Origin: Ignavibacteriota bacterium
GTDB lineage: Bacteria; Bacteroidota; Ignavibacteria; UBA10030
Length of the DNA stretch: 50,263 bases
NCBI GenBank assembly: GCA_003170475.1
Contig: PMZI01000083.1
Span: forward strand, 30,637-80,899
Direction of reading: 5' to 3'
In this document: piece by piece, positions 1 through 50,263 of the stretch
How the letters are laid out: every line of letters starts with the position of its first letter
Numbering within the stretch: position 1 is the stretch's first letter
Program-made: the position numbers and the translations under genes
The notes under the pieces: model-generated
What the model was told of the DNA's origin: nothing
Databases searched by the model: none
The model's input: only the letters and a program-made list of their open reading frames with translations

Positions 1-13
1 TCCCGGGCCTCTA

Positions 14-1288
14 ATGGGATATATTTTTGAATCTGAGATTGAACTGATCATGAATGGCGTCCGCGCTCGCACGATTGGAGAGGCGGAGAGCATTCGATTG
101 AGAGATATCCTGCACGCGGATCTGCACCCGGCGCTGAAGGCCTATTTCAGAGCACGCGTGTGGCAGTTGCTGCATCAGGAACGCCAGACGGAGGTGCGCT
201 CAAAAAGGCTCCCCTATGGCTTGCCGGAGATCATGCGTCTGCTGGAACAGACCGATATCCTGCTTGTTTACAATTATGTATTTGGTCAACACGATTTCAC
301 TCTGATGCTGGATCATGCTGTGCATTTTCAGTTCAACTTCCTCTGCCGACCGCAGTGGACGCTCCTGAATTTCATCTTCGAGAATCAGCGCCGTCGGCCG
401 ACCTCTGACATCCGGCGGAAGCTCGAGTACTGCGTTGATTATGCATACTATGCGGAAATCATCAAACGATACATCGATGAACGCGGGTTGGCTGAACTGA
501 CGTACGAAGAATTCAGCGATCTCCTCGAGAAGCTGGATCAGGAGATTGTTGCCCGTCATTCCAGCGTGGAACTCGCGCTCATGACGCGCCCGATCGTGCG
601 GTTTATCGATTCCGCTATGGAGCATGTTGAGCGACCGATTGCGGACGCAACGATTCCAGTGAATGCCGCAATCGTTTTTTTCGAAGACAAGAAGCTCAAC
701 GATATCAAAGAGCGTCTTGAGGCGGAGCGAGACGGGAACGCTGTGACAGAAGTGAGCCTGCGGCAGTTGGCAAATATCATTGAAATGGTCCGGACTGGAG
801 ACTTTTCAGCCGAAGTGGTTTTCCCGGATGACCATCCCGAGGAGACGCCACCGGTTGCTCCCCTGGCAGAAGTCACACCGGAGATTGAAGCTCAACCGCA
901 AAAACCGAAACCGCCTGTCAGAATCTTCTCCGATTTTGAGGAGGATCGGCCAATTGTTGCGTCGGAAGTCGCCCGGATCCAGGAAACGGTCGGAGATCCG
1001 ATCATTCTGGATGACTCTGCGGGCATGCTCGTCAACCTCCAGTCTCTCTTCTCCCCGTCCGAGGAAAAGACCTTCATCAAAAAATTGTTCAACAAAGACG
1101 AGCTTCTCTTCCGGGAGGCATTGGATCATTTGAACATGATGGTGGATTGGCGGGACGCATCAAAGTACCTTCAGGAAATGTACATTACGAATGATGTCGA
1201 TCCGTTTTCAGAAGAAGCGATTCTGTTTACGGACAAGGTCCAACGACGTTTTCTGCCGACAGTCGAAGGCAGCCAAGAAAGCGCATAA
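14..1288 (+). CDS. Unrecognised 424-aa protein upstream of obg (5' end may lie outside window)
   Basis: I do not recognise this family. The reading frame is open to the left edge, so the true start may be outside the window; ATG codons at 14 and 50 are both possible. The protein has no signal peptide or membrane segment and looks cytoplasmic. Residues 1-265 are mostly helical and charged, rich in Arg/Glu/Leu and aromatics. A Pro/Glu-rich linker follows at about 270-305, then a second compact segment (about 310-420) with a helical 'EEKTFIKKLFNKDELLFREAL'-like stretch. The stop is 43 bp before Obg on the same strand, so cotranscription is plausible. The gene-like codon pattern and the long open frame make it real; its function is unknown. 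Confidence 0.8.
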   Translation: MGYIFESEIELIMNGVRARTIGEAESIRLRDILHADLHPALKAYFRARVWQLLHQERQTEVRSKRLPYGLPEIMRLLEQTDILLVYNYVFGQHDFTLMLDHAVHFQFNFLCRPQWTLLNFIFENQRRRPTSDIRRKLEYCVDYAYYAEIIKRYIDERGLAELTYEEFSDLLEKLDQEIVARHSSVELALMTRPIVRFIDSAMEHVERPIADATIPVNAAIVFFEDKKLNDIKERLEAERDGNAVTEVSLRQLANIIEMVRTGDFSAEVVFPDDHPEETPPVAPLAEVTPEIEAQPQKPKPPVRIFSDFEEDRPIVASEVARIQETVGDPIILDDSAGMLVNLQSLFSPSEEKTFIKKLFNKDELLFREALDHLNMMVDWRDASKYLQEMYITNDVDPFSEEAILFTDKVQRRFLPTVEGSQESA

Positions 1289-1331
1289 CGTTCTTCAAGC
1301 TGTCTTATCACACTTTTACTGACCAACACAT

Positions 1332-2345
1332 ATGCAATTCATCGATCAATCGACCATCTTTGCCAACGCAGGTAACGGCGGCAATGGAGCCATCAGCTTT
1401 CGCCGGGAGAAATATGTCCCGAAGGGCGGACCGGACGGCGGTACCGGCGGCAATGGCGGGAATGTGATCATCCGGGCAGACAGGCAGTTGGGAACGCTCC
1501 TCGACTTCCGTTACAAGCGCCACTACAAGGCGGAGAGCGGGGAACATGGTCGGGGAAAAGATCAGACCGGCAAAACGGGTGTGGACATTGTTCTGAAAGT
1601 TCCGTGCGGCACCATTGTGAAAGACGGTCCGACGGATCGTGTCCTTGCAGATCTCGTGGAGGACGGAGCCGAGGTCGTTGTTGCCCGCGGAGGAAAAGGG
1701 GGGAAGGGGAATGCAGAGTTCGCAACATCGACGAACCAGGCGCCAAGAATTGCCGAGCCCGGAACGCCCGGCGAAGAATGTGAACTCCTCCTGGAACTGA
1801 AATTGCTCGCTGATGTGGGTCTTGTGGGATTCCCCAATGCCGGAAAATCGACACTCATCTCGACGGTGTCAGCTGCCAAGCCGAAAATTGCGGACTACCC
1901 GTTTACGACACTGACGCCAAACCTCGGAATTGTTCGGTATGCAGAGGGAAAGAGCTTTACGTTGGCCGACATGCCAGGACTCATCATGGGAGCTCATGAA
2001 GGAAAAGGACTCGGTATCCAGTTTCTCAGGCACATCGAACGAACGAGGGTCCTGGTATTTCTCATCGAATCGGTCAGCGAAGACCCCAAGAGAGACTATG
2101 AGATTCTGCTGAACGAGCTTGCAAGCTACAATGCTGAGCTGGCGAAGAAACCCAAGATCGTTGCCCTGACGAAAATTGATTTGTTTGACGAGGCAACGCT
2201 CAAGCGTTTGAAGCGCGTCTCCTTCGGGCGGCGCATTCCCGTGGTTCGCATCTCGTCTGTGTCCCGCGCCGGTCTGCAGGATTTGCTGGAAGAAATGTGG
2301 CGCGCACTGACGGCCGTTCACAAAGCGGAATTGAAAAGCAAGTGA
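1332..2345 (+). CDS. obg: GTPase Obg (CgtA), ribosome-assembly GTPase
   Basis: Obg is an essential GTPase acting in late 50S ribosome assembly and stress signalling. The N-terminal Obg fold (about 1-160) shows the typical glycine-rich loops (GNGGNG, GGTGGNGGN, GGKGGKGN). The G domain follows: Walker A GFPNAGKST at 166-174, switch region PFTTLTPNLG, G3 DMPG starting at 213, G4 TKID at 280-283, and G5 ISS near 307-309. At 337 aa it matches the short Obg forms that lack the C-terminal OCT domain. After G3 the usual Glu of DxPGLIEGA is Met here (DMPGLIMGA), a small oddity. There is no strong Shine-Dalgarno before the ATG, which is common in Bacteroidota. Very sure of the identity. Confidence 0.97.
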   Translation: MQFIDQSTIFANAGNGGNGAISFRREKYVPKGGPDGGTGGNGGNVIIRADRQLGTLLDFRYKRHYKAESGEHGRGKDQTGKTGVDIVLKVPCGTIVKDGPTDRVLADLVEDGAEVVVARGGKGGKGNAEFATSTNQAPRIAEPGTPGEECELLLELKLLADVGLVGFPNAGKSTLISTVSAAKPKIADYPFTTLTPNLGIVRYAEGKSFTLADMPGLIMGAHEGKGLGIQFLRHIERTRVLVFLIESVSEDPKRDYEILLNELASYNAELAKKPKIVALTKIDLFDEATLKRLKRVSFGRRIPVVRISSVSRAGLQDLLEEMWRALTAVHKAELKSK

Positions 2346-2416
2346 GGTGCTGGCGATCGTCGCGAACAAGCCTCCGCTGCTGACCCCCTCTGTGCAAGGC
2401 TGATCAATAAGTGCTA

Positions 2417-2582
2417 TTGTCATTTCGACCGGAGGGAGAAATCGGTCTTTTCATTTAGATTTCTCAGTCCCCGCCTCCCCGACAATAGAACTCGGGGCGG
2501 GTCGGCGGGGTAAACTCCGCGACTGAGAATTCTGAACCAAAAGAGGGATTTCTCTCCCGATAAATCGGGATCGAAATGACAA
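2417..2582. repeat. Nested inverted-repeat element between obg and the ABC permease
   Basis: The outer arms are a perfect 12-bp inverted pair, ttgtcatttcga (2417-2428) and tcgaaatgacaa (2571-2582). Inside lie further pairs: gggagaaatc (2434-2443) against gatttctctccc (2547-2558), and ttctcagtc (2461-2469) against gactgagaa (2521-2529). The centre (about 2468-2513) is GC-rich with ccccgcc/ggcgggg-type arms. The whole element can fold into one long hairpin. It looks like an interspersed palindromic element rather than a simple terminator; only one copy of this exact arm was noticed here. Confidence 0.75.
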
Positions 2583-2637
2583 GGATCCTTCTGGGTCAGT
2601 CTCCCAAAGCCACTAATCGATCCGCAATCTTTATCTC

Positions 2638-3645
2638 ATGAACCGTTCTCCACTCACTCTTCAAAAAGCAATTGCGACACTGACCATTCTTTTGGTGGTG
2701 CTGATCGTTGTTGCCGTCGCGTCGTTGATGATCGGATCGACGCCGATGTCGCTCGGCCAGATCTGGAGCGCCCTTGCCGGGTCAGGGGATGCCTCTGCAG
2801 AACCGTACAGAACCATCCTGCTTTCCATTCGACTTCCGCGCGTCTTGCTTGCCCTGATTGTCGGGGCTGGTCTTTCAGTGGCGGGGGCTGCGTTGCAGGC
2901 TCTCCTGCGTAATCCTCTGGCGGAGCCTTACATTCTGGGGATTTCAAGCGGCGGTACGGTCGGTGCGCTCATTGCAATGACAGCCGGAATCGGAGTGTCG
3001 TATCTCATCACTCCTCTATTTTCTTTCATCGGGTCTGGTCTGGTGATGTTGCTCGTGTTTGTCCTGGGTCATCGACGGGGAGCTCTGGATTCCAATGCGC
3101 TGTTGCTATCAGGAGTGATGGCGGGGGCCTTTTTCAGCGCGATGATTCTTCTCTTTACGGCGCTGGCGAACCAGGATCTGCGAACGACGTATCTGTGGCT
3201 GATCGGTAACCTGAGTTCAGCGGACATTCGCTCGTTTTCCGTGGTGGCGCCACTCATCACGATTGCATCGATTGCATTGATCTTTCAATCCCGCCACTTC
3301 AATCTCATCGCCACGGGAGATGAGACGGCTCTGCATCTCGGTGTCGAGGTGGACAAAGTGAAGAGGATTTCGTATTTGCTCGCATCGTTCATCACGGGAC
3401 TTGCCGTTTCGGTGAGCGGCGTGGTTGGTTTCGTTGGATTGGTTGTCCCGCATGCCTGCCGGTTGATGTTCGGACCGGACCATCGTCTTTTGCTTCCCGC
3501 CTCATTTCTTGCAGGCGCCTCGTACCTTATTGCCTGCGACCTTCTCTCACGACTCATCCTCGCTCCGTCGGAAATACCAGTCGGCGTCGTCACCGCGGTC
3601 GTCGGTGCTCCGATCTTTATTTATCTCTTGAAGAAGAACTGGTAG
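2638..3645 (+). CDS. FecCD/BtuC-family ABC transporter permease
   Basis: This is an inner-membrane permease of the type II importer family that takes up Fe-siderophores, haem or cobalamin. It is 335 aa, the usual family length, and very hydrophobic with about 9-10 predicted membrane helices. The family signature is seen at about 77-106 (GAGLSVAGAALQ followed by NPLAEP and LGISSG), and the conserved cytoplasmic 'coupling' region SGVVGFVGLVVPHACR appears near 260-275 followed by FGPDHR. The ATP-binding (BtuD/FecE) and periplasmic-binding (BtuF/FecB) partners are absent on both sides, so it is an orphan here and the substrate cannot be named. No clear Shine-Dalgarno precedes the ATG. Confidence 0.93.
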   Translation: MNRSPLTLQKAIATLTILLVVLIVVAVASLMIGSTPMSLGQIWSALAGSGDASAEPYRTILLSIRLPRVLLALIVGAGLSVAGAALQALLRNPLAEPYILGISSGGTVGALIAMTAGIGVSYLITPLFSFIGSGLVMLLVFVLGHRRGALDSNALLLSGVMAGAFFSAMILLFTALANQDLRTTYLWLIGNLSSADIRSFSVVAPLITIASIALIFQSRHFNLIATGDETALHLGVEVDKVKRISYLLASFITGLAVSVSGVVGFVGLVVPHACRLMFGPDHRLLLPASFLAGASYLIACDLLSRLILAPSEIPVGVVTAVVGAPIFIYLLKKNW

Positions 3646-3740
3646 GTCTCGTGTAGATTCCCGATTTCTACCGTGAACCGCATTGGAAGAAATGGGTAAT
3701 CGTGCTACACGTTTCTTGAGGACAGCGCCTCTAGTGGTTG

Positions 3741-3765
3741 CCACTTTCTTTAACAAAGAAAGTGG
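3741..3765. repeat. Perfect hairpin, ACTTTCTTT palindrome (left)
   Basis: ccactttcttt (3741-3751), a 3-nt loop, then aaagaaagtgg: an 11-bp perfect stem. The core is shared with the palindrome at 4186-4214. Confidence 0.85.
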
Positions 3766-3780
3766 CTCAAAGAAACTTAA

Positions 3781-3921
3781 GTGCGACATTTAACGCACGT
3801 AGAGCCGCCCGACCCACAAGCCGAAACTACCGGATATGCGTTTGAGGTTCTGGACTAACAACGTCCGGTAGTTAAACGCACGTGGTATAGCCCGTCCTCC
3901 CCGCAGTCCGAAATGTCGCAC
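3781..3921. repeat. Nested inverted repeat with gtgcgacattt arms
   Basis: The outer arms gtgcgacattt (3781-3791) and aaatgtcgcac (3911-3921) are perfect 11-bp complements. Inner arms aactaccgga (3825-3834) and tccggtagtt (3864-3873) are perfect 10-bp complements. A short direct repeat, taacgcacgt near 3791 and aaacgcacgt near 3874, sits between them. Confidence 0.8.
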
Positions 3922-4185
3922 GCGATGGTTTGTTGCTGCCCGAGAACCTAACTCAATCGGATGTCAATCGACGATTTCATGAATTGGTAAGGATTAGATG
4001 CTCGCTCCGTCAATCAGAGAAGCTACCGAAATCGTCGGCGGTGTGCGTTGGACGGACTGAACGTGCGTTTACTTTCCGTGCGATTGAACTTCTGCTTGAG
4101 ATTAGTCCTGCTTTCCGCATGGAAAGTATGGCAAGTGCGGTGGGTTGCTCTCCACGAGGGTTACGATTTCGGACAGATTCCTTTG

Positions 4186-4214
4186 GTTACTTTCTTTCTC
4201 GGAAAGAAAGTAAC
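4186..4214. repeat. Perfect hairpin, ACTTTCTTT palindrome (right)
   Basis: gttactttctttc (4186-4198), loop tcg, then gaaagaaagtaac (4202-4214): a 13-bp perfect stem. It resembles the left palindrome at 3741-3765. Confidence 0.85.
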
Positions 4215-4336
4215 ACAAATGATGCACACCGCGTTTGGATTGGCCTGATCTACGTGCTTAGAGAATGTGATTGTGTGAGGGATGACCTAAACTTCTAGAC
4301 GCAAAGATATCTGAAATGAACAAGGGGGGGGAGCCA

Positions 4337-6319
4337 TTACTCAAACTGCTCATGCTCCTCAACATCTCCGGTTGAAGAAACAACGTCGACTGGGCAGGAA
4401 GGAAGGGAGCGGAGGAAGAGCTGGCCGTATCGCTTTGTAACAATTCTCGAATCGAGGACAGTGATGATTCCTTTGTCGGTTGTCGAGCGAATCAGACGCC
4501 CGACGCCTTGACGAAGCTTGATGACTGCTTCCGGCAGTGTGAAATCAAAGAACGCGTTCCCTCCTTGCTGCGTAATGAACTCGGTCTTCGCTTCAATCAA
4601 CGGGTGATCGGGGACGGCAAACGGCAATCGTGTGATGATAACATGCTCAAGGGCCTCTCCCGGTACATCTACGCCCATCCAGAAGCTATCTAGCCCAAAC
4701 AGCACTGAATGAATGTCGCGCTTGAACTCCTGCAGCAGTTCATAGCGTGATGGCCCGATTCCCTGTACGAGCAACTGTAGTCCTTCGTCGCGCAAAGGCT
4801 GACGCAGGACGTTGGCCATCCGTTTCATGAGGGCCGCGCTTGTGAAAAGGACAAGTGCTTTGCCACGCGACCGGCCAATGCTGGACAGGATCCATTGGGG
4901 CAATTCGCGCTCGAAGTCGGGAGCATCAGGGGCTGGCATGTCTGCGCCGATCGTAATTCGCATTTGGCGCCGGAAGTTGAATGGCGTGTCAAGAATAAGT
5001 GTGTCGGCCGGAGTAGCGCCGAGCCGGCGCTGAATGTAGTCGAGCGTGCCGCCGACTGCCAGTGTGGCGCTTGTGAGGATGACGGACGTGTTTTCGCGGA
5101 AGAGCAGCGGACCGACGCTCGTCGAGATGTCGGTCGGTGCCGAGCACAGGACGACATTATTCGTTCCACGTTCAGGCAATTCGACCCAGTACGTGAGCGA
5201 GGGATCTGCCTGTTGAAGGAACTGCTTGATGAGAAATTGAGATTCCCAGATGAGCCGTTGGGCGATCGTAAGTTCCTCTTTGTTCAATTTGGAATCGGAA
5301 TCGTTCGACAGTTCCTTGATAAGATCCAGGAGCAGCTGCAACGTGGTTTCTGCGAGGTTGGCAACCAGGTGCGGTCCCCGGATCCGAATCGTGGGGGAGG
5401 TGGGGCTCAGTCTACGTGCAGCCTCCGTAACCATATCGAAGAATTCATTAACGGCCTCCTCTGCATCGATGCACGGTTGACGGACACTTTTCTTTCGGAC
5501 CTTGGAGAGTAGTCCCTTTTTTGTTCTCGGATTGAAAAGGCGGTGAATCCCGTAGAGGACCTGAAAGCGCGAAAGATTCTTGCCGATTCCCGTTCCGGCT
5601 ACGGCTTCCAGCGTGTGGGCTTCATCGAAGATCACGAAATCATTGTCGAAGAAGAAGCCTTCACGCTGAGGTTGCGTCACGAGAAGAGTGAAGAAAAGTG
5701 CGTGGTTCATGACGATGAGGTCGGCAGTCCGTGCCCGGGCCTTTGCACGCTGGAAAAAGCATTCGGAGCCGCAGATCTGCTGGCTGCAAGCTCCTTGTTC
5801 TGAGCAAACCTGTTGTCGCACGCTGGCGCTGAGCGGGAAGGGAAGGGTCTCGAGATCGCCGTCTTTTGTGGACTCGGCCCATTCAGCAAGAAGTTCAAGC
5901 TCCCTGCTTTCGTCTGTGTCGAAAAGCTGCTTGTGATGGCTGAGGGCGTTGGACAGTCGTGTTGTGCAGAGGTAGTTCTTGCGTCCCTTCAGCAATGCCG
6001 CGGTGAATTTGACCGGAAGCAGCGTGCGTGCAAGCTCCGTGTCTTTGAGGAGCAGTTGTTCCTGCAAATTCTTCGTGTGAGTGGATATGATGGCCTTTCG
6101 GCCATTGACCACAGCGTGAAGTATTGCGGGGACGAGATACGCGAGGCTCTTTCCAACGCCTGTCGGCGCTTCGACGATGAGGTGAGAGTTCGACTGCAGG
6201 GCAGATTGAACTGCGTTCGCCATCTCCAGTTGCTGCGGTCGGTGCTCGTAGTTCGGAATCGACGCAAGCGTTCCGTTCTCAGAGAAAATCGATTCAATCT
6301 GTTTGAATTCTTCCTTCAC
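4337..6319 (-). CDS. dinG: DinG/XPD-like ATP-dependent FeS helicase
   Basis: This is a superfamily 2, 5'-3' DNA helicase of the Rad3/XPD/DinG group, acting in DNA repair and resolution of unusual structures. Walker A APTGVGKS is at 51-58, the DEAH box at 232-235, and motif VI QGVGRLIR at 604-611. The FeS-cluster region carries Cys118 and then Cys172, 178, 183 and 187; the family uses four, so one of the five is spare. Length (660 aa) fits DinG-like proteins without the exonuclease domain. The start is GTG; the nearby ATG is out of frame and no Shine-Dalgarno is obvious. It is transcribed opposite to its neighbours and lies back-to-back with the tRNA gene. Confidence 0.95.
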   Translation of the reverse strand: MKEEFKQIESIFSENGTLASIPNYEHRPQQLEMANAVQSALQSNSHLIVEAPTGVGKSLAYLVPAILHAVVNGRKAIISTHTKNLQEQLLLKDTELARTLLPVKFTAALLKGRKNYLCTTRLSNALSHHKQLFDTDESRELELLAEWAESTKDGDLETLPFPLSASVRQQVCSEQGACSQQICGSECFFQRAKARARTADLIVMNHALFFTLLVTQPQREGFFFDNDFVIFDEAHTLEAVAGTGIGKNLSRFQVLYGIHRLFNPRTKKGLLSKVRKKSVRQPCIDAEEAVNEFFDMVTEAARRLSPTSPTIRIRGPHLVANLAETTLQLLLDLIKELSNDSDSKLNKEELTIAQRLIWESQFLIKQFLQQADPSLTYWVELPERGTNNVVLCSAPTDISTSVGPLLFRENTSVILTSATLAVGGTLDYIQRRLGATPADTLILDTPFNFRRQMRITIGADMPAPDAPDFERELPQWILSSIGRSRGKALVLFTSAALMKRMANVLRQPLRDEGLQLLVQGIGPSRYELLQEFKRDIHSVLFGLDSFWMGVDVPGEALEHVIITRLPFAVPDHPLIEAKTEFITQQGGNAFFDFTLPEAVIKLRQGVGRLIRSTTDKGIITVLDSRIVTKRYGQLFLRSLPSCPVDVVSSTGDVEEHEQFE

Positions 6320-6392
6320 GACATGATAATACTGAAAAAAGACCTCATATCACTCAGACACGCGTGATGCAAATCGATGGGATAAACGTGCC

Positions 6393-6421
6393 TTGACTTG
6401 AGGAGGAATTGGTTGTATATT
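6393..6421 (+). promoter_or_regulatory. Sigma-70-like promoter of tRNA-fMet
   Basis: A -35 box TTGACT (6393-6398), a 17-nt spacer and a -10 box TATATT (6416-6421) place the start of transcription close to the tRNA, which begins at 6436. This near-consensus promoter is the clearest in the window. Confidence 0.8.
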
Positions 6422-6435
6422 AAGACTCACACGAT

Positions 6436-6508
6436 CGCGGGGTGGAGCAATTGGAAGCTCGTCGGGCTCATAACCCGAAGGTTGCAGGTTCAAGTCCTGC
6501 CCCCGCTA
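6436..6508 (+). tRNA. Initiator tRNA-fMet (anticodon CAT)
   Basis: A 73-nt cloverleaf is read directly. The acceptor arm is cgcgggg with ccccgct and discriminator A. The D arm is GAGC/GCTC. The anticodon stem is TCGGG/CCCGA with CAT at 6469-6471. The T stem is GCAGG/CCTGC around TTCAAGT. Three consecutive G:C pairs at the bottom of the anticodon stem and the absence of a 1:72 pair (C1 opposite T72) are initiator hallmarks. The CCA end is not encoded. Confidence 0.96.
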
Positions 6509-6509
6509 C

Positions 6510-6548
6510 AAAAAAGCAACGCCCCCTCTTTGGGGGCGTTGCTTTTTT
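6510..6548. terminator. Bidirectional Rho-independent terminator after tRNA-fMet
   Basis: An A-tract, then gcaacgccccc (6516-6526), loop tcttt, gggggcgttgc (6532-6542) and a run of six T. The 11-bp GC-rich stem with A and T flanks can stop transcription from either side. Confidence 0.92.
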
Positions 6549-7187
6549 ATGTGACCAGGGAATGATTCGTCAGTCCTGTTTACCCCGTCGTTTTCTGACG
6601 GGGCCCCCGTGCTTCGACTCGCCCTAAAGGAGGGGACTCGCTCAGCACAGGCTATCCCGCTCAAAAGCAGCGGTTCCGCTTTGTGAATCCCGCCTATGAG
6701 CGGAATCCGAAGTGCGGGAGACTCAAAAAACGAGCAAGCTGTAAAGAAGAATCCCTGCCTGACCGATGTCAGTCGGGCAGGCCCGTCCGCCTGTTTGGTA
6801 CACGATGGCCGGGCGGACTCATCGGTGAAGACCCCGATCAAAAACATCGGGGCAGGTCGGTGGGCCCGTCCGCCCATCTTGGTCCAAGAAGGTCGGGCGG
6901 ACCCGCCCGACCCGGTTGCATCCACTATGGCGGGCGGGGATTCTTTGTTTTATTTAGGAATTTCTAAATCATACCGCATCTCTTACCTAAAAACAGACCT
7001 CGCGTTGCATTTGGTGCAAGGCAAGTGTAGTTTCAGAGGTAAACACGGTGCACGGATGCGCCCTGAATCAAAATAGAAAACTTTTTCGCTGTTCCATCAA
7101 CCGTAGCTTGGCGAAAAGCCGTTTTGAATGCTGGGGCCTAAGCGATGTCTGCCGCGCAGATGAACCGTTCGTACCGAGAGAGCATCG
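6549..7187. other. Noncoding stretch with GC-rich inverted repeats
   Basis: No convincing gene. It contains a small hairpin ccccgtc/gacgggg (6583-6589 with 6597-6603) and a cluster of GC-rich inverted repeats listed separately. The part after about 6960 is AT-richer and probably holds the promoter of the propeller gene. Confidence 0.6.
6779..6913. repeat. Two related GC-rich inverted repeats (gtccgcc...ggcggac)
   Basis: Copy 1 has gtccgcc (6785-6791) and ggcggac (6812-6818). Copy 2 has gtccgccc (6868-6875) and gggcggac (6895-6902), with an inner cttgg-t-ccaag stem and outer ggtcgg/ccgacc-like arms. The two loops are related (tttggtac... and cttggtcc...). This looks like an interspersed palindromic element present twice. 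Confidence 0.7.
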
Positions 7188-9266
7188 ATGAAAATCATTC
7201 TTCACTGTCTCTTATTTGTTTTTCTGGAATCAACAAGCATAAACCCCTTGGGAGCACAGTGGGTGCAAACCGGCGGGCCAGGGGGTGGTACGGTGAATGC
7301 TTTTGCCCTGAGTGGAGCGAACCTCTTTGCTGGTACCGAACGCGGTGGAGTCTATCTTTCTACGAACAACGGCGCCAGCTGGACTTCGATGAACGCCGGG
7401 CTCGAAAATATGACAGTGCGATGTCTCGCTGCCAGCGGCAAGGATCTCTTTGCAGGGGCTTGGGGATCCGGCGTCTTTCACTCCACCAACAATGGAGCAA
7501 GCTGGACTGAGGCGAACTCCGGGCTTTCGATCAAGGATGTTCGGTCTCTTGCTGTTGTTGGAGCGAATGTCTTTGCCGGTACAGATGGAGAGGGCGTATT
7601 TCTTTCGACGAACAACGGCGCAAGCTGGACTTCGGTGAAGGCTGGACTGACGAACACATTCGTGCAATGTCTCGCTGTCAATGACTCGAATCTCTTTGCG
7701 GGTACGCTTGGCGGCGGTGTCTATCTTTCCACGAACAACGGAACGAGTTGGACCGAAGCGGACTCAGGACTGTCAAACAAGAATATCTGGTCTCTTGTTT
7801 GCAGTGGACCCAATCTCTTTGCGGGCACTCTTGACGGTATCTTTCTTTCCACCGACCACGGGAAAGTCTGGACTGAGGTCGACTCTGGTCTCACGAGCCC
7901 GTTTGTTTTGTCGTTTGCTGTCATTGGAACCAGTGTGTTTGCAGGGACTCGGGATGCCGGAGTCTTCCTTTCCAGCAACAACGGGGTGAGTTGGAGCGCG
8001 GCGAGCGTTGGGATCACGGAAATGACGATCCGCTCTCTTGCTGTCAATGGGACAAATCTCTTCGCAGGTACAGATGGTGGTGTCTTTCTTTCAACGAACA
8101 ACGGCGCAAGCTGGCGTCCGATGAACTCAGGTTTGCCGCCCATCACATTTGTGGAGTCCCTTCTCGCCACAGGAACGAATCTTATCGCGGGTTCTGATAT
8201 AGGAGGGGTCGTACTTTCCGCCGATGACGGAGCCAGTTGGTCTTCCGTCAATTCTGGTCCGAGTGCCGAAGTTTGGTCTCTTGCAGGCAGTGGGATGGAT
8301 GTTTTTGCAGGTACCTCTGCCGGCTTCTTCCTTTCTACGAACAGCGGGGCAAGCTGGACCGGGTCAAACTCCGGCCTGTTGAACACGTATGTATTGTCCT
8401 TGGTGACCAGTGGGTCGTATCTCTTCGCGGGCACTGAGCAGGGAGTCTTTCTTTCCACGAACAACGGAAGAAGCTGGACCTCGGTGAACGCCGGGCTGAC
8501 GAACACCGTTGTCCGATGCCTGGCCGCCAGTGGAACGTATCTCTTTGCGGGGACGTATGACGGCGGTATCTTTCGATCCACCAACAACGGCGCAAGCTGG
8601 ACCGAGGGAAACTCCGGCCTGACGGACAAGAATGTCTGGTGTCTTGCAGTGAATGGAACGAATGTTTTCGCAGGCACTGATGAAGGGGGCATATTCCTGT
8701 CTACTGACTACGGGACAAATTGGAAATTGCTGAATTCAGGTCTGCCAAACTACGCAAGTGTACGATGCTTTGCTGTCAGTGGCACGAATCTGTTCGCTGG
8801 TTCCGATGGAGAAGGGGTCGTTCTTTCACACGACAATGGAGCACATTGGAGTGCAGTCAACTCAGGTCTCATGAACACCCGTGTCCGGTCTTTTGCTCTC
8901 AGCGGCATGAGTCTCTTTGCCGGAACATTTGGCGGCGGTGTATATCGGTGCCTCCTATCAGAAATAGTCACATTGACGCAAGACCATTCATCTGATCTGC
9001 CATATCACTTCGGTCTTTTCCAGAACTATCCCAACCCCTTCAATCCGAGCACGACGATCAGCTACTCACTGCCAAAAACCACAAACGTATCCCTAAGGAT
9101 CACTAACGCGCTCGGTCAAGAGGTCGCCCTGCTCGTCAATGAACGAAAGGAATCAGGCCAACACCAAATAACCTGGAACGCAATAAACGTCCCTAGCGGC
9201 ATTTACTTCTATCGGCTGCAAGCAGGAGAATTCGTGGAGACTAAGAAGATGATTGTATTGCGCTGA
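7188..9266 (+). CDS. T9SS-secreted 14-repeat Asp-box beta-propeller protein
   Basis: A 692-aa surface or secreted protein. A signal peptide (about 1-23, ending LGAQ) is followed by fourteen repeats of about 41 aa of the form NLFAGTxxGGVxLSTNNGASW. The first thirteen carry an Asp-box (STNNGxSW type), as in sialidase/Ycf48-like propellers; the fourteenth ends in YRCLLSE without one. Fourteen repeats suggest two seven-bladed propellers in tandem. The last ~85 aa are a T9SS type A tail starting [12 protein letters not shown] and ending KKMIVLR. No catalytic site can be assigned; binding or adhesion is inferred. Close relatives lie at 20.7 and 38.4 kb. Confidence 0.92.
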   Translation: MKIILHCLLFVFLESTSINPLGAQWVQTGGPGGGTVNAFALSGANLFAGTERGGVYLSTNNGASWTSMNAGLENMTVRCLAASGKDLFAGAWGSGVFHSTNNGASWTEANSGLSIKDVRSLAVVGANVFAGTDGEGVFLSTNNGASWTSVKAGLTNTFVQCLAVNDSNLFAGTLGGGVYLSTNNGTSWTEADSGLSNKNIWSLVCSGPNLFAGTLDGIFLSTDHGKVWTEVDSGLTSPFVLSFAVIGTSVFAGTRDAGVFLSSNNGVSWSAASVGITEMTIRSLAVNGTNLFAGTDGGVFLSTNNGASWRPMNSGLPPITFVESLLATGTNLIAGSDIGGVVLSADDGASWSSVNSGPSAEVWSLAGSGMDVFAGTSAGFFLSTNSGASWTGSNSGLLNTYVLSLVTSGSYLFAGTEQGVFLSTNNGRSWTSVNAGLTNTVVRCLAASGTYLFAGTYDGGIFRSTNNGASWTEGNSGLTDKNVWCLAVNGTNVFAGTDEGGIFLSTDYGTNWKLLNSGLPNYASVRCFAVSGTNLFAGSDGEGVVLSHDNGAHWSAVNSGLMNTRVRSFALSGMSLFAGTFGGGVYRCLLSEIVTLTQDHSSDLPYHFGLFQNYPNPFNPSTTISYSLPKTTNVSLRITNALGQEVALLVNERKESGQHQITWNAINVPSGIYFYRLQAGEFVETKKMIVLR

Positions 9267-9541
9267 TTTTTGCTCAGGGTCTTGGTTATGCCCATGATTA
9301 TTTCATGAAAACATAATTCTTTTTTGAACACATGTCGGGCCCTCGCCATTCGAAGAGACAATTTCAGTTTGATTGACTATATTTCTGTAGCAAATGCCTT
9401 TTGAGGGGCCTGGCCTCTTTCTCCTCGGAAAGCACTTGCCGGCAGCCACCCATGTTTGAGAGAGCATGTTTTTCCAATGTCCCAACAGCACCGTTAGCCC
9501 AAGCAAGTCGAGCATTCACCAAAACCGGAGAGAATCATATC

Positions 9542-10150
9542 ATGATTCCGAACGAAAGGATACTTGTCATCCCATCGCAAGTCATCGTGCCAAAACTCAA
9601 GAGCGCCCATTCGCTGGAGTCGACGATTCCCTATGAGGATTTAATGGCGTTGATTCGCAAACATCATCAACTTGTTGACAGAGCCCCGGCGGAGATAGAC
9701 AACAGCCTGAAGCAGATCATTCCGTATGCAATCATCCGATTTGATGACCAGGTGTATCTTGTCAAGAGATCAAAACGTCAGGCAGAGGCGAGATTGCACG
9801 ATCTTTATTCGATCGGCCTGGGCGGCCACATTTCGGAATCGCTCGACGATACTTCAGACGTGATACGTGCTGCTCTCGCGAGGGAACTGGAAGAAGAAAT
9901 GGACATTACGGGACCCTCACAAACAAAGTATGTGGGGATCATCAATGATGACACTACAGATGTGGGCAAAGTGCACCTGGGTATTCTGCACGAAGTGCTC
10001 CTTGAGGGAAATTATTGCCGCATCCGGGAGAAAGAGAACATGACCGGCAACTGGTGCGCGATTCCTTCGTTGGCCAACTACTATGACGCCATGGAATCCT
10101 GGTCACAAATAGTATGCAAGTACCACCTCCTGACAGGAAGCCAAGTCTGA
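9542..10150 (+). CDS. NUDIX-family predicted phosphoesterase
   Basis: A 202-aa cytoplasmic protein. The central Nudix fold holds GGHI (94-97) and the Nudix helix RELEEEMDI (114-122), matching REUxEExGU except that Asp replaces the Gly. An N-terminal extension of about 55 aa resembles the group annotated as predicted NUDIX phosphoesterases acting on nucleotide-derivative diphosphates; the substrate is unknown. The start was set at the ATG at 9542 because GGAGAG lies just upstream and the longer frame begins with a TTG and unlikely sequence. It sits alone between two secreted-protein genes, with no functional link to them evident. Confidence 0.85.
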   Translation: MIPNERILVIPSQVIVPKLKSAHSLESTIPYEDLMALIRKHHQLVDRAPAEIDNSLKQIIPYAIIRFDDQVYLVKRSKRQAEARLHDLYSIGLGGHISESLDDTSDVIRAALARELEEEMDITGPSQTKYVGIINDDTTDVGKVHLGILHEVLLEGNYCRIREKENMTGNWCAIPSLANYYDAMESWSQIVCKYHLLTGSQV

Positions 10151-10313
10151 ACCCTCGCTGACATCGTATTGCAGACCAGCGATCGAACCTCTTCGGTTGC
10201 CGATGAGCTCTTCTCATGTGTTCCAGTCGGACGGTCGTCTGTTAGTGGGATTCACGGGAATTTTTCCTTACGTTCGCTTGAATTCTCCATTCGATAAACA
10301 CTCCCACGCCATC

Positions 10314-12293
10314 ATGAAACGCTCAATTCCCTTTCTCGTTTTCGCGATCCTCACGATTCTCTTTGCACCCGGCGAGGCATCGGCGCAACAGCGCGTTCGA
10401 TCGCGGCCAAATCCATTTCTCTCCACATCAAAACCATTCACGCGCTGGTGGTGGTTTGCATCCGTTATCACGGAGAAAGACGTTCGGTCGGATCTCAATT
10501 GGCTCAAGGAAAACGGCTTCGGCGGCGTGGAGGTCGCATGGATGTATCCGTTGAACCGCCGGCAGAATGACACCGTCCATTATACGCCGAGGCAGGAATG
10601 GCTCAGCCCGCAATGGACGGCGATCGTAGGATTCGCGAAACGGTACGCGGACAGCATCGGCCTTGGCTGCGACTACACCTTCGGATCGCTCTGGCCGTTC
10701 GGTGATACACAGGTGCCGCGTGAGGAGGCGACGCGCAACAGCACTGACACAGCATGGCGTCAGGATATGACCGCCTCGTGGGAGTATCCAAAGACCGGGT
10801 ACATCATTGACCATCTCATGCCGAAAGCTTTTGCGCACTACGCAGACCGTATGCTCCGGGCGCTTCCGCATGTTCGCAGCTCAATCGGCACCGCGTATTT
10901 CTGCGACTCATGGGAGGTCGAATCGCGGCAGCTCTGGACTCCGGGGTTCGATGACGATTTCCAAAAGAGATTCGGCTACAGCATCCAGCCGTTAATGGAT
11001 TCGATTTACTCAAAGCGCTATGGCGATGAGCGGTACGATTACATGAAGCTCGTTTCGGAAAAGACCATCGGCTTCTACCGTCAGTTCACAGCAATCGCTC
11101 ATGAGGGAGGTGCGCTTGCCCGGGTGCAATGCGCAGGCGCGCCGTGTGACATTATGAGCGCATACGCAAGTGTGGACATCCCCGAAACGGAGGCAATGCT
11201 CTATGAGCCGGAGTACTCGAAGATTGTCGCATCGGCCGCCGCTCTCTCAGGCAGGAAGATCGTCACGAGCGAGACGTTTACATGTCTCTACGGGTGGCCG
11301 CGCATTCACCACCGCGAAGAGCAAACTGCGGATTTGAAACTAGTAGCCGACGCACTCTTCGCAAACGGCGTGAACCACGTCATCTGGCACGGCAAGCCGC
11401 TGAACCCTGCAGGCACGGACACGGTGATATCGTACACGGTTCACGTGGGTCCAAGCGGGTCCCTTGCGCCGGAACTCCCCCAATTCAACGCCTATATGGA
11501 AAAGGTTTCTTCCGCCATGAAGCGCGGGAAGACGTACTCTGACGTTGCCGTCTATCTGCCGACCGAAGACGCCTGGACTGCGGGCGAACTCCCGAAGGAA
11601 AAGCAGCTCATCTGGTCCTGGGGCGAATATGAGATGCGGTATATCTACACACCGCAGGAACTCAAAGGATATCACCCGCTGTGGATCAACGGTGATCTCC
11701 TGCAAAAGGCGGAGTACAGGAATGGCTTGATCCTTGTCGGCGACGCGAAATTCTCCTCCCTGTACGTGGATGTGAAATATCTCGACCGCTCGTCGCTGAA
11801 GCGGATCCTTGAATTCGCACACAAAGGCCTGCCGATCTGCCTGAAACAAGATCCTTCCGAGCCGGGAAAAACCAAAACGCCGGAGTATGGGAACATGTTC
11901 TCAAGCTTGAAGAACATGAAAAACGTTTCCGCAACATTCGCTGAGGTGCATCCGCAGAAGCCGTTCGTCACCGTGAAGATTGACGCAGACTACTGGTGCA
12001 GGAAGGACGGAGGAGAGTACTACGTCTTCATCGCCAATCCGAAGTCGAGGAAACTGAAGTATCCGATCACATATGGCCAGTCGTTTACGGTCGACACTGT
12101 TCGGACAGAGGCAACGTTCACACTCGAACATGGCAAGAGAGCAACGACGCGACTCGAATTCAAGCCATATCAGTCGCTGCTCCTGAAGATAAACACAAAA
12201 GGAGAAATCGTTCCTATCGATATCTCCTTTGTTCCGAAAACCCCCATCGTGAAAGTGCGCGAGAAGAGAAAGGAAGCATGGGAGGTGGAGTGA
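10314..12293 (+). CDS. GH106-like secreted glycoside hydrolase (alpha-L-rhamnosidase-like)
   Basis: A 659-aa exported protein. The signal peptide is residues 1-24 (ending GEASA), which fixes the start at the ATG 10314 rather than an upstream TTG. The N-terminal part resembles GH106 alpha-L-rhamnosidases: FTRWWWF, an N-terminal GFGGVEVAW strand, a GSLWPFG motif, DSWE with Glu201, and TSETF with Glu320, the last two being candidate catalytic acids. VNHVIWHG is a further family-like motif. A C-terminal beta-sandwich (about 555-640) follows. It is shorter than typical GH106 enzymes (about 900-1100 aa) and, unlike most secreted neighbours, has no T9SS tail, so it is probably periplasmic. Family membership is fairly sure; rhamnose specificity is inferred. 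Confidence 0.82.
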   Translation: MKRSIPFLVFAILTILFAPGEASAQQRVRSRPNPFLSTSKPFTRWWWFASVITEKDVRSDLNWLKENGFGGVEVAWMYPLNRRQNDTVHYTPRQEWLSPQWTAIVGFAKRYADSIGLGCDYTFGSLWPFGDTQVPREEATRNSTDTAWRQDMTASWEYPKTGYIIDHLMPKAFAHYADRMLRALPHVRSSIGTAYFCDSWEVESRQLWTPGFDDDFQKRFGYSIQPLMDSIYSKRYGDERYDYMKLVSEKTIGFYRQFTAIAHEGGALARVQCAGAPCDIMSAYASVDIPETEAMLYEPEYSKIVASAAALSGRKIVTSETFTCLYGWPRIHHREEQTADLKLVADALFANGVNHVIWHGKPLNPAGTDTVISYTVHVGPSGSLAPELPQFNAYMEKVSSAMKRGKTYSDVAVYLPTEDAWTAGELPKEKQLIWSWGEYEMRYIYTPQELKGYHPLWINGDLLQKAEYRNGLILVGDAKFSSLYVDVKYLDRSSLKRILEFAHKGLPICLKQDPSEPGKTKTPEYGNMFSSLKNMKNVSATFAEVHPQKPFVTVKIDADYWCRKDGGEYYVFIANPKSRKLKYPITYGQSFTVDTVRTEATFTLEHGKRATTRLEFKPYQSLLLKINTKGEIVPIDISFVPKTPIVKVREKRKEAWEVE

Positions 12294-12623
12294 AATGACC
12301 TGCGGACCGGGTGTGATGGATTCGCGAAAACAGGAAACTCACTTTCTTCGATCTTATTAGGCACCCAAGCCGAGGATTCGATAGGCTACAAGCTTCTTTG
12401 CAATAACCCCCAGCCAGGAATCCCCGCTTTTTTCCTCGAGGTTAGCCATGCTTGCTTTTGTTCTAAGGCAAGCGTAGGTTTAGACCCAAGCACCGTGCCC
12501 GTCTTTGAATACTAATTCTGACCTGTGGAATGAAGGATTGAGAACCGTTGGATTCGTTGAAGCAATGAAAGGGTTCTTCTTGTCTCGTCGTTGATCTGGG
12601 AACCATTGAGCAAGGGAGGTTCT
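12294..12623. other. 330-bp intergenic stretch
   Basis: No gene is seen. A segment at 12465-12501 resembles one at 7018-7055 upstream of another T9SS-substrate gene (see findings). The Shine-Dalgarno gggagg at 12614-12619 belongs to the next gene. Confidence 0.5.
12614..12619 (+). promoter_or_regulatory. Ribosome binding site deciding a GTG start
   Basis: gggagg lies 4 nt before GTG 12624, directly ahead of a signal peptide. It favours that GTG over the upstream TTG at 12591. Confidence 0.7.
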
Positions 12624-15600
12624 GTGAAAGGTCACACGCTGCCTCACCGGCTTTGCTTCATCCTCATCATTGTTCTGACTTCTTCGCTTGCCTTCTCGCA
12701 AAACTTCCCCGGCGGATTCAACTTCTACTTGCCACCGAGGGACACAGGGAGCACACGGTTTATCCCTCAGTTTCCTCGCACGCCATTGACGGACCAAGAC
12801 TTTGTCTCGATCGGTGGTGATGGACATTTCTCTGTCCGCGGCAAGTCGATTCGGTTCTTTGGCACAAATGTACTCCCGTATGCCGCTTTTCCCGTGAAGT
12901 CGGAGGCTTGGTTCATCGCAGGAAGACTTCGCAAGATGGGATTCAATCTGGTGCGCCTCCATGGTATGGACAACCCATGGGGCACTTCTTTGGGTACGAG
13001 CTTGCTCTTTCCGCCGCCGGCCTCGACCCGCGAGTTAAACCCGACCACATTAGATAGGCTGGACAATCTCCTCGCCGAGTTGAAAAGCAACGGTATCTAT
13101 GCGGATATCAACTTGCATGTCAATCGTAGATTCACGTCTCTCGACGGCTTGCCTGATGCAGATTCTCTGCAGGACTATGGCAAGGCCATTAACTATTTCG
13201 ATCCGGCAGTACTTGCTTTGCACAAGGAGTATGCGAAAGAGCTCCTTACGCATGTGAGCCTGTATACCGGGAAATCGTTGGTGAACGATCCGGTCATGGC
13301 GATGGTGGAAATTACGAACGAGAATTGCCTCTATCACTATTGGAAGAACGGGAAACTCAAGCTCATTGCAGAAGGCGGCATCCTGACCGCGCGACATAAC
13401 AAGATGCTCGACACGCTCTGGTTGTCGTATCTTAGAAGCCGCTATGCCACCACATCAGCGCTCTCATCCGCCTGGAATGCAGGTTCGTACTACTTACTTG
13501 CCGGAAACCAGGTTGTCAACGGAACGTTTGAGAACAGTCCGTCTTTGATGCCTTGGATCATGGAGACACATTTTCCTGCCGACGCCTATATGGTAAGAGA
13601 CTCAACGACGCATTACTCGGGCAAATACTCGGCCAAGGTTGTTGTTACCAATACTACCGACACCGACTGGCATCTGCAGTGGAAGCAGATCGGACTAAAG
13701 ATGATCAAGGACACGGTGTACCTTGTTTCATTCGCCGCCCGATCCGACAGCGCGAGGGCCATACGAGCCTTCATTTCAGATGAGATCCCTCCTTGGACGA
13801 TCTACGAGAACCTCACAATTCAGCTGCAGCCTCAATGGACCACCTATTCATTCTATTTAAGGGCACCCGTAACTTCGGACACCCTGCGTTTGTCCTTTGC
13901 TGTCGGAGGGCAGGTTGGTGTCTACTGGTTCGATGACATTTCGATGATCCCTGTACGGAGTGGACTCCTTCCTGACGAGTCACTGGCCACCTCGTTCGTC
14001 CGACGTATTGATTATAGCGATTGCCATCAATTCTCAGATCAGCGTATACGGGATGTCTCCTCTTTCTACATCAAACTGGAAGATGATTATTTTGTCCAGA
14101 TGCACAGCTATCTCAAGGATACACTTAACGTGAGGGTCCCGATTGTCGGCACCAATTGGCTCATTGGTCCTGCAGATATGGCTGTGCAATCGAAGCTGGA
14201 CTTCATCGACAATCACGGCTACTGGGACATCCCGAACTCAGGCACGGGTCGGTCGACCGATCCAGGTTGGACCATCTCCAATACTGCTATGGTCAATTCG
14301 AAAGATGGAGGATCGATTTCCCAGATGGTTGCCGCTGTTCCGGCGAGCGGGAAACCTTTCACGATGAGTGAATACAATCACGCTTTCCCAAACCGATACC
14401 AGTCAGAACTGATGCTGTTCACCACCGGCTATGGTTCGTTTCACAGCGTCGACGCGTTCATGTATTTCAATTACTCCGGCGAACCTATTGATGACTGGGA
14501 TACTGATTGGGTAGAAGACTTCTATGAGTTCCATCGCAACTCGGCAATGATGGCATTGGTTCCTTCTTGCGCTCTTGCCTATCGCTCAGGCATGATCTCC
14601 CATGCTCGACAGCCTCTAATAATTAGCTATGCTCCAGACGACTACCTCTTGCTGCCTCGGCAATACAATCCCATGATTCCCTGGGCTGATCCCCCCAGTC
14701 AGTTTGATCCGCTGCTGGGTTTGAAGTACGGCATTCGGACAGGTTCGTTCTCAAGCACTACACCGTTAAATGCTTCGTCGCTTCCCTCTGTTCCAACAAA
14801 CCCGTATATCACGGACACGAAAGAGATCACATGGAATACAGATGGACTGCTCACGGTTGCCAGTGGCCGGTTTGCCGGTGTGACAGGATTCCTGAACAGT
14901 TTCATCAATCAGTCGGCTGGCCCTTTGACGATCAAAGCAGCGAGCGGATTTGCAACATTCACTTGGGTTTCATTGACAAACGATTCACTTCAATTTGCGC
15001 CCTTGTCGCTTCTGACGATCTCTACAAGGGTGCAGAACACGGGAATGGTGTGGGATGGGACAAGCAGCATCAACAACCATTGGGGGACTAGTCCCACCCA
15101 GGTAGAGCCGCTAAACCTCTCTCTCCAATTAGCGATGCAGGCCGACTCTATCCGGGTTTATCCGCTCGACACGTACGGTCGGGAAACAAAAGGATATACG
15201 ACATATCAGCCGACATCGTCGAATACCTTCGCGATCACGATCGATCAGAATCGCTTGCAGTCTATGTGGTTCGGTATTCAGGCATTCAAAGGCAATTTGA
15301 GACCTTCCTTCGTTTCCAAGATGCATGATACGACAATCGCTCAGAATCAAATACTCAACTTCACGTACACTGCAACGGATCTCTATAGCGATTCATTGAA
15401 GTATACCCTCGTCAATCCTCCCTCAGGTGCGTCGGTGACACAGGCGGGGGTTTTCAGCTGGAGGCCGTCCTACACTCAACAAGGAGCCTTCCCGATCGTT
15501 GCGGTTGTAAGCAAGAATTTCGGCTCATTCACCGACACGGCACGTTCGACGATCACAGTCACGAAGGTGAACGCGAAGCCGGTGCTGAACTTCCAGTCGC

Positions 15601-16163
15601 CTGCAGCTGGAGCAATGACAACTCTCTCCCGGAACAAGTCACAGACGTTTGCTGTGAGCGTGACGGATCTGAATGGTGATCCGCTCACGTACACCTGGAA
15701 AGTAAACGGCGGAGTGATGAAGACAGGTGCAGACACATTGTACACACAGGGCTTTTCGGATCCACATAATACACCCGAGTGGGTCCGAGTCATCTGGTCG
15801 AAACCAAACGGCGTGCTGCCTGATTCAGTGACGTGGAATTTTGTGATTACTCTCGTTTCGATGGATGAGAATGTGATCCCGACAGAGTTCGGGTTGGCCC
15901 AGAACTACCCGAACCCTTTCAACCCGTCAACAAACATACAGTTTGATCTGCCAAAGACGGTTCCCGTGACGCTGGAGATCTACAACATCTTGGGGAGTAG
16001 GATTCGCACATTGGTGAGGGGTGAATCTTTGAATGCCGGTCGATACACGGCGGTGTGGGATGGCAGGGATGAAGGGGGGACAAGCGTGGCGTCGGGGGCG
16101 TACTTTTGTCGGATCAGTGCAGGGGACTTCCACGCATCGAAGAAGCTGGCCTTGTTGCGATAG
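12624..16163 (+). CDS. T9SS-secreted GH5-like glycoside hydrolase with inserted CBM
   Basis: A 1179-aa secreted enzyme from the GTG at 12624. The signal peptide ends near LAFSQ (residue 26). A TIM-barrel cellulase-like catalytic region begins around residue 60 (IRFFGTNVLP; GFNLVRLHGMD). Likely acid/base Glu233 follows Asn232 in EITNENC; likely nucleophile is Glu583 in TMSEYNH. A CBM4/9-like jelly roll (about 297-441, VNGTFENS to WFDDISM) sits between these two residues, inside the barrel. A cadherin/Ig-like domain (about 900-975), another Ig-like segment, and a T9SS tail ([12 protein letters not shown]...KKLALLR) follow. The substrate is unknown; a plant beta-glycan is plausible. The tail and the 3' flank are nearly identical to those of the gene at 20.7 kb. 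Confidence 0.85.
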   Translation: MKGHTLPHRLCFILIIVLTSSLAFSQNFPGGFNFYLPPRDTGSTRFIPQFPRTPLTDQDFVSIGGDGHFSVRGKSIRFFGTNVLPYAAFPVKSEAWFIAGRLRKMGFNLVRLHGMDNPWGTSLGTSLLFPPPASTRELNPTTLDRLDNLLAELKSNGIYADINLHVNRRFTSLDGLPDADSLQDYGKAINYFDPAVLALHKEYAKELLTHVSLYTGKSLVNDPVMAMVEITNENCLYHYWKNGKLKLIAEGGILTARHNKMLDTLWLSYLRSRYATTSALSSAWNAGSYYLLAGNQVVNGTFENSPSLMPWIMETHFPADAYMVRDSTTHYSGKYSAKVVVTNTTDTDWHLQWKQIGLKMIKDTVYLVSFAARSDSARAIRAFISDEIPPWTIYENLTIQLQPQWTTYSFYLRAPVTSDTLRLSFAVGGQVGVYWFDDISMIPVRSGLLPDESLATSFVRRIDYSDCHQFSDQRIRDVSSFYIKLEDDYFVQMHSYLKDTLNVRVPIVGTNWLIGPADMAVQSKLDFIDNHGYWDIPNSGTGRSTDPGWTISNTAMVNSKDGGSISQMVAAVPASGKPFTMSEYNHAFPNRYQSELMLFTTGYGSFHSVDAFMYFNYSGEPIDDWDTDWVEDFYEFHRNSAMMALVPSCALAYRSGMISHARQPLIISYAPDDYLLLPRQYNPMIPWADPPSQFDPLLGLKYGIRTGSFSSTTPLNASSLPSVPTNPYITDTKEITWNTDGLLTVASGRFAGVTGFLNSFINQSAGPLTIKAASGFATFTWVSLTNDSLQFAPLSLLTISTRVQNTGMVWDGTSSINNHWGTSPTQVEPLNLSLQLAMQADSIRVYPLDTYGRETKGYTTYQPTSSNTFAITIDQNRLQSMWFGIQAFKGNLRPSFVSKMHDTTIAQNQILNFTYTATDLYSDSLKYTLVNPPSGASVTQAGVFSWRPSYTQQGAFPIVAVVSKNFGSFTDTARSTITVTKVNAKPVLNFQSPAAGAMTTLSRNKSQTFAVSVTDLNGDPLTYTWKVNGGVMKTGADTLYTQGFSDPHNTPEWVRVIWSKPNGVLPDSVTWNFVITLVSMDENVIPTEFGLAQNYPNPFNPSTNIQFDLPKTVPVTLEIYNILGSRIRTLVRGESLNAGRYTAVWDGRDEGGTSVASGAYFCRISAGDFHASKKLALLR

Positions 16164-18774
16164 GAATCATTGATGATGAGCCGCTGCTCGATGGAACGAG
16201 ATGCGAAAGATATTCTTGTCTTCGGCCATAGCTCACAAGAAACCTGGTGTGGCCGCGTTGCAGAATCTGCCAAGGGGAGCAATCAATGAAGACCCACACT
16301 GCCCTCACAGTCGCCCTGCTTCTGATTGCTCTGACCTCTCCATCATACCCCCAAGCCAAGAAATACTATGTGGATGCCACGGGCGGATCGGATGCTAACA
16401 GCGGCCTGTCACCTTCAGCGGCATGGAAGACGATTGACAAGGTCAACGCGTCAACGTTTGCTCCGGGTGATTCCATTCTCTTTAAAAGAGGAGAATCGTT
16501 CAGGGGAAGCCTGGTGCCATCCAGCGGATCGCCATCTGGATACATCACCTACAGTGCTTATGGAAGCGGAAACAAGCCGAAGTTGCTGGGCGCATACGAC
16601 AGGAGTTCCCCTTCAGACTGGACGAATCAAGGTGGGAACATCTGGAGGACGAAGTACCATTCCGTGAATCTTGTTGGTACTGAACTTCTGCCAAATCCTG
16701 ATTTCTCCAGTGACCTCTCTGCATGGGAAAAATACGACGATCCCTCCACGGGCGCTTCAACCGCCCTCTCAAGGACGACGGTGGCGGGTGAGTACTTCAC
16801 TGCACCCGCGGGTGCCAGGCTGGTTTGCACCAATCACGGAGATGGCTCCAATCCGTGGAACACAGACATACAGCTCTCTACGGTAGTCGGATCAATAAGA
16901 GCGCTAGCCTGGTACCGCCTCTCGTTCATGGCAAAAGCAACGCGACCTTTTGCGGTGCCTCAAAACAAGATAACGCTCCATCAGTATGCTTCTCCCTGGG
17001 CGAACTACTCGTCGTCTGTTTCACCCCCCGTAGCAATCACCACTCAATGGACTTCCAACGAGATCTATTTCCATGTGGACACCACGGCGAGCAACAGCAG
17101 GATCATTATTTATCTCGGCAGTGTGATGCCCAATGGCGACACACTGTTCATTGATGCAGTGAGTTTCAAAGAGTGTGATGCGAATCCCGAGCCTCTCAGC
17201 GTTGATGTTGGAAACCTCATTTTCAATAACGAAACATCCTGGGGAGTATTGGTGTGGAATAGGTCCGATCTGAATGCCCAAGGGGAGTTCTGGTACGATG
17301 AGGTGAACGATCTTCTTGAGATGTACTCAGTTGTCAATCCCGGAAGTTACTATTCGCACTTGGAGCTGGGTCTTGACGAACGCATCATTGACATGACAAG
17401 CAAGAGCTATGGGGTCTGCGATAATCTAGATTTGCGCTATGGGTCATTTGGAGTCGAAGGGGGCAATACACATCATCTCTGGATAAAGAATTGCGATGTC
17501 TCGTACATCGGCGGTGGAAATATTACTGGTGTACATCCACCTGGACGCGGAGGAAACGGTGTGCAATTCTGGAATGGAAACCATGACAACATTGTGGAGC
17601 GATGTACGTTCAATCAGATCTACGACGCTGCAGTGACCGCGCAGGGAAATGACTCTGCGGGATTTGATGTCTATAATATCTATTTCAGAAACAATGTTAT
17701 TAGGAACAGCGAATATTCGTTCGAATTTTGGGAAGGGGGAAGTCTGTCCCGGGCACATGACATCTATTTTGAGAACAATACTTGTTTGAATGCAGGCCGA
17801 GGTTGGGGGCACGCTCAAAGACCGGACCCCAATGGTACTCATCTGATGTTCTTTCCTTTCATCGCACAAACAACGAACGTCTACGTACGTAACAACATCT
17901 TCTTCGATGCTGCAGATCAATGCGTTCGATGGTGGAGAAAAGAGGACATAAGCAAGATCGTGGTTGAGCGCAATTGCTGGTACCAATCCAATGGTCTGTT
18001 GGCGAGAATTGATCTACAGGAGGGAATAGGGCCAGTCAACATAACCTACGACTATGCCACACAGTGGGACGCGTACCGAGCTGCGTCGAAGCAGGATTCC
18101 AATTCGATCCATGCTGATCCACTTCTGAATGCCGATCTCACACTTCAGGCAGCTTCTCCATGCATCGATGCAGGAAAGTCGCTGACGACCGTGCAGATGG
18201 ACTTCAATGGCACCGCACGGCCGCAGGGAGCGGCATATGACATCGGTGCATTTGAGGCTCCAGCGTGGTTGATTGCTCCTCCGACACTTCTGGCACCGAC
18301 AGACAACATGAAGCAGGTACCGATCAAACCGATATTGAGTTGGAAGAAATTGCCCAGAGCTCAGAAATACACGCTCGCGATATCTCTTGCGCCGACGTTT
18401 GCGAGTTTGGTGTTGATTGACACGACCATGATCGATACGACAAGAGCGATCGGACCCCTTCAATATGGCACGATTTACTATTGGCGAGTGTGTGCGCAGA
18501 ATGCCGGAGGGACGAGCGATTGGTCGCAAGTGAGGAGCTTTACCACGATCGCTGCAACACCACTGGGGCCAGCATACTATGTTTCACCAAATGGAAACGA
18601 CTCGAATCCTGGAACGGAAGCGCTCCCGTGGAAGACACTTGCGAAAGCTGCTTCGACGGCCACCGCCGGAGTGACTGTGTTCATCAAGCAAGGCACCTAC
18701 CACGAGCGCCTTGTGCCTGTGAACTCCGGGACTGTAAACGGACCAATAACATTTACATCCTACCCCGGTGATTC
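15905..18774 (+). repeat. Long direct repeat, copy 1 (T9SS tail, spacer, beta-helix start)
   Basis: This runs from the T9SS tail of the GH5-like gene, through the spacer, into the beta-helix gene. The DNA closely matches 23097-25960 in the same order, including noncoding sequence such as cttgtcttcggccatagctc. The end is where the second module (VPVNSGT...YPGDS) begins to diverge; exact limits need alignment. Confidence 0.85.
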
Positions 18775-20653
18775 TGTTACGGTCGATGGCACTGGAATGA
18801 TATTCCCCGGCCCACGGGATGGTGTCAGGGCTTGGACGGGGTTAGTACACGTTCAGGGTTTGCAATACATCAAAATATCCGGTCTGAGAGTTCTAAACTC
18901 GGACGCTACTGGAATATTCGTTGCACAAAGCAGCTCTGTCACTATCAGGCAAAACTATACAGAGAATACGTATTCGCCCGGAATACAGGCAGACTACAGT
19001 GATAACGTCTTGGTTGAAGCCAACGAAGTCGTACGGGCATGTACGGGCCACGATCAAGAGTGCATTTCGTTTTCATCCACGAACCACTTTGAGATAAAAA
19101 ACAATCGCGTTCATGACGGCCTGCAGGAGGGAATCGATGTGAAAGTAGGTTGCTCGAATGGAACCATCTGCTACAATGAAGTGTACAGCCAGACAGGACG
19201 TCCTGCTGGAATCTACATAGACGCATTCAGCGGTCACCAGTTCAACATCGACGTGTACGAAAACATTTGCCACGACAACGGTATTGGTATGACTGTTGGC
19301 TGTGAGAACGGGGGATTTCTTGAGGCAGTCAGAATACACCACAATAGAGTGTATAACAACGGCAGAGGTTTCTGGCTGGCGGGTGTCGGCGTGTCCTCAG
19401 CAAAACACCTCTTCAATAACATATGGATTTACGGAAATGAGTTTCATGACAATGAATTCGGCCTCGAAATAGGCGGCTACACGGGAACGGACATTGACAG
19501 CATTGGCGTTTTCAGCAATCTGATCTATCGTAACAAAGGTGTGGGAGTGCGGATCACTCGCTATGACGGACCGACAGGCGATTTTTCGATCCGAAACGTT
19601 TCGGTGATCAACAACACGATCTATGGAAACGGCACAGTGGGAAATGGGTGGGACGCAGATAATGGGGGCATCAATATTTTCAACATCACTCCTGTGAATA
19701 TGGTGGTTGGAGACAACATTCTCAGCAATAACACCGTTTGCACTATCCATGTTTCGCCGGAGGTTCTGTCTGGGAGTCTCACGATCGACTTCAATTTCTT
19801 CGATGGGTTCCGGAATTTTCTGGACGAGAACGCGGGGACAAATGCCGTCTATGGGATTCCATCATTTGTCGATTCCTTGAAGAACGATTATCATTTGCGT
19901 GCTACGTCGCCCTGTATTGACAAAGGAAATCCCAGTCAAGTGTACAACGATCCAGCAGATCAGAGCAAACCTGGATATGCTCTATATCCTGCTCAGGGGA
20001 CGCTGCGAAACGATATGGGTGCTTACGGCGGTCCGTATGCAACTTCCTGGGACCTGGCAACTTCTTTGGCAAAACCACAAACCCCGTTGCCCAACTCACC
20101 GGCTGACTCTGCGAGAGGTGTCTCAACAAAGCCGACGTTGAGTTGGAACATGGTCTTGGGATCGGACAGATACAGAGTGCAGCTCTCGACCAACGTCAGC
20201 TTTGGCACGAAGGTCATGGACGATTCAACGGTGACGGATTGCTATCGGCAGGTGGGTCCGCTCCAGATCAACACGACATACTATTGGCGAGTGAGTGCAG
20301 CAAATGTCGCCGGGACGAGCAGCTACTCTGCAGTGAGGTCATTCACGACGGGCGTTGCATCGGCTGTTGAGCAACTGGATGGTGCAGTCCCAAGAGAATA
20401 TGCTTTGAGCCAGAACTATCCCAACCCCTTCAATCCCGCCACGACAATCCAGTTCGCATTGCCGAAAAGCAGCTATGTAAGCCTGAAGGTGTACGACGCT
20501 TTGGGGAGAGAAATCACAATGTTAGTATCGCAGCAACTTAATCCCGGATATTTTACGATACGGTGGAACGCGAACGTTTCGAGCGGCATCTATTTCTACC
20601 GCCTGCAGGCGGGGAACTACGTGGCGACGAAGAAAATGATTTTGATTAAGTGA
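16286..20653 (+). CDS. T9SS-secreted two-module parallel beta-helix protein
   Basis: A 1455-aa secreted protein. AAGGGGAG upstream and a signal peptide (about 1-21, SPSYPQ) fix the ATG. Module A begins KKYYVDATGGSDANSG (DUF1565-like) with an inserted CBM-like jelly roll (about 130-290), then beta-helix coils rich in NN, VERC and YFRNN steps up to about 655. An FN3-like domain lies at about 665-755. Module B starts about 760 with YYVSPNGNDSNPGTE and runs as a second beta-helix with NRVHDGLQEGIDVK to about 1255. A second FN3 (about 1264-1355) and a T9SS tail (from about 1370, ending KKMILIK) follow. The fold suits polysaccharide lyases or binding proteins; no catalytic residues can be named. 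The stop overlaps a GTG ahead of the next gene. Confidence 0.9.
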   Translation: MKTHTALTVALLLIALTSPSYPQAKKYYVDATGGSDANSGLSPSAAWKTIDKVNASTFAPGDSILFKRGESFRGSLVPSSGSPSGYITYSAYGSGNKPKLLGAYDRSSPSDWTNQGGNIWRTKYHSVNLVGTELLPNPDFSSDLSAWEKYDDPSTGASTALSRTTVAGEYFTAPAGARLVCTNHGDGSNPWNTDIQLSTVVGSIRALAWYRLSFMAKATRPFAVPQNKITLHQYASPWANYSSSVSPPVAITTQWTSNEIYFHVDTTASNSRIIIYLGSVMPNGDTLFIDAVSFKECDANPEPLSVDVGNLIFNNETSWGVLVWNRSDLNAQGEFWYDEVNDLLEMYSVVNPGSYYSHLELGLDERIIDMTSKSYGVCDNLDLRYGSFGVEGGNTHHLWIKNCDVSYIGGGNITGVHPPGRGGNGVQFWNGNHDNIVERCTFNQIYDAAVTAQGNDSAGFDVYNIYFRNNVIRNSEYSFEFWEGGSLSRAHDIYFENNTCLNAGRGWGHAQRPDPNGTHLMFFPFIAQTTNVYVRNNIFFDAADQCVRWWRKEDISKIVVERNCWYQSNGLLARIDLQEGIGPVNITYDYATQWDAYRAASKQDSNSIHADPLLNADLTLQAASPCIDAGKSLTTVQMDFNGTARPQGAAYDIGAFEAPAWLIAPPTLLAPTDNMKQVPIKPILSWKKLPRAQKYTLAISLAPTFASLVLIDTTMIDTTRAIGPLQYGTIYYWRVCAQNAGGTSDWSQVRSFTTIAATPLGPAYYVSPNGNDSNPGTEALPWKTLAKAASTATAGVTVFIKQGTYHERLVPVNSGTVNGPITFTSYPGDSVTVDGTGMIFPGPRDGVRAWTGLVHVQGLQYIKISGLRVLNSDATGIFVAQSSSVTIRQNYTENTYSPGIQADYSDNVLVEANEVVRACTGHDQECISFSSTNHFEIKNNRVHDGLQEGIDVKVGCSNGTICYNEVYSQTGRPAGIYIDAFSGHQFNIDVYENICHDNGIGMTVGCENGGFLEAVRIHHNRVYNNGRGFWLAGVGVSSAKHLFNNIWIYGNEFHDNEFGLEIGGYTGTDIDSIGVFSNLIYRNKGVGVRITRYDGPTGDFSIRNVSVINNTIYGNGTVGNGWDADNGGINIFNITPVNMVVGDNILSNNTVCTIHVSPEVLSGSLTIDFNFFDGFRNFLDENAGTNAVYGIPSFVDSLKNDYHLRATSPCIDKGNPSQVYNDPADQSKPGYALYPAQGTLRNDMGAYGGPYATSWDLATSLAKPQTPLPNSPADSARGVSTKPTLSWNMVLGSDRYRVQLSTNVSFGTKVMDDSTVTDCYRQVGPLQINTTYYWRVSAANVAGTSSYSAVRSFTTGVASAVEQLDGAVPREYALSQNYPNPFNPATTIQFALPKSSYVSLKVYDALGREITMLVSQQLNPGYFTIRWNANVSSGIYFYRLQAGNYVATKKMILIK

Positions 20654-20661
20654 GGGTACAT

Positions 20662-23355
20662 ATGAGGATGCGAATCTGCTCATTGCTCATTCTGCTTTCT
20701 TTAGTCTTGGCTCTGCCATCTCGATCACAATGGATACAGACCAGCGGACCATATGGTGGTTACATTCATTCTTTCGCCGCCTTCGGCACTAACCTTTTTG
20801 TCGGAACCTTGGGCGGCGGTATTTATCTCTCCACCAATAACGGCGCACGCTGGACAGCGGCCAATACGGGTCTAACGAACACTTCTGTCTCTTCTTTTGC
20901 CGTCTTAGGCACGAATCTCTTTGCCGGAACCAATGGCGGCGTCTTTCTTTCCACCAACAACGGTACAAGCTGGACAGCTGTCAATGTGGGCTTAACGAAC
21001 ACCTATGTCAATGCTCTTGCTGTCGCCGGCACAAATCTCTTTTCGGGGACTTCCGGTGGCGGTGTCTTTCTTTCCACAAACAACGGCACAAGCTGGACGG
21101 CAGCTAGTACCGGTTTGACGAACATGAACGTCCATACCGTTGCCGTCGCCGGCACAAATCTCTTTGCTGGAACTTATGGTGGCGGGGTGTTTCTTTCGAC
21201 CAACAATGGTACGAGTTGGACTGGGCTGGGTACTGGGTCGACGAACACTTATGTCAACGCTCTTGCCGTCTCTGGCACAAATCTCTTTGCCGGGACTAAT
21301 GGCGGCGTCTTTCTTTCGACGAACAATGGGGCAAGTTGGACAACAGCTAATACCGGCTTGACAAACACCTCTGTTCTAACTCTTGCCGTCTCCAGCATGA
21401 ACATATTTGCTGGGACTTACGGGGGCGGTGTGTTTCTCTCCACCAATAACGGCGCCAGCTGGACTTTGGCCACTTCGGGCATGACAAACACTCAAGTCAA
21501 CGTTCTCGCCGCTCTCGGCACGAATCTTTTTGCAGGAACCGATGGCAATATCTTCCTTTCTACCAATAACGGCACAAGCTGGACCGTGGCGAATACCGGC
21601 TTGACGAGCACTACCATCTCTGGTTTTGCCCTCTCAGGCACGAATCTCTTTGCAGGGACTTCTGGTGCCGGTGTCTTTCTTTCGACCAACTCCGGCACGA
21701 GTTGGATCTTGGCCAGTACGGGGATGACGAACACGACGGTCTTGTCTCTCGCTCTCTCCGGCACGAATATCTTCGCCGGGACTAATGGCAATGGGGTTTT
21801 TCTTTCCACCAACAACGGCACAAGTTGGACTGCGGTCAACGCCGGATGGCCACAGTATGTTGGTGTCTATGCTCTTGCCGCCTCGGGCACAAATCTCTTT
21901 GCCGGGACTAATGGTAACGGCGTTTTTCTTTCCACAAACAATGGCACAAGCTGGACTGTGGTCAATAATGGCTTGACAAACACTAGTGTCATTGCTCTTG
22001 CGGTCTCCGGGGCAAACATCTTTGCGGGGACTAATGGCAACGGCGTTTTTCTTTCCACGAACAATGGCACAAGTTGGGTTGCGGCCAATACGGGCTTGAC
22101 GAACGCTTCTGTCTATTCTCTTGCTGTCCTGGGCACGAGTCTCTTTGCTGGGACTTTTGGTAACGGGGTCTTTCTTTCGACCGACAATGGGACAAGTTGG
22201 ACTTCCGTCGGACTATCGAACACGTATGTCTATTCTTTCGCTGTCTTAGGCACGAGTCTCTTTGCTGGGACTTTTGGTAACGGAGTCTTTCTTTCGACCA
22301 ATAATGGGACAAGCTGGACTGCTGTCAATGCGGGCTTGACAAACACTAATCTCAATGCTCTTGCTGTCGCCGGCACAAACCTCTATGCTGGGATTTACGG
22401 TGGCGGGGTCTGGAGTCGGTCGTTGTCGGAGATGCTCATCTCAAAGATTGCGTTAACCTCTGGGAACAGTCAGACAGCAGCAGTCAAAATGATTCTTCCA
22501 ACTCCTTTCGTCGTGACGGCGACGGATGCGGGCGGTAACCCGATGTCAGGCGTAACCGTGAGTTTTGCCATTTCATCCACGCCAACCGGAGCGAGCGGAC
22601 AATCCTTGAGCACTACTACGACCACTACCAACAGCAGTGGACAGGCCTCAACGGTATTAACACTAGGAAGCATGGCTGGGACGTATAGTGTGACGGCAAC
22701 ATCGACTGGATTGAATGGGAGCCCGGTGACGTTTAGCGCAACAGCGACAAATCCGGCTCCGGTATTGTCGAGTATCTCAACGAACCGAGCCGGCAGGGGG
22801 AGCAGAATCAATGTGGTCTTGACCGGGTCCAACTACATTCAAGGGGTGACAACAACGAGTTTTGGGCCGGACATAACGGTCAATACGCAAGATTTCCCTA
22901 TAAGTTCTTTGATAGTTGTCAATATTTCGATCAACAGTACTGGAGCAATTGGTACACGGGATGTGAGTGTGACGAATCCTGGTCCTGGAGGAGGGACGTC
23001 GACATTGAGTGGAGCATTTACAGTTGACGCATCCACACCGACAAGTGTAGAGAGCATGTTGGGTGCGGTTCCGGAGGAGTTTGTGCTCCATGAGGCTTAC
23101 CCGAACCCGTTCAACCCATCAACGAACATACAGTTTGATTTGCCAAAGACGGTTCCCGTGACGCTGGAGATCTACAACATCTTGGGGAGTAGGATTCGCA
23201 CATTGGTGAGGGGTGAATCTTTGAATGCCGGTCGATACACGGCTGCATGGGATGGCAGGGATGAAGGGGGGACAAGTGTGGCGTCGGGGGTGTACATTTG
23301 TCGGATCAGCGCGGGGGACTTCCAAGCATCGAAGAAAATGGCCTTATTGCGATAG
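20662..23355 (+). CDS. T9SS-secreted 14-repeat Asp-box propeller with Ig and IPT domains
   Basis: An 897-aa surface protein. The ATG at 20662 follows GAGGG and the previous stop by 8 nt, so it is translationally close to the beta-helix gene. A signal peptide (MRMRICSLLILL..., ending PSRSQ) precedes fourteen very uniform repeats of 40-41 aa (NLFAGTNGNGVFLSTNNGTSW). Thirteen have Asp-boxes; the last ends WSRSLSE without one, giving 2 x 7 blades. Then come a Big_1-like Ig domain (about 595-690, FVVTATDAGGNPMSGVTVSF), an IPT/TIG-like domain (about 695-790, GSNYIQGVTTTSFG) and a T9SS tail ending KKMALLR. No enzyme motif is seen; adhesion or binding is inferred. The repeats are much more alike than in the 7.2-kb paralogue, so expansion was recent. 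Confidence 0.92.
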   Translation: MRMRICSLLILLSLVLALPSRSQWIQTSGPYGGYIHSFAAFGTNLFVGTLGGGIYLSTNNGARWTAANTGLTNTSVSSFAVLGTNLFAGTNGGVFLSTNNGTSWTAVNVGLTNTYVNALAVAGTNLFSGTSGGGVFLSTNNGTSWTAASTGLTNMNVHTVAVAGTNLFAGTYGGGVFLSTNNGTSWTGLGTGSTNTYVNALAVSGTNLFAGTNGGVFLSTNNGASWTTANTGLTNTSVLTLAVSSMNIFAGTYGGGVFLSTNNGASWTLATSGMTNTQVNVLAALGTNLFAGTDGNIFLSTNNGTSWTVANTGLTSTTISGFALSGTNLFAGTSGAGVFLSTNSGTSWILASTGMTNTTVLSLALSGTNIFAGTNGNGVFLSTNNGTSWTAVNAGWPQYVGVYALAASGTNLFAGTNGNGVFLSTNNGTSWTVVNNGLTNTSVIALAVSGANIFAGTNGNGVFLSTNNGTSWVAANTGLTNASVYSLAVLGTSLFAGTFGNGVFLSTDNGTSWTSVGLSNTYVYSFAVLGTSLFAGTFGNGVFLSTNNGTSWTAVNAGLTNTNLNALAVAGTNLYAGIYGGGVWSRSLSEMLISKIALTSGNSQTAAVKMILPTPFVVTATDAGGNPMSGVTVSFAISSTPTGASGQSLSTTTTTTNSSGQASTVLTLGSMAGTYSVTATSTGLNGSPVTFSATATNPAPVLSSISTNRAGRGSRINVVLTGSNYIQGVTTTSFGPDITVNTQDFPISSLIVVNISINSTGAIGTRDVSVTNPGPGGGTSTLSGAFTVDASTPTSVESMLGAVPEEFVLHEAYPNPFNPSTNIQFDLPKTVPVTLEIYNILGSRIRTLVRGESLNAGRYTAAWDGRDEGGTSVASGVYICRISAGDFQASKKMALLR
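20780..22410 (+). repeat. Tandem DNA repeat, 14 units of about 120-123 bp (propeller blades)
   Basis: Units share a long motif ctctttgccgggact-aatggc-aacggcgtttttctttcc. Spacing between units is 120 or 123 bp. High nucleotide identity between units means copy number could change by slippage or recombination. Confidence 0.85.
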
Positions 23356-25960
23356 GAATCATAGATGATGAGCCACTACTCAATGGAACCAGATGCGAGA
23401 AGCATTCTTGTCTTCGGCCATAGCTCACAAGAGACCCCGTGTGGCCGCTATGCAGAATCTGACAAGGGGAGCAACCCATGAAGACCCACACTGCAATCGC
23501 GGTCGTGCTGCTTCTGGCTGCTTGGCCTCTTGATTCAGATGCTCAGGCGAAGAAGTACTATGTAGATGCCACCGGCGGGTCGGATGCCAACAGCGGCTTG
23601 TCACCTTCAGTAGCGTGGAAAACAATTGACAAGGTCAACGCGTCGACGTTTGCGCCGGGGGACTCCATCTTGTTCGAGAGAGGGGAAGCGTTCAGGGGAA
23701 GCCTGGTGCCGTCCAGCGGATCGCCATCCGGATATATCACCTACAGCGCTTATGGAAGCGGGAACAAACCGAAATTGCTGGGCGCATACGACAGGAGTTC
23801 CCCTTCAGACTGGACGAATCAGGGGGGAAACATTTGGAGGACAAAATACAAGTCGGTGAATCTTGTTGGGTCTGAACTTTTGCCGAATCCCGATTTTTCA
23901 AACGACCTCTCAGGCTGGCAAAAATATGACGACCCCACCACTGGTGCTTCAAGTGTCTTTTCAAGGACGACAACGGCGGGTGAGTACTACACAGGACCTG
24001 GCGGAGCGAGGTTGGTTTGTATCAATCGCGGATCCAACCAGTGGAACTCAGACATACAGCTTTTCACAGCAGTTGGATCAATAAAGGCGCTCTCTTGGTA
24101 CCGTCTCACATTCATGGCAAGAGCCACGCGGCCCTTTGCGATGCCCGAGAACAAGATAGCCTTGCACCAGTACGGTCCTCCCTTTACGCCGTACGCGTCC
24201 GCCGTAGCGCCCCCCATAGCGATCACGAGTCAGTGGACTTCATACGAAGCATATTTTCATGCGAGCACAACAGCGAGCGACGGGAGGGTCACGTTCTATT
24301 TTGGCAATATGATGCCCAATGGCGACACACTCTTCATCGATGCATTGAGCTTCAAAGAGTGTGATGAAAATCCCGCCCCACTCAATGTTGACGTCGGGAA
24401 CATCGTTTTCAACAATGAAACATCGTGCGGTGTATTGGTCTGGAACAGGTCGGACCTGAACTCCCAGGGGAAGTTCTGGTACGATGAAGACAATGATCTG
24501 CTCGAGATGTATTCTGTCAGTAACCCTGGGACGTACTATTCGCACATTGAGCTCTGCATGGATTGGGACATTATTAGTGTTGTCAACAAAAGCTACTTCA
24601 TTTGCGAAAATCTGGACATTCGAGACGGGGGAGGCAACGGATTCCAGGCAGCGAAGACACATCATTCCTGGGTAAAGAAATGTGACTTCTCATACATCGG
24701 AGGCGGCAACATCACCGGTGAGCACCCGAGGATACGAGGGGGGAATGGTGCTACGTTTTGGATTGGAAACCATGACAATATCATTGAGACTTGCACGTTC
24801 AATCAGATCTACGATACCGGCATGAGTGAACAGGGAGTAGACAGCGCCGGTTTCGAAGTGTACAATATCTACTTCAGAAACAACCTTATCAGTAACTGCG
24901 AGAACTCTTATGAGCTCTGGGCGCAAAGAGAATTGTCTACAGCTCATGACCTCTATTTTGAAAACAATACCTGCCTGGACGCTGGAAAAGGGTGGGGCCG
25001 TTCTCAACGGCCGAATCCGAATGGGGTTCATGTGCAGATATCGCCCATTCTCGCAAAGTCCTGGAATATCTACATACGGAACAACGTCTTCTACAACGCT
25101 GTGGATTACGGCATACGCTATTGGTGGATGGAGGACACCAAGCACATCATAGTCGACAACAATTGCTGGTACCAATCGAGCGGATCGTTCGTGAGGATTG
25201 ACAATTCTTCTTCGTGGCAGACCGTCAACATCATCTACGATTACTCGCAGTGGGATACCTATCGGGCAGCGACGAAGCAGGATTCCAATTCGATCCATGC
25301 CGATCCACTTCTGAATGCCGATCTGACTCTCCAGCCGGCATCTCCATGCATCGATGCCGGGAAGTCGCTAACGACAGTGCAGACGGACTACAATGGCACA
25401 GCGCGTCCGCAGGGTGCGGCATATGACATCGGTGCGTTTGAGGCTCCAGCCTGGTTGGTCGCCCCTCCGACTCTTCTGTCACCAACAGACAACATGAAGC
25501 AAGTTCCGATCAATCCGATGCTGACCTGGAAGAAACTGCCCAGGACTCAAAAATACTCGCTTGCGGTATCTCTGACGCCGACGTTTTCCAACCTGGTCTT
25601 GAGTGACACGACTGTGGTCGATACAACTAGAATGATCGGACCTCTTCAATATGGCACGATTTACTATTGGCGCGTATGTGCGAAGAATATCGGAGGGACG
25701 AGCGATTGGTCGTCGGTGCGGAGTTTCACGACGATTGCAGCAACGCCACTCGGTCCGTCATACTACGTTTCACCAAACGGTAATGACTCGAATCCGGGGA
25801 CGGAATCGCTCCCCTGGAAGACACTGGCGAAAGCTGGTTCGGCGGCTACAGCTGGTGTGACTGTATTCATCAAGCAAGGCGTTTACCGGGAGCGCCTTGT
25901 CCCTGTGAACTCCGGGACGGCAGACGCTCCAATCACATTCACATCCTACCCTGGCGATTC
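23097..25960 (+). repeat. Long direct repeat, copy 2 (T9SS tail, spacer, beta-helix start)
   Basis: Second copy of 15905-18774: the T9SS tail of the propeller gene, the spacer (taggaatcatagatgatgag...), and the N-terminal A module of the 2053-aa beta-helix gene. The order and noncoding parts are preserved. Confidence 0.85.
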
Positions 25961-28900
25961 AGTGACTATCACCGGCGTTGGAATAGAATTCCCTTCCGGA
26001 CAATCCGGTGATAAGTGGTGGAGCGGGCTCATACACGTTGAAGGACTGATGTATATCAAGATATCCGGACTCAGAGTTGTGAACTCTGAGACGAGTGGGA
26101 TCCTTGTGACTCAAAGTCGTCACATTACGATCGAGAAGAATTACACAGATAGCACGTACTCCTCTGGAATAGTAGTCAATGGTAGTTACGACATAGCGGT
26201 TGACGCCAATGAGGTTGCACACGCATGCACGGGCCTCGATCAAGAATGTGTTTCCATTATGTCAACAGACACCTTTGAAATAAAGAACAATCGCGTTCAT
26301 GATGGATTGCAGGAAGGGATTGATGTGAAGGTAGGATCCTCCAATGGGATCGTGTGCACAAATGAAGTGTATAACCAGACAGGGCGCCCTCCTGGGATCT
26401 ACATAGACGCTTTCAGCGGCCATGAGTTCAATATCGACGTATTTGACAACATCTCTCATGATAACGGCTTCGGTTTTGATATAGGCTGCGAGGATGGCGG
26501 GCTCCTGCAAGCGATCAAGATACATCACAACAAAGCGTATAACAATGGTAGAGGTCTCTGGGTAGGAGGCTGGGGAGTAGCTGGGGTGAAACATCAGTTC
26601 AGTAACATATCAATCTATGGTAATGAGTTCTATAACAACGATGTGGGGCTTGAAATAGGCGGCTACACAGGAACGGACATTGACAGCATTGGCGTTTTCA
26701 ACAACCTGATCTATCGCAATAAAGGTGTGGGGGTGCGGATCACGCGCTATGACGGACCGACAGGCGATTTTGCGATCCGAAACGTTTCGGTAATCAACAA
26801 CACGATCTATGGAAACGGCACAGTGGGAAATGGGTGGGACGCAGATAATGGGGGCATAAATATTTTCAACATCACTCCTGTGAATATGGTGGTTCGAGAC
26901 AACATTCTCAGCAATAATACCGTTTGCACTATCCATGTTTCGCCGGAGGTTCTCGCTGGGAGTCTCGCGATCGACTACAATTTCTTCGATGGGTTTCGGA
27001 ATTTTCTGGACGAGACAGCAGGGACAAACGCAGTCTATGGAATTCCATTGTTCGTCGATTCTTTGAGGAATGATTATCATCTACGGTCTGCTTCACCATG
27101 TATTGACAAAGGAAATCCCGCTCAGCAATACAACGATCCAGCAGATCAGAGCAAACCTGGATATGCTCTATATCCTGCTCAGGGCACACTACGAAACGAC
27201 ATGGGTGCTTACGGTGGTCCGTATGCGAGTTCGACGGATGTGGTGATCACTGCGCCGCCATCGGCGCCAAGCCTTGCCGTACCGGCGAACGGTGCAAAGA
27301 GTGTGTCGATCAGTCCAACGCTGAGCTGGGAAAGAGCAATGGGAGCATCGACATATCGATTACAGGTATCGCTTGATTCATGGTTCTCAATGATCGTCGT
27401 AGACGATTCAACGATGAGCGAAACACTCAGACCCATCGGGCCGCTGCAGAATGGAACGACATTCTTCTGGCGTGTCAACGGGAAGAACGAAGGAGGGACG
27501 AGCGACTGGTCGTCGGTGCGGAGTTTCACGACGATTGCAGCAACGCCACTCGGACCGGCGTACTACGTTTCACCGATCGGCAACGACTCAAATCCGGGAA
27601 CAGAAACGCTGCCTTGGAAGACACTTGCGAAAGCTGGCTCGGCGGCGACAGCTGGTGTGACTGTATTCATTAAGCAAGGCACCTACAACGAGCGCCTTGT
27701 GCCAGTGAACTCCGGGACGGCAGACGGACCCATCACATTCACATCCTATCCGGGTGATTCCGTGACCATCGATGGAACGGGGATGATATTCCCCGGTCCA
27801 CGAGATGGAGTTAGGGCTTGGACGGGACTAGTACATGTTCAAGGTCTGAAATACATCAAAATATCCGCTCTCAGGGTTCGAAACTCGGACGCTACTGGAA
27901 TCTTCGTTGCACAGAGCAGCAACGTCACCATTGGGGGAAACTACACGGACAGTACTTACTCTCCTGGAATACAAGTAGACTACAGCGATAATGTTGTGGT
28001 CCAAGCCAATGAAGTTGTTCATGCATGCACGGGTCTAGATCAAGAATGCATTTCCTTCACGTCAACGCGCAACTTTGAGATAAAGAACAATCGCGTTCAT
28101 GATGGCCTGCAAGAAGGAATCGATGTGAAGGTGGGTTGCTCAAATGGAACCGTGCGCAACAATGAAGTGTACAACCAGAAAGGGCGCCCTGCTGGAATCT
28201 ACATAGACGCTTTTAGCGGCCATGAGTTCAACATCGACGTATTTGAAAACATCTGCCACGACAACGGAATTGGTATTACTGTAGGCTGCGAGAATGGAGG
28301 GCTCCTTGAGGCAATCAAGATACATCACAACAAAGTGTACAACAATGGTAGGGGTTTTTGGCTGGCAGGCGTTGGTGTCTCTACTGCGAGCCATCTTTTC
28401 AACAACATACTAGTCTATGGCAATGAGTTCTATAACAACGAATTCGGATTTGAATTGGGCGGCTACACTGGGACAAACATTGACACCGTCAAAGTCTTCA
28501 ATAACCTGATCTATCGCAATAAAGGTGTGGGGGTGCGGATCACACGCTATGACGGACCGTCAGGCGATTTCGCGATACGAAACGTTTCGGTAATCAACAA
28601 CACGATCTATGGAAACGGTACAGTGGGAAATGGGTGGGACGCTGACAATGGAGGCATAAACATTTTCAACATCACTCCAGTGAATATGGTGGTTCGAGAC
28701 AACATTCTCAGCAATAACACCGTTTGCACTATCCATGTTTCGCCCGAGGTTCTCGCTGGGACTCTCGCGATCGACTACAATTTCTTCGATGGGTTCCGGA
28801 ATTTTGCGGACGAGAAAACAGGGACAAACGCAGTCTATGGAGTTCCCGCGTTCGTCGATTCACTACGCAACGATTATCACCTACGGACTTCCTCACCATG

Positions 28901-29639
28901 TATTGACAAAGGAAATCCCGCTCAGCAATACAACGATCCAGCAGATCAGAGCAAACCCGGATATGCTCTATATCCTGCTCAGGGCACGCTGCGAAATGAT
29001 ATGGGTGCTTACGGCGGCCCCTATGCCACTTCCTGGGACCTTTCAACTTCGCTGACAAAACCACAAGCGCCATTGCCCAGCTCACCGGCTGACTCTGCGA
29101 GAGGCGTATCAACAAAACCAACGTTGAGTTGGAACATGGTCTTGGGATCGGACAGATACAGAGTGCAACTCTCGACCAGCGCAAGTTTTAGCAGTAAACT
29201 CGTTGATGATTCGACGGTGACGGATTGCTATCGGCAGGTGGGTCCGCTTCAGGCCAACACGACATACTATTGGCGAGTGAGCGCAACAAATGTCGCCGGG
29301 ACGAGCAGTTATTCCGCTGTGAGGACATTTACGACGGGCGTTGCATCAGCTGTCGAGCAACAGGATGGTGCGATACCGAGAGAATATGCTTTGAAACAGA
29401 ATTATCCTAATCCGTTTAACCCATCCACGACCATCCGGTTTGAATTGCCGAAGAGCAGCTATGTAAGCCTGAAGGTGTTCGACGCCTTGGGGAGAGAAAT
29501 CACAACATTGGTATCGCAGGAACTTAATCCCGGATATTTCACGATACGATGGAACGCAAATGTATCGAGCGGAATCTACTTCTATCGCCTTCAGGCAGGA
29601 CAATATGTCGAGACGAAGAAGATGGTGCTGCTGCGCTAG
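23478..29639 (+). CDS. T9SS-secreted three-module giant parallel beta-helix protein
   Basis: A 2053-aa secreted protein. The signal peptide (about 1-22, ending DSDAQ) and AAGGGGA upstream support the ATG. Order: module A with CBM-like insert and beta-helix (about 24-655), FN3 (about 663-755), module B1 (about 759-1250), FN3 (about 1255-1345), module B2 (about 1358-1850), FN3 (about 1861-1955), and a T9SS tail (from about 1969, ending KKMVLLR). Each B module opens YYVSPxGNDSNPGTE and carries VHDGLQEGIDVK and SVINNTIYGNG. B1 and B2 share long stretches of nearly identical DNA, showing internal duplication. It is a paralogue of the 16.3-kb protein with one extra B module. Function is probably polysaccharide binding or cleavage; unproven. 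Confidence 0.9.
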   Translation: MKTHTAIAVVLLLAAWPLDSDAQAKKYYVDATGGSDANSGLSPSVAWKTIDKVNASTFAPGDSILFERGEAFRGSLVPSSGSPSGYITYSAYGSGNKPKLLGAYDRSSPSDWTNQGGNIWRTKYKSVNLVGSELLPNPDFSNDLSGWQKYDDPTTGASSVFSRTTTAGEYYTGPGGARLVCINRGSNQWNSDIQLFTAVGSIKALSWYRLTFMARATRPFAMPENKIALHQYGPPFTPYASAVAPPIAITSQWTSYEAYFHASTTASDGRVTFYFGNMMPNGDTLFIDALSFKECDENPAPLNVDVGNIVFNNETSCGVLVWNRSDLNSQGKFWYDEDNDLLEMYSVSNPGTYYSHIELCMDWDIISVVNKSYFICENLDIRDGGGNGFQAAKTHHSWVKKCDFSYIGGGNITGEHPRIRGGNGATFWIGNHDNIIETCTFNQIYDTGMSEQGVDSAGFEVYNIYFRNNLISNCENSYELWAQRELSTAHDLYFENNTCLDAGKGWGRSQRPNPNGVHVQISPILAKSWNIYIRNNVFYNAVDYGIRYWWMEDTKHIIVDNNCWYQSSGSFVRIDNSSSWQTVNIIYDYSQWDTYRAATKQDSNSIHADPLLNADLTLQPASPCIDAGKSLTTVQTDYNGTARPQGAAYDIGAFEAPAWLVAPPTLLSPTDNMKQVPINPMLTWKKLPRTQKYSLAVSLTPTFSNLVLSDTTVVDTTRMIGPLQYGTIYYWRVCAKNIGGTSDWSSVRSFTTIAATPLGPSYYVSPNGNDSNPGTESLPWKTLAKAGSAATAGVTVFIKQGVYRERLVPVNSGTADAPITFTSYPGDSVTITGVGIEFPSGQSGDKWWSGLIHVEGLMYIKISGLRVVNSETSGILVTQSRHITIEKNYTDSTYSSGIVVNGSYDIAVDANEVAHACTGLDQECVSIMSTDTFEIKNNRVHDGLQEGIDVKVGSSNGIVCTNEVYNQTGRPPGIYIDAFSGHEFNIDVFDNISHDNGFGFDIGCEDGGLLQAIKIHHNKAYNNGRGLWVGGWGVAGVKHQFSNISIYGNEFYNNDVGLEIGGYTGTDIDSIGVFNNLIYRNKGVGVRITRYDGPTGDFAIRNVSVINNTIYGNGTVGNGWDADNGGINIFNITPVNMVVRDNILSNNTVCTIHVSPEVLAGSLAIDYNFFDGFRNFLDETAGTNAVYGIPLFVDSLRNDYHLRSASPCIDKGNPAQQYNDPADQSKPGYALYPAQGTLRNDMGAYGGPYASSTDVVITAPPSAPSLAVPANGAKSVSISPTLSWERAMGASTYRLQVSLDSWFSMIVVDDSTMSETLRPIGPLQNGTTFFWRVNGKNEGGTSDWSSVRSFTTIAATPLGPAYYVSPIGNDSNPGTETLPWKTLAKAGSAATAGVTVFIKQGTYNERLVPVNSGTADGPITFTSYPGDSVTIDGTGMIFPGPRDGVRAWTGLVHVQGLKYIKISALRVRNSDATGIFVAQSSNVTIGGNYTDSTYSPGIQVDYSDNVVVQANEVVHACTGLDQECISFTSTRNFEIKNNRVHDGLQEGIDVKVGCSNGTVRNNEVYNQKGRPAGIYIDAFSGHEFNIDVFENICHDNGIGITVGCENGGLLEAIKIHHNKVYNNGRGFWLAGVGVSTASHLFNNILVYGNEFYNNEFGFELGGYTGTNIDTVKVFNNLIYRNKGVGVRITRYDGPSGDFAIRNVSVINNTIYGNGTVGNGWDADNGGINIFNITPVNMVVRDNILSNNTVCTIHVSPEVLAGTLAIDYNFFDGFRNFADEKTGTNAVYGVPAFVDSLRNDYHLRTSSPCIDKGNPAQQYNDPADQSKPGYALYPAQGTLRNDMGAYGGPYATSWDLSTSLTKPQAPLPSSPADSARGVSTKPTLSWNMVLGSDRYRVQLSTSASFSSKLVDDSTVTDCYRQVGPLQANTTYYWRVSATNVAGTSSYSAVRTFTTGVASAVEQQDGAIPREYALKQNYPNPFNPSTTIRFELPKSSYVSLKVFDALGREITTLVSQELNPGYFTIRWNANVSSGIYFYRLQAGQYVETKKMVLLR
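25752..29035 (+). repeat. Internal duplication of beta-helix module B (B1 and B2)
   Basis: B1 (about 25752-27230) and B2 (about 27550-29035) are arranged head to tail within one gene. Long segments are nearly identical, for example 26690-27010 and 28490-28810 (aataaaggtgtgggggtgcg; cagtgggaaatgggtgggac). Similar modules also occur at 18567-20060, 29740-31215 and 31545-32995. Confidence 0.85.
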
Positions 29640-29651
29640 AGAGGTTCGACA

Positions 29652-32600
29652 ATGAGACGAAAAAAAACAAGACGACTGACTGTGATCATTCTTTGTCTCT
29701 TGCCATTCTTTTGTGCAGGGCGCTTGCACGCTCAAACGGGACCAACTTACTTCTATGTTTCTCCGACCGGCAATGACTCGAATCCTGGGACAGAAGCGCT
29801 TCCTTGGAAGACCCTTGCGAAAGCAGGTTCAGCGGCTACTGCTGGTGCCACAGTTTTCATCAAACAGGGGATCTACCGCGAGCGCCTGGTGCCTGTGAAC
29901 TCCGGCCGGCCAGACGCACCCATCACTTTCACGTCCTACCCGGGTGATTCTGTGACCATAAATGGTCTGGGGATACAACTGCCTTCGGGACGGGGAAGTG
30001 GCAGGTGGTGGTGTGGGCTCATACACGTCGAAGGATTGTCTTATCTCAAGATTTCGGGACTCAGGATTGTGAACTCGGAGGCGAGTGGAATTCTTGCCAC
30101 AAATTGCAGTCATATTACTATTGAGAAAAACTACACTGACAGCACTTTCTCATGTGGGATAGTAGTGAACGGCTGCAATGACATTGTGGTTGATGCCAAC
30201 GAAGTCGTTCACGGATGTACAGGCCTTGATCAAGAATGCATTTCATTTATGTCGACAAACAGTTTTGAGATAAAGAACAATCGCGTCCATGACGGTCGTA
30301 CAGAGGGAATTGATGTCAAAGTGGGTTCGTCAAATGGTGTTGTGAAAAACAATGAAGTATATCTTCAGGGAGTACCAGACCGAGGACCCGCTGGTATCTA
30401 CATAGAGGCGTGGGACAAGCACGAATTCAACATCGACGTATTTGACAATTCGTGCCATCATAACACCGGCGGTTTTGCCGTCGCATCCGAAAATGGTGGA
30501 TTGCTTGATGCCATCAGGTTGCACAACAACAAGTCATACAGAAATGTGAGGGTTGGATTCAGCGTTGGAGGGTGGGGTATAGCGCAAACGCATCTGATGA
30601 AGAATATTGAATTTTATGGAAACGCTTCGTACGAAAACCAATTCGGATTCGAAATCGGAGGACACTCGGGGACCGTCGTCGATAGCATCCGGATACACAA
30701 CAATTTGATCTATCACAACGGAACCACTGGTGTAACAATGGGTGGATACGATGCGCCACCAGCCCCGTTTGTAGTTGGAAGAATTGAAATAATCAACAAC
30801 ACGATCTTTGGAAATGGAACATCAAGCAATGGGTGGGGCGATGGCGGCATCAATTTCGCGAACATGAGCCCCCAGATCATCGTCGTTAGAAACAACATCC
30901 TGAGCAGCAATGCCGCGTATACGATTTGTGTTCAGCCGGAGGTTCCACGAGTGAATGTCACCATTGACTACAATTTCTTCGATGGGTTCCGAAATTTCCC
31001 AAATGAGACAGCAGGGACAAATCCGGTCTATGGCGATCCGCTATTCGTAGATTCTTTGAGGATCGATTATCATCTGAAAGCGACTTCGCCGTGTATCGAC
31101 AAAGGGCACCCCGATCAAGTGTACAACGATCCGAGTGATCCAAACAAACCGGGTTGCGCGCTGTACCCTGCTCAGGGAACGCTTCGAAACGATCTAGGTG
31201 CGTACGGCGGTCCCTATGCGGGCTCTTCGGATCTGTTCATCATTGCACCCCCATCGGCACCGATCCTTGCGGGACCTGCAGATGCTGTGAAGAGCGCGTC
31301 GGTCTCTCCGGCGCTCAGCTGGGATAGGGCCATGAGTGCGGTCACTTATCGGTTGCAGGTCTCGCTCACTTCGTGGTTCTCGACAATCATTGTCGACGAT
31401 TCGACGATTACGGAGACATTCAAGACCGTCGGACCATTGCAGAACGGAACGACGTACTTCTGGCGCGTCAATGCAAAGAACCAAGGGGGAACGAGTGCCT
31501 GGTCGCAGGTGAGGAATTTCACGACGACGGTCGCAGCACCACTTGGAATAGCGTACTATGTTTCACCGACCGGCAACGACTCGAATCCTGGGACAGAAAC
31601 GCTTCCTTGGAAAACACTTGCGAAAGCGGGTTCGGCGGCTACGGCTGGTGCGACTGTGTTCATCAAGCAAGGCGTTTACCGGGAGCGCTTTGTCCCTGTG
31701 AACTCCGGGACGGCAGACAAACCGATCACATTCACATCCTATCCGGGTGATTCCGTGATCATCACTGGAGTGGGAATGATGCCGCCTCCAGGCTGGTTAG
31801 ACGGGCTTGTATATATTAGGAACCTGAGCTATATCAAGATCAGCGGACTCAAGATCTTGAATTCGGCACATGTAGGCATTGTTGTTGAGGTCTGCAGCCA
31901 CATCACCATCGAAAAGAATTACGTTGACAGCACGTTCAGTCCCGGGATCAAAGTGCACGCTTCCGACTACATCATAGTTGACGGCAATGAAGTTGTTCGC
32001 GGTTGCTTTGGCCTGGAAGAGGAATGCATATGTATTTCAGTGGTAGACCTTTTTGAAGTGAGGAACAATCGCGTCCACGACGGCTTCACGGAAGGGATAT
32101 GCGTGAAGAATGTTTCAAACGGTATTGTCACCAGAAATGAAGTGTACAACCAAAGGGATCGCTTTGGCATCTACACGGGAACCTGGGACGGGCATCAGTT
32201 CAACATTGAGGTATTTGACAACATCTCCCACGACAACCTTCAAGGTTTTGGTATCTCGTCTGAGAACGGAGGTTTGCTTGAAGGAATACGAGTGCATCAT
32301 AACAAAGCATATAACAACGATAGAGGTTTTTGGGTGAACGGTGGAGGCGTGAACCCACAGAAGCATCCCATGAAGAACATTGCAATCTATGCAAATGAAT
32401 TCCACGAAAACCGCGTCGGCCTTGACATCGGCGGTCTAGTGGGGATGACACTAGACAGCATCAGAATCTACAATAATCTGATCTATCACAACACAACGGG
32501 AGTGGGGATATCCCGGTATGATGGCTCCTCGGGCGAGTATGTGCTGCGAAACATTGAAATAGTCAATAACACAATCTATGGAAATGGCATATCGAGCAAT

Positions 32601-33602
32601 GGGTGGGCAGACGGGGGCATAATTCTCTCGAACATCAGCCCCGAAAGTATTCTTATTCGCAACAACATATTGAGCAGCAACGCCGCCTTCTCCATTTCTG
32701 TCCAGCCGGAGGTTCCATTTTCGAGTGTCACCATTGACTACAACTTCTTCAGTGGGTTCCGGAATGTCCAGTACGAAAAAGCAGGGGCCAACCCAGTCTA
32801 TGGAACTCCATCGTTCGTCGACTCGTTGAGGAACGATTATCATCTGCAAGCAACTTCACCATGCATCGACAAAGGAAATCCTGCTCAACAGTACAACGAT
32901 CCAGTAGATCCAGGCAAACCGGGGTATGCTCTGCACCCAGCGCAGGGCACGCTTCGGAACGATGTGGGTTCTTACGGTGGCCCCTATGCAACTTCCTGGG
33001 ACCTGTCAACTTCGCTGACAAAACCACAAGCGCCATTGCCCAACTCACCGGCTGACTCTGCAAGAGGTCTATCAACAAAGCCAACGTTGAGTTGGAATAT
33101 GATCCTGGGAACTGACAGGTACAGAGTGCAGCTCTCAACAAGCCTGAACTTTAGCAACAAGATCGTCGATGATTCGACTGTGACTGATTGCTATCGGCAG
33201 GTGGGTCCGCTTCAGGCCAACACGATATACTATTGGCGAGTGAGCGGTACAAATGTCGCCGGGACGAGCAGTTATTCCGCTGTGAGGACATTTACGACGG
33301 GCGTTGCATCAGCTGTTGAGCAGCTTAACGGTTCGGTACCGACAGAATATGCCTTGAGACAGAATTATCCCAATCCGTTTAACCCATCCACGACCATCCG
33401 GTTTGAATTGCCGAAGAGCAGCTATGTAAGCCTGAAGGTGTTCGACGCCTTGGGGAGAGAAATCACAACATTGGTATCGCAGGAACTTAATCCCGGATAT
33501 TTCACGATACGATGGAACGCGAACGTATCGAGCGGCATCTATTTCTACCGCTTGCAGGCGGGAGAATTTACAGAGACAAAAAAGATGATATTATTGAGAT
33601 AG
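29652..33602 (+). CDS. T9SS-secreted beta-helix protein with two B modules
   Basis: A 1316-aa secreted protein whose ATG lies 12 nt after the previous stop, with gagaggtt upstream, so it is probably in one transcript with the preceding giant gene. The signal peptide (about 1-27: basic MRRKKTRR, hydrophobic core, ending RLHAQ) is unusually basic. B module 1 spans about 31-525, FN3 about 533-625, B module 2 about 632-1115, FN3 about 1123-1215, and the T9SS tail starts near 1231 and ends KKMILLR. It lacks the A module. The last FN3 plus tail is almost identical in DNA to that of the 2053-aa neighbour, whereas the B modules are more diverged. Role as for the neighbours: surface beta-helix, activity unknown. 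Confidence 0.9.
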   Translation: MRRKKTRRLTVIILCLLPFFCAGRLHAQTGPTYFYVSPTGNDSNPGTEALPWKTLAKAGSAATAGATVFIKQGIYRERLVPVNSGRPDAPITFTSYPGDSVTINGLGIQLPSGRGSGRWWCGLIHVEGLSYLKISGLRIVNSEASGILATNCSHITIEKNYTDSTFSCGIVVNGCNDIVVDANEVVHGCTGLDQECISFMSTNSFEIKNNRVHDGRTEGIDVKVGSSNGVVKNNEVYLQGVPDRGPAGIYIEAWDKHEFNIDVFDNSCHHNTGGFAVASENGGLLDAIRLHNNKSYRNVRVGFSVGGWGIAQTHLMKNIEFYGNASYENQFGFEIGGHSGTVVDSIRIHNNLIYHNGTTGVTMGGYDAPPAPFVVGRIEIINNTIFGNGTSSNGWGDGGINFANMSPQIIVVRNNILSSNAAYTICVQPEVPRVNVTIDYNFFDGFRNFPNETAGTNPVYGDPLFVDSLRIDYHLKATSPCIDKGHPDQVYNDPSDPNKPGCALYPAQGTLRNDLGAYGGPYAGSSDLFIIAPPSAPILAGPADAVKSASVSPALSWDRAMSAVTYRLQVSLTSWFSTIIVDDSTITETFKTVGPLQNGTTYFWRVNAKNQGGTSAWSQVRNFTTTVAAPLGIAYYVSPTGNDSNPGTETLPWKTLAKAGSAATAGATVFIKQGVYRERFVPVNSGTADKPITFTSYPGDSVIITGVGMMPPPGWLDGLVYIRNLSYIKISGLKILNSAHVGIVVEVCSHITIEKNYVDSTFSPGIKVHASDYIIVDGNEVVRGCFGLEEECICISVVDLFEVRNNRVHDGFTEGICVKNVSNGIVTRNEVYNQRDRFGIYTGTWDGHQFNIEVFDNISHDNLQGFGISSENGGLLEGIRVHHNKAYNNDRGFWVNGGGVNPQKHPMKNIAIYANEFHENRVGLDIGGLVGMTLDSIRIYNNLIYHNTTGVGISRYDGSSGEYVLRNIEIVNNTIYGNGISSNGWADGGIILSNISPESILIRNNILSSNAAFSISVQPEVPFSSVTIDYNFFSGFRNVQYEKAGANPVYGTPSFVDSLRNDYHLQATSPCIDKGNPAQQYNDPVDPGKPGYALHPAQGTLRNDVGSYGGPYATSWDLSTSLTKPQAPLPNSPADSARGLSTKPTLSWNMILGTDRYRVQLSTSLNFSNKIVDDSTVTDCYRQVGPLQANTIYYWRVSGTNVAGTSSYSAVRTFTTGVASAVEQLNGSVPTEYALRQNYPNPFNPSTTIRFELPKSSYVSLKVFDALGREITTLVSQELNPGYFTIRWNANVSSGIYFYRLQAGEFTETKKMILLR

Positions 33603-33931
33603 GGTTGCTTTGAGAACTACCATTCGATCACTGGGCTTCTTGCTCAATATGTTGTTTGCTTGATTTTGTGTTGAAGCCGATTGCATGCAACGCATTCTGA
33701 CGCATCACTGTATTCCGGAAAGAGTGTTCGGAGGCATCATGGCACACCTTCGCGCTACAATTGTTCTCTCACTCTTTCTCTTGCAGCCAAGACTACAGGC
33801 AATTCATTCTTGTCAACCTTGATCAAGGTTTTGGCCATCACTTTTCACACGTTTGCCTTTGTTCGATGCTATCGTTACTTTGCATCACCCTCTCGCACCG
33901 TTCCATCCTTTCCAACCAACAAGAGATCTCT
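33603..33931. other. 329-bp intergenic stretch
   Basis: No gene or strong hairpin is seen. Short open frames here lack any family resemblance. The stretch probably holds the promoter of the sulfatase-modifying-fold gene. Confidence 0.5.
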
Positions 33932-35062
33932 ATGAATCGGATTGTTGCGTTTGTCTTGCTTGCTCTGTGTTCTTCGATCTCAGTTGCCCAAATACCAACG
34001 ATGGTGCCGGTTGCAGGCGGCACATTTACAGATGGCTCTACTCCGGTCTCAATCAGCAGCTTCAACATCGACAAATATGAAGTCACGTACGAACTCTGGA
34101 CAGCTGTCAGAAACTGGGGCTTGATTCATGGCTACACCGATCTTCCAAGTGGAGGAAATGGATACCTTCCGGTCGGGACGAATAACCCGGTTACAACTGT
34201 GAACTGGTATGATATTGTGAAATGGTGCAATGCGCGTTCCGAAAAGGATGGTTTGACCCCGGTCTATTATACAAACAGCACGCAAAGCACGGTCTGTCGC
34301 ATCGGAGAGACGGTTATCAACAACGATGCGGTTAAATGGAATGCTAACGGGTATCGTTTGCCCACTGAAGCAGAGTGGGAATTTGCTGCTCGGGGAGGGA
34401 CCCAAACCCACGGCTCTACTTACAGCGGTAGCAACACTGTGGGAGATGTGGCATGGTATTCTGAAAACTCGGGACAATCTACTCACACGGTGGGGCAGAA
34501 GACGGCAAATGAGCTTGGGATTTACGACATGAGCGGCAATGTCTATGAATGGTGCTGGGACTGGTGGGGCCCCGCGTATCCATCCGGAGGAACGGCTGAT
34601 CCGAAAGGGCCATCATCAACACAATCATGGCGTTGTCTTCGCGGGGGTTCTTTCCTCTCCCCCGAGACTTACTGTTTGGTCCATGATCGCGCCTACTACT
34701 ACCGCGACCCGGGTGTCATCTACTCCGGCAACGGCTTTCGATGTGCCCAGTCGGCTGCACAGCAGGTTACTTCGGCAAATCGTGGTGCAGGTGATCTCCC
34801 CCGGGATTTTGCACTTAACCAGAACTATCCAAATCCTTTCAATCCCAGCACAACCATCAGCTACTCATTGCCGAAGGCCGCAATTGTTTCGCTTCGGATT
34901 TTCAACGCCCTTGGTCAAGAAGTAGCAACGCTCGTGAATGAACAAAAGGAAGCCGGCTATTACCAGGTCCAATGGAACGCCAATGTCTCAAGCGGCATCT
35001 ACTTCTATCGTTTGCAGGCCGGAGAATACGTGGAGACGAAGAAGATGATTCTGTTGAAGTAA
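33932..35062 (+). CDS. T9SS-secreted formylglycine-generating-enzyme-fold (SUMF1/PvdO-like) protein
   Basis: A 376-aa secreted protein. A signal peptide (about 1-20: [15 protein letters not shown]..., ending SVAQ) marks the ATG at 33932; the longer frame upstream has no support. The FGE-sulfatase domain (about 25-275) is shown by [13 protein letters not shown], [51 protein letters not shown] and a final GFRCA. The T9SS tail ([12 protein letters not shown], ending KKMILLK) makes up the last ~85 aa. The fold is shared by true formylglycine-generating enzymes and by many non-enzymatic surface proteins; no sulfatase gene is nearby, so enzyme activity cannot be assumed. Confidence 0.92.
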
Positions 35063-35086
35063 TCCTACACCACTAAACGTCACACC

Positions 35087-35116
35087 AAAGGCTCAGCGAT
35101 TTGCTGGGCCTTTCAT
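35087..35116 (+). terminator. Rho-independent terminator after the FGE-fold gene
   Basis: aaaggctcagc (35087-35097), loop gattt, gctgggccttt (35103-35113): an 11-bp stem with one G-T pair, lying 25 bp after the stop. The T-tract is short, so efficiency is uncertain. Confidence 0.75.
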
Positions 35117-35189
35117 ATTTCTGCGCAAATATATTTCCCCTTCAAATAGCCATCAGGATCCTTCAAGAGTCTTTGCCATTCCAACTTTG

Positions 35190-35440
35190 CCACAAAACCC
35201 ATAGACCCTGTGGCAATGTCTAACTTACTTTGTCAGATTGTCCGTTAGACAAAATTGTGTCTAACTGTCTAATTGTCGAACTGGAAGTTTGTCAGTTCGC
35301 CACAGACCCTATAGGTTGATGACAATGTCGAACTTCTACTTTGTCACTTTGCCAAATGGCGAACTTCTTGTCTAATTGTCAAATTGGCAAATCCGTACCG
35401 TGAAGTTTGCCAGATTGCCACACTCTATAGGGATGTTGTC
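35190..35440. repeat. Degenerate tandem repeat, period about 110-118 bp
   Basis: Units start at ccacaaaaccc (35190), ccacagaccc (35300) and ccacactc (35418). Each is preceded by a related box (ccaactttg, gtttgtcagttcg, gtttgccagattg) and contains catagaccc/ccctatagg/tctataggg and many ttgtc/attg/tgcca words. The sequence is low in complexity and probably noncoding. Confidence 0.7.
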
Positions 35441-35485
35441 GATGTGACGAAGTGTGGATCTGACCTCAGTAAGGATTGTACCAGC

Positions 35486-35680
35486 GAGGATAAAAAAACC
35501 CCACCATGCCTGTATAAAACCGCGAATGTGTACTGAATTCGAAGGGTGTCGAATCCGCGATCAGAGATAGGATCCGAGCAGATTGGGGAATGTCAGAGGG
35601 AGGATAAAAAAACACTACTAATCGGTACATAATCGCGAAAAGCGAACCAATTTCGAAAGGTTCAATCGCGACTTCAATCG
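35486..35680. repeat. Imperfect direct repeat headed by gaggataaaaaaac
   Basis: gaggataaaaaaac occurs at 35486-35499 and again at 35600-35613, 114 bp apart, each followed by a related stretch (ataaaaccgcgaa...attcgaa and acataatcgcgaa...tttcgaa). The spacing is close to the period of the neighbouring repeat. Confidence 0.7.
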
Positions 35681-35813
35681 ATTCGCGTAATCGCGCGCGG
35701 CGTGATGAGTTGCGGAACACAAGTTTGACAGAAGGCCGGTCCAGACGGGTGTTGGCATCTGCGAGGCGCAGAAGCTGATGGGGCTTAGGCTACGTTCATC
35801 CGGTGCCAAGTTG

Positions 35814-36932
35814 TTAGTTGCCACTCAGTTGCAACTTGGCGATCGTTCGGGTCTCAATATCAACGACCCAGAAATTTGCGCCGTCCCAAGCCAACCCGTT
35901 CGATGAGAAGACCGGATTGTGCTTCTGGTCGAGAGCTTGAAGCGTCGCAGGGTCATAACGGACAACCAAATTGTTGAAGGAGTTGTTTCTGGAAACCCAA
36001 AGATACTTTCCGTCAGAAACCATGTTGGCTGAAGTGTAAATTGCCCATGGTTCCTCTGGCAGAACGCTGGATAATGTTCCCGTCGCAGGATCGATGTATG
36101 CGATCTGCTCAATGCCATCGCTATACCAAAGACCATACAACGACGAGCCGGCGCTGATGATTTGGGCCAGCCGCTTGTCAGTAAGAGAAACTTTGGGGGA
36201 TGACTTCATCGCAAGTGTATTCAAGTCTACAGCCACGATTGTGTACTGGGCCGAACTCCCGTTCTCATAAAATGTGTAAAGGGTGTCTCCGATAACCGCA
36301 AGGCACTGATATTCTGATTGAGACGACAGGTTGGATGGTGGATAGAAATAGTTATTCAACATAGTGCGTTGCCCAGTTGTGGTGTCAAACTTGAGGAGTC
36401 GTCCGTTGCCTCCGCAGATGATCACATCGCCTTTGTGACACGCGAGCGAGAGAATATCAGAGAAATCATTTGGGGGAATTGAAATTCGCCGGATGACCTT
36501 GCCGCGCTCCGGAGGAGTCGTGAACGAAATCGAATTCGAGGGTTTCGTATCGCCTGCATGATAGTTGATACTGACTTGTGTAGAATAGGCAGTGCTATAT
36601 TGCAGAACGGGCCACGAATCTTGAGGCCATACTACTCCCGACCCTATATAGCTGGGCGGAAGGTAGTTCCCGAGAGTATCAAGAAAAACGACCTCTCCCG
36701 TCCGATCCTCCCGAATCTGAAAAACGTAAGAAGTAATATTCCTCAAGAGTTCTCTTCGGGGAGGATCTTCAATTCCGATTTCAATCCGTTGATAATCATT
36801 TGCCCATAGCGCAATTGAAGGAGTCCAGTCCGAGTCGGTCGTGGTGATGGGCTCGAAGGGCAACCGTTCGTTGCATGCGCTGAGGAGGAGAAGTAGGACA
36901 GCTCCAATTCCGATGGTTGATCTAGAAATCAA
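35814..36932 (-). CDS. Lipoprotein with FN3-like and beta-propeller-like regions
   Basis: A 372-aa lipoprotein. The chosen TTG start at 36932 follows GGGAG by a suitable distance and gives a classic lipoprotein signal (MISRSTIGIGAV, LLLLLSAC) with the lipid-bearing Cys20. The longer frame upstream has no ATG with support and would bury the signal. An FN3-like segment lies at about 35-145. A propeller-like region of repeated DTTTGQ, DLNTLAM, DPATGTL and DPATLQ strands, ending WDGANFWVVD, fills the rest. Its start overlaps the 3' end of the outer-membrane barrel gene by 11 bp, so the two are very probably cotranslated. Function is unknown; it may be a partner of the barrel. Confidence 0.82.
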   Translation of the reverse strand: MISRSTIGIGAVLLLLLSACNERLPFEPITTTDSDWTPSIALWANDYQRIEIGIEDPPRRELLRNITSYVFQIREDRTGEVVFLDTLGNYLPPSYIGSGVVWPQDSWPVLQYSTAYSTQVSINYHAGDTKPSNSISFTTPPERGKVIRRISIPPNDFSDILSLACHKGDVIICGGNGRLLKFDTTTGQRTMLNNYFYPPSNLSSQSEYQCLAVIGDTLYTFYENGSSAQYTIVAVDLNTLAMKSSPKVSLTDKRLAQIISAGSSLYGLWYSDGIEQIAYIDPATGTLSSVLPEEPWAIYTSANMVSDGKYLWVSRNNSFNNLVVRYDPATLQALDQKHNPVFSSNGLAWDGANFWVVDIETRTIAKLQLSGN

Positions 36933-37827
36933 TGCGCACTCCCAGTGTAATCCCGAATGCGGAAAGATCCAATGATGTTGGCGTAATCGAATCCTCCAGC
37001 GATTGCGCCGGCCCTGCCCGCCACCAGAGCGTGCGCAACAGATATGATGGAATATATGATGAGGGACTTTTCGCAACAATCCCAAAATATCCATTCCCCT
37101 CAGCGAGAACGGCCTCAAACGGCTGTGTGTGTGGCAATTCGTTGTTCAAAGGCACGAATGTGCCGTCGCCATGCAAGTTGGGGAATTCAACGTGACGATA
37201 TTCGATGCCCGAGATAACGCTTACTCCCTCGACGATATGAAAAGCGAATCGAATCCCGGTGCATATCCCCATACGTGAATCCTTTAGTCGTGCATCAAAC
37301 CAGTATCCATAGGAGGGATCCCAAGTGATGTGGTAACTATAATCTATCGTTGCGTGCTCTTGGCAGATCACAATGAACGGCGTTACATCCAGAGCTTCAC
37401 CGAGCTCAAAACGATACTCAGCACCCGCTCCATATCCCAGCATCTTGAAATGAATATCTTGTGTGGTTTCTGTCCCGAACGTGGGAGCGGATTGAACCGT
37501 GGTGTTGCTGGAAGTCGCCGTAATGTCACCAACCACGAGTATTCTCAATCCAAAGGCAATTCGGTAGCTTAGGGCGAGCTCGCCGGTAATGTCACCCAGA
37601 ATCTTCTGAGCCGATCCAATTGGTGATGGATATGCAGGGTCGTAGTTGACGGCTTCGGTGGCAATTCTTAACGATTCGTTGAGCTTATTCCATGGACGAT
37701 AGGAGTAACCGCCGCTCGCGGTAAGCGATAGTCGTTGAAGACACAACCACCCCGCTTCTTCCTGAGCAAAAAGGGAGAACGGAATCAAAATAGCGGATAT
37801 GAACAGAAGGAAACAACGACGGTGCAT
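36922..37827 (-). CDS. Outer-membrane beta-barrel protein
   Basis: A 301-aa exported protein. The signal peptide (about 1-21, ending SLFAQ) is followed by alternating hydrophobic strands with aromatic girdles (GYSYRPW, LALSYRIAFGLRILVVGD, GYGAGAEYRFELGEALDVTPFIVI) and a terminal strand GITLGVRIDF ending in Phe, the usual barrel-assembly signal. AAGGAG lies 6 nt before the ATG. It is the first gene of a two-gene minus-strand unit with the lipoprotein and sits among T9SS-substrate genes. I cannot assign it to PorP/SprF or another named barrel family. Confidence 0.85.
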   Translation of the reverse strand: MHRRCFLLFISAILIPFSLFAQEEAGWLCLQRLSLTASGGYSYRPWNKLNESLRIATEAVNYDPAYPSPIGSAQKILGDITGELALSYRIAFGLRILVVGDITATSSNTTVQSAPTFGTETTQDIHFKMLGYGAGAEYRFELGEALDVTPFIVICQEHATIDYSYHITWDPSYGYWFDARLKDSRMGICTGIRFAFHIVEGVSVISGIEYRHVEFPNLHGDGTFVPLNNELPHTQPFEAVLAEGNGYFGIVAKSPSSYIPSYLLRTLWWRAGPAQSLEDSITPTSLDLSAFGITLGVRIDF

Positions 37828-38417
37828 CCGGAGGCTCCTTACCGGTAAGCCTCATTGATAAGGCAAATCGATTAATAATATGTTACATGTTCTATCAGCG
37901 GGATGCAAGGTATGAGACGAAAGTCGATTGCAGAAAGGCTCAATTGCTACGAATTCATGCTGCAATACGTCGTGCTGGCTCGATACAAGACGCACACAAT
38001 GCTCAGAATCGAAAAGTACTTCTGCGATTTACATTGAGAACCCACAGCAAATATTGGAATTCGTCACATGCGGGATATGAAGATCAACGCGTTAGGGTTG
38101 CATATTGCCACGGTTTGCTCACGATGTTCGATAAGGGATTAACTCCCTTTTCGTCCTTCGGACTATTACGCCTCAACGCAATCATCGGTATACTCCCTTA
38201 CATTTTTGCGTGGGTTTGTTTCATTTTGAGAGGGGTCGAAGCCGCTATTGGAGTTACTCGTCCGAAAAGAGAGAAGCGATGTTCGCTCATGACTCATGGA
38301 TACATTGGTGTTCTTCTCTACGATGGCACCACCCGCAACAACAAAAGCTCGGCGCGCAAAAGGCTGCATAATTGTTGGTGTCCATTGCGCCTCACTGCTC
38401 CAAGAACGGAGTAACAG
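37828..38417. other. 590-bp divergent intergenic stretch
   Basis: This lies between the minus-strand barrel gene and a plus-strand propeller gene, so promoters for both are expected. A perfect 12-bp palindrome cttaccggtaag is at 37838-37849, within a weak gaggc/gcctc pair, just upstream of the barrel's ribosome binding site. The open frame at 37887-38414 is not convincing. Confidence 0.55.
37838..37849. promoter_or_regulatory. 12-bp perfect palindrome upstream of the barrel gene
   Basis: cttaccggtaag, immediately upstream of the AAGGAG of the barrel gene. It could be an operator or part of a 5' hairpin; no regulator is known. Confidence 0.35.
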
Positions 38418-39665
38418 ATGAAGACCTTGTTCCGATTCCTGATTGCCGCGATTTGTCTATTTATTCAGACCTACCCAGCGCATGCCCAGTGGATTCAAAT
38501 TAATGCTCCCGGCTTCCTAATTGGCAGCCTCGTTGCTTCAGGCTCGAACCTTATTGCAGGAGCTTATTCGCCGGGGGGGGTGTTTGTGAGCTCTAACCGA
38601 GGTGTGAGCTGGTCTCGAGTTGATACTCTCGGACTTGACCTTACTACCCCAGCGATTGCCGTAGACTCGAACGGTGTTGGGGGGACAGATGTGTTCCTGA
38701 TTCGCGGCACAAGAACGTTCCGGTCCACAGACGATGGCATAAGCTGGAGTGTGACCGGTGTTCTGACGCCTTCAGCGGTGTTTGATCTTGTAGCGTTAGA
38801 CCGCCGTCTTTTCATAGCGACTATCCACGGTCTGTTCCGTTCCAGTGACGATGGCGCTACCTGGATGCCGATCCCAGGGCCAGAATACATGGCTATGCAG
38901 ATTGCCGTTTCGTCCAATGGGATGGGTGGTGCGAAGCTCTTTGTCGGACCGTATCTCCGTGTTTCCACCGACGATGGAACGACATGGACACAAATGAATA
39001 CCTTTGGGCACGCTACCAGATCGCTGTTCGTGTCCGGGAGGACTGTTCTAGCGGGGCTCGATCACGGTGTGTTACGTTCGACAGATAATGGCATATCATG
39101 GGCTATAGCAAACACCTCATTTCTACCAAGTGTGGATGTATTTGTAGCCTACGAGAGTGGAAAATTTTTTGCATCCTTCTCTCAATATGGCGTCTGGATG
39201 TCTGCAGATGGCGGGGCGAGTTGGGCGCCAATCAATAACGGATTGCCGAATGTGACTTTGAATGTGCTCGCAGCCGATGGAACAAACCTGTACACAGAAG
39301 CCAATGGAATTATGTGCCGCCGTTCGCTGTCGGAGTTGGTGACCTCCGTGAAAAAGTCCTCGGCCGACGTACCGACACAATTCGGACTCGCAGAGAATTA
39401 TCCTAATCCGTTCAATCCATCGACGACGATTTCGTTCAGTATACCGCGGACAAGCCGGGTGATCCTGACCATTGTTGATGCATTAGGAAGAACTCGGGCC
39501 GAGTTGGTAAATGAGGAGAAATCGGCGGGAACTTACCAGACGAAATGGAACGCCAACGTCCCCAGCGGCATCTACTTTTATCGACTGCAGGCAGGAGAAT
39601 ACGTGGAGACGAAAAAAAATGGTTGTATTGAAGTAAGTTGGCAATGGCCCCAAGGGAGAGCATGA
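38418..39665 (+). CDS. T9SS-secreted 7-repeat Asp-box propeller; frameshifted at the last residues
   Basis: A secreted protein of 415 aa as read. The signal peptide ends near PAHAQ (about 23). Seven repeats follow, six with an Asp-box (STDDGISW, SSDDGATW, STDNGISW types) and a seventh ending CRRSLSE without one: a single seven-bladed propeller. The T9SS tail begins [12 protein letters not shown]. At 39612-39619 an A8 run puts the frame out: as read, YVETKK is followed by NGCIEV..., while one A fewer gives KKMVVLK and a stop at 39634-39636, exactly the tail ending of the other ten substrates. So the intact product would be about 405 aa. This is either a sequence error or a real frameshift. Confidence 0.88.
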   Translation: MKTLFRFLIAAICLFIQTYPAHAQWIQINAPGFLIGSLVASGSNLIAGAYSPGGVFVSSNRGVSWSRVDTLGLDLTTPAIAVDSNGVGGTDVFLIRGTRTFRSTDDGISWSVTGVLTPSAVFDLVALDRRLFIATIHGLFRSSDDGATWMPIPGPEYMAMQIAVSSNGMGGAKLFVGPYLRVSTDDGTTWTQMNTFGHATRSLFVSGRTVLAGLDHGVLRSTDNGISWAIANTSFLPSVDVFVAYESGKFFASFSQYGVWMSADGGASWAPINNGLPNVTLNVLAADGTNLYTEANGIMCRRSLSELVTSVKKSSADVPTQFGLAENYPNPFNPSTTISFSIPRTSRVILTIVDALGRTRAELVNEEKSAGTYQTKWNANVPSGIYFYRLQAGEYVETKKNGCIEVSWQWPQGRA

Positions 39666-39697
39666 AGTGAATGACATGAAAGAAATCGAATGTGATT

Positions 39698-41035
39698 ATG
39701 TTGCACCATAATCCACATTGGCATTCTGTGCATCTCAGTTTTGCTCTCTTGACACTTTTATGTTGCCATCACTGTGTCCAGGCGCAGAACTCGTGGGAGC
39801 TTGTAAGCCTCAATACACCAGAAGGAATATATTCTAATCTTACTGATGTGAGCTTCTGGTCGGCATCGGGAGGTGTGGTAGTCGGATCAAATCAGTATGC
39901 ATTCTATACACTCGACAGCGGAAAAACGTGGACACAGAAAGCGACGCCTGCCATTTTCAACACGATCTGTCATTTCGATGCGCTGCATGGGATTGCGACA
40001 AGATTCGTTCCAAGCCTCTCCTCGGGGGACGTGTATGCAAGTATCTGGCGTACATCCGATGGGGGAGACAGCTGGAAGATGACGTTTAAGGACAGTAATT
40101 GGCTCACAACCTTTCGGGGTGTCGGATTTTGGGATTCGCTGCAAGGATGTATCATCGGCGACTATTATCACGCCCTGGGTACCTTTGGCACCGTGCAATA
40201 CAGCAGTTCCGATGCAGGAGCTTCGTGGAGTTCTGCACGGAACGATTCTGGGATTCTAGGTGCCTACCCGCTGCTGTCCTCGTTGAGCATAGTCGATGCA
40301 TATACCGGGTACGCACTGCTTGGCTACACCGAGAGTTTGACGGGCAATCGCTATTCCCTACTTCTCCGAACCACCGATGCGGGACATTCGTGGAATGCGC
40401 AGGGCAGCAGTAAATTCTCAGGGACTGCGGTGGCGACCTTTGTTAACGAAAGGACCGGGACGATCATAGAAAACGGAAGCAGAATCCTGCGATCCGAGGA
40501 TGGGGGTGTGACGTGGCGTGAACAAAATAATCCGGTTTCAATTGCCCTTACAAGCGTCTGCTTCGGTACGCCAGCGGCAGGGGTTGCCGTCGGTGGGGGA
40601 GCAATCATCAGCACTAGCGATGGGGGGACGCACTGGCAGAGCGAAGCGACGCCGATCTGGCTACCGATGTCGAAGGTATACGTGTCCTCGGATGGACACG
40701 TGATTGCGATCGGAAGTTCAGGCACGATCATTCGCGGACAAATCCATTCAGATCCCTGGCTTGCGCCGAATGGAACGCTTCCCTTGCTCGCACAAAACTA
40801 TCCGAACCCTTTTAACGCGAGCACAACAATTCGATACGAATTACCGCGCGCGTCATCGGCATCGCTGAAGATCTTCAACGTACTTGGTCAACTTGTTGCG
40901 ACGCTTGTCAACGAAGATATGAGTATGGGCACATTTCGCGTGCAATGGAGCGCCAACGTCCCCAGCGGCATCTACTTCTATCGGCTGCGAGCAGGAGAGT
41001 ACGTAGAGACGAAGAAGATGATTCTCCTTCGCTGA
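39698..41035 (+). CDS. T9SS-secreted Ycf48-like Asp-box propeller protein
   Basis: A 445-aa secreted protein from the ATG at 39698; a GTG two codons upstream is an equal alternative. The signal peptide ends near CVQAQ. Six Asp-boxes (TLDSGKTW, TSDGGDSW, SSDAGASW, TTDAGHSW, SEDGGVTW, TSDGGTHW) alternate with VGFWDSLQG/GYALLGY-type strands, as in Ycf48/photosystem-stability-factor-like propellers. A T9SS tail (NYPNPFNASTTI, ending KKMILLR) finishes it. It is more diverged from the LFAGT-type propellers and has longer, irregular repeats. The 3' flank resembles that of the 7.2-kb propeller gene. No catalytic role can be assigned. Confidence 0.88.
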   Translation: MLHHNPHWHSVHLSFALLTLLCCHHCVQAQNSWELVSLNTPEGIYSNLTDVSFWSASGGVVVGSNQYAFYTLDSGKTWTQKATPAIFNTICHFDALHGIATRFVPSLSSGDVYASIWRTSDGGDSWKMTFKDSNWLTTFRGVGFWDSLQGCIIGDYYHALGTFGTVQYSSSDAGASWSSARNDSGILGAYPLLSSLSIVDAYTGYALLGYTESLTGNRYSLLLRTTDAGHSWNAQGSSKFSGTAVATFVNERTGTIIENGSRILRSEDGGVTWREQNNPVSIALTSVCFGTPAAGVAVGGGAIISTSDGGTHWQSEATPIWLPMSKVYVSSDGHVIAIGSSGTIIRGQIHSDPWLAPNGTLPLLAQNYPNPFNASTTIRYELPRASSASLKIFNVLGQLVATLVNEDMSMGTFRVQWSANVPSGIYFYRLRAGEYVETKKMILLR

Positions 41036-41410
41036 TTCTGACAGAATGTTGGTCATGCCCGAATGTGGACCACGACATCAAAATCTCTTTAGAACACATT
41101 CCCGGCCCCTACAAAAAATAGGAAACTCCCCACGCTTTAGGGGCGTTTCCTTTTTCAGCTCATTGGAATTCCCTCCACCCGCACCACCGGTCCAGTATTC
41201 TCTTGGCTTGCCAATGGCTGAATAAATTGACTAACTTACCATCAGCCCCACTGGAGACGGCCGGTCAACGAAAGAACAAGACCCTCGCGTTCAAGAGGCC
41301 GGTATCGGAATTTGCTCTTAGCGAAACGAGGAGCATTCAATATCGGCGGCAATCGTCGCCGACGCAGGAAGTGCGGGCCGAATTTCTCATACGTATTGGG
41401 AGCAGGAACA
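41036..41410. other. 375-bp intergenic stretch with terminator
   Basis: It holds the terminator at 41120-41155. The remainder is probably the upstream region of the arabinofuranosidase gene; no gene is seen. Confidence 0.55.
41120..41155 (+). terminator. Rho-independent terminator after the Ycf48-like gene
   Basis: aggaaac-t-cccc (41120-41131), loop acgcttta, then gggg-c-gtttcct (41140-41151) and a T-tract. An 11-bp stem with one internal mismatch, about 85 bp past the stop. An A-run ahead suggests it also works in reverse. Confidence 0.85.
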
Positions 41411-42976
41411 ATGGCTGGAAAACATGTTGTGATCATCTTTGCGTTTCTGTGCATGCAAACTGTATTGCTGGCGCAATCAGGTATGAATACTTTGGTGGTG
41501 CATGCCGATGGCGGCAAGGACACCATCAGCAGGTTTATCTACGGACAGTTTGCTGAACACCTCGGACACGGCATCTACGGAGGCGTTTGGGTGGGAGAGG
41601 ACAGCCCCATTCCTAATACCCGCGGCATCCGTAATGACGTTGTTGCCGCCCTGAAGAAAATAAGAGTTTCCGCAGTTCGATGGCCCGGAGGATGTTTTGC
41701 AGACGAATATCATTGGGGAGCCGGCATCGGCCCGCGCGCCAATCGTCCCAAGATGGTCAATACGAATTGGGGAGGAGTAACGGAAGACAACAGCTTCGGA
41801 ACGCACGAATTCATGGACCTGTGCGAACAACTCGGATGTGAGCCGGTCATCTGCGGAAACATCGGAAGCGGCACAGTGAAGGAGATGTCCGACTGGGTTC
41901 AGTATCTTACTTCTGACGGCGATAATCCTATGACCGAACTCCGCAAGAAGAACGGCAGGGAGAAGCCCTGGAAGGTGAAGTTCTGGTGCGTGGGGAATGA
42001 GACATGGGGATGCGGCGGTATCATGTCGGCAGACCATTATGCCAATGAACTTGGACGCTACTCGTACTTCCTCAAGAACTACAGCGGCACGCCACTCTAC
42101 AAAATTTCTTCGGGGGGACTCCAGGAGGACTACGCCTGGACTGAAACAATCATGAAAAAATGGAAGAACACGGATGCATGGCTTCAAGGATACATGAGTG
42201 GTTACTCTCTGCATTACTATACGGTGCCCGATTGGAACAAAAAGGGGACGGCAACGGATTTTGCCGAGAAGGACTGGTTCGCCACCCTTTCCAGCACTCT
42301 GAAGATGGATGAGTTGATCAGAAGACATGCAGCAATTATGGACGCGTATGATGCGCAGAGGAGAATTGGGCTCATTGTCGATGAGTGGGGGAACTGGTTT
42401 GACGTCGAGCCTGGGACCAATCCCGGTTTCCTCTATCAGCAAAACACCCTCCGCGATGCAATGGTCGCGGCAGTGAACCTCAACCTCTTCCACAAACATT
42501 GCGATCGTGTCAAGATGGCAAACATTGCCCAGATGGTGAATGTGCTGCAGGCAATGATTCTGACAAAGGGACCGGAAATCGTGTTGACCCCGACATACTA
42601 TGTCTTCAAAATGTATTCGGTGCACCAGGATGCTGCACTGCTGCCGATGGAGTTGCAGAGTGAATCGTACACCAACGGTAAGGACTCGATACCCACCTTG
42701 AGCGTATCTGCATCAAAGGACAGGGAAGGAAGGATCCATATCTCGCTCGCAAATCTTCATCCCACGAAGGGGGAGAACCTCCGTTGCGAATTGAAGGGAA
42801 CAACCAGTGCGAGAGTTTCCGGTGAGATTATCACAGCAGCAACGATGAATGCGTACAATGATTTTGGCAAGCCGGAGGCGGTGAACATAAAACCCTTCAA
42901 GGGAGCGCAACTGCGAAACGGTGTTCTTACTGTTTCGCTTCCTGCAAAATCCATAGTGACGCTCGAGGTGAATTGA
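41411..42976 (+). CDS. Exported GH51 alpha-L-arabinofuranosidase
   Basis: A 521-aa enzyme releasing terminal alpha-L-arabinofuranose from arabinan/arabinoxylan-type side chains. ATG 41411 follows AGGA and starts a signal peptide (about 1-21, ending VLLAQ), so it is exported, unlike many GH51 enzymes. Family motifs: FIYGQFAEHLG, AVRWPGGCFADEYHW, acid/base Glu197 in CVGNETWG, HYYTVP, and nucleophile Glu325 in VDEWGNW. The C-terminal beta-sandwich (about 400-521) is present. It has no T9SS tail, so it is probably periplasmic. This is the most securely identified glycoside hydrolase in the window and ties the locus to plant hemicellulose/pectin. Confidence 0.95.
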   Translation: MAGKHVVIIFAFLCMQTVLLAQSGMNTLVVHADGGKDTISRFIYGQFAEHLGHGIYGGVWVGEDSPIPNTRGIRNDVVAALKKIRVSAVRWPGGCFADEYHWGAGIGPRANRPKMVNTNWGGVTEDNSFGTHEFMDLCEQLGCEPVICGNIGSGTVKEMSDWVQYLTSDGDNPMTELRKKNGREKPWKVKFWCVGNETWGCGGIMSADHYANELGRYSYFLKNYSGTPLYKISSGGLQEDYAWTETIMKKWKNTDAWLQGYMSGYSLHYYTVPDWNKKGTATDFAEKDWFATLSSTLKMDELIRRHAAIMDAYDAQRRIGLIVDEWGNWFDVEPGTNPGFLYQQNTLRDAMVAAVNLNLFHKHCDRVKMANIAQMVNVLQAMILTKGPEIVLTPTYYVFKMYSVHQDAALLPMELQSESYTNGKDSIPTLSVSASKDREGRIHISLANLHPTKGENLRCELKGTTSARVSGEIITAATMNAYNDFGKPEAVNIKPFKGAQLRNGVLTVSLPAKSIVTLEVN

Positions 42977-43074
42977 CGCAACCATGAGCATGGGAAGCAA
43001 ATCTGCGGTGTACGTCATTGATATTCAGACAAGAATGCCCTATCATTTTATCACTTCATTCATTATGAATTGGC

Positions 43075-45036
43075 ATGAATTGTGTAATGAAAAATCTGCT
43101 GGAAAAAATTAGCGCTTCAAAGTTCAATAGATTCCTATTCCCTGTGACCGGGATCCTCGCGATCATCTGGTTCCTCATACGCGTGATTCCCAAGCCAAGC
43201 AGAGCGTCATATCCTTGCATGAGAGTCGCGTATCCGATAGCGTCAACCTTTGTTCTGTACCTGCTTGGCCTGGCAGCATCGGCCTTTGCGTTGGAGCGAA
43301 TGAAGAAATACTGGAAGACCCGCTACTGGACAGCAGCTGGCTTCTTTGTCATTGCGCTCGTCACCGGATTCCTTTCATTTCAGGCAGATCAACCGCCCGT
43401 CTTTGCGAATTCGAGCTACCTTGATACAGCCAATGCGCCGATCGGGGTCGCTCGGGGAATTTTTCCGGGACGTGTGGTCTGGGACAGAAATCCGGATGCG
43501 ACGAATGAGAACTGCGGGAACAGAACATTCGGTGATGCATATTATCTCCCCAAGAACACCAACATGACTGTGGTCGATGGGATGGTGCGGTCGTCTCTTC
43601 TCAGTCTCACAGGCACGTCCACAGTCCGCACTGCCTGGGACACGTTGTTCGTGTATTTTAATACGAAGAAAGGGAAAGGGGCGACAGGATACCGGACCGG
43701 AGAAAAGATCTTCATCAAAACGAACGGAATTGGCTCCACGGTCGTTGACAGCAGCAACCACGCGATTACCGATCTCACCTCCTACATCGAATCACGCACG
43801 TCTCCACAGCCTGTCCTCGCGTTGCTTCGCGGGCTCATCAATGATTATGGGGTTCCGCAGGAGAATATTTCTGTCGGTGATCCGCAGCGGGATGTCCAGA
43901 ACGAATACTGGGACCTCTGGCATACGGAGTTTCCAAACGTCAAGTACATCTGTAACAAAGGAGGACAGGGGCGAACACTTGCTATAAAAGGGACGCATCC
44001 ATCAGTCTTCTTTTCCGACAAAGGCAAAGTACTCCGGTCCGGCAGCTGGAGCGATATGTCGGTAGGATCTCCCGTTTATCAGGATACCCTCTATAAGGTA
44101 ATCGAGGATGCAGATTACATGATCTATGTGGGCGCTCTCAAGGTTCATGAACGTGCAGGGATGACAGTGATTGGAAAGTTGAATTTTGGCTCGCACATCC
44201 GACAGAATGCTATGCACTTGCACATGGGGCTTGTCAATCCGGATGGATTTACTCCCGGCGGGAACAAGAACAGCAGGTTTGGGTATGGTCAGTACCGGGT
44301 CCTGGTGGACCTCCTAGGGCATAATAAACTCGGCGGCAACACCGTGCTCTTTGTAGCCGATGGATTATGGGGAGGACGAGGTGCAAATCTGGAGCCTGTC
44401 AAATTCAAGATGGCGCCGTTTAATAACGATTGGCCTTCGTCGATCTTCATGTCACAGGATCCGATAGCATTGGAATCTGTGTGCTATGACATTCTCAAGG
44501 CTGAATTCACGAGTGACAAGCATGCGGAGACGTATCCACAGATGGTTGGCGTTGATGATCATCTGCATCAGGCTGCAGATTCATCAAACTGGCCGGCAGG
44601 CATCCGCTATGATCCTGAGAATGACGGAACACCCATAGGAAGTCTTGGCGTGCATGAGCACTGGAATAATGCAACGGCGATGGAATATTCAAGAAACCTC
44701 AAGACGGGAAATGGAATAGAGCTCCTGAAGCTTACGCCGGTCGCCAGTGCTGTGAAAGAAACAGCTCTTCCCGAGCAGTATGTGCTGGAACAGAACTATC
44801 CCAACCCATTCAACCCGAGCACGATGGTCGGATATCGGGTGCCAGTCAGCGGTCATATCACACTGAAAGTCTATGATGCCGCAGGGCGGGCGGTGGCAGT
44901 GTTGGTGGAAGGAGAGAGGGCGGCGGGGAGATACACCGTGACTTGGGATGCATCAGACATGGCTAGCGGCGCTTACTTTTGCCGGCTCACGACGGAGGGA
45001 TTCACTCAGACCAGGAAGATGCTGCTGATTCGATGA
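43075..45036 (+). CDS. DUF362 protein with three N-terminal membrane segments and a T9SS tail
   Basis: A 653-aa protein (649 if the second ATG at 43087 is used; no ribosome binding site decides). Three hydrophobic helices are seen at about 20-38, 51-73 and 85-103. A DUF362-type domain follows (about 120-555): IFIKTNGIG, GVPQENISVGDP, YMIYVGALKVHERAGMTVIGKLNFG, FVADGLWGGRG and DPIALESVCYDIL. The last ~85 aa are a T9SS tail ([12 protein letters not shown], ending RKMLLIR). DUF362 proteins are sometimes FeS-linked, but no CxxCxxC is seen here. The mix of helices with a T9SS tail is odd, since T9SS substrates need release from the inner membrane. Function is unknown. Confidence 0.88.
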   Translation: MNCVMKNLLEKISASKFNRFLFPVTGILAIIWFLIRVIPKPSRASYPCMRVAYPIASTFVLYLLGLAASAFALERMKKYWKTRYWTAAGFFVIALVTGFLSFQADQPPVFANSSYLDTANAPIGVARGIFPGRVVWDRNPDATNENCGNRTFGDAYYLPKNTNMTVVDGMVRSSLLSLTGTSTVRTAWDTLFVYFNTKKGKGATGYRTGEKIFIKTNGIGSTVVDSSNHAITDLTSYIESRTSPQPVLALLRGLINDYGVPQENISVGDPQRDVQNEYWDLWHTEFPNVKYICNKGGQGRTLAIKGTHPSVFFSDKGKVLRSGSWSDMSVGSPVYQDTLYKVIEDADYMIYVGALKVHERAGMTVIGKLNFGSHIRQNAMHLHMGLVNPDGFTPGGNKNSRFGYGQYRVLVDLLGHNKLGGNTVLFVADGLWGGRGANLEPVKFKMAPFNNDWPSSIFMSQDPIALESVCYDILKAEFTSDKHAETYPQMVGVDDHLHQAADSSNWPAGIRYDPENDGTPIGSLGVHEHWNNATAMEYSRNLKTGNGIELLKLTPVASAVKETALPEQYVLEQNYPNPFNPSTMVGYRVPVSGHITLKVYDAAGRAVAVLVEGERAAGRYTVTWDASDMASGAYFCRLTTEGFTQTRKMLLIR

Positions 45037-45225
45037 TCATCCCGCTGCGCCGGGAGGAACAGCAGCTGGTTGTTTCCTGAATCCTCTCCCTACGATTTGA
45101 CATTGGGCTCGCGAAATGGCAGAATTACGGCGTTCGCCGGTACGGGCTCACCGATCTATCATTTCCCTATGATCAGCATGGCACTTTCGAACAATGTTTT
45201 GCATTCAGACAAAGAGGATACTTCG

Positions 45226-47469
45226 ATGAGATCATTTCAGAGCTTCTCTGTCAAAACACTCACGATTCTGCTCCTTCTGATATCCGTGCAAGTGGTGTAT
45301 GCGCAGACCCGTTACAAGGATATGGTATTTCCTTCCGCCACTGTAACGAGCAGCATCCAGTTCGGCAGCAACCTGAATATTGATGGATCGACCGCTACCT
45401 TGCTCCTAGACTTATATCAGCCCGCAGGTGATACATTGAAGCTGAGACCACTGGTCATCTGCATACACGGTGGAAGTCTTATCTCCGGCTCCAGAAGCGA
45501 CATGGGGGCGTTTTGTGCTGACTTCGCAAGGCGCGGATATGTTTCTGCGACAATCGAGTATCGACTTGGCATCGAATCTCCGAAAGGCGTCAAAACAATC
45601 CTGGAAGCTCTGCTGCGAGGAGTACAGGACACCAAAGCGGCTGTTCGCTTCTTCCGTTCAAAAGCTGCCCTGTATGGAATTGACACATCACAAATCTATC
45701 TCGAAGGTTCATCAGCAGGGTCGATGGTCGCGGTGCATTATGCCTACTGGAATGAGGACGAAATTCCAACCAACATCAATCAGGCGAAGTGGGGAGATAT
45801 TGAAGGAGCAAGTGGGAATCCGGGATTTTCATCCGCCATCAAAGGTATCATCAACTATTGCGGATCCATTCTGGATCCAACATGGATTGACGCGAATGAA
45901 GTACCTGTGGCAAATTTCCACGGTTTGTTGGATACGATTGTACCTCCAGACAGTGGTGTTTCGACTGATTTTACCATCAAGATGTATGGTGGTGTAGCGA
46001 TATCCCGGACTGCAACGCAGCTTGGAATCTACAACCAGGGGGCGTTCTTTCCTCTCATGGGACACGGCGGCAACGAAGACAGTCTTCGGGTGTTCAGCTC
46101 AAATTTTCTTTATTCATTGATGGTTCTTTCTTCTGCGTCGTCGCAGGACTTCACCTCCATGCAACTCTCCATAAAAACATTGAAGCTCTTCCGCTACGAC
46201 AGCTATATGTTCACGACATCTGCCCTCGACAAATCAGGGAACAGCATTATTCTCCCTCGGTCGATGATACAGTATTTGTGCAATCCAAAAATTGGCTCGA
46301 TCGCAGCGTCCGGTATCTTCACTCCGTCGGATCATCCGGATAGCGGATATGTGTCTGTCAAGCTCAACAACAGAACGGACTCATGTTACGTGAAGACCTA
46401 TGACTTCAAGTATTTCATCCTAAGACCCAAACTCGCGGTGACAGACCTCGTAACCCCGCTCAAGCTGAGCATCGATACCTATGATGCAGATTTGGTGAAG
46501 CACGACCTGGCGGCCACAAAGTTCAAACTGATCTCCACGAATCCCTCTGTAGGGACTATTGATTCGACGGGCACATTCTCCGGAAAGAAGAATGGCACCA
46601 CGAGTATCGTTGCTTCGTTCAATGGCTATAGCGATACGAGCGTTGTACGAGTTGAGAGCGCAAGTGGCCTCGTCAATCTTGATCCGCTGGAGAGTCTCAG
46701 CGGATGGCGCGTTGAAGGAACAAACCTCGATTCACTTTCCGTCACGCTGGCAACGGATCAGAAGTCTGCGGGCAATGCATCCTTCAGGATAGATTATAAA
46801 CTCACGTATGATCCGTTAGTACCGTCGTATATGGTCTACCTTTACAAAGATATGCTTGTGTACGGTGTTCCCGATTCCATCTATCTCGATGTGAAATCCG
46901 ACGGCCGCAGACATAAACTCTCCTACAGTTTTACGGACGCGAATTCAGGATCGTTCCGTGCCCTTGCAAAGAAGTTCCTGAGCAACAGCACGGCGTTCGA
47001 TCTTGTAAACACTCCTATGACAGGATTATCGCTTGTGACAGGCACGTATGACATGAGCTATCCTTTGACTCTCAAGAGATTAGAGATTCAACTCGCGGGC
47101 GATCCTGTTCAGGGCCAGTCGACTTCGGGAACCATCTATGTGGACAACCTACGGCTGAAATATCCCGGCACGGTCAGCGACGTTGAAAAGACACAGCTTT
47201 CTCCCACTGTGTTCAAACTTGAGCAGAACTACCCCAATCCTTTTAACCCGTCAACGACAATTCAGTACGACGTCCCCTCCCGCACTCATGTGGTGCTCAT
47301 GATCTATAATATCCTGGGGCAGAGTGTGGCTGAGCTGGTGAACGCAGAGCAGAATGCGGGTCACTATGAGACCCGATTCGATGCCAGCGCCCTCGCCTCA
47401 GGCGTCTATCTGTATCGGCTCCAGGCCGGAAGCAATGTGCAGACACGAAAATTGATCGTTGTGAAATAG
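45226..47469 (+). CDS. T9SS-secreted alpha/beta-hydrolase esterase with Ig and CBM-like domains
   Basis: A 747-aa secreted enzyme. AAAGAGGA upstream and a signal peptide (about 1-27, ending VVYAQ) fix the ATG at 45226. The alpha/beta-hydrolase domain (about 40-305) has the oxyanion motif HGGS at 81-84, nucleophile Ser163 in GSSAG, Asp236 in HGLLDT and His280 in MGHGG, which fits carboxylesterase/acetyl-xylan or feruloyl esterase types. A Big_2-like domain (about 400-480) precedes a CBM-like jelly roll (about 480-645) and a T9SS tail ([12 protein letters not shown], ending RKLIVVK). It likely removes ester groups from plant polysaccharides; the exact substrate is inferred. Confidence 0.88.
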   Translation: MRSFQSFSVKTLTILLLLISVQVVYAQTRYKDMVFPSATVTSSIQFGSNLNIDGSTATLLLDLYQPAGDTLKLRPLVICIHGGSLISGSRSDMGAFCADFARRGYVSATIEYRLGIESPKGVKTILEALLRGVQDTKAAVRFFRSKAALYGIDTSQIYLEGSSAGSMVAVHYAYWNEDEIPTNINQAKWGDIEGASGNPGFSSAIKGIINYCGSILDPTWIDANEVPVANFHGLLDTIVPPDSGVSTDFTIKMYGGVAISRTATQLGIYNQGAFFPLMGHGGNEDSLRVFSSNFLYSLMVLSSASSQDFTSMQLSIKTLKLFRYDSYMFTTSALDKSGNSIILPRSMIQYLCNPKIGSIAASGIFTPSDHPDSGYVSVKLNNRTDSCYVKTYDFKYFILRPKLAVTDLVTPLKLSIDTYDADLVKHDLAATKFKLISTNPSVGTIDSTGTFSGKKNGTTSIVASFNGYSDTSVVRVESASGLVNLDPLESLSGWRVEGTNLDSLSVTLATDQKSAGNASFRIDYKLTYDPLVPSYMVYLYKDMLVYGVPDSIYLDVKSDGRRHKLSYSFTDANSGSFRALAKKFLSNSTAFDLVNTPMTGLSLVTGTYDMSYPLTLKRLEIQLAGDPVQGQSTSGTIYVDNLRLKYPGTVSDVEKTQLSPTVFKLEQNYPNPFNPSTTIQYDVPSRTHVVLMIYNILGQSVAELVNAEQNAGHYETRFDASALASGVYLYRLQAGSNVQTRKLIVVK

Positions 47470-47563
47470 TGCACCGGAGGGATCCTGTTGAGCTGTCGAA
47501 GGCCCGGCCTGTCCGCCGAAATTGACACGGAGGCGGAAAGGATGAAGGACAGGCTACAGAAAC

Positions 47564-47597
47564 AAAACGCCCCGACAATCGGGGCGTTTTTGTTTTT
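47564..47597. terminator. Bidirectional terminator between the esterase and cytochrome genes
   Basis: aaaacgcccc (47564-47573), loop gacaatc, ggggcgtttt (47581-47590) with A- and T-rich flanks: it suits the two genes converging here. Confidence 0.92.
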
Positions 47598-47634
47598 CTG
47601 GTACTCGGACAGAATATTCGAAACAGCTCTGAGT

Positions 47635-48216
47635 TTACTTAGCCTCGGCAGGCGTGCCCGCGGGTGGGATCGGTTCCGGGACCTTGTTCTTCACGACCGG
47701 AATCGTCTGCAGGTATGCGAAGATTGCTTTGAGATCGCCATCCGTCATGTTTTGAAATGCCGGGAAGGGCATAGGGGGAAGGAGATCTCGTCCCTTTCCC
47801 ATGCGCTTGCCTGTTCGAATGGTGGTGATGAAGTTTTGTTCAGTCCAGTCGCCAAGTCCCGTCTCCTTATCCGGCGTGAGGTTTCGTGTAAAGCTTACTC
47901 CCCACGGACCGGCCCATGCAGTCATCGTCGCGGCAAAGGAACCTATCCATGACCCGTGAGCAGCAGCCGGAGCCGGTGGCAACACCATGTCCTGCGGGTG
48001 GCCGGAGAGAAAGCGCGTCATGTCAGGCTCCGGTCCTTTGGGTCCCATCTTAAACGGCGTATGACAATCATTGCACCCGATGGCGCTGACGAGATACTTG
48101 CCGCGGCTGATGAGTTTCTGATCCGGCTTGTCCTTTCCTGAGGCGGTCAAGAACAATGCTGACAAGAGCAAACAACATCCCGCTAAAACCAAACCAATAC
48201 TTCTCAATCGTCGCAT
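47635..48216 (-). CDS. Exported mono-haem c-type cytochrome
   Basis: A 193-aa class I cytochrome c. The N-terminal signal/anchor segment (about 5-25, GLVLAGCCLLLSALFL) could be a lipoprotein signal (LAGC) or a cleavable one. The single haem site is CNDCH at 48-52, and Met149 in LPPMPF is the likely sixth ligand. AAGGAG lies 8 nt before the ATG. It follows a second cytochrome gene by 10 bp on the same strand. The pair probably carries electrons in the periplasm, perhaps for an oxidoreductase encoded elsewhere. Confidence 0.9.
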   Translation of the reverse strand: MRRLRSIGLVLAGCCLLLSALFLTASGKDKPDQKLISRGKYLVSAIGCNDCHTPFKMGPKGPEPDMTRFLSGHPQDMVLPPAPAAAHGSWIGSFAATMTAWAGPWGVSFTRNLTPDKETGLGDWTEQNFITTIRTGKRMGKGRDLLPPMPFPAFQNMTDGDLKAIFAYLQTIPVVKNKVPEPIPPAGTPAEAK

Positions 48217-48226
48217 ACTTCTCTCC

Positions 48227-49312
48227 TTATTTGTGTGTGAGTTGTTGCTCCCCGTTTTTGTTTACTAGGTCTTCCTGTATCCACTTGGTGATCAGATCCA
48301 AAGCTTCTGTGTCGACAATTTTTGTTCCGATTGGCGGCATCTGCCGATAGGGGTTCCGCGTAGCGATACGGTAGATAATCGCGCTTTTCGATGGATCACC
48401 GGGCAGGATCCGGTAACTCTGGTCATCGTCAAGCTCCGGGATCTGGTACTTGCTCTTGTGGCCGATGACTGTTTCCAATTCCAGCTTTGCAGCTGCAGGA
48501 GAGATGTCAACTGATCGTTTGAGGTACATGCCAAGTGTCGAGAGAGGATCGGTCGAGTTGTGACATCCGCCGCAATTGGCGCTGAGATAGCCAAGAGCGG
48601 TACGCTCGCGTGCTGAGTTGGCTGCAATGACGGGAGGATCAACAGTAAAGCGCTTCGGAAGATGTGCAAGGAGCTTCTGATCAACAAGATTTTTCAGGTT
48701 GATCATCTCGGGAGTGACCTGCTCGGCATGTGGTGCATTCGGATCTCTCTCCGGTGAGAGTTGCAGAGCATTGAAGCCAAGGACGACATCTCGTCCTTGC
48801 CCTTCGTGGCAAGCTTTGCAGTCAATGATGCCGGGAATGTCGTGACGGATGCCCGGGGAAATTTCGACGTGGTTGCGGGAACCTGCTTCAGGCACCTGGA
48901 CAGCGTCACTCTCATTCTCATTCCAGGCGTAGGCTGCGAAGATCCAGACTCTCTTTCCGACTTTCTCGAGATATCGCGTTTCGACTTTTTTCCCGAACGA
49001 AAATTCTTTCCATAGTTTGGTTCCGACGGGAAAGACCCAGTCGTCCACCCGCTTCGCGTCAATGGATTGCTTTGGCGGTATGTAGATCCATCGTTTCTTC
49101 CTGGCACCATCTGACCATAACGGATACTGAGGTGAAAACATCAGGTTTGCTGGTGAGATGGTCTTGGTGACGATGTCCGAGTAGAGTCCGGTTTCTGAGA
49201 GGTTTTTGGGCGCTACTCGATTCGAACGCGGCTTGCCGGAAGACGCCCCGAGCACCAACACGAAAACGAGAACCACCGTGCTCATTCTTGCAAGGAATTG
49301 AGTGAGAATCAT
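48227..49312 (-). CDS. Exported di-haem c-type cytochrome (SO2930/HNE_0200-like)
   Basis: A 361-aa exported protein. The ATG at 49312 is preferred to the TTG at 49333; a signal peptide (about 1-25) follows. Two haem motifs are seen, CKACH at 165-169 and CGGCH at 247-251, with a Met in RQMPPIGT near the C-terminus as a candidate ligand. The N-terminal region (NLMFSPQYPLWSDGARKKRW, FPVGTKLWKEFSF) matches the SO2930-type di-haem family. It is the first gene of the two-cytochrome unit, transcribed toward the esterase. The partner enzyme is not in the window. Confidence 0.88.
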   Translation of the reverse strand: MILTQFLARMSTVVLVFVLVLGASSGKPRSNRVAPKNLSETGLYSDIVTKTISPANLMFSPQYPLWSDGARKKRWIYIPPKQSIDAKRVDDWVFPVGTKLWKEFSFGKKVETRYLEKVGKRVWIFAAYAWNENESDAVQVPEAGSRNHVEISPGIRHDIPGIIDCKACHEGQGRDVVLGFNALQLSPERDPNAPHAEQVTPEMINLKNLVDQKLLAHLPKRFTVDPPVIAANSARERTALGYLSANCGGCHNSTDPLSTLGMYLKRSVDISPAAAKLELETVIGHKSKYQIPELDDDQSYRILPGDPSKSAIIYRIATRNPYRQMPPIGTKIVDTEALDLITKWIQEDLVNKNGEQQLTHK

Positions 49313-49643
49313 GAAAGAGTTCTTTCGGGGCAATCAGGAGAACACAGGTTCACGATCAGCCTTTCCATCAGCCAGGTCCTTGCAGAAGTGCTCGTATTTG
49401 GACCTATTGCTTACTCCAAGCCAACATCGTGGGACGAGATCCGGTTCCCGCCGACCACCCCGACAAGGCGGTCGGGGCCCTCGTTTCTTTGCTCGACTTG
49501 ATTCCCATTCGCATTTGAATTGAGTCAGGCCTTTCGACGAGCCACTGCAGCACAAGAGTATCGATTTCAATTTGAATTCACTATTTTGACTGCAGCTGAT
49601 GCTTTGACGCGTCCTCCTCTCTCGAGACACACTGAGGCTTGCC
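49313..49643. other. Divergent intergenic stretch with a GC-rich hairpin
   Basis: This lies between the minus-strand cytochrome unit and the plus-strand URO-D-family gene. A strong hairpin ccccgac (49458-49464)/gtcgggg (49471-49477) in a gcggg/ggccc context resembles the GC-rich inverted repeats near 2490 and 6870. No gene is seen. Confidence 0.6.
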
Positions 49644-50263
49644 ATGGAACGAACTCCGGATTGCCTTGCGAAGCTGAATAGAATGAACAAGACTCTCCGC
49701 CACGAAGAGGCGGACCGTGTTCCGATCAGCGATTTCTTCTGGGGCAGCTTTCTCGATCGTTGGCGTCGCGACCTTGGGCTGGCGAAGGACACGGACATCT
49801 ACAAATATTACGATCTCGATTGGATCGTCACTATCCCCAATATGGATCCTCACATCAAGCAGTTTGAGTTGCTTGAGGAATCCTCTGAGCATGTGCTCCT
49901 CCGCACCGGATTTGAGGCTGTGATCAAGAAACAGTTTGCCGATCCCATGCCTGCCTTCCTAAGATTTGAGACTGATACAATTGAGAAGATGGAATCATTC
50001 CAATTTGACGACCCGTGGGATGACCGTCGCTATTTTAACGCCGGCGACAACCAGATTGCAGGGGTCGGCGATGGATTCGCGAGGAATTCGCCGCCGTGGG
50101 TGGAAACTGTAGAATCGCTTCATCCCGACTTCCCTGTGTACGGCAGCGTCTGCGAAGGTCAGGAAATGCTCTGGCGCATTATTGGTTCGGAAAACGTCAT
50201 GCTCTGGATACGCCTCTATCCTGACGAGCTTTCCAGGTTTGTCGAGCGCATCGGTGAGTTTGC
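49644..50263 (+). CDS. Uroporphyrinogen-decarboxylase-family protein (3' end cut by window)
   Basis: 206 codons are in the window and the frame is open to the right edge. The N-terminal MNKTLRHEEADRVPISDFFW is typical of the URO-D/corrinoid-methyltransferase superfamily, which here more often includes methyltransferase-like enzymes than HemE. Further features fit a TIM-barrel start: YYDLDWIVTIPN, LRFETDTIEKMESF and PWVETVESLHPDFPVYGSVCEGQEML. The start was set at ATG 49644 with GAGG upstream; ATG 49683 is the alternative and begins the conserved part. No signal peptide. HemE is less likely because the family core opens with RVP rather than the HemE pattern. Confidence 0.85.
   Translation, partial: MERTPDCLAKLNRMNKTLRHEEADRVPISDFFWGSFLDRWRRDLGLAKDTDIYKYYDLDWIVTIPNMDPHIKQFELLEESSEHVLLRTGFEAVIKKQFADPMPAFLRFETDTIEKMESFQFDDPWDDRRYFNAGDNQIAGVGDGFARNSPPWVETVESLHPDFPVYGSVCEGQEMLWRIIGSENVMLWIRLYPDELSRFVERIGEF

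Follow-up and report, generated by a model that had tools for sequence, protein, structure and literature searches.

The export tail of a secreted surface protein gene in an Ignavibacteriota bacterium seems to have been replaced by the tail of an unlike neighbour together with the DNA that follows it

Gene conversion between paralogs yields a short block that is more alike than its flanks. Homology-facilitated illegitimate recombination, which has been described for incoming DNA and combines a long homologous anchor with a low-homology joint at the other end (PMC3240628, PMC5361080), has been proposed, in the portions of the reports available, for the exchange of T6SS effectors (PMC5361080). 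Among genes for cargo of the type IX secretion system (T9SS), hagA and kgp of Porphyromonas gingivalis are described, in the available parts of two reports, as having virtually identical 3′ ends that include the sorting tail (PMC9328147, PMC5266723).

The window analysed here, meaning the whole stretch of 50,263 nucleotides to which all coordinates refer, lies in contig C45 of a 4.08-Mb draft genome of 85 contigs (G000); a relative of the same genus (G003) served for comparison. The window contains a run of genes, all on the + strand, in the order NUDIX, GH106, A, B, C, D, E and an FGE-sulfatase-domain gene. Each of the genes A to E scored above the cut-off of the T9SS type A tail model (TIGR04183 profile; 34.2 bits for the A tail and 33.6 bits for the C tail, cut-off 23), and the genome encodes a PorU-type sortase (974.9 bits, cut-off 420) and SprA (1102.8 bits, cut-off 200). 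The features of the locus are as follows.

9401, + strand: NUDIX gene (open reading frame list and Pfam).
10197, + strand: GH106 gene (open reading frame list and Pfam).
12591-16163, + strand: gene A, whole, GH5-like with CBM and Ig-like domains.
12591-15905, + strand: body of gene A, GH5-like, CBM_4_9 and cadherin/Ig-like (open reading frame and Pfam).
15906-16163, + strand: T9SS type A sorting tail of gene A (long class) with stop codon, putative donor (TIGR04183, Pfam and DNA identity).
16164-16285, + strand: non-coding A-B spacer; the presumed ribosome-binding site of B lies within it (86% identity to 23356-23477).
16286-20653, + strand: gene B, beta-helix protein with a T9SS tail of the short class (Pfam/NCBIfam; full-length relative in G003).
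16302-16307, + strand: putative right-hand limit of the shared patch at the A-B junction (changepoint in informative sites of B, D and G003).
20671-23355, + strand: gene C, whole, BNR propeller with Big_1/IPT-like domains.
20671-23097, + strand: body and linker of gene C (BNR propeller, Big_1, IPT-like), the portion of the chimera native to C (identity to G003:C205 and informative sites).
23098-23119, + strand: left joint in gene C, from its own to A-like sequence, inside the stretch coding for YPNPFNP (changepoint 23118/23119).
23098-23355, + strand: T9SS tail of gene C (long class), putatively received (TIGR04183 and match to the A tail).
23356-23477, + strand: C-D spacer, putative received copy (identity to the A-B spacer).
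23478-29639, + strand: gene D, paralog of B enlarged by an internal beta-helix/fn3 module (self-comparison); its first codons, to about 23498, fall within the patch.
29652-33602, + strand: gene E, two beta-helix/fn3 modules and a short-class tail as in B and D (self-comparison and Pfam).

The Cellulase Pfam match of gene A (21.7 bits) was slightly below the cut-off of 23.5, and the true start of A, judged from the sequence, is likely the GTG near 12624. The spacer is non-coding: the GTG frame upstream of B (16247) runs into a stop in the D copy, and the aligned ATGs at 16286 and 23478 are therefore the likely starts.

The locus resembles that of hagA and kgp (and rgpA), as far as the latter is covered in the reports available, in that nearby T9SS cargo genes with unlike upstream parts occur at a locus reshaped by recombination; near-identical 3′ ends are found here on A and C (94% identity over 258 bases, 7.2 kb apart). 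Unlike hagA and kgp, which have long adhesin repeats in common, A and C share only the tail, the stop codon, the spacer and a few codons, and shared adhesin repeat domains upstream of the tail were not found in them. The outcomes described in those parts of the P. gingivalis reports are deletions and domain rearrangements, whereas the chimera described here is a full-length gene in another bacterial lineage. As in gene conversion between paralogs, the block shared by the A-B and C-D junctions is more alike than its flanks, but paralogy is confined to the right flank; the left flanks are unlike, and the left end thus lies in a short conserved motif. As in homology-facilitated illegitimate recombination, one end is anchored in long homology and the other is a joint of low homology. 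In contrast to that process as described, the source and target are separated by 7.2 kb within a single contig, and the joint falls in a coding motif that the tails have in common. An exchange of tail and spacer like this one was not found in the portion surveyed of the literature on T9SS, gingipains and anchored illegitimate recombination.

In a self-BLASTN of the window, 15906-20040 matched 23098-27226 with 79.2% identity (E reported as 0), and the offset between the copies was 7192 bases, in agreement with the 7.2 kb of the original prediction. The tail, the spacer and the start of the next gene were indeed common to both copies, as an ungapped DNA match of 15906-16285 with 23098-23477. The tails of A (15906-16163) and C (23098-23355) differed, without gaps, at 16 of 258 bases and contained an identical run of 103 bases (15949-16051); the A-B and C-D spacers, also ungapped, had 17 differences in 122 bases, and B and D had 89 in their first 515 bases. 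The match of 105 of 122 bases placed the similarity of the spacer at the DNA level rather than at the protein level only, and its runner-up ungapped match in the window reached 53 of 122. DNA queries of 596 and 258 bases found only these two places in the genome at E ≤ 0.001, with all first-look candidates scored. The left edge of the shared segment is sharp: directly upstream of the tail, A and C are unlike, and their Pfam domains (GH5-like and Ig-like in A; BNR propeller and Big_1/IPT-like in C) bear out the predicted attachment of one tail to two unlike genes. The right boundary placed by that prediction at 18774/25960 proved to be no real end, as B and D stay similar up to where B ends, apart from an additional module in D. 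A divergence of about 6-21% between the copies makes it unlikely that a contig stretch was repeated falsely.

Evidence for the origin of the C tail came from relatives of each gene body. The C-terminal body of gene C is 63% identical to G003:C205, with which it shares the linker TPTSVES..GAVP.EFVL, and the tail of G003:C205 is of another class (45% identical to the C tail in the search, 49% ungapped). At sites informative among C, A and G003:C205, the fraction agreeing with A was 0.19 up to 23118 and 0.95 afterwards; the changepoint at 23118/23119, inside the YPNPFNP codons, had a likelihood ratio of 58.3 and was equalled in 0 of 2000 permutations, which here and below take sites as independent. 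Gene C is thus chimeric in sequence, with a joint at the start of its tail. In a small sample of 98 loci (L064-L161) that is not random, because it was gathered largely through tail and C searches, five of six distinct A-body relatives beside a tail had one 51-67% identical to that of A (the sixth, 34%), while all seven C-body relatives had tails 35-47% identical to that of C and none was A-like. Consistent with this, a tree of 18 hand-picked tails (85 columns, 3 of 15 inner branches starred) had a 100/100 branch that separated the four included tails of C-body relatives from A, C and the tails chosen from A-body relatives; the tree omits three C-body relatives of the seven and the A-body relative whose tail is 34% identical. 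The body relatives, the tail classes and the tree together argue that C is likely a chimera of its own body and linker with an A-class tail, and the event, to which the original prediction assigned no direction, seems to have run from A to C. A propeller gene of another genome (G004, C139) also carries an A-class tail (79-81%), so that A need not be the sole possible source of the class. An unconverted C-D junction was not found in a relative; G003:C205 is a C-body relative with another tail that lacks the C-D neighbour pair.

Silent divergence, measured by Nei-Gojobori counts and at four-fold and spacer sites, separated the shared segment into two parts. The counts were 11/65 for the tail, 17/122 for the spacer and 85.5/183 for codons 1-240 of B and D (Fisher tests of tail and spacer against these codons, p = 2.6e-5 and 1.6e-9, respectively). 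A single changepoint over 242 sites fell at 16282/16283, with 0.127 in the tail and spacer and 0.388 in the head of B and D (0 of 1000 permutations); a few other breaks, 16345/16357 among them, fitted almost equally well. The B and D genes thus look older than the shared tail and spacer, and a uniform 2.9-kb duplication, of which uniform silent divergence is expected, was rejected on account of this changepoint. Of the predicted single duplication of tail and next gene, the sharing at the DNA level held, but the single event was not supported, given the two ages. None of 1280 overlapping collinear windows of tail size in B and D (0/649 and 0/631) was at or below the pS of the tail, 0.17. In other module comparisons of the array, windows at 0.17 or less did occur (53 of 427 between B and the first module of D, 14 of 427 in the D-module comparison and 47 of 205 between D and E); low-divergence patches are thus not unique to the tail-spacer tract, and those elsewhere may reflect exchange or rate variation. 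The tail and spacer together (28/187) were less diverged than the NUDIX ortholog pair of G000 and G003 (49/180; p = 0.0047); the tail alone was not significantly younger than the species split by this comparison (p = 0.13).

The right end of the low-divergence block was placed with the B relative in G003. Up to 16306, D agreed with B at all 8 of 8 informative sites, a share that dropped to 21% beyond that point (0 of 2000 permutations), and from 16325 to 16363 D agreed with the G003 relative against B at 13 of 16. The leader of the G003 gene itself differs, so that this right-edge signal may stem partly from change in G003 and partly from change in B, and the G003 leader may itself have been replaced. 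The block has the defined ends (left, 0/2000; right, 0/1000 and 0/2000) and the divergence below its flanks that mark a gene-conversion tract.

B and D are paralogs whose similarity extends beyond the proposed right end (18506-20638 versus 27492-29624, 84.0% identity). The extra internal module of D (25692-27226) resembles 27492-29026 at 82.7%, and gene E is built of the same modules as B and D. G003 has one full-length relative of B (70.7% identical), which follows a NUDIX ortholog (85%), and no A-like tail or spacer was found between the two. NUDIX matches occurred in two of six genomes of the genus, G000 included; the linkage of NUDIX and B in both G000 and G003 by itself gives no order of events. 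Over 733 codons, pS was 0.473 between B and the G003 relative, 0.546 between D and the G003 relative and 0.557 between B and D. Since the divergence of B and D is above that of B and its G003 relative, the B/D split is probably not younger than the species split. The B-D value was the larger in seven of nine windows and the smaller in the last two windows of the head; judged from these two windows, the order of the splits differs between parts of the gene. A longest-run test of five beta-helix modules gave no indication of gene conversion among them (10 pairs, none significant, lowest 111/2000); the G003 module was absent from the test because the start motif was not found there.

Several roles for the spacer were considered and rejected. 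As a structured RNA, its folds were ordinary against shuffled sequences (z -1.51 and -0.29). As a promoter, it had no match in a test limited to the sigma-70 type. As an old conserved leader, it was covered by no match in another genome among 100 genomes (G000 included), and two weak exceptions touched only its start (query 195-264 in G017 and 190-268 in G071); this absence is soft, because only three candidates per genome were scored. The leader motif CACCGTGCCC was not above chance (6 matches against 3.3 expected; 13 of 100 shuffles had equally many). The spacer was likewise not found upstream of the G003 relative of B, which makes a strong constraint on the leader unlikely.

The best explanation of the locus, to which we give somewhat better than even credence, is that the C-D junction was overwritten by a copy of about 0.4 kb of the A-B junction. 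The starting state would have been five T9SS cargo genes, A-B-C-D-E, in which B and D were old and already diverged paralogs. The copied patch would run from the YPNPFNP codons of the A tail through the stop codon and the spacer to about the seventh codon of B, with the right-hand exchange within the long homology of B and D and the left-hand exchange within the short conserved start of the sorting tail. C would thereby have lost its own tail and gained that of A. We infer that the copying was non-reciprocal, by gene conversion or by an exchange anchored in homology on one side and joined through short homology on the other. The new tail would presumably still export C. In P. gingivalis PorU cuts off the T9SS tail, according to the part of the report available (PMC4804311); if the same occurs here, the mature C protein would be little changed.

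The same left joint could be produced by an unequal crossover in which the tail motif of A paired with that of C, giving a tandem duplication of B and C (A-t-B-C-t-B'-C') from which C' was lost and B' became D. This has the merit that the left joint, the tail, the spacer and a B-like gene would all come from one crossover at a conserved motif, but it predicts one age where the tail and spacer look younger than the B/D head, and a later homogenisation of the junction alone would be required; moreover, the stop of D ends at 29639 and E starts at 29652, and the 12 bases between them leave no remnant of C'. We regard it as unlikely. Alternatively, an old duplication gave A-B and A'-D, and the sequence from the tail motif of C to that of A' was later deleted, which removed A' and left C joined to the A' tail. 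Such a loss between short direct repeats needs only a simple mechanism, would produce the left joint exactly and has a precedent in the hagA-kgp deletions of P. gingivalis, as described in the accessible part of that report (PMC9328147), yet it predicts a divergence of tail and spacer like that of B and D, which was not observed. Residues 1-890 of A had no second match in the genome at E ≤ 1e-10, and the three other matches of A were limited to its C-terminal Ig region. We regard this history as rather improbable. Both schemes account for the left joint as well as copying does, but both predict one age; either event followed by local homogenisation is a possible route.

Equally improbable, in our estimate, is a single duplication of 2.9 kb or of whole genes in which the tail and spacer merely evolve more slowly than the gene body. 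The similarity is unbroken from the tail into B and D, and silent rates do vary along these genes, as this reading would have it. Tails of other related pairs, however, were not consistently slower than bodies at four-fold sites: the divergence of the tail equalled or exceeded that of the body in nine of 15 other body-related pairs and was lower in six, although six of the 15 pairs came from one group of four genes and are not independent. The improbability of a strong leader constraint, with no spacer upstream of the G003 relative, also weighs against slow evolution, which leaves unexplained why the tail class of C departs from that of C-body relatives. Finally, assemblers can be misled by repeats, and in a draft of 85 contigs the wrong tail might have been attached to C. 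With 35 differences between the two copies in the 401 bases of the tract, the C copy is not the sequence of A placed twice, and an assembly error is very improbable.

The A-C pair was compared with the sorting tails of the whole genome, which has 99 PF18962 matches at E ≤ 0.01. Of these, 94 gave usable tails and 4371 pairs (C48:49045, C69:57962, C50:14537, C14:234594 and C50:12114 were dropped as unfit in motif or length). The tails of 175 pairs were similar at the DNA level (E ≤ 1e-6), A-C most strongly, and A-C was the only tail-similar pair with both unlike upstream sequence (tblastx, 600 bases) and a shared next gene (blastn, 900 bases). Three other tails, C66:17430, C66:25483 and C62:70019, were 81-88% identical in DNA over 200-206 bases on unlike bodies, and their similarity stops with the tail. 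It is tentatively conceivable, although we hold it doubtful, that the conserved start of the removable T9SS tail serves as a general recombination socket, at which unlike cargo genes of this lineage repeatedly exchange tails, and sometimes the spacer that follows, with the mature protein unchanged; if so, these three tails would be further cases.

In T9SS genomes, many unlike proteins carry one interchangeable kind of tail, and the gain or change of a tail is seldom caught in the act. Here the ends of one such exchange can be placed, the left end with a precision of about 20 bases, where the tail begins. Identical tails and spacers, as a caution, need not mean that whole neighbouring genes were copied jointly. 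The exchange proposed for C would provide a concrete and testable route by which tails may spread, namely recombination at the tail motif with a neighbouring paralog as anchor.

The three beta-helix genes with a T9SS tail (the C-terminal sorting domain of secreted proteins) share a beta-helix module, present in one copy in B and in two copies each in D and E (23478-33602):

16286-20653, + strand, gene B
23478-29639, + strand, gene D
29652-33602, + strand, gene E

The T9SS tails of D and E are 95% identical at the protein level. A repeat-rich intergenic stretch (6499-6988) lies on the 5′ side of a propeller gene (7188), and this DNA also matches much of the gap separating the NUDIX gene from the B relative in the same-genus genome G003.

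In the window's own genome (G000), the 60-95 bases immediately 3′ of the stop codon were ~77-85% alike in several pairs among seven T9SS genes (C14:3006, C22:4037, C22:5388, C31:1790, C31:5431, C48:103277 and C66:17430; contig:position). This similarity is a common 3′ element lying outside the coding tail. Short in-frame insertions were found within the tails of two different genes, at L064 (G003:C198; DASTSSARGF) and G000:C49:9638 (GDASTGSAAGF), at a roughly equal place in the tail, as if a dispersed repeat had been translated in frame.

Pectate-lyase matches of the beta-helix genes within 9401-47469 were weak and partial. Together with these beta-helix genes the region holds GH106, a GH5-like gene, an esterase-like gene and an alpha-L-arabinofuranosidase; several of them carry T9SS tails, and this gene content suggests a surface locus for a plant polysaccharide such as pectin.
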